From: Loxodes magnus
Lineage: Eukaryota; Ciliophora; Karyorelictea; Loxodida; Loxodidae
DNA: 64,000 bases
NCBI GenBank assembly: GCA_946699065.1
Contig: CAMPDV010000148.1
Coordinates: forward strand, 372,001-436,000
Direction: 5' to 3'
Under the pieces are notes generated by a model. The model was not told where the DNA came from and did no database searches. It saw only the letters and a program-made list of their open reading frames with translations. The position numbers and the translations under genes are program-made. Positions 1 through 64,000 of this stretch are shown in pieces (within the stretch, counting starts at the first letter, position 1; each line of letters opens with the position of its first letter).

Positions 1-3000
1 TTTAGTTTAAGCTAAAAAATAGAAAAATCAATTTCAACTGACACCAGACTAGATACTCAAAATGAGATGATCTAAAAATTAAAATTTTCTATAGCTGGAA
101 ATCTAATAAGCTACAGACGAAAATTTTAGATTAACATAAGTCATTTATTTGCATAGTATGAAAAATTAAGTCTGCTGGACATAAATTTTAATAAAAAAGA
201 CTAGGTAAAATAAAAGAAAACATAGTAAAAATAATCTGGAAAATAGAAAAAAAGACATATCAGTTTAATTAATTAATAAATATTGCTTAATTCAACAATA
301 AAATAAGTCTTTGTTTAAAAGTTAATCTAGAAGCCTTCTAATTGATATCATAAGTATCTCAATAATAAAAAAAATTTAATTACATCTTTAAAATTAAATC
401 TATCATGTATAGTTAAAGCTATCCATAGCTAATATAATATCTTTTAATTAAAATATAATTTCTAATAAAAGGAATAATCATTGGATCCAGTTAAAATAGA
501 TAATATAAGTTAACTAAAAGAACAAATAATATAATAACACATATATAATTTAGTTTTCGAGATTTAAGGATTTAGTCCTTTAAGGATGATTTAGACCGTT
601 GAATTTTCAAAAATTCAAGGAATAAAACTAAGAATGCTTGCTATTTCTAATTAAATAACAGAAATATATGAAGCATTAAAAAAAGTAGATGAGAGCTATA
701 CAATATCTTGAAGTAATATAGTAATAGAAAAAAGATTTACCTTGATAATAGCAATGATACTGAATATACCCTCCAGACAATCAACTTATATTTCTTTATA
801 CTAAACTTCATTAACTTTCTAGTAAAATAACAAAGTAAATAATCCTTAGACTAAAAAAGCAGCAAAGATACGCTATTAGATTTAAAATATTAAGCTATAA
901 TCAAAAAGAAATAAGCTTGATATTGAAATTAAATAAAATCCCAAGCTTTACGAAAGAAGAGCTTTTAGATTAGGATTAAAATTAAAAATGATAATTCTTT
1001 TATAGTCTGACATTTAATGCATTCTCTTAAATAATATAAAATGCCCCTATAGTTAAAATAAGCTAGTACAGTCATATAATTTTGCTATCTTAAGTACTTT
1101 AAAAAATTAAAAAGCAAGGTATCATTAAAGCTATTCAGTCTATCTTTTTAAATTTATAAGGGATAAAATAAAGCTAATTTAGGCTTATTTATATGATGTT
1201 AAGTCAATATTCAATTCAATAAACAAGCAGCAAATCAATAATAATCAAGTCTATAAAAGATAATTTTGAGCTAAGAGGAAATTAACTTTGTGGTCTAAAA
1301 TTAAAAATTATGAAAGCAGCCCAGCTTCAAATCATAGCTTATTTAAGATCCTTGATATAAAAGAAATTTACAGTCTCTTTATGTATTCTTTAATTATGCT
1401 CTTTTCGTTAATTATTCATTTATACTCTTGGTACTCAACTATTGTATTAGCATTTTAGTAAGGCACTGATAAAGATATTTTTCATTTATGATAGCTTTGT
1501 AATAAAGTGATAATTAGACTTATGTACTTTATATTAATAATCATTTAAGTTAAAATCACTGCTAGATTTTACTTTTCTTTTTATATTAAAGCTATTATTC
1601 ATTTTATAAATAACCCGCTTTAGTTAATTTTTGAATTTATCTTTAGAATCTTAATATTACTAGTAAAATACCTATCTTAAATATAAGCTTTACAAATGGT
1701 CAATATTTTGAGCTATAATAACTTTAAGACTAAACTCGCTCTTTTAAAGCTTCAATTCTAATAATTATCTTTTATAAGGTTATATTATTATTCAGCAATT
1801 ACTTTATGATAAAATCTCTTTCTTATTATACAGTTTAGAAGCAAAAAATTAAATTTACACTTTCAAGTATTTTGCAGCTTGCTATTTCTATATTTATTTA
1901 ATTATCTTTCTTAAACATAACTTCATTAATATAACTATCCGTCTTATTCTTAAGGTATAAATCGAAGCTTTCAATTTAGTTTCGGTATTGTTTAGATACT
2001 TCAGTAAACAGTTAATTTCAAAGCGTAAAGTTCTAAAGCTTTGTTGCTTACACATAGAAGTAAGCTATCCCTATTATAAAGTGTTGCTTACTTTTATATT
2101 GATTACTTAAAAATTGATTCTAAGCCTAGAATCCCTTAAATCTAGATTTTAGCAATATCAACTGCTTTATCTCTTTTACTTTATAAGAAAGAATAAAATA
2201 AAGCTAGTGATTGGATCTATATTTGGTATGATTTCTTTACGAATAGTTTAGTTATCTAAACTAACTAGCGGAGAATTTCTCATAAGGCTATCTTTAATAT
2301 CTTTAAGGGTAAATACGAGATTCATTTATTTGATGCTATTATAAGCTTAAAGCTGATCAAGAAAACTTAAACCTCCTTCTATCTTAAAATATCTGCTATA
2401 AGCGAGTTTTGTTGAGAAATACTACTGAAAGTTTATATAAAGAGGTAACGCTGATTTAAGCTAATTAAGATGAAAATGCTTCATCTAGCTTGATTATTAT
2501 CATTATCTTGCTAACAAATCAGTTGAATAAAAGTCAAATTATCATAAATTAAAAGCTTGAAAAATACTTATTACCTTTATAAAACCAGCTTTCATATAGA
2601 AAAGTTAGTTTATTGCCCATCTAAATAAATTTCCTTTCTAATTACTAAATTGAGAATAAAAAACTTTTATTATCATTTAATGCTTCTTTATGCTTTTATC
2701 TATTTAACCCATCTACTGAAAATTAAGATATTAGTTACTCTGTAAAATGACATATTACTTAAAGGACTATTTAAGCTAAAATAATAGAGTTGGGCTTTTT
2801 AATTAATCTTCTTTAACTATTCAACATAAAACTAACTTTTGCTTTAATTCATTATGGTTATCTTAAGGATATTTTCTTTATATACCACTATAAGGGATTT
2901 TATAGTAAAGCAAGTTACAACTTGAATTAGCTGAACATTTTATAGAAATAACATTAATCAAAAGCTATATAAGTTTGCCTTAGTAAATTGATCTTCGATT

Positions 3001-3101
3001 TCCTTTCTTAATATAATTTAAATGATGCAATTGAACTCTTTATATAATGGCTAAATCTGCATGATTGCTGCTTTTTCTATGAATCGAATATTATTTTCTA
3101 A
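1..3101 (+). CDS. Large unknown protein gene, 5' end outside the window, one intron
   Basis: I recognise no domain. Frame 1 is open from base 1 to about 2410 if TAA/TAG are Gln, with five in-frame TGA (343, 709, 1267, 1489, 1807). By my hand count the three plus frames carry 5, 9 and 19 TGA over this stretch, so this frame is depleted. A GT..AG intron fits at 2411-2469 (branch GCTAAT). It moves the frame to one with 1 TGA (2748) against 5 and 8 in the others up to 3101. In-frame TGA fall in Trp-like contexts such as ITLxQN and FHLxQLC, and TGG plus TGA together give about 1% Trp, a normal share. The product is rich in Leu, Ile and Ser, and parts may be membrane-embedded. No in-frame TGA occurs before the tRNA; a TAA TAA beside AATAAA at 3099 is a plausible end. 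Frame use and the intron are inference. Confidence 0.55.
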
Positions 3102-3115
3102 TAAAAAATGTTATT

Positions 3116-3124
3116 TATTAAAAA
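3116..3124 (-). terminator. RNA polymerase III terminator of tRNA-Lys
   Basis: Directly after the tRNA discriminator base, the minus strand reads TTTTT, the usual Pol III stop signal. Confidence 0.75.
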
Positions 3125-3197
3125 CGCCCAACGTGGGGCTCGAACCCACGACCACCAGATTAAGAGTCTGACGCTCTACCGACTGAGCTAGCCGGGC
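3125..3197 (-). tRNA. tRNA-Lys(CUU)
   Basis: The minus strand folds into a full cloverleaf. It has a 7-bp acceptor (GCCCGGC with GTTGGGC, two G-T pairs), a D arm with the A box TAGCTCAGTCGG, an anticodon loop reading CTCTTAA with anticodon CTT, and the T arm GTGGGTTCGAGCCCCAC as B box. No intron and no encoded CCA. It sits between two AT-rich blocks and is one of the few GC-rich spots in the first 5 kb. Confidence 0.97.
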
Positions 3198-4537
3198 TTA
3201 TATAAATATACCTCTCTTATCTTCATAAATAGAAATTATCTCATTTTACCATCAAAAAGGTTGTAGCTTAAATCCCCTTTAATATATATCAAAAACTTTA
3301 AATCTTAATTTAATTTATCCTTATATAACTAATTGATAGATACATTAGCTTTCTTACTCTTAGTATAGAGCTTGAAATTAGCTTTACTTCTAGTCCATAT
3401 TATTATAAAAGTATAAAAGTTTCCTTCTATTGTTCTATTATCTTGATTCTTCAGATCTTAAATAAACTCACGTTTGTAAAACTTCTGATGCTGTAAATGA
3501 GTTAGCTAATATAGTAGTTATGTGTTAGAGCTTATATAAGATATCTTAAGTCTCTGATATATTAATTAGTAAAAGATTCCTTTTTTATAAAGAAGTAAAT
3601 ATGAGTTCACTATTCTTAGAATAATAGAACTAGCATTAGTAGTAACGGATTCATAATTGGCATTTAATCGTATAATTGAAAAAATAAGCTGGAGGGTTTA
3701 AAATAAAGCTAATTTCTATTTGAAGAAACTGTAGGTATGAAAATCAAGTGCAAGGTATAAAGAAATTTAAAGAACAGTAAAGGTTTTGCGATTAATATTA
3801 TATACTTGAAAAAAATAAGTTTTATTAATAGGTTGCTTATATGAAAATTGTCGTTATTAGAGGATTATGTATAAGATATTAAAATCGGGAGTTATTTAAA
3901 GTCCTTTAACTCTTCTTTTTTATATCTAACATGTTAAAAGTTAGGTTTTTTACGGTTTTCATCCAGTATTCAATAAGATATATTATGAGAGACAAACTTG
4001 CTCTACATATTATATTATTGTAATATAATTTGAAATTATTCTTCAATGCTGTTGATCTATTTAATCCCCCATTTACAGAACTACTTACAATCTTTACTAA
4101 AGGATAAACTGAACCAAAATGATAAACTTTGTTTTATTTATTTTTAGCATTGGAAAACTGGTTATTTTTCTTTTTATACAACCATTTCATAGATTTATTT
4201 TATTTTCATTCAGCTCCTTCGATATCCATTTTAATTAATCTTACCAATTATATTCCTGTATTAATGATGTAATTTTTGAATATTCATTAGTTTTAATTAC
4301 TGAAATCATATCTTTCTTTTATTATCTTCAGTTGACTCTATCTAAAAGTCAATTAATTGCTCAATCTAGCTTTGAAAATCCCTTCTGTAAGTAACTCAAA
4401 ATTTATTAGATTTTTAGCAGATCTTCATGAGCTTTAACTCTCTTACTTTTAATAAAATATTTCCTCTTTAAATTAGCATGCAATAGTTATAAATCTCCAA
4501 ATCTAATTTATTTTTAATCTTCTAATGAAGAAAAGGG
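3198..4537. other. AT-rich interval with no recognised gene
   Basis: No motif or family member was found. On the minus strand a frame runs from about 4530 to 3230 with six TGA, all between 4361 and 3959, and none over the last 245 codons. Its translation contains plausible stretches with Trp at the TGA. My count of minus-strand TGA over the three frames is 7, 9 and 6, which gives no real support for coding. I therefore leave it as a possible minus-strand gene, unproven. Confidence 0.4.
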
Positions 4538-5330
4538 ATGGAATAATATATTCGCCTTTCCAAAAACTAAATAAGAAACGCAAAAAAGGAAGGCAATGAA
4601 GCAATTAATTAAACAACAACAACTAGAAGAGAAATCAAGTTCCTCGACAGAAGGAAATACTATGATCGGAACAATTCAAAAGAATCCAGATGAGCCTGAA
4701 AAGAAGTCAGAACTCTTTTATAACTAGATTAAATGAAAATGACAATCTAAGGGTATCAAGAAACAATTTATAATCAAGGAGAAAAAATAAGAGAATTAAT
4801 GAAATTTATAGAAGATGAAAAAATGAATTGCTTATAATTATAAGTTAGTTAATCTAGAGCAATTTAGTCACGGAATAGCAATTATACTAGCAGTCTTAAA
4901 AGAATCTTAAACAAACCAAGATATTATTATAGTAAAAGATTGTACTTAAACAAATTCTCAAGAAAACAGAACAGTGAAAAGATCAATTTGAATAAATAAT
5001 GAAAATAATTGATTAACTAGAAAAAAAGTATTTATGAAAAAACTATAAACCAAACAATGCTGGTTTTGCAAGTAAAATCTTCATTTGCTTAAACATTGTG
5101 TTGGCTGGAAATAAATATAAATAAAAGAACAAATAAGAACGTGAAAGACTCTTAATAGACTATAAATTAGTGAAACAGGAGTCTACAAAAGAAAACTATT
5201 TGCTGGAAACTCGGAAGATTTTTAGTGGCTACCTACCACGTAAAAAACTCGGTCGTGGTATCCATCCACATTAAAAAAAGGGCACCAAGAAACTGGTCGA
5301 GATCCCAGAGATTGCAAGATTTTTAAACTT
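4538..5330 (+). mobile_element. ORF1-only element with CCHC zinc knuckle, broken
   Basis: It starts at an ATG in AAGGGATGG and encodes a Lys/Gln-rich N-terminus followed by a Ser cluster. The same start and Ser cluster recur in the minus-strand element at 41515-42293, so the two are relatives. Near 5060-5110 lies a perfect CX2CX4HX4C knuckle, CWFCKQNLHLLKHC, as in nucleic-acid-binding ORF1 or Gag proteins. The element ends near 5285-5310 in a small hairpin around GGTCGAGATCC and is followed by an ATT repeat. No polymerase, integrase or terminal repeats are visible. It is broken in a few places. An ORF1-only LINE derivative is the best guess; a gag fossil is the alternative. Confidence 0.6.
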
Positions 5331-5537
5331 TAAGTTCATTATTATTATTATTTTTAACCTTCTATATCTTACACTCTGCTTATGTTTAATTTTTCTCTAA
5401 TTTTTAAGGACTAGATAACTTTTTGCTTCTTTACCTTTTTATATTTTTTCTAAATTTCAACTTTCTTACATCAAAATCTTACTTTTCTTTTTTTAATAAG
5501 CAAAATAATAGCTATAAATATTATTAATTATATATAA

Positions 5538-6372
5538 AAGGGCTTCTAAGAAATAACTGAACTTTGAACAAACATTTAAACAGGAAAATTCTCAAAAAAT
5601 AAAAAAGCGAAATAATTACAATGAGTGAAAGTGAGAAATATGATTGATATGACTAACGTTAACCACTTGGAAATCCAGAATTACAAAAATTTCCGACACA
5701 TACTTAAATAGAAATATTATCTAAGTCATTAAAAGAGTTTATGCTTAAAAATAGATATCTCACTGATAAAGTAGAAAAATTAATAGCGACTTTGCTTGAG
5801 AAACAATATTAAACATCATAAGAAATAGAAAAATAAATGGAACAAAGAATTTTTTAAATTTAATAATAAATCCAGGTGACGCCATTTTCGTTTTAACAGA
5901 ATTAATCAGATCCTATGGAAATAGAAAATGAAGCCTCAAATTAAAATAAACAGCAAGCATTAATTTAAAATAACTAATAAATTTAAATTAAATAAGTGCT
6001 ACAGGAATAATAGTTTAAAAGAAGAATAAAGTGTTACGTGTGCAATAAATAGCAGCAATGAAAATACTGTTACTAACTAAGCGAAATTTAAAGAAAGAAT
6101 AAATAAGATATTTTTAAAAAACTATTTAGGATATATCCAACATAAAGCGGTAAAATTTATGGAAAAAATTCTTTAATTCAAATCTTAATCCTTGGATAAA
6201 TAATTAGGAACGCTACGGGCAAGATAAAAACTATTCAGAATATTAAAGGATGATGCACTAATGAAGTGCTACACCGCCTAAATCTAGTAGGAATTCATGA
6301 CAAACTAATGGAGACAAGCTGATAGAATAGATCATATGACTGACTATTAAGACTTTAACAAAGCTTTTTAAC
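5538..6372 (+). mobile_element. Family A element, copy 1 (ORF1-like)
   Basis: First of three copies of a roughly 830-bp repeat; the others are at 19232-20076 (+) and 30024-30856 (-), over 90% alike by eye. It encodes a basic start (SKKQQNFEQN), a leucine-containing heptad stretch (IEILSKSLKEFM), a long Gln-rich part and a Cys-rich spot, KCYVCNK..KYC, that resembles a degenerate zinc knuckle. The end carries a hairpin with CACTAATGAAGTG followed by CTACACC, a variant of the LINE 3' hairpin found elsewhere in the window. The start ATG seen in copies 2 and 3 is changed here. Likely a non-autonomous element encoding an RNA-binding protein. Confidence 0.7.
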
Positions 6373-6789
6373 TCTTTTTTAACTTTTAAAAGCGCTAAAA
6401 TTAAAGATAGTCTATATAAACCAAATCTCTTTTTTAATTTACTTCTATTTTAATTATGTTAAGTGTCTCTTCAGTTGCTTCATTTTTAGTTTTTATGATA
6501 AATAATTTAGCAAATTTAAGAAAACTTAATTTCATAGTTCTTTAGATTAGATTCTTACTATTAGTTATACTTCATATTTATTTCAGCAAAAATCAATCTT
6601 CACATTTACCTGATTTGCATCTTTTAAATAAATATCTTTTATATCTCGCTCAAATGTAGTTTTATAAGACAAATATTAACATACTTGATCATATAAATAA
6701 TTCTATTTTCTTATAGACTAAGGGATCTTAGCTTATTTAAAATATTTCCATTCAATTTTATATTTAAGAAGCTTCGCAAAAAGAAGAAT

Positions 6790-7490
6790 TTAATTAATTA
6801 GAAATCTTAAGTCTATAAGTAAAAAGTAAATAGTAAGGAAAATAAATTTCTCTAAATGTCTCTAGAGATTTCATGCTAAGTAAATGGGGAGGATAATATT
6901 TTTAAAATAGAAATTAAGGTGAAAATAATAAAGACCGAAGTTCTCCATAGTATATGCGAAAAATAAGACAGAAACTTGAATAAGTTAAATAATTGCTAAG
7001 CTTTCATTAATATAAAAGAAATATCGACATGTAGAAATTTATGGAATAAGCATATTGTGTAACCAACTAAAATTGCAACGTTAAGTGGACCTACAAGAAT
7101 AAGGAAATGACCCAATGGTAATTGAAGGAGAGAAGAACTCAAGATTTAGATCTAAATGAGAAGTAAAAAGATGCTATTATTGTATCTCTAAAACGTATTT
7201 ATGGAAAAGATGCTAGAAATTTAAAAAATTTGAATAAGAATCTAAAATTACTACAAGAAGTAGGAGAGCAAAAAGATGAGACGATAACGACTAAAACTGC
7301 CAAGAGAAAGAGAAAGATTATATTGTAACAAATTTGGATAAATTTACAAGAAAGATATTTGCCATCTAGTTGAAATAAGATTTCAAGGGAAATGCATAAC
7401 AGGGAGAAGAATTGAAGAGATTTTCAGACTTTTACATTTAGCATCTAGAGCAATCTAGAGGTTGGCAGGAAAGAGGTTGAAATACCTCCA
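6790..7490 (+). mobile_element. Decayed ORF1-like element with 3' hairpin
   Basis: A stretch of higher complexity encodes charged sequence ending in LYCNKFGQIYKKDICH, which resembles a worn CCHC knuckle. It closes at 7465-7488 with GAGGTTGAAATACCTC, the same small hairpin type that ends the elements at 49618-50518 and 41515-42293. The 5' end is uncertain. It is broken several times. Assignment to the ORF1-only class rests on the hairpin and the position of the Cys motif. Confidence 0.45.
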
Positions 7491-8519
7491 AGAACAGCAA
7501 ACATTTAATTTTATATTTGTATAAACATATTGTAGTATAACTTAAATTATGTTGCAAAATCAAAAGAATCAAAAGAAGGAAGTGAAAATAGATGAATAAG
7601 CAAACTGAAACTAAATAGACTTTATAAATATAACAATATTCTTTCCTTGATATCTAAAGTAAATTTAAATATATAGATGAGGTATTGAGTTAAAGCATGA
7701 TAATAAAAGCGGAAGGGCGGCGATAAATGCAACTTAACTTAAAATTTTCTTAAACATTAGAATATCTAACTAGATAAAAAAAGAATAAAGATAATAGGTT
7801 CGAAAAAGGATGAAATTAATTTAAAACGGAAAAAAAAGAGTCAACACGTTAAATAGCAGAATTTTGTAAAAATATCCAATGCATAAAAGAAAAAAAAATG
7901 TTTTATTCATTTTTTTTCTTAATTTTTTGTATAATCTATATCCTAAAGCATGATATTTTATAAAAAAATGTGGATGATGGCCAATGTCGCTAGGGCTTTC
8001 AAACTAAATGCCACATCGAAAAGAGTGAAAGGGCCTTAAAGGGAGATGCCTATATTATTCAATATTTCTCACTTGAGTGAAGGTTCTACTGACGATGATC
8101 TTAATCCAAGGCTCCTAGTTCCAATTAATTTATATGCCTTTTCATGTATACTAACAAGTCAAGAAATTTGGGATAAAGAAGAAATTGCATGAAGGAGTCC
8201 CTTTATTATTTATTATTTTTTTATTATGTTATCTATCTTTAGAGAATGTTTACATTGATCAAGATTCAAGAATTCATGATAAAAGAAATTTTCCTTTATC
8301 AAATATTGCATCTCAAGAATCGCAAAAAATAAAATACAAGAGAACATTTTTATTTTTTTAAACTAAACTCGCAATAAACCTCTCAGAAGTGACTTCACAT
8401 TATCATATTTTGTTATGTTATTATCCATGGAAATAAATAGAAAATAAGAATCTGAAAAAAGTAAAAGCTATTATTAAATTTATCCTCATTACAATTATTA
8501 ATAAAAATAATCGATAACA
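7491..8519. other. Intergenic; contains a GC-rich island of unknown nature at 7961-8130
   Basis: 7491-7960 and 8131-8519 are plain AT-rich DNA with no recognised gene. Between them, about 170 bp are much richer in G+C and hold short complementary words (GGGCTTTC with GAAAGGGCC, for example). No tRNA, rRNA, U-snRNA or SRP landmark was recognised. It could be a structured RNA or a piece of a mobile element. Confidence 0.4.
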
Positions 8520-10114
8520 ATGCTTCATTCTTCTCTATTATAACTTTATTCCTTTAAGCCAGCAATTTCTTTATTAATACTTACCAATTGCAAAATTAAA
8601 CTGCTTCAGCATTTCTGTTTGATCCTTTCCTCTTGATATTTTATACCTTTTATACATAATATTATTTACTGTAATGGATCACTCAAAACAATATGAGCAT
8701 TTCTATTCTTATTTCTTCTAACTTATTTTACAGTTTATAGTGATTTAATGAGTTTTGCTTAAGATTATAAAATAAATAAATAAATTCTAACCTAATAAAA
8801 ATGTTTTGCTAGCTGCATTAGTAAAATACTTGCTCTTTCTGCTTTACCTGCTTTTAAACAAAAAACTTAAACAGCTTTATCTGTACACTATGCCAATAAG
8901 AAGAAAAGCATTTGAAGCATAAATATAAAAGTTTCTAAGATAGTTTCAACTGATTTAAGACAAACGCTCATTCTTTATGGTTTGAGCTTTGAAAATATAA
9001 GAAAAATATTGATGAGCTAACAGCTATGTATTAGTAAAATATACTTAGATTGGAAAATTTTATCAAGTCTTAAATTTAAGCTCTAGAAGCTAAATCGAAT
9101 TTTCTATAAACAAAACTTAAGATAGAGTATTGCCTTAAATAGCTTCAATTGATTAGAAGTAAAATTGATATTTCAGACTAATCTGTTATTCCTAAAAGCT
9201 TTTAGACGATAGAAGATTTGAAGTTGATAACTGAAATTTACAACTCTTTTAACTTAAAGACCAACTTCATTATTTATTTACCCCAATAAAAAAACTTATT
9301 ACATATCTTCATTCTTGATACTTCAAAATCACAATCGGAAAACGTACCCTAAATTTTGTAACTTAGTAGAAATAAAATAAAAAATGTCTTATAAAACAAA
9401 AGCGAAATGTAAGAAAAGTAACCTGATGAGGAAGAAAATGAATAATAAATCTAAACAAGCAAGATAAATGAGAATTAATAGAAAAAATACTAATTACTAG
9501 AGCAATAAAAAATATTACTTGGTGATAGTTTAAGATAACGATAATAAGCAGAGCTTGACAAGAGTTCACTATTATTGAAGGAGATAGAGTAACATGAAAG
9601 AAAAATTAATTATCAATGCTAAGTCATTTAAGCTCTTTAAAATTAAGTGGAAAATTTGCAAAATGAAGTTAAAGCTTAAGAGTAAATAATTCCAAATGCT
9701 TAGTCATAATTTGTCAAAAATATAGTAAAGATAAGAGAATCAAGATTTAGTAGATAAGATTAAGTAAAATGGGCATATGCTTTAATTTAGTCTGAAATAA
9801 GTAAATATCCAATGAATTGCGAGTTTTGCTATATTTCTAAAATGGTTCAAAAAATGGAATGTAAACATTTATTCTGTGATGAATGTTTAGAAATGATATT
9901 TGTACAACAATTTTAGACTTACTCCAAAAAGAAAACTTAATATTTATATAATTTTTTGAATTCTAACGAAAATATAATACCTGATGTGATACAGTAATGT
10001 CCTATATGCCTAACTTAACTGAAGTCAGTCTAGAATTGCATAGAAAATGTTGTTGGTTAAGGATTCTAAGTTTATTAACTTAAAAGCCAATTTAATTAAA
10101 GTTATCTCAGATGA
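8520..10114 (+). CDS. RING-finger protein, three exons, complete
   Basis: Likely E3 ubiquitin ligase. Exons 8520-8670, 8734-8979 and 9024-10114 join in frame to 496 codons with TAA/TAG read as Gln. Both introns are short (63 and 44 nt), GT..AG, with CTAAC before the acceptor; the first has a pyrimidine tract. The RING lies at residues 398-461: NCEFC, then ECKHLFCDEC, then QCPIC, a C3HC4 order. Residues 1-100 are hydrophobic and may hold membrane segments; about 225-360 are Gln/Glu/Lys-rich and probably coiled coil. Two in-frame TGA, at 8634 (residue 39) and 8913 (residue 111), sit as SSxYF and SIxSIN; the frame continues past both, so they are probably Trp. The start is the first ATG of the exon 1 frame. 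TGA at 10112 is taken as the stop because the similarity ends there. Substrate unknown. Confidence 0.8.
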
Positions 10115-12559
10115 ATTTACTATCTTTTTCATCTATCAAATAATTATCATTGCATTTATTAAATAAACTTTCTTCATAAGCATTTAAAATGGAAAAAATG
10201 GAAAGACAGATAAGCAAAAAATCCTCCATAATATAATATTGCGATAATAGATAAACGATAAAAGATTGAAGGTATAATTGTTTAATTTTATAGTAATGTA
10301 AATTTTATATAAACATATGAAAAAAGAAAGATAATTAAAATTGAATCCTTCAAGTTTAAATTTAAAATAGATCAATATACTCTAAAATAAATTAAACAAG
10401 TTCCAACTGCTTTATTAGTCTAATTAAGGGGTAGAAGATAAATAAGTACTTATTAGTTTAATTATATTAAATAGTAACTAAGGAAGTTTAACTTTCTATA
10501 GCAAAATTTTAGTTTTTATTCTTATTAAAAGTAGTATAATAAACGATGGAAAGTACCTTTATAAAATTAGATATGAAATAAGTTGCATAGTATATAAATA
10601 TAAGCATTGCTTAAATTTTTATATAGCTAGGCTTGACTTTTTAATTAAAGAATAATTTTCTTCGAAATATCTAAAAAAATTAATTAAAGAGCTTTATTAA
10701 TAAGTGAAGCTAGAATTTAAACATTAATTGAAAATTGTAAATTTGATGATATAGTTGATACACCTAAGATGTGTATTCTTTTTAAATGATTACTTTCTAT
10801 AAAATAAATTGTTATGTTTATATTATAAATTAGTAAATTTATAGTATATCATTTTTACATTTAGTTATACCGTATTTGAATAGAATAAATTTGAATTACT
10901 TTATAAATTAAAAAAGTTTTGCTATATATGAAGGAAAAAAGATTTCGCGCTCTGGGTAAAGATATTTTTTAATTAATTTATTCTTTAATAATTTATAGTT
11001 GAAATAGATGGAAGAGATGATATAATAATCATAGTTTTATATTTAATGCTGCCTCTAAAATAAATTTTAATTTAAACCAGCATGAAACTTTATTTTCATG
11101 ATATAAATAAGTTTAAAATATTCACTTAGTTATTAAAATTAGACACTAAAGCTAATTATACATCTCAGTTTTACCCTTTTTTTAAAAGATCAACAATGAA
11201 TTATTTTAAGTTATCTTCTATTAAATTTGTGAGATTTCTCTATTTTTCTTATCATTCTAAAATTAACTTTTTTTAGTTATTTTTAATATTAAAGTTGACT
11301 GGAGATTTAATTTATGTTCTTTATACTTTTTCTTTTTTCTATTTAATTATGATTTCTATAGAAATATAAAAATCTATCTCTTTCTTTTGATAGGCTTAAG
11401 TTCATAAACTATTTTCTTTAAATTGAATCAATTTCACTCTTTCTATTTTACATTTACTTAGGTAAGCTATAGTGATAAAATAACACAATGAATAGTTAAA
11501 ATCTATAATCATAGATAAACTAAAAGTTAAGAGTTTAATCAATTGTCACTTAATTATAAAAAGAAGGGGATTAGTAAGTTATGAATGTGTATTATTCCCA
11601 TAAACAAGTTAATTAAAGCTTGCAATCGTTTAAGTAAAAAATAGCTTTATATGCTTCTTTTAAAAATTTACCTTTAATGAAAAAATAAGGATTTAATGAA
11701 GGATTATAGAGGGGCATTTGAATTAAAGTTTTAAGGAGTGCAATTATAGGAAAATAAAGAAACTAAAAAACTGAATGTGAGACAATTTATAATAAAGTCA
11801 ACCTGTTAGTTTATAGAATTACTATGTATTCCATTGCTAAAAAGAATAAAAAGAAAAAACCAATATGAATATTAATAATCAAAAGAAAGTTGCAAATTAG
11901 ATATTAAATCAAAAAATATACAAAAGTATATAAAAAATTATTTCATAATAACTAAATAAAGTTTAGATAAATACAAATAAAAGAGTTTAAAATGAGCAAT
12001 TTAAGAGTTAATAAGAAAGAGTAAGCAAATACTAATTTGATAAAAATTGGGAACTTAGAGTAATTAATTTATTAAGTTAATCTAAAGTATGAAGTAGATG
12101 CTAGAAAATATTTTATTCTAGCTCTATTCTCCAAAAGAGCTTTTATTATTAGACTGAGTATTAAATTAACAAATTTAAGGGTATATTTTATTTAATTTCC
12201 TTTTTAATTCAAAAGCTGGCAAATTGACTAATATATAAAAAAAGTTAAACAAAGAGATAATTCAAGGTCTTATAGATAAATTTTACTAAGCTAGCTAGTT
12301 GATTAAAGTCACTTAATCAATAATTATGAAGGAAATTTTTAAAGATATATAGTTAATAACTTTTATTTTATTATTTAATTTTCATGTTTTATTGCATAAG
12401 GAATGCTTTGAGTCTTTCTAATTTTTTAAAATTTTTTAAAATTTTTTTTCTGAAACTAGTAAAATTATTTCGGGACTATTTCTGCATGATTTAATTATTT
12501 CTTGTCTTAAAAAAAATTAAGTTAAATAATGCTTAACTCTAGGGGTTTACTAATAGGAA
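10115..12559. other. AT-rich interval, nothing recognised
   Basis: Long runs of A and T and no family motif on either strand. The RING frame stays open past its TGA to about 10575, but the sequence there is low in complexity, so I do not extend the gene. No repeat shared with the rest of the window was seen. Confidence 0.5.
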
Positions 12560-13160
12560 TAATTTCTATCTTTAATATTTATTGCCTACATTTTTCTTCT
12601 TTTCCATGACTTCATCATCTTTTGGTTTTTTAATACTCAAAATAAGTATTGATTAAACTTAGTTAAAGTTGTTTGAAGTTTAAGAGTGTACTCCAAATTT
12701 AAATCTAATTTAAGTCAAAGTAAGGATTAACTCACCATCTTTAGTTGAAACTTTTTCCACTTCTTATTTCAAATTCTTAAAAGGTGACTTGATGCTTTCT
12801 TAAAGTTGCTTAACTGTTCTTTTTGAATAAATTTTTCTTAATCAGTCAATCAGAGCTGTATACTTTAATAATTCCTTCATTTTCGCACTTTAAGTGAGAG
12901 GTTAATTTTCTCTTATTTTTGCTTCCTAAACATATTTTCGTACCACGTAATTCATTTATTTACCAGGTTTAAAAAATTCTTCTATTTTCGTATTTTTCTA
13001 AAATTTATTGCTAAAATCTAAGTTTTAATTACTACTTTATTTCGAAGGTTATCCGCTTTTCATTATACTGATTTAATTTTAAATTCCTGACTAATTTAAT
13101 CTTAAAACTCTTATATTTTAGAGTTTTTTATTCAATAGCGTTATACTTTGAATTCAAGAA
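12560..13160 (-). CDS. Possible unknown protein-coding segment
   Basis: A minus-strand frame with only one TGA (12842) over about 185 codons encodes a charged, non-repetitive stretch with segments such as KIEEFFKPGKQ, LIDxLRKIYSKRTVKQL and FKNLKQEVEKVSTKDGE. The composition differs from the surrounding A/T runs. No family is recognised, exon limits are unknown, and a second frame here is also fairly open. TGA counts over the three frames (5, 8, 4) give little support. Weak call. Confidence 0.3.
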
Positions 13161-13837
13161 CTGTTTAATCTTCAAATTTATTTTAGCTTATTATTTACAA
13201 GTTGATTCTTTACTTTCCTTCATTCCTGATGCCTTAATTTATACAGTCCCTTATTTTTCCATAGAAAGTAAAATTAATTAGCTTTATTAGCTTCTTCACT
13301 TAATTTCTATTATCTAATTCTTCTAAGTATTTAACAGCGAAGAAATCGAAATAACTAAAAGAGTCCAGCTTTTCTTTTTAAAGTATTTTATAGAAGCATA
13401 ATTTTAGAAGCATCGCTAAAGTAGGATAATGCTCCTTAATCGAAAAAAACCCTTATAAAAGCATGGGAAAATAAAAAATCCGTTAGTAAAACTCCATTCT
13501 CTTAATAAATGCAAGATAAAAAATAGCAAAAAGATACTAAGAAAAGCAAACAAAATAAAAATTTTAGATTTTCCCTTAACTTCTTGAATTCTAATATTTT
13601 ATAATGTAAATCTTTAGAAAAATGTATCTTAAGTTATATAGTATAATAAATTATAAAAGAAATCAAACTTTTAGAGATTTATTAGATACGCTTATTTAAA
13701 TTATAAGTTCATAAATGAATTATTAGAAATTTTATATCTAAAAATACATTTAACAGATTTTTATTATATTTATTATATTTAAATTAATATTTTAAGACAG
13801 TAGTTTTTAAAATTAATAATAAAATCTAGAGAACGAA
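13161..13837. other. Upstream region of kinase-like copy 1
   Basis: AT-rich. The last 80 bp, with TTAATTAATAATAAAATCTAG just before the start codon of copy 1, are nearly repeated before copy 2 at 32880-32947, so the duplicated unit includes some 5' flank. No promoter motif is clear. Confidence 0.5.
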
Positions 13838-16800
13838 ATGTAAAGATTGAATAAAACTATTTAGTAGATTTCTTCAATTCTCATAAGTAAACCAATTTAG
13901 TAATTATATGAGTCAAATGATTTCTCTCTTTACAAGGCAGTTTTCAAGAGTAAAGAACTTAAAATAGTAAAAGAATTTAACTAGAAAGAAAATAGAAATG
14001 CACTAATAGATTTAATTGATGAATTTAAACTATACGAATGTATAAAATAAACAAATATAGATTAGAAATTCTTTTTATAGCCTTAGTATTTCGCGAATGA
14101 TGGAAAGCTTATGATAATTTTTGAAGACATAGAGTTATAGAGCTATTCTACTTTAACTTCATCTCAGATATTTGAGCTAGTTTTACAAGAAGATGAAAGT
14201 CAATAAGTTTATTTGTAGATTCTAACTTAAATAGCAAGTTTATTTCATCAAATGACTCAGCATTTCCCATACTTCTAGATGAGTAAGCTGGCTTGTTTAC
14301 CCTTATTTTTGGAAAAATAATAAAGAGAAGAGCAAATAATAATAATAAGCTTTAAAGATTTAATTGCCTAGCAATATGAAATAAGTTAATAGGGAAAGAT
14401 AGTTTTAAATTAAACTGATTCTACCTTTTTAGCTAGCTTAATCTTATATCTTTTACAAAATAAAGATATAAATCTAGTTTCTTTTAGATAAATTAGCGAA
14501 GTCATCACAAGGAAGGGAACTGCTAAACTAAAAATAGAAGAAGATAATAAAGAATTGAGCAATGATTTATTATATTATATTGTAAGAAATATAAACAGTA
14601 ATCAGTCATTTGATATCTAATTTATGTCCTAGAAGTTAGAGGAATTACTACATTTATAATAGAGTACTTAACATCCTATCAGCTAATGAACTATCTCTAT
14701 AACTTAGGATTAAAACTTACTAAATTTAGATTCACCATAATAAATATAATTAAATTAGCAAATACAGCTAAAGACTTAGAATTATACTTAAGAAATTCTT
14801 AATTTACCTCTAATAGAAGATATAAAATAAAATTATAAAGAAAACTAAATAATCTAGTAATTCATAAAATATTTTGTAAAGGCTCAAGAATAATATCTAG
14901 ACTAGTAAATAATTAAATATATTAAAGCAGAAAAATATAGGATTATGTTCATTTAAACTATTGGCAAAATTAAAATGGAGATATTCTTAATGATAAATCA
15001 AAAAAATTCGGAGGAAAAGTAAAATTAGCAAATCCAACAAGCTAAAATTTTTAAAATAGAAATATTTAAAGATATATCTTAATTTCTTCAATTTTATTAA
15101 TTGAGTAGCCTATAAAATTAAGTTTATTTTGTTCCTAAAGCAAATATAAGCTAAAGGTGTGATGCTAATACTTTTACAGAAGTTAGTGAAATACCTTTTA
15201 TGGAAACTTGCTTAAAGTATGATTTAGTTCCTCTTTCCTAATACTTAAATGACTAATAAGAATTACCCTAAGAATAAATAAGCAGCTTCTTATACTAAAT
15301 CACTTATATTTGTTTAGAGCTATTCATAAATAATTAAGTAGTATTTCCTCTAAATCCTGATATGATACTAGTAGATTAATACTTTCAAGTGATAAAGATA
15401 ATGAACTAACCAATTCCCTTATAAGAAGATAAAGAGAATACCTTGCTACTAAACTACAATCTATAAAACTATTAGTATTTAAGCTATAGCTAAAAATAGT
15501 AAATGCTAAAGTAAAGCTAACTATCCTTTAATTAGCTAATAATTCACTAAATAATAATGATAACTTTAAATCTAGTAACTAAGTAGTAAATAGAGCTATC
15601 TTATAATGAAAATAGTTAATAATAGATATACAAATAATTATTAAACTCGGAAAAGTTGAATAAATACTAATTTAAAGAAGTATTTTTAGAAGCATTATAG
15701 AAGAAAAGTAGTGATATAATAGAGTTTGGTAAAAAAATAGCCTTATTAGAAGAATAGCCATAATACAAGCAAAAATAAAATGCATTAATCTTTAATTAAA
15801 TGCTTAATTAGGTTAACTAAAATACTTTTTCATATGGATATTGATAATAAGCATAATCTATTCTTCCTCTTAGAATATTTCCAAACCATTTTATTAATAG
15901 AAATAACTTAGAATGTTCTAATTCTACAAATTCTTCTTTAAAGAAATAAAATCAACAAAAAGACTAGGAAAACAATAAAAAATAAGAAAATTAAGTTAAG
16001 CAACTATAATAATCTTAAGAGTTATAAAAACTAAAAATTGAAGATCAGTAATGCAAAGAAAATTTAGAAAAATAATAATTCCCACTTGAGCAAGTAAAAA
16101 GCCATGGCAAGTTTAATGAAATTTTAATAGAACCTATTTTTGCAGATAATCTTAAAGAAATATATTATGATCCTTAGCAAATCATTGAAAAAATTAAGTG
16201 ATAGAAATTAAAATATAAACTAAATTAATAACGACAAGTAAAGAAATTATGTAAAGCTCTAGCTTTATATTATTAATAAGAGTTTAACTAAAGTACAACT
16301 AGTCATATAATGTATTAATACTTTAAATAAATAGCTCTTAATTTCCAATTAAATCCTTGATAATTCTGTTGCTATGCTGTGATTTTATAAAGATTTGGTT
16401 TTAAATACTTCAATGAAGAATATACTCTTACACTTTAGCTCTGTGCTTATATGATAATTTAAATAATGACTTAGGACAAAGAAGATATAGTTTATCATTA
16501 GATATTTTAAGAATATACTAACTCTAATGGATTTACATTCCTATATAATAATTTTATCTACTATCTAATAGATTAAAAAGAAAATCTTGTAGTTAAAATT
16601 TTTGAAGTAGTATATACACATAGCTAGCTCTAAGAAAAATTGGAATAAAAGAATGAACAGCGTACAAACTTACAATGAATATAATATATATTGCCTGATT
16701 TAGTTGAACGGAAATATAAAGAAAAATAAGCTAACGAACGTAATAAATAATAATAGCCAAATTAATTAACTTATTAAAAAAGATTAACATGGAAAAGCAT

Positions 16801-17578
16801 GTAACCTCTTGATGTTTGTTCTTCTAAAATGATGCAATCTGATTAGGAAGAATTTAGTTAATTAATAGCTAATCCATAAGTAATTGAAATAATCTAAATG
16901 ATCTAAAAGGACATTAAAATGGTATTTACAAATTCTGAAAAATGGGAAGCCAAAATAGTATTTTAAGCTGAATTGGACAATTTAGTAGATAATTAAACTG
17001 AAAACTAGATTAAAGAAAATCTTTAATTAATTTTGAAACTAACATAGAAAGTTCTGCCGCTTTTTGTGTAGAAGAATAAATAAATTCATTTTGAGGATAA
17101 TTAAAAATTAGATGAAATATACAAAGATAAAGTTTATGCAATTAGCTTAGGATTAATCAATTAAATAAATTAGGATTTTCTAAATTTAATCAAGAAAGTT
17201 CCAATAAAAATTTAGTGTATTTAGAACATATCTTATATCATAATAAATGACCATAATTATTTATTCAAATAAAAGAATTATAAAGATTTAGATGGACAAG
17301 CTTCTAAAAGTGAAGTAGAGAGTCAAGAGGAAAACCTAAAGGAAAAAGAAAAAAAAATAAGCGAAAGTTAAAGCAATTATCATTTTTAAGTTCCTTTTTT
17401 TAAAGATATTATCTTGAAAGGGATTTTTAACAACAAATCTAAGGATCAAGATGAAAATGATGAAAAACACAAAAAATAAAAAACTAAGTAAAAAATTTAA
17501 CTTAATTCAATAAACTCTTTTATATTCTATTTTATAAATTTATAATCAATTTTAATTAAGTTTTTTTCATTTGATTGA
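13838..17578 (+). CDS. Tandem pseudokinase-like protein, family copy 1
   Basis: One frame of 1246 codons with TAA/TAG as Gln. Residues about 35-240 look like a degenerate kinase lobe: YKAVFKSKELKIVKEF as strand 3, KLMIIFEDIE as hinge. Residues about 365-515 form a second: KIFKIEIFKDI, then FPLNPDMILVD where HRDLKPENILV is expected, then VIKIMN in place of DFG. Catalytic Asp residues are missing, so it should be a pseudokinase or scaffold. The C-terminal half is helical, unknown and Gln/Lys-rich near the end. Five internal TGA (14687, 15842, 16199, 16358, 16676) compare with about 19 expected by chance. That at 16358 (NPxQFCC) is kept in all four copies and that at 14687 in copies 1, 2 and 4; Trp is likely. 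Start chosen by the matching ATG of copy 2. Kinase assignment is by motif spacing only. Confidence 0.7.
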
Positions 17579-18113
17579 AAAAAACATTCTGAATACAATT
17601 ACTATTTCTAGAATCTAAAATAAAGAAAATAAAATATAATGTTCTGTACAAGGCTTACATGATATAAGGATTCAAAATGGGGGTAAAGCTGTAGATAAAA
17701 GTTTTAAAATTATCTATTAAGAAAAGTAGTTTAAAATTTATATATAGACAAAATAATCAAGTAGGATAATTAGAAAAACACAAATAAAGAAATTCTCTTA
17801 TTAATTAAGCTTTTATAAGATTCTATATAATTACTACTAAAGTTAATTTATTTTAAAGAAACTAATTAATTTCTATAATAGACTAAGATATTCAATTTCA
17901 TAAAAAGTATTTCATTTATTTAGCTTTTATCTTTCGTAAAATCTTAAATAAGTAATCTTAATGTAAAAATAATTTTAGTTTGCAGGAAGAAGTTATATAA
18001 TTACTTATAGAATCTAAGGTAAATAAAAATGAAAAATTATAGAATTTGCATTTAGTAGTGTAATAGTTATTTTAATAGTATATATTAGTTAACTTCAAGA
18101 ATATATATTAAAA
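17579..18113. other. AT-rich spacer between kinase-like copy 1 and an ORF1 element
   Basis: No coding motif seen. Low complexity, no shared repeat recognised. Confidence 0.5.
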
Positions 18114-19206
18114 ATGGTTAGCTTCAAAGAAGGGTTTTTATACCACCTCCTCAGAGTAGGAGAGAAAACCTGAAGCATTTTCTTCTACCACGTCTTCGCT
18201 TTAATTAGTCCAGTCTTCTTTATTACGAATGGAAGTCAGACTCATAACACAAGCACTCAGACTACACAGAACCAAATTCACTGATCGAATAAGCATGATA
18301 TAATAATACACTCAACGGGAAAAGTTATCAATATATCTATGATTGGACAGACTTCATTAAAAGGAGAAGACTAAAATAAGAAAGGAATTAAGTGGCAAAA
18401 AAAAAGTCGCAATCTAAGCAATAATTTAACAAAAGAATGAACAACTTATTCCAACAAACATCCCTGAAAACTAAATGGTAAGAGTCTACTAAAATGCCTA
18501 TAATGATCTATCAGATATGGTGGCCGCTATTTATTTTAACCACTATCTTGAAAACACTGATTTAGTAGAGAAAAAGGAAATAAACTAAGAAGTGATAAAA
18601 GTGTTCAGGAATCAAATATGGAGCAAGTATGGACAAGCAGTTTCCAAATTCATTGTTAAAGGAAATGAAATAGTATATTTGGTCTTCAACAGTGAAGAAA
18701 GATACTTACAATTCGCGTAATTCAGGGAATGAACATTCAAAGGCGTTAGAATTCCTATCTAAGCAAGAAATTAATTAGAATATTTTGACATTCATACTGC
18801 CCAGCTTACTTCACAATAAACGAATATTCAAAAAGAAGGAAATAATGGAGAAAATGAGATAATATGGAAAATCTAGAGGAGAGGTATAGTATACATACCC
18901 AAATACTAAAATGCTAACAGGTAGTAGTGTAATGTGCCTAGAATTAAAGGATATAGAAGTGGCAAAAAGGATACCAGAAATAATAAACCTGAAAGGAAAA
19001 AAAATGAAAATAAAGCATCCAGTAAATTTTATTTACTGCCTATGCAAATTGAAAGGACAAACAACAATGCAGAAGGGTGGAAGGTAACTAAAAGGAAGAA
19101 ACTACATACAAGAAAATTAGAGATATTTGAAGGAGAAGTTAAATTAACAATAAACAAACCAGAATTAAAACAGATCAAGCAAATAAGAGGATAATTGAAG
19201 AAGGAG
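18114..19206 (+). mobile_element. ORF1-only element with RRM-like domain
   Basis: It starts AAAATGG and encodes the N-terminal signature SFKEGF..Y..L shared with the elements at 31722, 37460, 50518 and 53743. From about 18430 a long frame encodes an RRM-like block: IPTNIPENQMVRVY, then VFRNQIWSKYGQAVSKF, then GNEIVYLVFNSEERYLQFAQF and FKGVRIPI, which matches the beta-alpha-beta order of an RRM. A very basic tail (18934-19194) follows and is free of TAA, TAG and TGA. Such RRM-bearing ORF1 proteins are known from several LINE clades. No polymerase follows; 26 bp downstream begins family A copy 2. It is broken near its N-terminus. Confidence 0.65.
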
Positions 19207-19231
19207 AATAAATTATTATGATATATATAAA

Positions 19232-20076
19232 ATGGCTTCTAAGAAATAACAGAACTTTGAACAAAACATTTAAACAGGAAAATTCTCTAAAAAATAAAAA
19301 AGCGAAATAATTACAATGAATGAAAGCCAGAAATATGATTGATATGACGAACATTAACCACTTGGAAATCCAGAATTAAAAAAACTTCCGACACAAACTC
19401 AAATAGAAATATTATCTAAGTCATTAAAAGAGTTTATGTTCAAAAATAGATATCTCACTGATAAAGTAGAAAAATTATAAAAATTAATAGCGACTTTGCT
19501 TGAGAAACAATATTAAACATCATAAGAAATAGAAAAATAAATGGAACAAAGAATTTTTTAAATTTAATAATAAATCCAGGTGACGCCATTTTCGTTTTAA
19601 CAGAATTAATCAGATCCTATGGAAATGGAAAATGAAGCCTCAAATTAAAATAAACAGCAAGCATTAATTTAAAATAAGTAGTAAATTTAAATTAAATAAT
19701 TGTTATAGGAATAATAGTTTAAAAGAAGAATAAAGTGTTACATGTACAATAAATAACAACAATGAAAATACTGCTACTAACTTAGCGAAATTTAAAGAAA
19801 GAATAAATAAGATATTTTTAGAAAACTATTTAGGATATATCCAACATAAAGCGGTAAAATTTATGGAAAAAATTCTTTAATTCAAATCTTAATCCTTGGA
19901 TAAATAATTAGGAACGCTACGGGCAAGATAAAAACTATTCAGAATATTAAAGGATGATGCACTAATGAAGTGATACACCGCCTAAATCTAGTAGGAATTC
20001 ATGACAAACTAATGGAGACAAGCTGATAGAATAGGTCAGATGGCTGACTACTAAGGCTTTAACAAAGCTTTTTAAC
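19232..20076 (+). mobile_element. Family A element, copy 2 (ORF1-like)
   Basis: Best start of the three copies: ATGGCTTCTAAG. It shares Gln-rich and Cys-rich parts with copies 1 and 3, the segment IRNATGKIKTIQNIKG, and a 3' hairpin near 19950-19985. Where copy 1 has CYVC, this copy reads CYMY, so the Cys motif is eroding here. It lies directly behind the RRM-bearing ORF1 element. Confidence 0.7.
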
Positions 20077-20829
20077 TTTAACTTTATAGAGGAAGTAAGG
20101 GAGGAAAGAAGGAAATAAAACGAGGAGAATAGAAAAATAATTAAAACAGCTAAACAATTAAATAATAAAAAGTTATTTAGGCTAAAAGAATAATTAAGAA
20201 TATTTTTTCTGAATGGAATTGGACAAATGTAAGGCAGAAGGAAAGAGAAATATTCAAAGAATCAAATAAAATAGAAAGCTATCAACTAAATAATAATATA
20301 TAATATAAAAAAATCAGAGAAAAGGATAGGATAAGTGATGGTAAAATCGCTAAACCCTAACAGAAGAAATAGGAAACAAGCAAAATAGCATATGAGTGTG
20401 CAAGGAAAATTGTAAATAAAGAAAAATAAATAGAACAAGCTCAAGAAGAAAAAAAAAAGATGCAAGATAAAAATGAGAAGCAAGAATCAAACTGAAACAA
20501 ATAATTAAAATTTACAATTCTAAGAAACAAAAAAACAAAAATGAACAATTACCAAACAACAATTACCAAACAACAATTAATAGGAAAAGGCAAAAGAAAA
20601 AGAATAAAATAGATAAGAAGAAAGAAAAGATAGATAATAAGTGGAAAAAGATAAAAATAGGGAAAGAAATAATAATAAAAATATGGAAGCAGAGAATGAT
20701 AGACAAAATGAAGGAAAGGTGGAGAAGGAAGATGAATAAAAAACAGAAAGTGGAGAAGAGGAAGCAAAAGGGATGAGTTAAAAATAAGAATAAGTCATAA
20801 AAACAGGGACAGCAAATGTTAGAGGAGTT
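20077..20829 (+). other. Purine-rich stretch encoding Lys/Glu/Gln-rich sequence
   Basis: The plus strand is strongly enriched in A and G. One frame from about 20095 to 20850 has a single TGA and encodes mostly Lys, Glu, Gln, Asn and Arg, including an imperfect ACAATTACCAA repeat at 20549-20577. It could be the tail of a mobile-element protein or a charged host protein. Pyrimidine-rich minus-strand frames here are shadows of this bias. Confidence 0.45.
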
Positions 20830-21243
20830 ATAATTAAAAAAGAAATACTATCTAAAGAATAACTTTATCTCTTAAAATCTTATTTACTATTTCTATTTAT
20901 AAAACATCTTAAAAATTAGCTAAACGTGCAACTAGATTTTGCTTTTTATATTTAATCAGTTACGGTAATATTCTATTTTAATGGATTAAAATCTTAAGAG
21001 GAGTTTTTCGCAATCTCAATACTTATTGTATCTTTTAGTAATTTTATACTAATTATTTAGTAAACTTTTTATTTATTTTTGCTTGTATTATGTCTATTCT
21101 TTTAATAAGGCTATTTTTTTACCAAGATCTATTATATCACTACTTTCTAACTATAATGCTTCCAAAAATATATTCTTAAATTAGTATTTATTCAACTTTT
21201 CCGAGTTTAATATTTAGTCGTTTATCTTTTATTAAATAATACA

Positions 21244-21650
21244 AAATGGATGTCGGCCGCGTAGACAAAATAGGAGGTAATCTAGTGCAATGTATACTGC
21301 ATTGCGAGTAATCTCGCACTAGATGCAACCACGGGGAAGGGTGGATAAGCTCCGATGAGACATACCTAATTTACCCTAAGGGTTCTCTCTAACAGTATGA
21401 AAGTTTGACTGACGGGTCTTCTAATTACCGACTTAATAACAAATTCTTATTTGGACCTTATTTAAGAAGACTGAAGCATTTGACTCAAGATTTAAGAATA
21501 AATTTTAATAAGAAGATTCCCCATTTGGAGAAGCTGACATGACTCATCGGACCTCTAGAATTTTAACAAGAAACATGAGAACATTTTTCTTAATATTAAA
21601 TATTAATATTGAAAGAGCTGCTCACCAATGAGGTGCTACACGCTCTATAG
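21244..21650 (+). mobile_element. Short non-autonomous element S1 with LINE-type 3' hairpin
   Basis: GC-richer insert of about 400 bp without a clear ORF. The 5' part can fold: TCTAGTGCAATG pairs with parts of CATTGCGA..CGCACTAGA. The 3' end (21614-21646) is AGAGCTG-CTCACC-AATGA-GGTG-CTACACGCTCT. It interrupts the pseudokinase fragment, and the word TAGTCGTTT lies on both sides (21215 and 21649), which may be a target-site duplication. This fits a SINE-like parasite of the LINE whose tail is at 57842-58690. Confidence 0.7.
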
Positions 21651-22185
21651 TCGTTTTTATTTATTTATTTAACAATTTTTATTATAAAATAACTCTATTT
21701 ACTACTTATTTACTAGATGTAAAGTTATCATTTTTATTTAGTGAATTATTATCTAATTGAAGGATAGTTATTTTTACTTTAGCATTTTTTATTTCTAACT
21801 ATAGCTTAAATACTAATAGTTTTATAGATTGTAGTTTAGTAGCAAGATATTCTCTTTATCTTCTTATAAGGGAATTGGTTAGTTCATTATCTTTATCACT
21901 TGAAAGTATTAATCTACTAGTATCATATCAGGATTTGAGGGAATACTACTTAATTATTTATGAATAGATCTAAGCAAACATAAGTGATTTAGTATAAAAA
22001 GTTGTTTATTTATTCTTAGGGTAATTCTTATTAGTTATTTAAGTATTAGGAAAGAGGAACTAAATCGTACTTTAAGCAAGTTTCCATAAAAGGTATTTCA
22101 CTTACATCTGTGAAAGTATTAGCATCGCATCTTTAGCTTATATTTACTTTAGGAACAAAATAGACTTAATTTTATAGGCTACGAC

Positions 22186-22540
22186 CAGAGCATAAAGCTG
22201 GAAGCTACTTCCAATTCTAATAAAATAAAGAAAATAATAGAAAACTAATGGGAAAATATTTTCAGGATCTATTGCAATCAAGAAGGTAAACTATACAGAA
22301 AAAATATTCCAGCTAAACGAAGAAGCTCCAAACATATATCATGCAATTAAAGAGTTTAATAAGAAATGAATGGGAAACAATCTATCAGAATTTCTCAGAA
22401 AGAAACAAATTAAAAATCCTTAGGATGTATAATAAACAAGATCCAAGCCAAATATGAAGTTTCTTTTATTTAGCATTAAGCATTTGATTTTTGATAAACC
22501 AAATAAAGGTGAAATCACTTAAATTAATTGATTCATTCAA
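22186..22540 (+). mobile_element. LINE ORF2 fragment (5' part)
   Basis: Encodes AIKEFNKK, FLRKKQIKNPQDV and IKHLIFDKPNKGEI, which look like the region before the reverse transcriptase in LINE ORF2. It is bounded on both sides by minus-strand pseudokinase sequence, so it is an isolated piece, inserted or left by rearrangement. Family assignment is tentative. Confidence 0.45.
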
Positions 22541-22735
22541 TTAATTCATTGTAATTTGCTTTACAAAGTGAGAACTCTTTTGACTCATATAAATACTTAC
22601 TTATTTAAAGCAAGGAAATCTACTGGAGAGGTTGAATGGCTGTTACTTTTAAGTTGTTACCATTTATAGAATTATGAATTAAAAATATAATAAGCATGCA
22701 TTCACTCTCTTAATTTCTTATAAATTTATTCATTT

Positions 22736-23060
22736 AAATTTTATTTAAAATTAATGGAAATAGAAATCTAATTAATATTTTAAGTTATTTAAGGAACCAA
22801 TAAAAACAATAATATAGAGCTAATAAAAATATTAAAAAGCTAGATTTAATTTAAAAAGTAGCATATATAGCAGCAAACAAGGAATTGGTAAAAGAATAAT
22901 AATTAATTTTTAGACTATGAGCAAAATTAATAATTTTTAGAGCTGATCTATTAGAAATATGTATTGATCATGATTAAATATTAGTATTTGCTGAACTTTA
23001 ATACCAGTTTATTTAAAACCTAATTAATATAAATATGGAAACTGTACTTTGTCAAGAATT
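22736..23060 (+). mobile_element. LINE ORF2 3'-terminal fragment
   Basis: Matches the minus-strand LINE tail at 58370-58690 closely: AYIAANKELVKEQQLI here against AYIAADKELIKEQQLI there, then KLIIFRADLLE against KLIIFRAALLE. The zinc-finger part is worn. It is joined head to head with the pseudokinase 5' flank, as at 58690-58780, which marks the shared duplicated segment. Confidence 0.65.
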
Positions 23061-25997
23061 ATCATAACATTATTATAAACTACCAAGTTTTTAAACCATT
23101 TTATTAACTCAAACAAAGTAAGATATTTTTGCATATAAGAGAGATTTTGCTTAACATGGATGTCATAATTAGGATGTTTCCAAATTATAATAGAAAAAAA
23201 TATAAATGTTAACTTTACAAATTTTGAAAATGAAAAAAAACAGAAAATGAAGTTAAATATAAGGATCTAAATAAAATACCTGAGATATTTTTACAGGGCA
23301 AAAACTTAATAAATACAAGAATTTGTAATCAAATTAACTTTAATTCTAACTAGCACAATATGGCCTAAGAAAATGATAATAGCAAAGCGAAATTTATCAG
23401 ATGTGTGGGTAAAAATTCGCATAAAACGATTAAAATTTTTATAAATAATAAGTTAAGAACTTTTACTATAACAAATGTAATGAAGGAAGTAAATATTTTT
23501 CCTATTTTTAAATAGGAAAGTAAGAGTGTTTGGCGTAACTGATATCCTATTACTTTACTAGACCTTTTATTGAAAATATTTGGCAAATCAATATCCTAAA
23601 GATTATATAAGGTCACTTATTATAGAAATGTTTTAATTTGGATTTCTTCTTAAACACTCTACAGCCTAACAAATTTGAAGTATTTAATAGATTATTGATC
23701 TACATCGTAGATGATCTCTTAAAAAATAACTAATTGCCACTCTAATTGACGTAGTTGAAATGCTCGATATTATATCAAGAAATTGCATTTTGATTATTTG
23801 AGAAGACTAAGATTGTCCTTAAACTTAAATCTTGCTTTATAATCATTTCTGACAATATTGATGTTAAGTTTATTATAGATGGCTGCCTTACAAGATCAAT
23901 TAAAATTAATAATGGAGTTCTACAAGGAAGTAGTCATGGTCCTGTGCTTGCTATTTTATACTAAGACATCGTTATAAGATACTTTGAAGAAAACTATGGA
24001 TTTATTATATATAAATAATAGGGAGGAGCAATCCTCCAACTGAAAATTGACTTAAACTCTGATACTAGGAAGTACCCCAAGGTTGAAGAACCAGCCAAGA
24101 GAAGAGAAGATAAAATCGAAGAGGTATCAAGTAGCATTAATGATGAAAGATGCCAGATACTAAGGTCTCTTAGGGTAGTATTCCGATCGCAGCCCTTTAG
24201 AGGACGAAACTCACAAGGGAATGCTAGCACTGTGGAAGATTTCAGCAAGGAATTTTTTTAACTTTAAAAATCTTTATTTAAGAGCTGCGCACCATGAGGT
24301 GTTACTCACTCTATAATCTCATTTATTTATTATTTATCTACTCAAAAAATTTTTAATGTGTTGATTTTTGGATGACCTAATAGAACTTTCAAGTTCATAA
24401 GTGAGTGCTAAAAAATTAATATAAGCCAAAGTTTAAGTTTTCTCTTAAGTAAAGCTTAGCATAAACGATTAAAATTTTGAATTAATTAATTTCTTAAAAA
24501 AGGACCGCAAAAGTTAAATAAACTAAGACATTAACAGATAGTCAATTAACTAAAAAATGTAATTACTTACCTAGGGTATTAGTTAGGAGAAAGAGAAAAC
24601 TAAAAAATTCACTGCGCAGCAAATTCTCTGATTTCAGAATAGCAATCTCTAAAACTATTTCAATTAAATATGGAGTTAATTCTCTTTAGTTTTAAAACAA
24701 TTTGTAGAACTTTTATTTTACCTAAAGCAGAGTATGGTGGTGATATTACAAGTTGGACTATTTTATCAGAACTTAAAGAAATTATAAATAAAATAGCTAA
24801 ATCTTAAAGAATAATACTAAAGATGGCCTTTTGATATTCTACTTTTAATGAATCTTGCTTTATAGATTTAAATTGACTTCCTTTGTCCATTAAGGAGCAA
24901 TGGAGTTCATGTCTTTACTTTAAGCTAAACGAAGTTAGTTAATAGAATCCAGGCTCAGATATTGCCTTTTTTTGTCAAAATGCTATTAATATAATTTGCC
25001 ATATCAGGAATATTTAAGTAAAAGCATCTAAATATATCTACTTGATGTTTAAAAAACTCGTATTTTTCAATAGTTTAATAAGAATCTTACTTATAAAATA
25101 AAAGCAGGCTCTACTCGGAATATTTCCTAAGGACTAAACTTATAACTACTGCAAAAAGAATAACAAATCAAGTATAAAATAACTAAAGTGTGTTTCCTTT
25201 AGTATAATACACGAGATTGAATAAACATCTTACTCAGAAGATTATTTCCATCTATAAACTAAGAACTTACTCTTATTATTTCTAATATTGATTCAGTAAA
25301 CTTCATATTACTATCTAATCAAGTACAGTTTGTATATGTGACTAAGAATTTGACGAATTCGAATACATCTTTATTTACCTTTACTATAAATATTTATGTA
25401 AGGAACAAGTTACTTTTGGGAAAAGATTAGAAGAAGACAATTTTGTAAGATTGTAATTATATTAATTCAAACTTTTCAAGAATTTAAATTCCTAAAATAG
25501 ATAAATTTGTAAAAATATTCCCTACAAAATTATTGAAGAGAAATTAGAAATGCTAAGTTAAAAATTAAAGTTCAATAAATTCCTCAAATGGAAAAGAAAA
25601 AATTTAATAAGAGCATATTCAACTAAATTTGCTAGATGAATTTAAACAAGAAGCTTGATTGAGATTTAATAAAAATAAGGGCTTTATTAGAGCATAATTT
25701 GTTTATCACATTCAAAGTAACTATGCAATTATGTTCCAATATTCAAAATATTGAAACTTTTATATCTATTATTATTATGGATAAATTGAGTCAATTTAAA
25801 TTGGACAAAGTCAAAGTAGAAATAATTCAGTTTTTTATTTCTTATTTATATATTATATTAAATAAAAGCATAATTAATAAAGATATCATGTTTAACATAA
25901 TATCTTTCAATACATCATACACAGCTTGCAGTTATGCACATCATCATTTTATCATTATCATGCATTTCTTAATATATTTAAATTTATCTGCTTGATG
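23061..25997 (+). mobile_element. LINE ORF2 with reverse transcriptase domain, decayed
   Basis: Non-LTR retrotransposon polymerase. In order: NIFPIFKQESK..YPITLLDLLLKIFGKSI (RT block 2, compare NYRPISLL), INNGVLQGSSHGPVLAILY (RT block 4), then, after a 295-bp insert, FILPKAEYGGDITSW and AKSQRIILKM (thumb), LNxLPLSIKEQW (the usual L-H-W-L-P region, with TGA at the Trp), and a C-terminal YMCDQEFDEFEYIF with a worn zinc-finger look. In-frame TGA at 23540, 24832 and 24874 all fall where an aromatic or Trp fits. The frame shifts at least once between 23540 and 23914. The FADD catalytic box is not visible near the insert. The 5' end and endonuclease were not found. Long decayed, not active. Confidence 0.75.
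24021..24315 (+). mobile_element. Short non-autonomous element S2, inserted in the LINE
   Basis: Begins GGGAGGAGCAATCCTCC (a short hairpin), holds a GC-richer body, and ends at 24281-24312 with a variant of the AGAGCTGCGCACC..GGTG..CTCT hairpin. A second copy is at 41054-41360, about 80% alike by eye. It splits the reverse transcriptase between block 4 and the catalytic box, so it arrived after the LINE. No convincing ORF. Confidence 0.75.
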
Positions 25998-26329
25998 CTA
26001 TATTTCTGTTTGACTTTCAATTTGTATTTAATTACTATTCATTTTAAATTTATTGTCTTTTGAGCAAATTAAATTGCGAATTCTTTTTTTTTATCTTTTA
26101 AAATTGTTTTATTTTATTTTCCTAATCTTCTTAGTGAAAACGCTCTACATATTCTATTTATTAATAGATATATTAAAATACTGATACACGAGTTTGAGAT
26201 TTCTGAGCATTTTATTTATTGAATTTAGGTGTTCTTTTATTATTTCCATAATTTCTACAATTTTATTTTATTTCATTTGGAATATTTAATTTTATTTATT
26301 AGTTTTAATTCATCTAATTAGTGGTATCT

Positions 26330-27850
26330 GTAAATTTTTATTTCATTTCTTATAATGAAATTTACCCTTATATAGTCACTGCTTTTTATAAAAAGATAGC
26401 ATTTTCATGCTATTATATGAAACATTAGCGTCTTGTGTATTTTTAATCTTTAAAGCAAAAACGTTCGATTTAAACTTGTTTTTCTGTTTTTAAATTCTGT
26501 ATTTATTTAGGAGTCTAGCATTACTCAATGGTAAGTTTATTCACAATTCGTACAATAAGATGTATGTTATTTTTCTTTTTAAGAGAATTATTTTTCTTCT
26601 TTATTGAAATTTACGATAACATCTTCAAAGTTTTCTAGTTATCTTCTATAGATTTATATTTATAAAGGTATCTAATTAGGATTTTATATTTTCTACATCT
26701 TTTATTAGACAGTTTGTTAAAGTATATCAATTTATTGCCATATTTTTATATTTTCTTCTAAGGCTTCAATATTAATTTACAAACTTTTTGATTTAATTTT
26801 TTTCAATGTCTAGAAAAATGAAGTGTATCCAACTATGCATACCTTCCAAAAAAACATCAACATACTATACTTGATTATTTGTGAGCATACCAAACTTGTT
26901 AATTATAAAATAGCAATCTTTTTACATTCTATCTAATATGGATTGAAATTCTGATTTTTAACTGTGTATCGAGTTATACACGCTTTATACATTCTAACTG
27001 CCAAGCGTGAGCATGAAAAATATGTTTTCATCTATATTATTTCCAAATATTGATAAGATTTTATCTATTAAATATTTCATGAATGGTGCTATTCTAAAAA
27101 AGTTGATTTTGCCGCAAATAAAATTGCATCTATCAACTTTATTTCGTTTTTGAATAAATTATAAATTTGATTTTTAATATCGCCATCTTCTTACAACTTT
27201 CTTATATCACTAAATCCAGGAGTATCAATAACTCTAATACAGGGAATATTTTTTCTTAAGCTCTTAATTAAATAGTTTTCAATTTTTTTAGTTTTATTTT
27301 TAATTTAGTTTTAGTTCTATAGAACTAGCTCATATCGAAAATTTTAAAAAAGTTAAACATTTTATAGATAATTAGTAAGTGCATTTGATATTGTAGTTTT
27401 GTCTGAGCCAGTTTCTCCTAAAAATAAAATAGTTTTAGTCTGTATCTTGTCAATTTTGTTTAACTGTGGACATTTATATTTCTTGAAGATAAATTTTCTT
27501 TCAGCTAATGGTTAATATTCTATTGGAGTATTTAATTCTTATCTTTCATAAACTATTTCCTAATTGGACTGATTTAATTATGTATTTCTCTTCAAGCTTT
27601 CTTAATTAAATCTATACTCTAAATATCGAAATTATCATTTAAGCCCATTTTAATTTTTATTAATGAATCTAACTCTTCTTCCTTTAAATTCTCTAAATTT
27701 ATTATTGTTAATCCTTTTTCTGGATTTTAGATTAAATTCTACTCAAACTAAAATTCTAAATCCACTAATCATCAGAATAAACTCCCTCTTTTAGTTTAAG
27801 TTACATCACAAACATTTCACTTACAATATTTCAAAAGCGTTTAAAATAGA
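26330..27850 (-). CDS. AIG1/septin-like P-loop GTPase, probably broken
   Basis: Order on the minus strand: an N-terminal acidic part (LENLKEEELDSLIKIK), PIEYQPLAERKFIFKKYKC, P-loop KTILFLGETGSDKTT, switch IRVIDTPGFSDIRK (G3), LIDAILFAAKSTF, ILSIFGNNIDENIFF, and a coiled coil (EALEENIKIWQQIDILQQT). Near the end YCTNCEQTYH looks like a metal-binding motif. This is the layout of large AIG1/septin-related GTPases. Two oddities: the P-loop has Asp where the Gly before the invariant Lys should be, and the frame slips by one base in a T run near 27100; a second slip is likely near 27600 and another after 26800. A recent pseudogene is the simplest view. Exact ends are uncertain. Confidence 0.65.
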
Positions 27851-28555
27851 TCCATCCTCACTTTCTTCTTACCTCAAGCTTACTTCCAAATCACTTCTCT
27901 TAATTATGCTAGCAAACTTTCTGAATAAATCCCTAAATCAGAAAAATTTTAGCTCAAGTGACTTATATCATTCTTCTAAAGCTAGGCGAAGTTATTCTCT
28001 TGAAAATAACTCATTATAATATACAAATAAATAAATTGAGATTGCATATAATTAAAATTATGTTATCACACAGCAAATACATTATATTTTCATATTATTT
28101 CATAATTTTAACTACTAAATATATCTAAATACTTAACTCTTTATTCTAAAGTTAACTTTCTTTTTGCTTATTTTTAAAATCTAATTTTCCCTTTTTATTC
28201 TTTTAAAAGTAATTATATGGATATTTATGAAATTGTGTAAAGAATTTAAGAGGAAAATTATTTTTAGCTTCTGTTTCTTTTAGCTGTAAAGTAGAAATTT
28301 TAATTTATTTACTTTGGATTATAATTAAGTAATACTCAGTGATTAATTTGGACTTAGAAAGAGATCTGTGATTCTATTTGCTATTTCTTAAAATTTTCTA
28401 GTCTTAAATAATTTGGTCTTGTTGCTGACTTTATTGACAAAAACACTTTTTTATCAGACTGATTTTTTTAGATATATTGGATCAATTTCAAAATGAGTAG
28501 AAGTAAAAGAAATTTATACAAGTGGATTGATAATTAGTTTATTATTTAATTTAAA
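27851..28555. other. Intergenic upstream of the GTPase-like gene
   Basis: 27851-28020 is somewhat complex and may hold 5' exons of the minus-strand GTPase; the rest is plain AT-rich sequence. Nothing else recognised. Confidence 0.4.
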
Positions 28556-28900
28556 TAGGGTGGGAAGCCCTTTCCTTCGGATGCTGCTTGGAGGCCCAGT
28601 AAGGCAACAAAAAAATGAGCGCGGACGAAGGATAAATCGGAGGAAGAGAAACCAAAGACAAGAGAAAGAAGATGTGACAAGCTAGAGAACTCTGAATGCC
28701 AGGAGGAAACTTTCTTCATCATAGGACGGGGAAATGTACCCGTAATCGCATATTGCATCCTATACTTTGGAAGGAAAAATTAAAGGGACGTACTGCATGA
28801 AGAGGAAACAAGGAAATAGAGACCAAGAAAAAAAATTTTCGACATTAAATAAAATTACTTTAAAGAGCTGCGCACCAACAAGAGTGCTACGCGCTCTATA
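28556..28900 (+). mobile_element. Short non-autonomous element S3 with LINE-type 3' hairpin
   Basis: GC-rich body starting near GGGTGGGAAGCCC and ending at 28864-28897 with AGAGCTGCGCACC-AACAAGA-GTGCTACGCGCTCT. The last part before the hairpin is repeated at 49009-49140. The middle differs from S1, S2 and S4, so only the 3' end is common to all. No convincing ORF: frames on both strands are short. Confidence 0.75.
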
Positions 28901-29789
28901 ATCCAATTTATTTATATAGCTCAAAAGAGGTAGATTGTAACTTGTGTTGAGAATCAAAAATAGAGATGAAAGATAAAATGGAATGTAAATTGCATTTACT
29001 TATAATCTTTAGCTAAGTTTTTATGAAGTGAAGGTATCTATTTCAAAATTAATAAATAGATATTGTGCACCAATTTTTAGTTTATCAAAAAATTTTTCAA
29101 AACTCAAAATTAAAAATAGATAGAAAAATAAAGATAAAACTCGACCTACAAAAAAATTCAATAAAAGATAATAAAGATTATGACTAGAATTTATAACCAA
29201 AAACTAAATTAAAAAGAAAGCATCTGAGATTTATCTTTGTATAGAGATTTCTAATTTTCTGATAATGAAATATTAGAATAAATCTATTTTACATTGTAAA
29301 TACCTCTTGTGTAATTCTCCAAAGCTTTTAATAGTTAATGATCATTATGATTATCTTATTTTTATTTTTTTATTCTCACATCTTGAAAATTCTTAATTTA
29401 ATTTTCTTTTACATAAACTTCTTAATCTTCAAGTAGCATATACAAAACTTCTAAACCAAGCAACTATTTAATTTTTTCATTCAATCCTTAATAATGTACT
29501 TACTAAGCTAAAATAAATAAGTTATAACATAAAATATATAATTAAGCTATAGAAGTATTTAATTAGATATATTTTTAAATAGTTAGCATAATTTATTTAT
29601 ATTATAATAAAATTTAATAGAAAATAATTCTATTGCTGTAAGCTTTATTTTAGATGGTAAAATAGCAACATAAAAATACAGTCTTATAACGTAAATTACC
29701 ATAATTTTTTGTATTTGAAAGTTCTTTTAGTTTGAAATAATATAAATGAATTTTATTAAATTTAGTAAATACTAAAGATTTAAATAACT
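28901..29789. other. AT-rich interval, nothing recognised
   Basis: No motif, hairpin or shared repeat noted. Confidence 0.5.
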
Positions 29790-30020
29790 GATTTATTTAT
29801 TAGTATTAGGCATTAATCTTTGAAGAGATGGATAAATATAATTTGAAGACTATTTTATTTTAGGAAAAATTGGCTCAGGCAAAACAACTACTGTTGACGC
29901 TCGTGTGAATCATCTTTAAAACCTCTAGATATGTATTGAAATTATTATATTATTATAAACAATCATTTAAACGTTAATTAGTTTGCAAATTTCACTGCTC
30001 ATAAAAAGAAAAGTTAAAAA
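29790..30020 (+). pseudogene. P-loop GTPase fragment
   Basis: Encodes GKIGSGKTTTVDA, a canonical Walker A, after KYNLKT. The lead-in KTILF and the P-loop itself are in different frames, separated by one missing T relative to the gene at 26330-27850. About 100 bp later the similarity ends at family A copy 3. It is a short relic of the same GTPase family, in opposite orientation and about 2 kb upstream of the better copy. Confidence 0.55.
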
Positions 30021-30023
30021 GAT

Positions 30024-30856
30024 TTGTTAAAGCCTTAGCAATCAGCCATCTGACCTATTCTATCAGCTTGTCTCCATTAGTTTGTCATGAATTCCTACTA
30101 GACTTAGGCGGTGTAGCACTTCATTAGTGCACCATCCTTTAATATTCTGAATAGTTTTGGTCTTGCACTTAGCGTTCCTAATTATTTCTCCAAGGATTAA
30201 GATTTGAATTAAATAATTTTTTTCTATAAATTTTTCCGCTTTATGTTGGATATACCCTAAATAGTTTTTTAAAAATATTTTATTTATTATTTCTTTAAAT
30301 TTCGCTAAGTTAGTAGCAGTATTTTCATTGTTGTTATTTATTGCACACGTAGCATTTTATTCTTCTTTTAAACTATTATTCCTGTAGCACTTATTTAATT
30401 TAAATTTACTAGTTATTTTAAATTAATGTTTACTGTTTATTTTAATTTGAGGCTTCGTTTTCTATTTCCACAAAATCTGATTTATTCTGTTAAAACGAAA
30501 ATGGCGTCACCTGGATTTATTATTAAATTTAAAAAATTCTTTACTCCATTTATTTTTCTATTTCTTATGATTTTAATATTGTTTCTCAAGCAAAGACGCT
30601 ATTAATTTTTCTAATTTTTCTACTTTATCAGTGAGGTATCTATTTTTAAGCATAAACTCTTTTAATGACTTAGATAATATTTCTATTTGAGTTAGTGTCG
30701 AAAGTTTTTTAATTCTGAATTTCCAAGTGGTTAATGTTAGTCATATCAATCATATTTCTCACTTTCACTCATTATAATTATTTCGCTTTTTTAATTTTTA
30801 GAGAATTTTCCTGTTTAAATGTTTTGTTCAAAGTTCTGTTATTTCTTAGAAGCCAT
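30024..30856 (-). mobile_element. Family A element, copy 3 (ORF1-like)
   Basis: Inverted copy of the elements at 5538 and 19232, with the same MASKK start, Gln-rich body, KCYVCNK Cys motif and 3' hairpin (30101-30133). It abuts the GTPase fragment. Its closeness to the other two copies suggests recent spread. Confidence 0.7.
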
Positions 30857-31721
30857 TTTTTATAATAATTTATGATGAAAATTAGAAAATAAATAAAAAT
30901 AAAAAAGTTTAAAAGAGAATGAAAATAGGTAAATTTAAACTGATACCTTTAAATAAATTTTCATAATACTTTTTGAATTTACTGTAAATTTTAAGGCAAA
31001 TAAAACTTCAATTTTTTTACCTCTTAAAATACTAAAAGTAATTCAACTTTAAATATGACAAGTTATTTACACCTTAATATCTCTTAAATATCAGTCTTTT
31101 GATTAAAGTTACTTTTGCTCAATTTAAAAATCAATTTCCTATAGAATGGAAGCAAAATTTCAAAAATTTAGGAGGATTACATCTTAAATACTTATTTAAA
31201 CATACAATTAGAAAATGCTTGAAGAGTTAAATTAAAAATTCCTATTGAAAGTAAAATTAAAATTAAAAAAGTCTAATAAAAGCACTTAATTTTTTATAAT
31301 TTAATATATTTTTTATTTATATCAGCAATACTTTAAAATAACTCAAATATTATTTATTTTTAGATTTTTATATTTCTAGCAAAAATACTCTCTAATAAAT
31401 TATATACTTTCAAATATCATTTTTTAAACAATTTTCAGATAAAAAACTAGAATATTAGAAGAAGCCATTAAATGTATTAAAATATAGATAGTAAAGCTTG
31501 TAAATATCTATCTAAAATATATCAAAACATTTTCTAGTTTATATTGATAAATTTCAAGTTTTAGGAATTTTAATAGCGTTTAAATTTATTTTTGTAGTTT
31601 TTTATATAAAAAGATTTTATATTAAAATAGAAAAAGTAAAATAATATATAGCATCTGAATTATTTTATTATTAATTGATAAAATATTTTAAATTTAAATA
31701 TAAAACGCATAAAAAAATAAA
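30857..31721. other. AT-rich interval, nothing recognised
   Basis: Low-complexity A/T sequence. No shared repeat seen. Confidence 0.5.
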
Positions 31722-32400
31722 ATGGTTACAGATTTCAAAAAGGGATTAATATCACTTCCGCAAAGAAAGAGAGAAATTTAGAAACCACTTCCCATCAGTT
31801 TTCCTAGACCTAACCTTAACCATTTTCTACTTAATATCCTGGAATATAGCAAGAAAAATGGAAGCAATCTAAGAAATGACACACACTGAAACACCAACGT
31901 GGAAGAGTAGTCAAGGAAGCAGATGAAATCTGCTCTTAACAAGAGGTCTTTGAAGTCAAATCTTCTAGCTAGATGAGCATGAAACAGCTCATAAAAAGGT
32001 CCTAAACCTCCAGGAAAAGGTCAGGAAGCTCAGGAAGGAGAATAAGAAGGTATTATAGTAGATTTAGCAGATATTTTACACCTCAAGATGGCCGACTAAG
32101 AAAGGGAGATTGATCATTATGGAAATATCAGCAGTAGTAATTTAGCCAGACTAACTCCTTATTGCAAAGGATACAAGATTAAAGTCAGCAGCTTGAAATC
32201 ATCTTGTAAAGTCAGAGAAGCTAGCAGATTCCATTAGAGAAGATATATTCCGATAATATGGAGATTCCTCGACAAGAGAAAGTAATTGAATCAAAACTCA
32301 AGATTAAGAAATTATGCTATTACTGTAAAAGTAAATGGTACATTAGGAAGATATGTAACGAATCTAGAAAAGTCAAGGTGAAATCTTGGAAGAAATAATT
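31722..32400 (+). mobile_element. ORF1-only element with zinc knuckle, broken
   Basis: Starts AAAATGG and encodes DFKKGL.., the N-terminal signature of this element class. Its middle resembles that of the element at 37460 (QIIKVVINLQEEV there). Near 32290-32340 it encodes LCYYCKSKWYIRKIC, a CCHC-like motif with Trp near the His position. Broken in several places. No polymerase or terminal repeat. Confidence 0.55.
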
Positions 32401-32947
32401 ATAATAATAAATAAGTAAAAGGTATTAACAAAAGTTTTTAAATTTCTAACTTTTAACATATTATATGTAAAGAAAAATTAAAATCTGTTTTGATTTTAAA
32501 TTTTTAGAAAATTAATAAATAAATTGGAAATTTTCTATAGTTAAAAATATATGAATCTAAACTACTGGAAATTTTTAATTTTTAAAGAAAATTTAAGCTA
32601 AACTAAGTAAGAAGCACTTTATAAATTTCTAATATAACTTTATATTTTGAGTTGGTTAGAATTTTAATTTTATGACATCAAAAACTTAATAAAGCTCTTA
32701 ATAAATATTTAACAAAAGTGTTCAAGAAGAATGAATTTGAAGGATATTTAAACAAAAAATTAAAGAATTAATTAAATTAAACTTTGATATATTTTGTTTC
32801 TTTGAAATTACAATAGAATAAAATAAGCAAATTGTTAGAACTTTAGGGTCGAAAAGATACTTTATTAGATTTTTATCATCTCTCATTATATTTAAATTGA
32901 TATTTTTAAGGTATTTTTTTAATTAATAATAAAATCTAGAGAACGAA
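32401..32947. other. Upstream region of kinase-like copy 2
   Basis: AT-rich. The last 65 bp resemble the flank of copy 1. Nothing else recognised. Confidence 0.5.
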
Positions 32948-35900
32948 ATGTAAAGATTGAATAAAACTTTTTAGTAGATTTCCTAACAATATATAAGTGA
33001 ACCAATTTAGTAATTATATGAGTCAAATGATTTCTCTCTTTATAAAGCATTTTTCAAGAATTAATAACTTAAAATAGTAAAAGAATTTAACTAGAAAGAA
33101 AATAGAAATGCACTAATAGATTTAATTAATGAACTTTAACTTTATGATTATATAAAATAAGCTAATATAGATTAGAAATTCTTTTTATAGCCTTAGTATT
33201 TCGCGAATGATGGAAAGCTTATGATAATTTTTGAAGACATAGAGTTATAGAGCTATTCTACTTTAACTTCATCTCAGATATTTGAGCTAGTTTTACAAGA
33301 AGATGAAAGTCAATAAGTTTATTTGTAGATTCTAACTTAAATAGCAAGTTTATTTCATCAAATGACTCAGCATTTTCCATACTTCTAGATGAGTAAGCTG
33401 GCTTGTTTACCCTTATTTTTGGAAAAATAATAAAGAGAAGAGCAAATAATAATAATAAGCTTTAAAGATTTAATTGCCTAGCAATATGAAATAAGTTAAT
33501 AAGGAAAGATAGTTTTAAATTAAACTGATTCTACCTTTTTAGCTAGCTTAATCTTATATCTTTTACAAAATAAAGATATAAATCTAGTTTCTTTTAGATA
33601 AATTAGCGAAGTAATTGCAAAGAAGGAGACTGCTAAACTAAAAATAGAAGAAGATAATAAAGAATTGAGCAATGATTTATTATATTATATTGTAAGAAAT
33701 ACAAACAGTAATCAGTCATTTGATATCTAATTTATGTCCTAGAAGTTAGAGGAATTACTACATTTATAATAGAGTAGTTAACATCATATCAGCTAGTGAA
33801 CTATCTCTATAACTTAGGATTAAAACTTACTAAATTTAGATTCACCATAATAAATATAATTAAATTAGCAAATACAGCTAAAGACTTAGAATTATACTTA
33901 GGAAATTCTTAATTTACCTCTAATAGAAGATATAAAATAAAATTATAAAGAAAACTAAATAATCTAGTAATTCATAAAATATTTTGTAAAGGCTCAAGAA
34001 TAATATCTAGACTAGTAAATAATTAAATATATTAAAGCAGAAAAATATAGGATTATGTTCATTTAAACTATTGGCAAAACTAAAATGGAGATATTCTTAA
34101 TGATAAATCAAAAAAATTCGGAGGAAAAGTAAAATTAGCAAATCCAACAAGCTAAAATTTTTAAAATAGAAATATTTAAAGATATATCTTAATTTCTTCA
34201 ATTTTCTTAATTGAGTAGCCTATAAAATTAAGTTTATTTTGTTCCTAAAGCAAATATAAGCTAAAGGTGTGGTGCTAATACTTTTACAGAAGTTAGTGAA
34301 ATACCTTTTATGGAAACTTGCTTAAAGTATGATTTAGTTCCTCTTTCCTCGTACTTAAATGACTAATAAGAGTTACCCTAAGAATAAATAAACAACTTTT
34401 TATACTAAATCACTTATATTTGCCTAGAGCTATTCTTAAATAATTAAATAGTATTTCCTCTAAATCCTGATATGATACTAGTAGATTAATACTTTCAAGT
34501 GATAAAGATAATGAACTAACCAATTCCCTTATAAGAAGATAAAGAGAATACCTTGCTACTAAACTACAATCTATAAAACTATTAGTATTTAAGCTATAAC
34601 TAAAAATAGTAAATGCTAAAGTAAAGCTAACTATCCTTTAATTAGCTAATAATTCACTAAATAATAATGATAACTTTACATCTAGTAACTAAGTAGTAAA
34701 TAGAGCTATCTTATAATGAAAATAGTTAATAATAGATATACAAATAATTATTAAACTCGGAAAAGTTGAATAAATACTAATTTAAAGAAGTATTTTTAGA
34801 AGCATTATAGAAGAAAAGTAGTAATATAATAGAGTTGTGTTAAAAAATATCTTAGTTAGGAAAGAAGAATCATAATAAACAAAAATAAATATTAAACTTA
34901 TTAAATAAATAAAATATAAAGAAAAATATATAAGGTTAGAAAAAAGTTGAGAATACTCTACAGATTAAATTAAAAAAGTTTTCCAACGTTAAATCTTAAG
35001 AATAAAAGATAACTTAAGCTTATTCTTTAAGTTAATAAATAAAATGTTAATAATAAATGCATAAAAAATTAAATTAAGATATTGAAGATGAATAAAAGAA
35101 AAAATAAAACAAATTACTTGAAAAAAAACCTTATGATGCTTTAAAAACTTTTTAAAAACTTTAATCTAAAATTAAAAGTTTACTTATCGATAAAGATCTT
35201 GCTTAAGATTAAAAAAATATTGATTATTAAAATAATTATAATTAAAGTTAAATAACTTTGATGTAATCAATAGAAAGAATTAAGAGATAAAGATAAATAT
35301 ATAGAAAATATTAGTATCAACAAGTAAAGAAATTATGTAAAGCTCTAGCTTTATATTATTAATAAGAATATAACTAAAGTACAATTAGTCATATAATGTA
35401 TTAATACTTTAAATAAATAGCTCTTAATTTCCAATTAAATCCTTGATAATTCTGTTGCTTTTCCGTGATTGTGTAAAGATTTGGTTTTAAATACTTCAAT
35501 GAAGAATACACTCTTATATTATAACTCTGTGCTTATATGGTAATTTAAATAACGACTTAGGACGAAGAAGATATAGTTTATAATTAGATATTTTAAGAAT
35601 ATACTAACTCTAATGGATTTACATTCCTATATAATAATTTTATCCATTATCTAATAGACTAAAATGAAAATTTAATATTTAGAATTAATTAAATTTTTTC
35701 TACAAGCAAAAATCTAAAAGATCTTTTGAAAATTAAAACAGAATAAAATACTTAATTAACTAGAATAGCTGAAAATCTGTTTAATATTTGCTAATTGAAT
35801 TACTAACTATAAAGACAAATTTAAAATACGGATATATAAGAAATATAAAGTACGAAAACTAGATAAAATTCCAAACTTTAGGAAAATTTATAGATTAATG

Positions 35901-36454
35901 GCTTTAGGTAGTATAAAATATTGCTTTCTGATAAAGAAGAATTAAATAAATTTTTATAATAAGAATATATTTTTAGAATAATGAAGACAGTTTACCAGAA
36001 TTATGATGTTTATGAAAAAGTTACAAAAAAAGTAAATTAAGATGCTTAAAAAGAACCAAAATAGATGTAATAATAGCTTAAAGAGCTCATTGATTAAATC
36101 AAATCTTTAGAATTTAATGGAATATTGCCTCTTTCAATACAAAGGTAAAGAAAAGTTAAATTTGAAGAGAATGAAGAATAAATTGTAAATCGATAAAACG
36201 GAAACTAGAAGAAAAACTCTTCTATAATTAGTAAATAAGAAATAGAATAATTAAGCAAAAGCGTAAAAAATTTATTAAAAATAGTTCCAGTTAAATTATA
36301 GAGTTCTTAAACCATATCATACGATTTGGTTTATAAATTATGACAAGATGGGTTATTTTAAAGAATCAAATCACATTCTCAAGAAAAATAAATTACTTTA
36401 AGTTAGAATAGAAAAGAAGGAAGTTTTTGTTTATAAGCAAAAAATCAAGATTGA
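32948..36454 (+). CDS. Tandem pseudokinase-like protein, family copy 2
   Basis: 1168 codons in one frame. The first 630 codons are about 97% identical to copy 1 by eye, including the in-frame TGA at 33797 (849 bases from the ATG in both). From about 34850 the sequence departs completely into a Lys/Asn-rich linker, then rejoins the family at KKLCKALALYYQQE near 35330, with TGA at 35444 in NPxQFCC. Another TGA at 36341 reads VYKLxQDGLF, a good Trp context. The C-terminus differs from all other copies (SDKEELNKFLQQEY, then LEFNGILPLSIQ). TGA at 36452 is taken as the stop. The frame is intact across the block borders, which argues for a functional gene. Confidence 0.7.
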
Positions 36455-37459
36455 TTTCTTAGCGTGAAATAACATAATAATTTTCATTAAATATAAGATT
36501 GCATTAAAGATTTATCTTTATCTTTTTTTTATTTCAGAAAAATAATAAAAAATAAAAGTACGATTTATATTAATATCTTGGAAAAGGGTTATATATATTT
36601 TTAATTTTTTTAATTAATGAACTTCTAATTTTTATTGCTATCAAATATTTAAATTTATTCTCGTAATTTTAGAATCTTTTCATTAAACTTCAAGTTATAA
36701 ATAGGTAAAATATATAAATAATTATGTTTAATTGATTTTTAATGATAAATAATAGAAACCTTCATTGAAAATATACTAAAGAGAGCAAAAATAAATTAGA
36801 GTTTTGACAAGTAAGTTTTACTTAAAAATCTAATTACAGTTTTGTAAAAATACTAGATTCAAATTTTTAAAATGAAAATAAGGAAAAATATAAACATTTT
36901 TCAATAAAATATTTAATTTCTAGATAATTAAAATAAAAATAATAATAAATATAATTTAGCTTAAGTGATAATCTTCTTATATAAAAATAGTTTTCCTTTT
37001 TTAAATATAAAAACATTTAAATTTTAACTAAAACAGATCAATGATAGAATAATATTTATAAAATTAATGCAATTATTTCTTTTTTAATTATACTTTATTT
37101 AATTATCTAAACAGTTTTAAATCTAATATCAAAAAATAATAAAATAACTCTTTTTCTTAAATATGAAAAATAAATAGGATAGAGAAATAAAATGGTTAAA
37201 GTACATACGAATTAAATAAAATTAATAAATTTGATTAAAATGTTAAGATAGATTAGTTTGTAAAATTTTGATTGAATTATTATTTTATTTTTTTATAAAG
37301 ATGACGTTATCTAAAATTAAAACTAAATATGTAAAAATATTATACTGGAAGTAAAAATGATTAACCTTTTATTTAAGATTTTTATGAATATTATAAAAAT
37401 TGTATGATTTAAAATTAATTTCCATTCTAAATTTAATAAAACAATAGAAACTTAAAAAA
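36455..37459. other. AT-rich interval, nothing recognised
   Basis: Very AT-rich, many A and T runs, no coding signal. Confidence 0.55.
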
Positions 37460-38380
37460 ATGGAAGGTTTTAAAAATGATTTCTATATTACCTCCTCAAA
37501 GAATAAGAGGAAATCATAAGCAAATCTCGGGCAGTCTTCTAACACTTAACCTTAACCCTTTTCTTAATAATCTTATCAACCTGGAATATAATAGAGCTAC
37601 GAAGAACGGAAAAAGATTCAAAAAAGCACTTCTGTGCTTACTCCAACGTCGGAGAAGCCTAGAAAACAGACAAAGTCTGCTTTGCACAAGAAGATCTCTG
37701 AGTTTAATCCTTCTAGCCAGATGAACATGGAATAGATCATTAAAGTTGTAATAAACCTCCAGGAAGAGGTCAAAAAGTAGAAAGACAATGAGAAGCTAAT
37801 GCGACAACTTAACCTTGCAAAAGGAATAGAGCCAAGAATCATTTCCGATGAAAGAGATCTTAACGCCTTTTGGAATATATCAAAAAGTCAGACTAACGAA
37901 TCCTAAAATTAGCTTTATAAACAGACTGAACTGGATAACAGACTCGTAAAAGTAGAAGAGAAATTGAAAAATTTTAAGAAAAAGTAAGGCGAAACTGGAA
38001 TTATACAAATGGAAATCGAAGCCTAGAAAGAGCAAAAAAATCAAGGAAAATAATTCAAAATAAAAAAGAAATGTTTCTGCTGTGAAGCGTATGACATTTT
38101 AAGCGGAAGTGTTGGAAATTCTAATAGAAATAAAGAAACTATTGGATAAAAGAAACATAAAGAAAAAAAGAAGAAGCAAGAATGAAAAGAAAGTATTGCA
38201 ACCTGGATGATTCAATATACAAGATTAAGATGGAACCAAGGCAAGTTAAAGGAGGGAATTGGAGAAGTACGAGTTCCCAATTTCACTAAAATTGGACGAC
38301 CCAAACTTTTATATTTAACTGCAGGGAGGATGAACTGCTTTCCTCCTGATGGGTTTGAAATTCCCTAAAACGGAAAACTT
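37460..38380 (+). mobile_element. ORF1-only element with CCHC knuckle, nearly whole ORF
   Basis: From ATGGAAGG a frame of about 210 codons encodes GFKNDFYITSSKNKRK, a Ser/Gln/Pro-rich part, a coiled coil (IIKVVINLQEEVKKQKDNEKL) and KKKCFCCEAY, the first half of a CX2CX4HX4C knuckle; the rest of the knuckle follows at once. Few breaks (about one or two). The 3' end carries a small hairpin at 38342-38358 (GGGTTTGAAATTCCC), then ATT repeats. Same class as 31722, 49618 and 52716. Confidence 0.65.
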
Positions 38381-38934
38381 AAAATTAATATTATTATTAT
38401 TACAATAGAAACTTTATGTTTAAAAAATAATTTTTATCTTTTATTAATTCTAATTAAATTTCTTTTTGAACATTCTTAAATAATCTAGATTTTAAATACA
38501 AAATTTTTTTTAATGTTTTTAAAAGTTCATAAATATGACATTTTCTTATAATTTTTATAATTTTTGCATGCAGTTACTCTTATATCTGAACAGATTATCA
38601 ATCTCATTTATTAAATTTTATTTTTTTAAATTTGATTTGTAAAACATTTATCAATTAAAGCTTTTTGTCTCATAAATAATTAAAAATTTCATTTATATTT
38701 TTTAAACCACAAAAATAATTTTATAATTTACTAAAAGTATTTTAAAATATTTTATAAAAATATGCTATCTAAATACATTAAAACTAAGATCTTCTACTAA
38801 TTAAGTCAATTAAAAATTTTATATATATGAAGTAATTTAAGTAATATTAATAATTTAATTATAAATAAACTTTCTTAATATAACATCCTTTGCAATTTTT
38901 TCAATAATATTTTATTATTTTAATATCATAAAAA
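38381..38934. other. AT-rich interval, nothing recognised
   Basis: No features beyond A/T runs. Confidence 0.55.
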
Positions 38935-39760
38935 ATGGAGAGATTTACCCAATTATTTATGCTATCAAAAGAGGACTAAATAAAAAGGATAATAACAATC
39001 TACTTCTTACATCTACTCCTCCAAGATAACCAGATAAATGTTAAAATATTTCTAATATCTAAGCAGAAATACCTTTAAAAAAGTAAAAATATTGGAAGAA
39101 GGGGTCGGTATAACAAAATTACAACAAATAACGACTTGAGTGACCTAAGAAGAGCAAATTTTTTGGAATTGATCAGAAAAAACTTCGAAAATGATTTTTC
39201 GACTTATTAGAATTTTCATATAACTGGATAGAGTTGGAATAACTCTAGCATGAAATCGATGTTCATGCTAAGGATTTAACTTCACATACTCCCGATATTA
39301 ATTCCAAAGAATAGTACGAAGCTAAGATGGAAAAGTTAGGCTGATATCTATGAATAATGCAATAGCAAAGCGAAAAAGATTTATGATGCAGGAAAAGATA
39401 ATTTAAGATAAAGTAACAAGAGAAAGAATATTGAAATAATCTTAAATAAAATGGAATAATAGTAACCTTGTAATATCAGCTAAGCAATCCCAATAGAAAT
39501 TTAAAAAAATTAAATAAGAGCAAAGGCTTTCAAAAAGAAATGATATATCTGGAGAAAGAACGGCAAATAAAATAATATGATTCGCAAGAAGATTTTAAAA
39601 GACTTTACAACCTTTTACTCAAAAAAAGGGATTTAAGACTATGCAAGAAAAAACTGTATCAATAAATATATAAAAAACCTAGTGTTTTACTGGTTTTAAA
39701 CTAGGCAATCTGGGAAACTGATCGTTATTCAAAAGGAAAGAATTTTTTAAAGGAAACATT
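38935..39760 (+). mobile_element. ORF1-like element, decayed, with 3' hairpin
   Basis: Starts AAAAATGGAG like its relatives. The body is of higher complexity than its flanks and encodes charged, coiled-coil-like sequence, with a Cys-poor remnant near 39350-39390. It ends with a hairpin, CCTAGTGTTTTACTGG..AAACTAGG (39686-39706). No clear knuckle. Class membership is inferred from start, size and hairpin. Confidence 0.45.
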
Positions 39761-41053
39761 TTCTTACCTACAAAGCCTTTTATTTTATCTGATTATTTTA
39801 ATAAATTAATTTTTTCATTTAAATTATTTTAATAAACCTAAAAATATGTTAACCATTATAAATAAATATTTTTAATTATTATTTTAAAATCATTATCTGG
39901 TAGTCAATAATCATTTTTTAACTGTAAACTAGCCAAATAATTTTTTCTATTAAATGAGATAAAAAGTTAATTTAAGATTTAATTATTTTATATTTTAACA
40001 CTTTAAATTTTTGATCATTGACTATTTTTTATTTTAAATTCAATAATATTTTATTTGCTTTATTTTAATCTTAATCTTAGTATTTTACAAAGATTTAAAA
40101 TTTATTTTTAAGATTCTTAAAATTTTTAATTTTCGTCAAGATGAAAAAATTTCTAATAATCTTAGTCTTTTAAATACAATAAAAAGTAAAAAATAATTAT
40201 TTTGATAAATTTATGTGAAATTTAAATCGGTGAAGACAGATAGGAGCAAGACACAATAAACTTGATTCAGTTTAAATAACTAAATTCTGCTGCTGTTAGC
40301 AAAATTAAAATAAAATAAATTAAAAATATTTTATATTTTTAATTATATTAAGAAAAATTTTAACATCATATATTCAAATAAATTATATATTCAAATATTC
40401 AAATATTTTTAATAAAAACTTTAAAAAATTTATATATCCAATGCTCTTCCTTAATTATATAAAAATCTTATTAAAATAAAATTATTGTTAATTTGCTAAA
40501 AAGGTAACTAAATTTAAAAAAATTTATATTAAAAATTATTTTTTTGAATTTTTTGGAGATCTTTAAATTAAAAATTTTATAAAATACCTGATAATTTAAA
40601 AATTGAGTTTATTTTAAAATTTTACAAAAGGGTCTGAAGCAATTATCTTTCTATTTTTTAACATTTATTAATCTAGATATTAATTTCGAATTTCTAGCTT
40701 ACCTAAGATTTTTTTTTTTCTTCTAACAGTGAGTTTAGCCTTATTTTAAATTTTTATTTTAAAGTCTTAAAATTTTAGAAATTTTCAAATTTATATTTGT
40801 TTCATATTTTTATAACTGAAATTAAAACTATTCATATTTCTTAAGCATTAATTAGGAATATTTATTTCCAATTTATTTCTCGCTTAGATTTAACTTTTTA
40901 TGAATTTTTATCTAGTCAATTAGTTTATTTTACAAGATGTCATAAATGGAACATTCTTTAATACTTTTTTAATTTAATTTTCTTTGTAGAACATTTTCCT
41001 TTTTCAATCGAAAACAAGTTGATTATTTATTATAATATATATAAATAAATAAA
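39761..41053. other. AT-rich interval, nothing recognised
   Basis: Long A/T-rich DNA with tandem ATTCAAATA words around 40370-40410. No gene seen. Confidence 0.55.
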
Positions 41054-41360
41054 AGAGGAGCAATCCTCCAACTGACATTGAATTAAGATCTGCTACCAGG
41101 AAATACCTATAAACGAAGGATCGAACAAGAATCTTGGTAGGAGCCAAGAGAGAAGACAAAAACTAAAAGAGGATCAAGTAACTTTATTAATGAAAGATGC
41201 CAAATTCTAAGATCTCTTAGGGAACATTCCGATCACGCCCTATAGAAGACGAGGCTCACAAAGAATGCTAGCACTGTGGAAGACTTCAGAAAAAAAATTT
41301 AATATAAAAATCTTTATTAAAGAGCTGTACGACATTGAGGAACTACGCACTCTCTAATCT
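41054..41360 (+). mobile_element. Short non-autonomous element S4, relative of S2
   Basis: Begins GAGGAGCAATCCTCCAACTG and follows S2 (24021-24315) through GATGCCA..TAAG-TCTCTTAGGG and GAATGCTAGCACTGTGGAAG to a worn 3' hairpin at 41321-41355. Same orientation as S2. No ORF. Confidence 0.75.
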
Positions 41361-41514
41361 TATTAAATATTAAATATTAAATATTTATTATTATTATTAT
41401 ATATATTCAGGGTTTTTCCTTAATTTTTGACTTCATTAACTTAAATACTTATTTATTTTTTCCTTTTTCCTTTGCTTAATAATAGTAATAATATTTAATA
41501 AAATGTAAAATATA

Positions 41515-42293
41515 ATTTATGTGCCCTGGACTTTCAACCAGGTATTAACAGACAAATTTTTTTCCGTGCTTGTATTCCACGACCTCTTTTATATATATTT
41601 AGTTACCAAAAATAAACCCCTCAGTTTCTTATGAAAATTTTTTTATAAACCCGCATTCACTTATTCAAAGTTTATTTAGATTTCTTCAGATTTTTTTTTC
41701 TTCATTGTACATGGGAAGCCTTTATTATTTGCAATATCTTAGTAAGTGATATTTATACTAACATTACCACAATTTTTATATTGTTTCTCAACTTTCTTCT
41801 TCAAATAAATTTTTATTTCTGACATTTTAATTATTTTGCTTATATTTGAATCAATTTGTTCTTAACTTTACTTTTCTTAATGCTGTTGCTAATATAGATC
41901 TTCTTCTTAATCATTTTTTATGATTATTTGAAATTGGATTAATACATTTCAGAAGTTAATTTTCTGTTACAAACTGTTTTTATCAGTTAACTTTTAAGAA
42001 TTAGCAATTAATTATTCTAGTCTTTTATGCAGCTCATTAGCTCTCGAATTTTCTCCTTGATTAAAGAAAGTTTTTCATACTTTGCAATTTATGCTTTCAT
42101 TTGTTCAGTTTAAATTTTAGAGTAATTTGTTATTTATAGATCCAGAATTAACTTATTTGGTGGGACCGACCATTATTTTTCCCTTTGAAGATGAGCTAGA
42201 TTCTCAATTCTGTCTTTATTTTTTTAATTCCTCATTAGTCGCTTGCTTTCTTGCTTTTTTTTTAAACTTAGAGAAATGGTTGTTCTATTCCAT
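41515..42293 (-). mobile_element. ORF1-only element, relative of the one at 4538, broken
   Basis: The minus-strand start GGAAAAAAATGGAATAG encodes MEQNNHFSKFKKKARKQ, then SSSSSKGKIMVGPTKQ, matching the start and Ser cluster of the element at 4538. A worn Cys region (KNCGNVSINITYQ) lies near 41770. The 3' end at 41523-41545 is the hairpin CCTGGTTGAAAGTCCAGG (minus strand). Broken more than once. Confidence 0.55.
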
Positions 42294-42961
42294 TTTTTTC
42301 CATTAATTAATTTAACTAACTTTTTAAAAATAAAAATGCTTTGTTTTCTTTTAAGATGCTTACTTAATATTAAATTTTTTTTATTTAATAAAGATAATAA
42401 TATGAGGCGATTATGTCTATTTATTATATTTTTCTAAGAAAAAAAAGATTAAATGAAAATATTAAATGTGCCAATAATTAATCTTAATCTAAAATTTCAT
42501 CAACTTAAGATTCAGTTTGAATTAATATACTTTCAAATTTCTATTTGATTATATATTTTTCTAGTTCTTGCATATAAAAAAAATAAAAGTGGCGAATTAA
42601 ATTAAACATTTTTTGTTTTTTCGTTTTTAAAAATGTTGCTAATATTTTTATAATTTAGAAAGAATAAAAATTAAAAAAAAGAAAAAATTTTTTTTTTAAA
42701 GTATTTTGTTATTTTTATAAAGCAAAGCCGTTCAAAAAATATAAGATCAATAATATTATATAGTAATTTTCAAATTAAATTATAAGAAAAGTTGTAAATT
42801 CTCTTAAATATTTTAATGAGTTATAAAGAAAATTAAATAAAGGTAAAATTTCTAATTATTATTAAGATTTATTAGAATTTTATAAGTTAATTATTTCCTT
42901 ATATTTTTATTTCTTTAAGAATAAATTAATTTAGTTGAATATTAAGAACTAGCGAATCTAG
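42294..42961. other. AT-rich spacer before kinase-like copy 3
   Basis: No gene. Unlike copies 1 and 2, the flank of copy 3 has no AAAATCTAGAGAACG word before the start codon. Confidence 0.5.
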
Positions 42962-45900
42962 ATGGAAATGAAAGAAAAGGTAGATGTCTTAAAACATATT
43001 AAAAAGCTTTCAAACCTATAAATTTATAAAGGAGATCCAATATGGTAATCATAGAGTTGTTCTATTTATACAGCAGCTACAGAGAGATAAATGCAAATAG
43101 TGAAAGAGTTTTCTTTTCCAAATAATAAGAAAACGTTAATAAATTTTTAAAAGGAGATAGAAATTTATTAGTATATCTCACAAAAAGAAAAATCTTATTT
43201 TTTGCAGCCTTAGTTTTATATTTAAAATGAAAAAGAGCTTAGTATAATTTTCGAAGACAAAGAAATTAGACAAACTCTAAAAGAAATAACTTCCTAAGAG
43301 TGATTTTAATAAAGATTCGAAAAAGTAAGTATAAAATAGATTTCCTTATCGATTCTGATTCTCTTAGCTTAATTTTATGAAGCTTATGAAAATTCTTCAT
43401 TCATAGAATGGAAAAACTTCGAATATTTAATAATGTTCTTTAACTCAGAATAAGAACCATGACAACTAAAATTTATCTTTAAAGAGTAAATATTTCATGA
43501 AGCTCCGAGCATCAAACAAGAGCAGGATGAAATTAAAAAAGATTTCATAATAAAATTTATAAGTTTGACTTTATTCCTTCTATAAAGTAAGTATAGTAGA
43601 TTATAAAACTTCTAGTAGATTTATGAAAACATAATAAGAAAAAATGGCTTTGAGATTTAAATTAAAGAAAACAGCTTGGAAGATATACAAAATTATAATC
43701 TTTTAGATTATATTATAAGGAAGATAAAATTAAATTAGCCACTTGATTTAAATTTTATCACACTATTACTAGAAGAAATACTTTAATAATTCCATAAATT
43801 ACAAGCTATCTAAAATTTATCAGGCTTAGAAAATAATTTTTATAAAAGATAAATTTAATGAAGAAGGGATTAAATCTAGAACTACACTAAAGAAATTTTA
43901 AATTTACCTCTAATAGAAGATATAAAATAAAATTATAAAGAAAACTTATAAATCTCAACCTTCATAAGATATTTAGAAAAAACATTAAATAAATATTTAG
44001 ATTAGAAAATACTTCAATTTCTTAAAGCATAAAGATATAGAGTCATATTCATTCAAACTATTGGCAAAATCAAAATGGAAATATTCTTAATGATGAATCA
44101 AAAAGATGCGGATGAACATTAAAATTAGCAAATCCAACAAACTAAAATTTATAAATTAGAAATAGGAAATATTGGTTTAGCTTTATAGTCCTATTCGATG
44201 TAAAGTTTCCCTTACTTCATCCCTAAAAAAATCACAAATTAATGATGCGAAACTAATACTTTTACAGAAGTTAGTGAAATACCTTTTATGGAAACTTGCT
44301 TAAAGTATGATTTAGTTCCTCTTTCCTAATACTTAAATGACTAATAAGAATTACCCTAAGAATAAATAAGCAACTTTTTATACTAAATCACTTATATTTG
44401 CTTAGAGCTATTCATAAATAATTAAATAACATTTCCTCTAAATCCTGATATGATACTAGTAGATTAATACTTTCAAGTGATAAAGATAATGAACTAACCA
44501 ATTACCTTATAAGAAGATAAAGAGAATACCTTGCTACTAAACTACAATCTATAAAACTATTAGTATTTAAGCTATAGCTAAAAATAGTAAATGCTAAAGT
44601 AAAGCTAACTATCCTTCAATTAGCTAATAATTCACTAAATAATAATGATAACTTTAAATCTAGTAACTAAGTAGTAAATAGAGCTATCTTATAATGAAAA
44701 TAGTTAATAATAGATATACAAATAATTATTAAATTCAGAAAAGTTGAATAAATACTAATTTAAAGAAGTGTTTTTAGAAGCATTATAGGAGGAAAGTAGT
44801 GATATAATAGATTTTAGTAATAAAATAGCTTTATTAGAAGAATAGCCACACTATAAAAAATTATTAATAACAAAATTAATTTAAGATTACTAATATTAAA
44901 AAAACAATATAAATTCAGTAGATAGTTAAAGCACACAAGTTTTTAATTAAGTATTAAATTAAGTTAAATAAAAAACTATATAAAATGAAAAAAATTAATT
45001 GGAAATTCCTTATTATGCCTTTAGAGAACTTGAGAACCAATCTATAAATGGAATGTATTTAAAAAGTTTCAATGCTAAATAAATTTCAAAGAAAAACTAA
45101 GAAAGCAATAAAAAAATAGAAAATGAAGTTAGGTAACTATACTAATCTTAAATATCTTAAATACAAGAAAATTAAATTCAATAATGCAAAGAAAATCTCC
45201 GAAATGAATCATTTTTACTAGAATGAGTAGAAAAATATAAAAAAATTAATAAATATTCAAGGAAGCCTGATTTTGAAAAGAATCCAGACGAAGTATATAA
45301 TATTTCTCATTAATCAATAGAAAGAATTAAGAGATAAAGATAAATATATAGAAAGTATTAGTATCAACAAGTAAAGAAATTATGTAAAGCTCTAGCTTTA
45401 TATTATTAATAAGAATATAACTAAAGTACAACTAGTCATATAATGTATTAATACTTTAAATAAATAGCTCTTAATTTCCAATTAAATCCTTGATAATTCT
45501 GTTGCTTTGCTGTGATTTTATAAAGATTTGGCTTTAAATACTTCAATGAAGAATATACTCTTACACTTTAGCTCTGTGCTTATATGATAATTTAAATAAT
45601 GACTTAGGATGAAGAAGATATAGTTTATCATTAGATATTTTAAGAATATACTAACTCTAATGGATTTACATTCCTATACAATAATTTTATTCATTATCTA
45701 ATAGATTAAAAAGAAAATCTTGTAGTTAAAATTTTTGAAGTAATATCTACACATAGCCAACTCTAAGAAAAATTGAAGTAAAAAACGGAAGAGAATACTA
45801 AGGTATAAAGTACAATTGATAATCTGTTTAATGTATTTTTAAAAAAAGAAATGCTTGATAAAAGCATTAGAGAATGTAATAGATATAAATAGGAAAATTA

Positions 45901-46738
45901 GAAAGATGATTAAAATAGATCAACTTAGAAATATGTTTTACCTCTAAAATTTTATAAATCTAAAATGATGCTTTCTGATAAAGAAGAGTTAAGTACATTA
46001 ATAGAAAATCCATAATTAATTGAAATTATCTAAGCAATCTTCTAAGAAACTAATCTAGCCTTTACAAATAATTAAGAGGAAGAAGCTTAAATAAAACCTG
46101 CCTCTGAATTAGATAATTTAGTAGATAAAAAAACTGAAATTTGGATTAAAGATCATCTTGAATAGCTTTTGAGCATCGTATCTGAAGGAGTTTTGCCACT
46201 TTCTGTGTAGAAGATGAAGAATATTTTTTTTGAATAAAACTAATTCTATAATTAAACACAATAAGATGAAGAGTAGAAGAAGAAAGTTTATGTAATTAGC
46301 TTAGGACTAATCACATAAATAATAAAATAACTTCAAAATATAACTAAGAGAGTATAATTTAAGAGCCAGAGCATTTAGAATTTATCATACAATTATATTA
46401 TTAGATTAAGCAAATAAAATCTCCTTTTGCAAAATAGATACAAAAGTACGGCAAATTCTTCTTCATAAATATATCAAACAAATGAGGAATATTAGATTTA
46501 ATAGAAATAAGAGAGAAAATCGCAAGAACGGTTTTATGATAAATATAATTTAAATAAGCAAGAACCTTAATTAAGCAATCTAATTTTTTCAACTGTTAGT
46601 ATCAACAAAATTAAGCTATATTTTAGTAAAGAATTTTTTGAATAGAGAGAAATCTAGCTTGTTCACTTAAAAAAATATTTAGATAAAAACAATCAAACAT
46701 TTGAAAGATTTGAGAAAGAAAAGTAAACTAACGTGTGA
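42962..46738 (+). CDS. Tandem pseudokinase-like protein, family copy 3 (most divergent N-terminus)
   Basis: 1258 codons in one frame. The first 300 codons share only the fold pattern with copies 1, 2 and 4: SIYTAATERQMQIVKEF against LYKAVFKSKELKIVKEF, ELSIIFEDKEI against KLMIIFEDIEL. The blocks at 44040-44120 and 44250-44850 are nearly identical to the others, and 45100-46600 to copy 4. In-frame TGA occur in good Trp contexts (SQExFQQRF, EPxQLKFIF) and at NPxQFCC (45491). Kept frame plus amino-acid-level similarity in the divergent part points to selection on a protein. Domains as in copy 1; HRD and DFG are absent. The end at TGA 46736 follows ERFEKEKQTNV. Confidence 0.72.
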
Positions 46739-49008
46739 GAAATCCTTTTAGTAAATACTCGATTTATTTTTTATTAATATAACGTAATAATCTGACTGTT
46801 TTGAAATAAATTTTTTTTAATTTATTCTTAAAACATCACAAATAATCAAAGTTCTAAAAAATAAAACATTATTTTAAAAGAGATTTATGTAATTATAGAT
46901 CTTAATGTATTTATTTTATTAACTCGAAATAGAAAAAATTTATATTTTGAACTAACTTGTACGTATATTAAGAAAAAGTTTAAAGTCATATAAAATCTTA
47001 AATTTAAAAGAAATAAATAATTAGAAAAAAATTATAAGGCTTAGCAACTTTTGATTTGATAAATGATACAAAAAACAAAAAATTATAAAAGATTTGTTTA
47101 GATGGTTATTATTATATTTAATTATTAATTGTATTAAATATAAAATATAGTAATAAACAATTAAATATAAAATAAGAAATATAAAATCTATCTATAATAT
47201 TTTATTTCTAAGAAAATTTAATAAGGCTAATATTCATGAATTTATTTTAGATGAAAGGAAGTTTAATTATTTGCATGCTTTTAATTTGCAAAGGAATCCA
47301 AAATTTTTTGCTTTAAAAAGAAGATGAATCTAAAAATTTATATAATTTTGGCTTGTAAAGAGAAAATTCCGCAGTTTAAATAAAACTTTTGAAGCGATTC
47401 AACGAAAAGAATATTTCTTACAGATAGAAAATGTATATAAAGGTTAAACTAACTTAAATAATTTAAATTTTAAATAATAAAAAAGCGAAAAGAGTCATAA
47501 AATTCACTAATTTTTCACAATATAAATAAAATTTGGAAGAGCTATGCATCAATAATAGAATAAATAATTAATCTATTTAAATAATTTCTTTATCAAAGAG
47601 ATACAAAATAAATTTATCTCTAATTTTCTAAATTATTTATTAAGAAAAAAATTCTAAATAAAAATGTTTGGTTTATTTTAAACAAATATATTGAAATTAT
47701 TACCAAAGTTTATTTTTATAAATATTTTATAATAAAAATATCAAAAAAAATCGGAAAATTTTTTTAAAGTAAGAAATTATAACTAAAAAAGATGTAACTA
47801 GTTTGATAAATATAACGAAGCATCTAGAAAGCCTTTTAATATAAGAGTAAAACAGCAAAAATCAAAATTATTAGCTATCGAAATATTTAGCTTTTTATGA
47901 AAATAGATTTTTTCAGATAAAAAATAATAATTAAATATATTTAATATTAGATCAACCAAAGGACTTGTACTAGCCTATTTATTTTCTTTTATTTTTTCTA
48001 TAGATATTTAACTAAAGGATAACTATCGATTTGGATATGAAAGCTTATTTTATTATATATTTTATCTTTTGTAATATTAAGAAAGTACTCAAATTTTAAG
48101 ATAAATCTTTATTTTAAGAAAAAAGTTGAAAATAGTAAATTAAGAGTTCATTTAATATACATATATTTTGAATTTATTCTTTAGTGAATGAAGGAATTTT
48201 TTTTAGTCTACTAGCATAAAAAATTTAAATAAAATGATAATTATAAGAGAATAAAAAACTTTTATCTTAAAAAATCTATGACTGAAAATAAAAGTTAGAT
48301 TATAAATTTTTTATTCTAAAGCAAGTTTCTAAAGATATTAAGTCAATTTCTTCAAATATTTTAAGAAATTTAACGAATAATTTTATTTAATTAATAAGCT
48401 TCTATTAATGACTAAAAATTCTAAAAAATAAAAAGAAAAAATGATTAATAATAGCTGTATAATTATAAATAATGATAAAATAAATAAAAATTAATTTATT
48501 TAATAATTAAAATTAATAGATTAAGAGTATGATAAACTAAAATATCTTTATTTATTAGATTGTTTTATCTTTAAAATTTTTTTCTTTTGTTTCATTTTAC
48601 GTTTATTTTTTTAATTTCTATTTATTAGCTTTAAAGAAGGCCATTTTTATATAAATAGATAAAATTAAAATTTAGTTTAAAAGACTAATTCCTTTTACAG
48701 CTTCATTAAATAAAATTTAAAATAAAGCAACTAAAATAAAAACTAGCACGAAGAGAAAATCTCAAAGATAATTAGAAGTATCTATTACTTATATCTAACT
48801 TAAATAAAGATAAACTTTTTTATGCTTAACATATTCAAATAATTAGATAGAATTTTAGATAATTAAATAAAATTAGCAATTCTTTTTAGGTAAAAAATTA
48901 AAAAAATTCCAAGAAATATCTATATTTATAAAATAATAGTTTATAGATTTTAAGTGCATCTGGAATTATTTTAAATTTAAATTAAATAAATTTTACATTT
49001 TATTATAT
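46739..49008. other. Very AT-rich interval, nothing recognised
   Basis: More than 2 kb of A/T-rich DNA with long homopolymer runs and almost no G+C. No coding signal, hairpin element or shared repeat found. Confidence 0.6.
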
Positions 49009-49140
49009 AGGTCTGGGAAATGTACCTGTAATCGAATATTGCATCCTATTTTTTGGAAGGAAAAATTACAGGACGTACCGCAGAAAGAGGAAACAAGGAA
49101 AGAGAGACTTATAAAAAAATTTCGACATTAAATAAAATTA
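49009..49140 (+). mobile_element. Truncated copy of short element S3
   Basis: GGGAAATGTACC..GTAATCG..ATATTGCATCCTAT..TTTGGAAGGAAAAATTA repeats 28725-28860 of S3, including the CATTAAATAAAATTA tail, but the terminal hairpin is missing. Confidence 0.7.
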
Positions 49141-49617
49141 AAATTTTATGTTGCTACTATTTAGAAAATAATTTAGGATAAAAAAATGAGATTGAAATAA
49201 AAGAAAAGCTAAAATAATTAAAAAAAATGTATGTAAGGGTCCTCAATTACTAAATATATTTGATGGCTTCACTATTCTCAAATATATCAAAGAACTATAG
49301 ATGGTGTTAGAGGAATTAAGAATTATATATTCAAACGAGAAATTATTTAATAACTTATAAACAATTTATTAGTGTGAATTATAAGCATTTGATTTAGCAA
49401 ATTTAAAATTAAGAAAAAAAATCCATAAACAAAATCTTAAATTCAAATAAAAATATTATATATAATAAATCATATGCTAGAAATAATAAGAATAAATTTA
49501 TATAAAAAAATATTTTAATATGAATAAAAATAGATTTTGATAATTAAAAAGGTAAAAGTAAATTTAAAATTAACCATGCTAAAAATATATATATATTACT
49601 AAATTAAAAAGTTTAAA
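49141..49617. other. AT-rich spacer, nothing recognised
   Basis: No motif seen. Confidence 0.5.
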
Positions 49618-50518
49618 TTGGAGAGTGAACTTGGAGGACTTTCAACCTCGTGTTCACAGGACCAGTTTGATAAGCTGGCTGGAACCAGCTTCCTTCAGAA
49701 CTTTTTCTTCAGTCGCTTTGGATTGTGTACCACTTCGGTTTGTAGATTTGACCTCCTGACGGATAAAATTAGTTACAGAATTCTCTTCTAATCTTATCCT
49801 AATATTAGTACTATTATTTTTCTTATTATTTTCTATTCCAGTACTATTATTTAATTAATTTCAATTTCTAACATTGTCTATATTTATGTCCAGTTTGTTT
49901 GCATAAAAAACATCTTGGTTTATTCCTAATTCATTTCTTGTCTGGACTTCTCGGTAAATTAATAGCTCCTTCTATGTTGATTGGATCTTGAATTGTCTAC
50001 TGTTGCTACTTGCTGTTCTCTTCAAGCACAGTTGTTCTCTGCTGTAGCAATCCCATTTCCCTGAAGAAAGTGTTTTGCTCTCGATCGTAGACTTCCCAGA
50101 AGCTTTCTTTCCATTCCTTGAGCTCAGTAACTTGCTTTTTTAGAGCTCTATTCTCTAATCGTATCCTCTTTACTTCCTCCTTCAGGTCAGAGAATGCGAC
50201 TAAAATTTATGCCTGTTCTTCCCGGAACTGTGGCATCGCAAACTCTCGCACTGCTGCTGCTTCTTACGTCTCCAGCACCTTTCTAGGTCCTTCCTCTTCA
50301 ATTGGTGTCATTGGGGTAGCCTTTTGGCGCTTTTGTCCCATCTTTTAGGTTGGTCTGGAAGTTCCTAGTTGAGTCTATTATTCTTGAAGGTTTTTAGAAG
50401 AAGATTATTTCTAGGAAGAAGATGTGTGAGTTAAAAATGAGGGTTCTTACTTTCTCTTCCCTTTTTAGGAGGTGGTATAAAAGCCTTTCTTGAACCCTAC
50501 TACCGTTTTTTTTGCCAT
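49618..50518 (-). mobile_element. ORF1-only element with CCHC knuckle; best preserved of its class
   Basis: From ATGGCAAAAAAAACGG the minus strand encodes VVGFKKGFYTTS, a Ser/Gln-rich part, MTPIEEEGPRKVLE, a strong coiled coil (DLKEEVKRIRLENRALKKQV, then TELKEWKESF), and a perfect CX2CX4HX4C knuckle, RCFLCKQTGHKYRQC, followed by a basic Gln/Tyr-rich tail. About 280 codons with hardly any breaks, so it looks nearly whole and young. Codon use is more GC-rich than that of the host genes. It ends in GAGGTTGAAAGTCCTC (49632-49652). No polymerase, protease or terminal repeats, so it would need help to move. Confidence 0.7.
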
Positions 50519-50699
50519 GCTAAAAATATTAATATCATTTGCTAGCTTTTATAATTAAATTAAAGAAAATGTATAAAAAAAGAATATTTAATAAGCTCTT
50601 CGCTAAAATAAAATAAACTCATAATTTTTCAAATTAATTTAATTATAATTCAAAAAGAATATTTAATATATTCAATATATTTTTAAGTTTAAGTCAAAT

Positions 50700-51220
50700 A
50701 TGTTCGCCAACATGTTTTACTAGTTTATAAAGTTTATCATTAGCTTGACATTCCTAAATATTCTTGGTTCTTGTCTTAAGTCGAATTGCAGTCTTATTTG
50801 TTTAGGGTCTTACATGGTATTTTTTTTTTTTTCCTACACAGCTTTCCGTCACTTGATGGTATGAAAATCGTCTTTTTCTTCCAAAAGTTATTTCACAATT
50901 TTTGCTTGATTTATTTAATTTCACGACATTTTTTTCATAAGTACTTCGTGCTGCAGCAGATGTATCACTTCTTTTTAATTTTCTTGGATCTTGTTACTTT
51001 AATTTATTCTATATCAATTTATTCTTGTTGCTGAGACTAGTGATTTTTTTCTGCTATTCTTTTTCGATTCTTTCCAATCTCTCGTCTAGCTTGACCCAGT
51101 TCTTTTGTCTTGTTTTTGCAATGTTCAGATATCATTTTCAAGCTCTTGGACTTATTCAAAGACGCCTACCTTGGTTTTTTTGTCGACCAAGTGCATCTTA
51201 TCGTCTTAAATTTAATACAT
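50700..51220 (-). mobile_element. ORF1 coiled-coil fragment
   Basis: Minus strand encodes MHLVDKKTKVGVFEQVQELE, then NDIWTLQKQDKR, which matches VHLIDRRAKVGVYKQIVSLE in the element at 52716-53743. N- and C-terminal parts are missing or worn. Long pyrimidine-rich plus-strand frames here are shadows. Confidence 0.5.
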
Positions 51221-52169
51221 TTAATTTTTTTCTTTTATATCCTAAATTTAAAATTTTTAATCTCATTTGAAGAGTTTAAATTATATTATAAAAAAAAGAA
51301 ATAAAATAAAATAAAAAAGACTTAATTTGAAAACATATTATCACATAACTAATTATTTTTTAATTATAAAGTTTAATAAACTAAAAACTATTTAGCCAGT
51401 TATTCTTTTTTATAATTAAATAAAAATATAAATATAGTTATAATTTATACAAGCTTAAATTTATATTGATATTTATTTCTATAAATATTAAAAATAAAAG
51501 CAAAAAAATTATAAATAAAAAATTTTCAAGTAGAGAAAAGTATTTAGATTGTGAAATAGTAATAGTACCTAATTTTATATATAAATATAAAAGGAAAAAA
51601 TAATTATTTTTTAAGTCAAAAATAATAGTTGAATTTAGAATTTCAAGTTAATAAATATCGCTTTCGTCACTGCATTCATTTATTTTTGAAAACATAATAA
51701 ATAGCATCTATTTAGAAAGTAATATTAATAAGTTTTAATTTTTGCTTAATTTATTTTCTAAATATTTATATATCGTCTAAATAATATTTTTTTTATTCTC
51801 TTTTCTGTTATTTTTATTTTGTAACTTAATAGAGGAAGCTAATTAGTTATAATTTGAATGTTAAAAATAATGAATTTGAAGCTTTTTTTAGCAAAATTTT
51901 TTATTTATTTATAGGTATTTTTTATGAAAAAATACTATTTATATTATTAAATCCTTGACTCAATTTTTAAATATTTCTAAAAAAGAAAAAATTGTAACTA
52001 AGGTATAAATTTAATTTAATTTATATAAAAGATATTAAATCTTTTAACTTTCTATAATATTGATAAATCACTAAAATATAAAATCTTTTAAAAATTCTGG
52101 GTTTTTCTATTTTCTTTAATATCATAAAATTAAAAATTTTTTTGATTTAAATAAATAAAATTAATTTAA
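51221..52169. other. AT-rich interval, nothing recognised
   Basis: No coding signal. It ends at a solitary LINE-type hairpin, so it may contain the unrecognisable body of an old element. Confidence 0.5.
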
Positions 52170-52203
52170 AGAGCTGTACACCAACAAGAGTGCTACGAGC
52201 TCT
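52170..52203 (+). repeat. Solitary LINE-type 3' hairpin
   Basis: AGAGCTGTACACC-AACAAGA-GTGCTACGAGCTCT, the same structure that ends S1 and S3. Nothing of an element body is recognisable before it. Likely the end of a severely 5'-truncated insertion. Confidence 0.65.
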
Positions 52204-52715
52204 ATAATCAAATTTGGTTATTTTCAATCAACATTTTTTAACTTAATTTTTAAATTAAAAAAATAGAATTTCCCTTTTCTCTAAATTTAGATAGTAGCTT
52301 AAGGTTAATAATTATAAAGTAAGTTTATTCTAAATTTTAATTAAAAAATATAAATTTAATTACAATTATCGTACCAACTGTTTAAACAAATAATGATCAA
52401 AATTTAATTTATCTATTTTATTTTTCCTAGAGCTTACAACAAGTAAAATATCTAAAAAAAGATAATAACATTATAAAAAATGAGATTTTATTAGGTAAAA
52501 TTTTAATTAAATTGAATAAAAAGACTAAAAAGATAATTTATATTTCATATATGTAAAGAGAAAGTTATCTAAAAATTAAAAATTAAAACTTTTGCTTTTA
52601 CTAATTTCTTTTTAATTTATAGTAGATTAAGAATTTTCACACAAACTAGTAATTAATTTAAACGAGAAAAAATATGGATTAAAATAATTATAAAGAAATT
52701 AATTAATCATTAAAA

Positions 52716-53743
52716 AAACTGTTCGCCTTCCGGCTTAATTGAAGTTTTAAATGTATAAAATCTTCGTTCCTGCATGTTCGTCCTTTGCATTTCTCTTTTT
52801 CCTGGACTTCTCTCTTTTGAATAATCTGAGTTGAGAATTTATTTCTCCAGATTTTCCAGTTTCCCGATGAGAAGAATTCCGTCGCTCACTACTTCAGTTG
52901 CTATTAGTTAACATTTTTCCAGATATTTATTCTTAATTTTTCTGTTGGGAACATTTCTGCCATAAATTTCAAGTGCTGTTGCAAATGTCGCATCTTTTTC
53001 TTGCTCTAGGAAATGTCTTTTCTTGTTTATTTATTTCCATTGGAGTTCCTTAAGAAGGCTTCTAAAGGTTTTCTTCTATTAATTTGAGTATGGAATCTAA
53101 TTTTACTCAGTTTTTCTCGTCTTGCTCTTGCATTACACAAATATCATTCTCTAAGCTTACAATTTGCTTATAAACTCCAACTTTAGCTCTTCGGTCTATC
53201 AAATGGACTTCATCATCATCTTCATGATTTATCAAATCCTGATTTATTATAAACATCGCTTCCTTCTGGTAGTTTAATTCCTCTTTGAGATTTTTATGTT
53301 TCTAATAAGTTGATGAATCAGCTATTCATCTACTCAGAGTTCATTTGTTCTATTTCAGTATTGTCTAAATCAAATGTAATAGGATCTTATTGAATTATCG
53401 TAATTTACCTTATTCGTTTTTTTTAATTTTTTTCGTTATTAATCTTATCGATTCAGTTGAGTGGTCTCTTTTTTTACGATTCAATGGAGGTGTTGAGAGC
53501 TGTGTTAACTTTTCTGTTCTGAATTTTTGTCTCAGTTCCTGCTTGTCCTTTGATGGAAGAAGTCCGCTTTATTTTAATTTGTAGGACTTAGTATTTTTTA
53601 TAATTTCTTCTAACCTATTAGATAGTTCTGGTTATTTTTATTACGAAGAGCGTTAAGTAGAAAGACGTGGTGAGAATATGTGCTTCTGGTTTTCTCTCCT
53701 GTTTTGAGGAGGTGATATAAAAACCCTTCTTGAAGCCAGCCAT
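52716..53743 (-). mobile_element. ORF1-only element, broken
   Basis: Starts AAAATGGCTGGC and encodes AGFKKGFYITSSKQERKPEA, the clearest form of the N-terminal signature of this class. The middle encodes VHLIDRRAKVGVYKQIVSLE and the 3' part a Cys pair (CKGRTC). It ends near a GCCGGAAGGC hairpin (52728-52737 region). Several breaks. Confidence 0.6.
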
Positions 53744-54396
53744 TTTATATTACTATAAAGAAATTAAAATTTTTTGATTAAGCAAATGTAAATTGAACTA
53801 TTTATCTAAACTAAATTTTATATTTATTTTAAATATAGATATAATTACAGTGCAAGTATGTCAAAACTTATAATAAAAATAGATATTTTAACTTTATAAA
53901 AACAATAATATTTGATAATGCTTAAGTAATAAAGGATAAAGCTTTCCTCATTAACCATTTTTTAATAAATAAAGAACTAAATTTCATTTTATTAATTAAA
54001 ATCTAGTTCTATTTTTAAATTAATAAAAAGTGCTAAAAGTTTTTTTTTCTTTTTTATTTAAAATAAAAATTAGATATAAATAAGCTTAAAGTATTAGTTA
54101 CTATTTTTTAATTAAGAATATTTAATTAAAACTAGATAGATTTTTATTAAAAGTAAATATGATAATTAGATATAAAAAATGACGATAGAAGGTGTTTTTA
54201 GGGTTAAAAACTCTATTTTATTTATAATTAATAGACATAACTTTTATTATACAACTTTTTAGAATATTTTACAATAAATGAAGCCAAATTTCAATATTTT
54301 CTATAATTTTAATTTTTAAATCCTTTTAATTTATTAATTCAAAATTTATAATTTGAATCTAAAGTATAAATAGGTTTGCTTAGTAAAATATTACAA
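53744..54396. other. AT-rich spacer upstream of tRNA-Leu
   Basis: No gene seen. Confidence 0.5.
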
Positions 54397-54476
54397 GACA
54401 GTGTGGCCGAGTGGTCTAAGGCGCTAGCTTAAGGCGCTAGTCTTTCGGGGCGTGGGTTCAAATCCCACCGCTGTCA
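54397..54476 (+). tRNA. tRNA-Leu(AAG)
   Basis: Complete class II tRNA. Acceptor GACAGTG pairs with CGCTGTC (one T-G pair), discriminator A, A box TGGCCGAGTGGTCTAAGG, anticodon arm CTAGC-TTAAGGC-GCTAG with anticodon AAG, a short variable arm (TCTTTCGGG) and T arm CGTGGGTTCAAATCCCACC. The anticodon arm and flanks match the eukaryotic tRNA-Leu(AAG) pattern. No intron. No run of four T directly downstream. Confidence 0.97.
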
Positions 54477-57400
54477 TGTTTATTTATCTAAAAAATGCTT
54501 GAATTTAATTATTGATATACTAATTAATAAAGAATCATAAAATATCTACATTTAATTGAAAATTATAGTGATACTGATTATCTATAACTTAAAATAAATA
54601 AACCTTTCTATTAATCAATTTTACTTATCCTATAGAATTTAAATAAAATTAACTAATTATTTAAAATTTAATTTGTTAATTTAGAAATCTTAAATTAAAG
54701 CTATTTCATCTAAAGAATGCTAAAACTAAAAAGTAAGCTTAATAGTTTATCTTCAAATGTAAATCATTTTTTAACTTAAAATCTTTTTAAATTATATTAA
54801 ACAAAAAGTTTCTTTAATTGTAATTCTAATAGTCTTTCAATTTATTATGTAATCAAGAGATAGAACTTTGCTAAAATTAAAAAATTATAATGAAAGATAG
54901 AGAGTCAAATAGAAACTATTTTAGGATTCTTTAATATAGAATAATCTTAAAGCAAGTAGAGAGAATAAGATAGCAATTTCTTTCTATTTTTCTTAGTAAA
55001 TAAAATCTTCTTTATCTAAGTTTAAGCGATGATAGTTATTTAATTGTTGATGAAGCTATACATTTAATATAGTTAAATTCATTCATTTCAGAATTGATTA
55101 TTTTTTATTTAAGCATAGCTTTGTCTAGAATAATGAATAAAATTAGATTACTAAAAATAAGAAAATTCTCCTTTTTTATTTAATTAAGAAGTTAGAAAAT
55201 TAAGCAAAAATAGTTTGCTTGTCGATGTTTTATGGATTAATAGCAAGATTTTAAAACTAGAAAAGAAAAAATATTACTTAATTCAATTTCATAAAAATTG
55301 GTTATAAAGCAAGTTTCGTTTATTTTAATAATAATAGATATATCATTGTCCTTTCACTAAGTTTTAATTTGACTAAGATCGAAAATTGAATTAAATGTAA
55401 AGCTATTTGATTTGATTTTAAATCTTAAGATTAATTTTACCTTTTAAGTTTCTTTAATTTTCCTTTTAAGTCTTAATTAGAATATAAAAATAAAAGATTG
55501 TTGATGATTAAATTATCACAAATTAAATTTAATGGATATCTTAATCCAAATTTATAAGACTCTTTAGATTTTATTTTATATCTCTAGCTATTAATTATAT
55601 TATGTAGTTTATAAGGCTTTAACACGCTGTTAAATTCATAAATTTTATTAGACTAAGAATAATTATGATCTCATTCATTTTAATATCCTTAATCGTCTTT
55701 TTTCATTCAAAGGATGATATTTATGATAATTAGCATAAAATTAAAACTAGGAACTGAAAGATCTGCTTTATTTCTCGATAAGAATTAGGCTTAAAATTTC
55801 AAATTTAACTCTAGTAAAAAGAACGAGGACTATAATAAGCTATTCAATAGATTAAAGACTTAAAAGAAATGTTTTTATGCCTAAGAATATCTCATCAATT
55901 TTACATACGCTTTTGTTAATAAAAACTTAGAAATTTAAGCAATCAAGAAGAAAAAAAGCTGAGAATTAAGTTTTAAAAGCTTAGTTACAATCAAATGTAA
56001 AGTATTTTAGTTTATTTTATTTTGTTAAAAAGAGAAAATTAGTTAAATTTTCTTAAACTTCAAATGAGAGTTTAATAAACTATTAGATGAAAATTTGAAT
56101 TTCTTCCAATCAATTACCTAAAATATACAATTTGAATAGCTTTGCATACCAATAATATAGTTAATGTCATTTACGCAAATTAAAAGAAAAATCTAAAAAT
56201 AAATTAACTATAATTTGTTAGGTAAGTTAATAAAACTCTATGAAACAAGTTTCTTAAACGATAAAAATAGCTAGAATTGAGTGACTTTACTTATAATTAA
56301 AATGAAGAAATGTCATATCTTTGAACATTAGAACTGTCAAGCTCTGTATTTAATTTAAAAAAATTAAGCGGAAAGTAGAAAATTTAACCTTTTCGATCTA
56401 AAAATCCAATTTTTAAGCTTTTTCTGTGATATATTTCGAAAAATCATAGCCTAAAAGTCGAAATTCTTAATTATAAAATAAAAAATAGCATATTCTAAAG
56501 GATTTACCCCTCAGGTAGCAAAGATAAGTTAAAATATTAGTAAAATTTTTCTTCACTCTAATTTATTGATATCCCAGATATATAAAACAAATTAAAAATA
56601 CCATATATACTTAAGTTTGTTTTTACCCTTATGCTTATAAATGTTTCAAGCAAGTAGAGAATATCTATCTTTTCTATTTTAACTAAATTTATTATATATA
56701 TCCTTATAAAATATCTAAATTTTTATTTTAAGACAATTTAAAAAATTTAATAATTATTCAATTTAATTATGCTTAAATCCTTTTTTTAAGAAAGAAATGC
56801 TTATATTATATAAAATTATCCTTAATTAAATTTAAAAAAATTATTATTAAATTAGAAAAACGTGGCTGGATTATATTTCTCAATTATGCTTACATTTATT
56901 TTGTTTGTACCAACTAATTTATAAAATTAATTTAGAAAGCTAGTATTTAAGAAGAGATGTTCTAAGATAAAGATTAATGTTTTTGATTTTACGATCTATC
57001 AGACATTTAATCGTAAAGGCTTCATTTTTACTAAGATTTAAATTATAGAGGAGATTGTGCTAATTAGAAATAAAAAAAGAATAAAAAAATCTTTTCATTT
57101 TATAATTATTTTATAATTTTTTCCAGCTAAAACTTTCTCTGCCATCAGTATTAAACAAGCAAGTGCTTATAATCGTTTTATTTTTATGAACATACGTTTC
57201 TATTTAATTAAAAAAATGCCTAAAATAAATTTATAAGAAATTTTGAGGCTTTAAATTTAATAGATAAGCTTATGATATGATTTTGATAAGCATAATTTAT
57301 TATATTGTAATTAAATTAAGCCATATTAATTTATGAATATATATTTATATATTTTTAATATTCTTTATCTAGTTTATTATATTTTACAGTTTCGCTTTTA

Positions 57401-57808
57401 GTTACAACATAAAAAATTTCAATCATAATTAGTTAAATTTATATTTATTAGATTCTACTTTCTTTTAAATTTAATGGATGTAAAAGATGTAATTTTTACC
57501 CTATATTTTTTTATAATTTTGGAAAAAATTAATTAGAATCAGTTAAAACTAGAATGTCTTCTGCTAGTTGTTTAAAGTATTTATTTTAAGTTTTTACTAA
57601 GTTTTACATTATATTTAAAAATATTCTTAATGTTTCTTTTGTTATTTACCCTCAGTATTAAAATCTAATTTTTAATATAGAAATATTTTAGTGCTGCTTA
57701 AAGGATTTCAATTATATTTTTCAGAATAAAAGTATTTTAATTTAATAATTTGATCCCTAGAAATATATTAGTGGAAGCAATTTGTTTTAAATAAATAAAT
57801 TTTATTAT
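54477..57808. other. Long interval without a recognised gene
   Basis: 54840-56560 is more complex than the neighbouring A/T runs. Plus-strand TGA are evenly spread over frames (8, 8, 7), so there is no support for plus-strand coding. Minus-strand TGA counts (5, 7, 13) are mildly skewed and would allow a minus-strand gene. 56560-57808 is plain AT-rich DNA. No motif found. Confidence 0.45.
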
Positions 57809-57841
57809 AGAGCGCGTAGCACCTCGTTGGTGCGCAGCTCT
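57809..57841 (-). repeat. LINE 3'-terminal hairpin
   Basis: On the minus strand: AGAGCTGCGCACC-AACGA-GGTGCTACGCGCTCT, then ATAA. The stem is nearly perfect: AGAGC with GCTCT, GCG with CGC, CACC with GGTG. It sits about 240 bp downstream of the LINE reading frame at 58080-58690, on the same strand, which makes it the end of that LINE's RNA. Confidence 0.75.
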
Positions 57842-58690
57842 TTATTAATAATCTAGATATACTTAAATAATTGAGAATATTAAATATAAGTATATGTGCT
57901 TTTTGGAAACTTTTACCTATATTATTTAGATCAAGAAAGGTACTTTAGTAATTTATATATGCTTCTTATATTAATATCTATTTACTACTCTCCTTATTAA
58001 TTTCTTTTACCTACATTTTTAATTTAATTTTTATCTTTTATTTATCTTATTTTTTAATCTTTGTTCATATCAAAAATCATTAATTTAAATCTTCTTCACT
58101 CTTATATTACTAAAAGATTTAGTTTTCTCTCAATTATTCTTAAAATCAAATTTTTTATCTTAGGATATCACTATCTGATAACATTTATTTATTAATTTTT
58201 GTTTCTTGATTTATTAATATTTGATTATATTCTAGCATTTCTTTACATTTTTTTTTCTCATTGCATTACTCTCATTTTCATTTGAGATTAACTCTTTTTT
58301 CTTTTCATGTTTATGTTTGTGCTTTTATTTTATATTAATTCTTGGATCTGGAAACTGAATTCTTTTATAATTTATCTGTAATACTAGCATTCAAAGATGT
58401 GTTCAATCTTTCTTTTTTTACAAATACAAAATATTTTATCTTAACCAATATATCTTTCTAAGAGAGCAGCTCTAAAAATTATTAATTTTACTCTTAGTAT
58501 ATAAATTAATTATTACTCTTTTATCAATTCTTTGTCAGCTGCAATATATGCTATTTTTAAATTAAATCTAGCTTTATAATATTTTTGGTTCTATATTATT
58601 ATTTTATTATTTCCTTAAATTAATATTTATCAGATTTCTATTTCCATGAGATTTAAATAAAATTTATGAGTTTATTTATGTGTAGTTTAT
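57842..58690 (-). mobile_element. LINE ORF2 C-terminal fragment and 3' UTR
   Basis: From ATGGAAATAGAAATC (58651) the minus strand encodes KARFNLKIAYIAADKELIKE, VKLIIFRAALLERYIGQDK, then FCICKKRKIEHIFEC, the terminal Cys-His finger of many LINE ORF2 proteins (C-x-C-x6-H-x3-C), and a basic tail. RT is missing, so this is a 5'-truncated insertion. The untranslated part leads to the hairpin at 57841-57809. It lies head to head with kinase-like copy 4, 88 bp away, an arrangement copied at 22541-23060. Confidence 0.7.
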
Positions 58691-58777
58691 TATAAATTTA
58701 TAAGAAATTTATTAAATTTATAAGAATTTAAGAGAGTGAATGTATGCTTATTATATTTTTAATTCATAGATCTATAA

Positions 58778-61700
58778 ATGGTAGCAACTCAAAAGTAAGT
58801 AGACATTGAAGCTCTCCAGTAGATTTCCTCGCATTAAATAAGTGATCCAATTTAGTATTTATATGATTCAAAGGAGTTCTCTCTTTATAAAGCAAGTTAC
58901 AATAATAAGAAACTTAAAATAGTAAAAGAATTTAACTAGAAATAAAATAGAAATGCACTAATAGATTTAATTAATGAACTTTAACTATACGAATGTATAA
59001 AATAAACAAATATAGATTAGAAATTCTTTTTATAGCCTTAGTATTTCGTGAATGATGGAAAGCTTATGATAATTTTTGAAGACATAGAGTTATAGAGCTA
59101 TTCTACTTTAACTTCATCTCAGATATTTGAGGTAGCTTTACAAGAAGATGAAAGTCAATAAGTTTATTTGCAGATTCTTACTCAAATAACTAGTTTATTT
59201 CATCAAATGACTCAGCATTTTCCATACTTCTAGATGAGTAAGCTGGCTTGTTTACCCTTATTTTTGGAAAAATAATAAAGAGAAGAGCAAATAATAATAA
59301 TAAGCTTTAAAGATTTAATTGCCTAGCAATATGAAATAAGTTAATAAGGAAAGATAGTTTTAAATTAAACTGATTCTACCTTTTTAGCTAGCTTAATCTT
59401 ATATCTTTTACAAAATAAAGATATAAATCTAGTTTCTTTTAGTTAAATTAGCGAAGTCATCACAAGGAAGGGAACTGCTAAACTAAAAATAGAAGAAGAT
59501 AATAAAGAATTGAACAATGATTTATTATATTATATTGTAAGAAATATAAACAGTAATCAGTCATTTGATATCTAATTTATGTCCTAGAAGTTAGAGGAAT
59601 TACTACATTTATAATAGAGTACTTAACATCATATCAGCTATTGAACTATCTCTATAACTTAGGATTAAAACCTACTAAATTTAGATTCACCATAATAAAT
59701 ATAACTAACTTAACTAATACAACTAAAGACTTAGAATTATATTTAGGAAATTCTTAATTTACCTCTAATAGAAGATTTAAAATAGAATCATTAAGAAAAC
59801 TTATAAATCTCAACCTTCATAAAATATTTAGAAAAGACATAAGGATAATATTTATATACGTAGATACTTCAAAATCTTAAAGCAGAAAAATATAGGATTA
59901 TGTTCATTTAAACTATTGGCAAAACTAAAATGGAAATATTCTTAATGATAAATTAAACAAATTCGGAGGAAAAGTAAAATTATCAAATCCAACAAGCTAA
60001 AATTTTTTAAATAGAAATATTTAAAGATATATCTTAACTTCTTCAATTTTCTTAAGTGAGTAGCCTATAAAATTAAGTCTATTTTGTTCCTAAAGCAAAT
60101 ATAAGCTAAAGGTGTGATGCTAATACTTTTACAGAAGTTAGTGAAATACCTTTTATGGAAACTTGCTTAAAGTATGATTTAGTTCCTCTTTCCTAATACT
60201 TAAATGACTAATAAGAATTACCTTAAGAATATGTAAATAGCTTTTTATACTAAATCACTTATATTTGTTTAGAGCTATTCATAAATAATTAAGTAGTATT
60301 TCCTCTAAATCCTGATATGATACTAGTAGATTAATACTTTCAAGTGATAAAGATAATGAACTAACCAATTACCTTATAAGAAGATAAAGAGAATACCTTG
60401 CTACTAAACTACAATCTATAAAACTATTAGTATTTAAGCTATAGCTAAAAATAGTAAATACTAAAGTAAAGCTAACTATCCTTCAATTAGCTAATAATTC
60501 ACTAAATAATAATGATAACTTTACATCTAGTAACTAAGTAGTAAATAGAGCTATCTTATAATCAAAGTAGCTAGTAGTAGATATACAATGTTTTATTAAA
60601 CTCTAATAAGCTGAATAAATACTAATTTAGATAAGTGTTTTTACAAGCGTTATAGAAGGAAAGTAGCGATATAATAGATTTTAGTAACAAAATAACCTTA
60701 TTAGAAGGTTAATCACACTATAAGCAAGTATAAATATTAAACTTGATTTAAAATTACTAGTATTAAAAGTATCTAAAAGATACAGTTAGTACTCAGAATA
60801 CATAAAGCTTTAGTTAAGTATTTTATCTATTTAATTAAAAAACTTTTTCAACTGAATTATTGTAATAAGTAACAACTAATCCCACGCTCAGAATATTTGC
60901 AAACCATTTAATATATAGAAATAACTAAGAAGGTTCCAGGACTTTTTTTTTTTCTTTAAATAAACAAACTAAACACGAAAACTAAGAAAGCAATAAAAAA
61001 ATAGAAAATGAAGTTAGGTAACTATACTAATCTTAAATATCTTAAATACAAGAAAATTAAATTCAATAATGCAAAGAAAATCTCCGAAATGAATCATTTT
61101 TACTAGAATGAGTAGAAAAATATAAAAAAATTAATAAATATTCAAGGAAGCCTGATTTTGAAAAGAATCCAGACGAAGTATATAATATTTCTCATTAATC
61201 AATAGAAAGAATTAAGAGATAAAGATAAATATATAGAAAGTATTAGTATCAACAAGTAAAGAAATTATGTAAAGCTCTAGCTTTATATTATTAATAAGAA
61301 TATAACTAAAGTACAACTAGTCATATAATGTATTAATACTTTAAATAAATAGCTCTTAATTTCCAATTAAATCCTTGATAATTCTGTTGCTATGCTGTGA
61401 TTTTATAAAGATTTGGCTTTAAATACTTCAATGAAGAATATACTCTTACACTTTAGCTCTGTGCTTATATGATAATTTAAATAATGACTTAGGATGAAGA
61501 AGATATAGTTTATCATTAGATATTTTAAGAATATACTAACTCTAATGGATTTACATTCCTATATAATAATTTTATCTACTATCTAATAGATTAAAAAGAA
61601 AATCTTGTAGTTAAAATTTTTGAAGTAATATCTACACATAACCAACTCTAAGGAAGATTGAAGTAAAAAACGGAAGAGAATACTAAGGTATAAAGTACAA

Positions 61701-62662
61701 TTGATAATCTATTTAATGTATCTTATAAAAAAGAAATGCTTGATAAAAGCATTAGAGAATGTAATAGATATAAATAGGAAAATTAGAAAGATGATTAAAA
61801 TAGATCAACTTAGAAATATGTTTTACCTCTAAAATTTTATAAATCTAAAATGATGCTTTCTGATAAAGAAGAGTTAAGTACATTAATAGAAAATCCATAA
61901 TTAATTGAAATTATCTAAGCAATCTTCTAAGAAACTAATCTAGCCTTTACAAATAATTAAGAGGAAGAAGCTTAAATAAAACCTGCCTCTGAATTAGATA
62001 ATTTAGTAGATAAAAAAACTGAAATTTGGATTAAAGATCATCTTGAATAGCTTTTGAGCATCGTATCTGAAGGAGTTTTGCCACTTTCTGTGTAGAAGAT
62101 GAAGAATATTTTTTTTGAATAAAACTAATTCTATAATTAAACACAATAAGATGAAGAGTAGAAGAAGAAAGTTTATGTAATTAGCTTAGGACTAATCACA
62201 TAAATAATAAAATAACTTCAAAATATAACTAAGAGAGTATAATTTAAGAGCCAGAGCATTTAGAATTTATCATACAATTATATTATTAGATTAAGCAAAT
62301 AAAATCTCCTTTTGCAAAATAGATACAAAAGTACGGCAAATTCTTCTTCATAAATATATCAAACAAATGAGGAATATTAGATTTAATAGAAATAAGAGAG
62401 AAAATCGCAAGAACGGTTTTATGATAAATATAATTTAAATAAGCAAGAACCTTAATTAAGCAATCTAATTTTTTCAACTATTAACATCAGCAAAATTAAG
62501 CTATATTTTAGTAAAGAATTTTTTGAATAAAAGGAAAATAAATTTAAATAGTTTGAAAAATACTTAGAGAGGGTCAATTTAACTTTGGAGAATATTAGAC
62601 TTGATGAAGAAGATGAAGATGTTGAGCTGAATAATATGTATTAAGTTAAAATTTTCAATTGA
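58778..62662 (+). CDS. Tandem pseudokinase-like protein, family copy 4 (mosaic)
   Basis: 1294 codons in one frame from ATGGTAGCAACTC. Residues about 50-640 follow copies 1 and 2 closely, including FHQMTQHFPYFQMSKLACLP and FPLNPDMILVD; from about 60975 to 62480 it is almost identical to copy 3. The first 35 residues are unique. In-frame TGA include the shared ones in HISYxTIS and NPxQFCC (61376). The acidic tail RLDEEDEDVELNN is not found in copy 3. Same fold reading as copy 1: two kinase-like regions without HRD and DFG. TGA at 62660 is taken as the stop. Confidence 0.72.
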
Positions 62663-64000
62663 ATTAAAATTAAATAATATATTTTTATAATTTAGTTATA
62701 TTTAATTTATATTCTACTTATATAAAGAATTGAGATAAAAATATCAACAGAGATGTATATTAAAAGTATTTAACTAACTAGATTGTCAAAAAATAGACGG
62801 AAAGATGTGCTCTTCACTTCTTTGTTTAAAGAAGTTTTTAAAATCAAAATAAAACATGGAATTAAGTTCTGAATTTTATAATAAAAATAAAATTCTAGCA
62901 TTATATTACTCTATATTTAAAAAATTGGAAAAATAGATCATAAATCTGAACAAAGCTCCTCAAATTCAACAATATTAACTGAAGCAATAATTTAGAATCA
63001 AGGGAAACAAAATAAATGAACTTAAAAAGAAAATATAAAAAGCTACTGTAGTCACGAATATTAATTTTTTATGCCGAGTAGAACCCTTTCGATAAAATAC
63101 TACCGAAAAAGGTTTTAATAGATTATTAATAAGGAGCTTACATTTTCAATTTTACAATTGATAAAAAATCGTCAAGCAGTGTAGAAATTCAAATAATCTT
63201 TGGTATTTAGAAGCGATATAAGAAAAAATTTCCTAAGAGTTAATAACTTCCTATAAAGAAGCAGGAATTATAATTGTTAGCAAAAGAAAATAATTTGCTT
63301 TCTTCGCTTGAGTTTTCTTCAGTAAAATTTAGATGTTTTGTTAATAAGTTTGATTCTAAGAAATTTTCATAGTTCGGAATTGTAGGGAAATATTAGTATG
63401 TGCTCGAGTCAAGGGCAGAGGAATCTGCTTAATAAATAATCTTTGATTAATACTGCATCTTCGTGGGATTTTATTATAAAAGATTGACGTACGTAGTTAA
63501 CTTAAGCTTTTTTTGATTAAATACCTCAAGAATCGAATCATTAGACTTGTGATTTACCACCAATAAAAAATCTTATTTGGATAAGCAAAAGACCATCAAT
63601 CAAATAAAGCTAAAAAGTAAAAAATAAAAAAATGAAAATTCCTTGAGAACTATAACTTAAAATTTGAAGAATAAATAATTTTGAGTAAAGATTCTAGTTA
63701 ATCTTTATTATTCTTGTTCAAAAGAAAGAAATTACAGATTAAAACTAATTATCACGATAAAATCACCCAAAAATCATGAAAAAAATAGAAAAAATAGAAA
63801 AAGAATTAAAATTGTAAATCATCGGGACGTATCATCTGAATAAAAAAAATAAATAAAAAAAAAAAAAAAATTTGCATTATTATACTCAACTTTATTTTAA
63901 TGTTACAATTAAGGCTAAATAAAAAGAAGGAAACTAAATCCTAGAAAGAAACCTTGCATACAAATAAAAAATGAATTTCATATAGAACCAAGCGTAAAAA
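62663..64000. other. AT-rich interval to the window end
   Basis: No recognised gene. A run of 15 A lies near 63857-63871. A short imperfect inverted repeat, AACCCTTTCG with CCGAAAAAGGTT, is at 63073-63116; nothing links it to an element. Confidence 0.45.

Follow-up and report, generated by a model that had tools for sequence, protein, structure and literature searches.

Karyorelict ciliates, including Loxodes, are assigned to NCBI translation table 27, in which UAR encodes glutamine and UGA encodes tryptophan or acts as a stop (PMC11441545); by citation, that source credits this nuclear code to Seah et al. 2022. According to the same source, UGA is the sole stop codon of Loxodes and can also be read as tryptophan where a sufficient distance separates it from the downstream poly(A) tail. 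In Condylostoma magnum, each of the three stop codons can both specify an amino acid and end a protein, and no nuclear tRNA-Trp(UCA) was found there (Swart et al. 2016, PMC4967479). A tRNA-Trp(CCA) with a 4-bp stem has been reported in Loxodes by studies citing Swart et al. (PMC13092985, PMC12005148). A tRNA of this kind is reported to read UGA in other organisms by near-cognate pairing, and read-through of UGA in T. brucei and yeast reporters is increased by the forms from Blastocrithidia and Condylostoma (PMC13092985/PMC12005148).

The stretch analyzed here, hereafter the window, comprises 64,000 nucleotides (C148:372001-436000) with a G+C content of 20 to 28% per 2 kb. The assembly from which it comes has 7843 contigs totaling 705,730,643 bases, and the Loxodes magnus macronuclear assembly has been published as 706 Mbp (PMC11441545). 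A first-pass annotation of the window had proposed that UGA is read as tryptophan in a genome that also reads UAA and UAG as glutamine, and each of the eight coordinates that it named does hold a TGA in frame with the quoted context. The window by itself is insufficient to establish the tryptophan identity of UGA. The proposal was, however, borne out by an independent genome-wide test, and we consider it nearly certain that this genome uses the table 27 code with a dual role of UGA; decoding by tRNA-Trp(CCA) and translation of a four-copy family in the window through its UGAs are probable parts of this reading.

The genome-wide test used kinase domains, for which the best 40 of 136 scored PF00069 matches (from 5592 first-look candidates) were chosen regardless of TGA and columns were read from a MAFFT alignment. 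TGA was present in 20 of the 40 domains and made up 29 of their 10179 codons (0.28%); 20 of these 29 codons fell in tryptophan-majority columns and nine outside them. At the tryptophan column of the DxWSxG motif, 27 domains carried TGG, 10 carried TGA and three carried tyrosine codons. A second tryptophan column held TGG 10 times, TGA seven times and TTT once, and the tryptophan column of HPWF held 19 TGG, three TGA and seven other codons. By shared column, tryptophan was enriched 84-fold at TGA (28 of the 29 codons scored) and 83-fold at TGG. Glutamine was enriched 5.0-fold at TAA, 5.8-fold at TAG and 7.7-fold at CAA, and control codons in the same domains returned their own residues (TGC cysteine, AGA arginine). 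When one kinase was compared with PDB kinases, its DxWSxG TGA stood opposite tryptophan in all three alignments shown and its HxWF TGA in two, the third alignment stopping short of HxWF. This independent test supports UGA as tryptophan together with UAR as glutamine.

UGA is read as cysteine in Euplotes, so a cysteine meaning has precedent among ciliates. Recoding as cysteine or selenocysteine instead of tryptophan is nevertheless vanishingly improbable here and is refuted for the kinases tested, as cysteine was absent from the five most enriched residues at the TGA columns of the 40 domains.

Actins were examined for UGA both inside frames and at gene ends. Twenty actin loci (L061-L080), picked from 96 matches mostly for showing TGA, were read. 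Across all 20 of these mostly TGA-selected loci, 10 of 32 TGAs stood opposite tryptophan, and several of the loci are broken or distant copies. The 14 TGAs of the paralogues L061-L069 stood opposite tryptophan in seven cases, phenylalanine in five and glutamine and glycine in one each, and paralogues with 66-74% identity carry TGA opposite tryptophan in intact frames. A comparison of one actin with PDB also placed TGA opposite tryptophan in the sole alignment shown, and glutamine was the commonest partner of UAR in the actins (95 cells). In this small sample, 19 of 20 internal TGAs lay at least 36 codons before the end, the exception being a copy at 23% identity; a depletion of coding UGA shortly ahead of the stop has been published (PMC11441545). 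At the ends themselves, 45 alignments reached the C-terminus, of which 42 had TGA directly behind the final aligned residue and two had it one codon later; in the remaining alignment none was in reach. No actin ending at UAA or UAG was seen among these 45 alignments, which cover one family with few distinct sequences (30 of 50 loci hold only two distinct proteins). In many genes, then, UGA occupies tryptophan positions, and in actins it also marks the C-terminal end.

The first-pass annotation had left the choice between a karyorelict and a Condylostoma-type code. The latter makes identical internal reassignments and additionally uses UAA and UAG, besides UGA, as stops at gene ends. The karyorelict form is favored because no UAA or UAG was seen at an actin end (44 of 45 being TGA, within the limits of that single family) and because UGA is called the only stop in L. 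magnus in PMC11441545; a Condylostoma-type code is accordingly extremely unlikely. Loxodes and Condylostoma magnum share the use of stop codons for amino acids and the failure to find tRNA-Trp(UCA), for Loxodes within the limits of the search pattern described below, but three stops are in use in Condylostoma magnum, whereas the Loxodes actin ends seen are UGA. With table 27 as described for Loxodes magnus (PMC11441545), this genome shares UAR as glutamine, the double use of UGA (tryptophan within a gene, stop where it ends) and the size of 706 Mbp; no difference was found. Under the favored karyorelict code, UAA and UAG are glutamine, and UGA is tryptophan or, at the gene end, the stop. On the context given in PMC11441545, termination at UGA would win solely near the 3' end of the transcript.

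In order to identify a decoder of UGA, the assembly was searched with a tRNA pattern that demands a GGTTCRA T-arm. With a UCA anticodon the pattern matched 29 places and the control 25. On the 18 of these 29 places that were read, ARAGORN called no tRNA, and Rfam at E <= 1 gave four short tmRNA-like pieces only and no match to a tRNA model. The search for a tRNA-Trp with a UCA anticodon, a check suggested in the first-pass annotation, was therefore negative within the limits of the pattern used. The identical pattern with CCA matched 127 places and the control 14. A cognate tRNA-Trp(UCA) reading internal UGA, in place of the 4-bp-stem tRNA-Trp(CCA), would follow the usual route of stop reassignment (PMC13092985/PMC12005148). 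Because the GGTTCRA T-arm is demanded, a divergent gene of this kind would escape the pattern, just as the tRNA-Trp copies on contig C110 were missed by it. Given the near equality of UCA and control counts beside the excess for CCA, we regard a cognate decoder as unlikely.

Among the 100 of the 127 CCA matches that were listed, 48 lie on C67, repeating about every 188 bases, and 50 lie on C148, where the spacing is mostly 241 bases. The C148 array precedes the window by some 200 kb on the same contig. One further CCA place, beyond these 100, was read (L103). In the stretches read, ten array copies, drawn from both arrays, were called as tRNA-Trp(CCA) by ARAGORN, and in these the stem 27-31/39-43 is broken at its top pair, with a U27.C43 mismatch on C148 and A27.C43 on C67 (standard position numbers, assigned by hand in this analysis). 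Three tRNA-Trp(CCA) copies on C110 have U27-A43 paired and a full stem. A pattern allowing any base but C at position 43 recovered only the C110 copies and one place on C7736 that was not read; because this pattern additionally requires GCGC ahead of the anticodon arm and AGG behind it, it may overlook further tRNA-Trp genes. A similar pattern for a G27-C43 pair gave no match. A repeated element at seven places, with CTTCAGA followed by a good T-arm, was considered as a UGA-reading tRNA and rejected after ARAGORN called none. At four of these places Rfam matched short tmRNA-like pieces only; judging by the one copy fully read (L082), we interpret the element as a tRNA-derived repeat or as a Leu-like tRNA in decay.

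The array copies share with the published 4-bp-stem tRNA-Trp(CCA) the CCA anticodon and the broken top pair of the stem. They differ from it in the particular mismatch, U27.C43 or A27.C43, and in their arrangement in two large tandem arrays with three intact-stem copies besides. The UGA decoder in Loxodes is probably the 4-bp-stem tRNA-Trp(CCA), and internal UGA would be read by this abundant tRNA with its broken 27-43 pair. We tentatively suggest, as a possibility that we do not favor, a division into two classes of tRNA-Trp(CCA), in which the amplified 4-bp-stem class (at least 98 array places on C67 and C148) reads both UGA and UGG, and a few 5-bp-stem genes read UGG. The intact-stem class would then consist of the three copies on C110 and perhaps the one on C7736. 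In such a division, the high dose of the 4-bp-stem class would out-compete the release factor at internal UGA. The best eRF1 match lies at C2:1762690-1763037. A difference in copy number between tRNA-Trp genes with broken and with intact stems was not found in the open-access literature searched, and it is possibly an unreported detail.

Within the window, the strongest indication of translation through UGA comes from a family of four long stretches. The coordinates below are those of the aligned stretches, for which gene start and end are unproved.

13988 to 17575, plus strand: copy 1, with TGA in frame at 14687, 15842, 16199, 16358 and 16676; the next TGA is at 17576.
16358 to 16360, plus strand: TGA of the NPxQFCC site in copy 1, equivalent to 35444, 45491 and 61376 in the other copies.
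33101 to 36340, plus strand: copy 2, with TGA in frame at 33797 and 35444; the next TGA is at 36341.
42941 to 46735, plus strand: copy 3, with TGA in frame at 43301, 43460, 43859, 44243, 45224 and 45491; the next TGA is at 46736.
58811 to 62659, plus strand: copy 4, with TGA in frame at 59642, 61109 and 61376; the next TGA is at 62660.

The family itself is real. Its four stretches span 1080 to 1283 codons each and 4824 codons together, among which TGA occurs 16 times, TGG six times, TAA 415, TAG 148, CAA 106 and CAG 22 times. TGA thus makes up 0.33% of the family, close to its share in the 40 kinase domains, as compared to 1.53% on the plus strand of the window. This 4.6-fold depletion, with 16 TGAs left, agrees with the annotated depletion of about fourfold. 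The retention of the NPxQFCC TGA in all four copies was likewise confirmed, and a TGA before TISITQ is common to three of the four. Over the 80 codons after the NPxQFCC TGA, pN/pS in frame was 0.12-0.45 in six copy pairs that are not independent of one another, with Fisher p from 0.00095 to 0.095. Values in the two alternative frames of these codons were mostly higher, with exceptions in some pairs. In the 40 codons before NPxQFCC, differences were too few for a selection test. Ka/Ks was 0.60-1.02 from the first shared TGA to NPxQFCC and 0.51-0.94 in the family tail, so those parts are weakly constrained. In view of the in-frame selection after the site, translation most likely runs on past the NPxQFCC UGA. 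For the family, translation through the UGAs is probable, and the NPxQFCC site is the one with the best support.

No TGG stands in another copy at any TGA column of the four aligned copies; the partners at these columns were AGA, AGG, AGT, TTA, TTG, CTA, ATA, AAT, GAG and CAA. The kinase-like label given to the family in the first-pass annotation did not hold. Pfam at E <= 0.1 found no kinase in any of the four copies and gave one weak unrelated match, in copy 2 (E 0.083), and when part of copy 4 was searched against PDB sequences, the best value was only E 0.19. Matches to 129 residues of the family occur at 119 places in the genome, and AlphaFold models of two family parts were poor (mean pLDDT 49.4 and 31.0).

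The remaining window examples, namely a RING gene, a LINE and an unknown gene at 1-3101, are too weak to stand alone as evidence for recoding. The features concerned are as follows.

8993 to 10114, plus strand: 373-codon open frame that matches RING weakly and closes with the TGA at 10112.
23540 to 23542, plus strand: TGA with the context RNxYPITLL, in frame mod 2 of a LINE-like stretch that is decayed.
24874 to 24876, plus strand: a second TGA of that LINE-like stretch, in frame mod 1 and so out of frame with 23540.

The RING gene had been described as having clean introns and internal TGAs at 8634 and 8913. Its Pfam match is below threshold (14.5 bits against a cut-off of 25.2, E 0.037), and the two TGAs lie upstream in frame mod 0, the RING frame being in mod 2. 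A splice-path search reached the RING frame through three candidate introns and one TGA (8634), leaving 8913 off the path, at a cost of 2.8 against a shuffle mean of 1.77. With 177 of 200 upstream shuffles costing the same or less, the upstream part is no better than shuffled sequence, and the description is not supported. The frame containing ITLxQN, annotated as part of the unknown gene, holds 14 TGAs in 1100 codons of the region 1-3300, where about 16.8 are expected; as TGA is not depleted, this frame lacks a mark of coding and fails as an example of recoding. A codon-usage log-odds scan for coding versus non-coding sequence did not separate even positive controls and was dropped.

For the LINE, the quoted contexts of both TGAs are present, and tryptophan would suit the TGA at 23540, but the single intact frame is not, the two sites lying in frames mod 2 and mod 1. 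Blocks resembling reverse transcriptase are spread across TGA-rich frames, and six translations of the stretch (three frames, two halves) gave no Pfam match at E <= 0.01. This LINE copy is decayed. More than 30,000 LINE-classified elements have been counted per assembly, most of them incomplete and hence likely inactive (PMC11441545). It had been argued that decay would have brought frameshifts into the frames; with the LINE copy itself in decay and its blocks dispersed among frames, this argument turns against the LINE example.

These weak examples are the ground on which UGA could be held to be only a stop, as in table 6, with the internal TGAs of the window being due to decay or frame errors. 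The decayed and split LINE-like stretch, the RING upstream part matched by shuffles, the lack of TGA depletion in 1-3300 and the Ka/Ks near 1 in parts of the four-copy family all point in that direction. Against it stand the kinase domains, half of which carry TGA with 20 of 29 codons at tryptophan columns, and the intact-frame actin paralogues at 66-74% identity with TGA opposite tryptophan. A stop-only UGA is very unlikely and, taken genome-wide as a whole, is already refuted.

The reading of the Loxodes code proposed from the window is therefore correct but already published, and new in no essential respect. The present analysis confirms by independent tests a published code in which no codon is reserved for stop. 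It also separates the good evidence for recoding in the window from decayed sequence that merely resembles it. Finally, the tRNA arrays offer a concrete and testable account of how UGA may be read as tryptophan and yet mark the end of proteins.

Tryptophan tRNA genes with the CCA anticodon were found both with an intact 5-bp anticodon stem and with a 4-bp stem in which the top pair, 27-43, is broken. The 4-bp form makes up two tandem arrays, sampled by loci L099-L103, one of which shares contig C148 with the window.

C67:482323-491201, tandem array of 4-bp-stem tRNA-Trp(CCA), 48 places among the pattern matches listed
C148:155464 to about 169200, tandem array of 4-bp-stem tRNA-Trp(CCA), 50 places among the pattern matches listed
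C110:362510, 422984 and 470103, three tRNA-Trp(CCA) genes with intact 5-bp stem (L107-L109)
Window 3125-3197, minus strand, tRNA-Lys(CTT) gene
Window 54397-54476, plus strand, tRNA-Leu(AAG) gene

In L108 conserved bases of the T-loop and D-loop are substituted, and this copy may be a pseudogene. A truncated tRNA-Trp copy (L106) follows the C67 array. A tRNA-like repeat element carrying CTTCAGA and a T-arm was also observed (L081-L087), for which ARAGORN made no tRNA call.

Candidate eRF1 genes were represented by three N-domain matches.

C2:1762690-1763037, minus strand, best match
C196:19713-20081, plus strand, weaker match
C196:54613-54981, plus strand, weaker match

About 40 actin matches of near-equal score were returned by the genome search, including L031-L060, with many located on C266, C711, C707, C524 and C437; the 30 loci read (L031-L060) encode two distinct protein sequences.

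No known domain was detected in the four-copy family (window 13988-62659, plus strand) by Pfam with all four copies or by a PDB sequence search with part of copy 4. The family extends in both directions along the contig (C148:369052-480697) and has 119 matches genome-wide.
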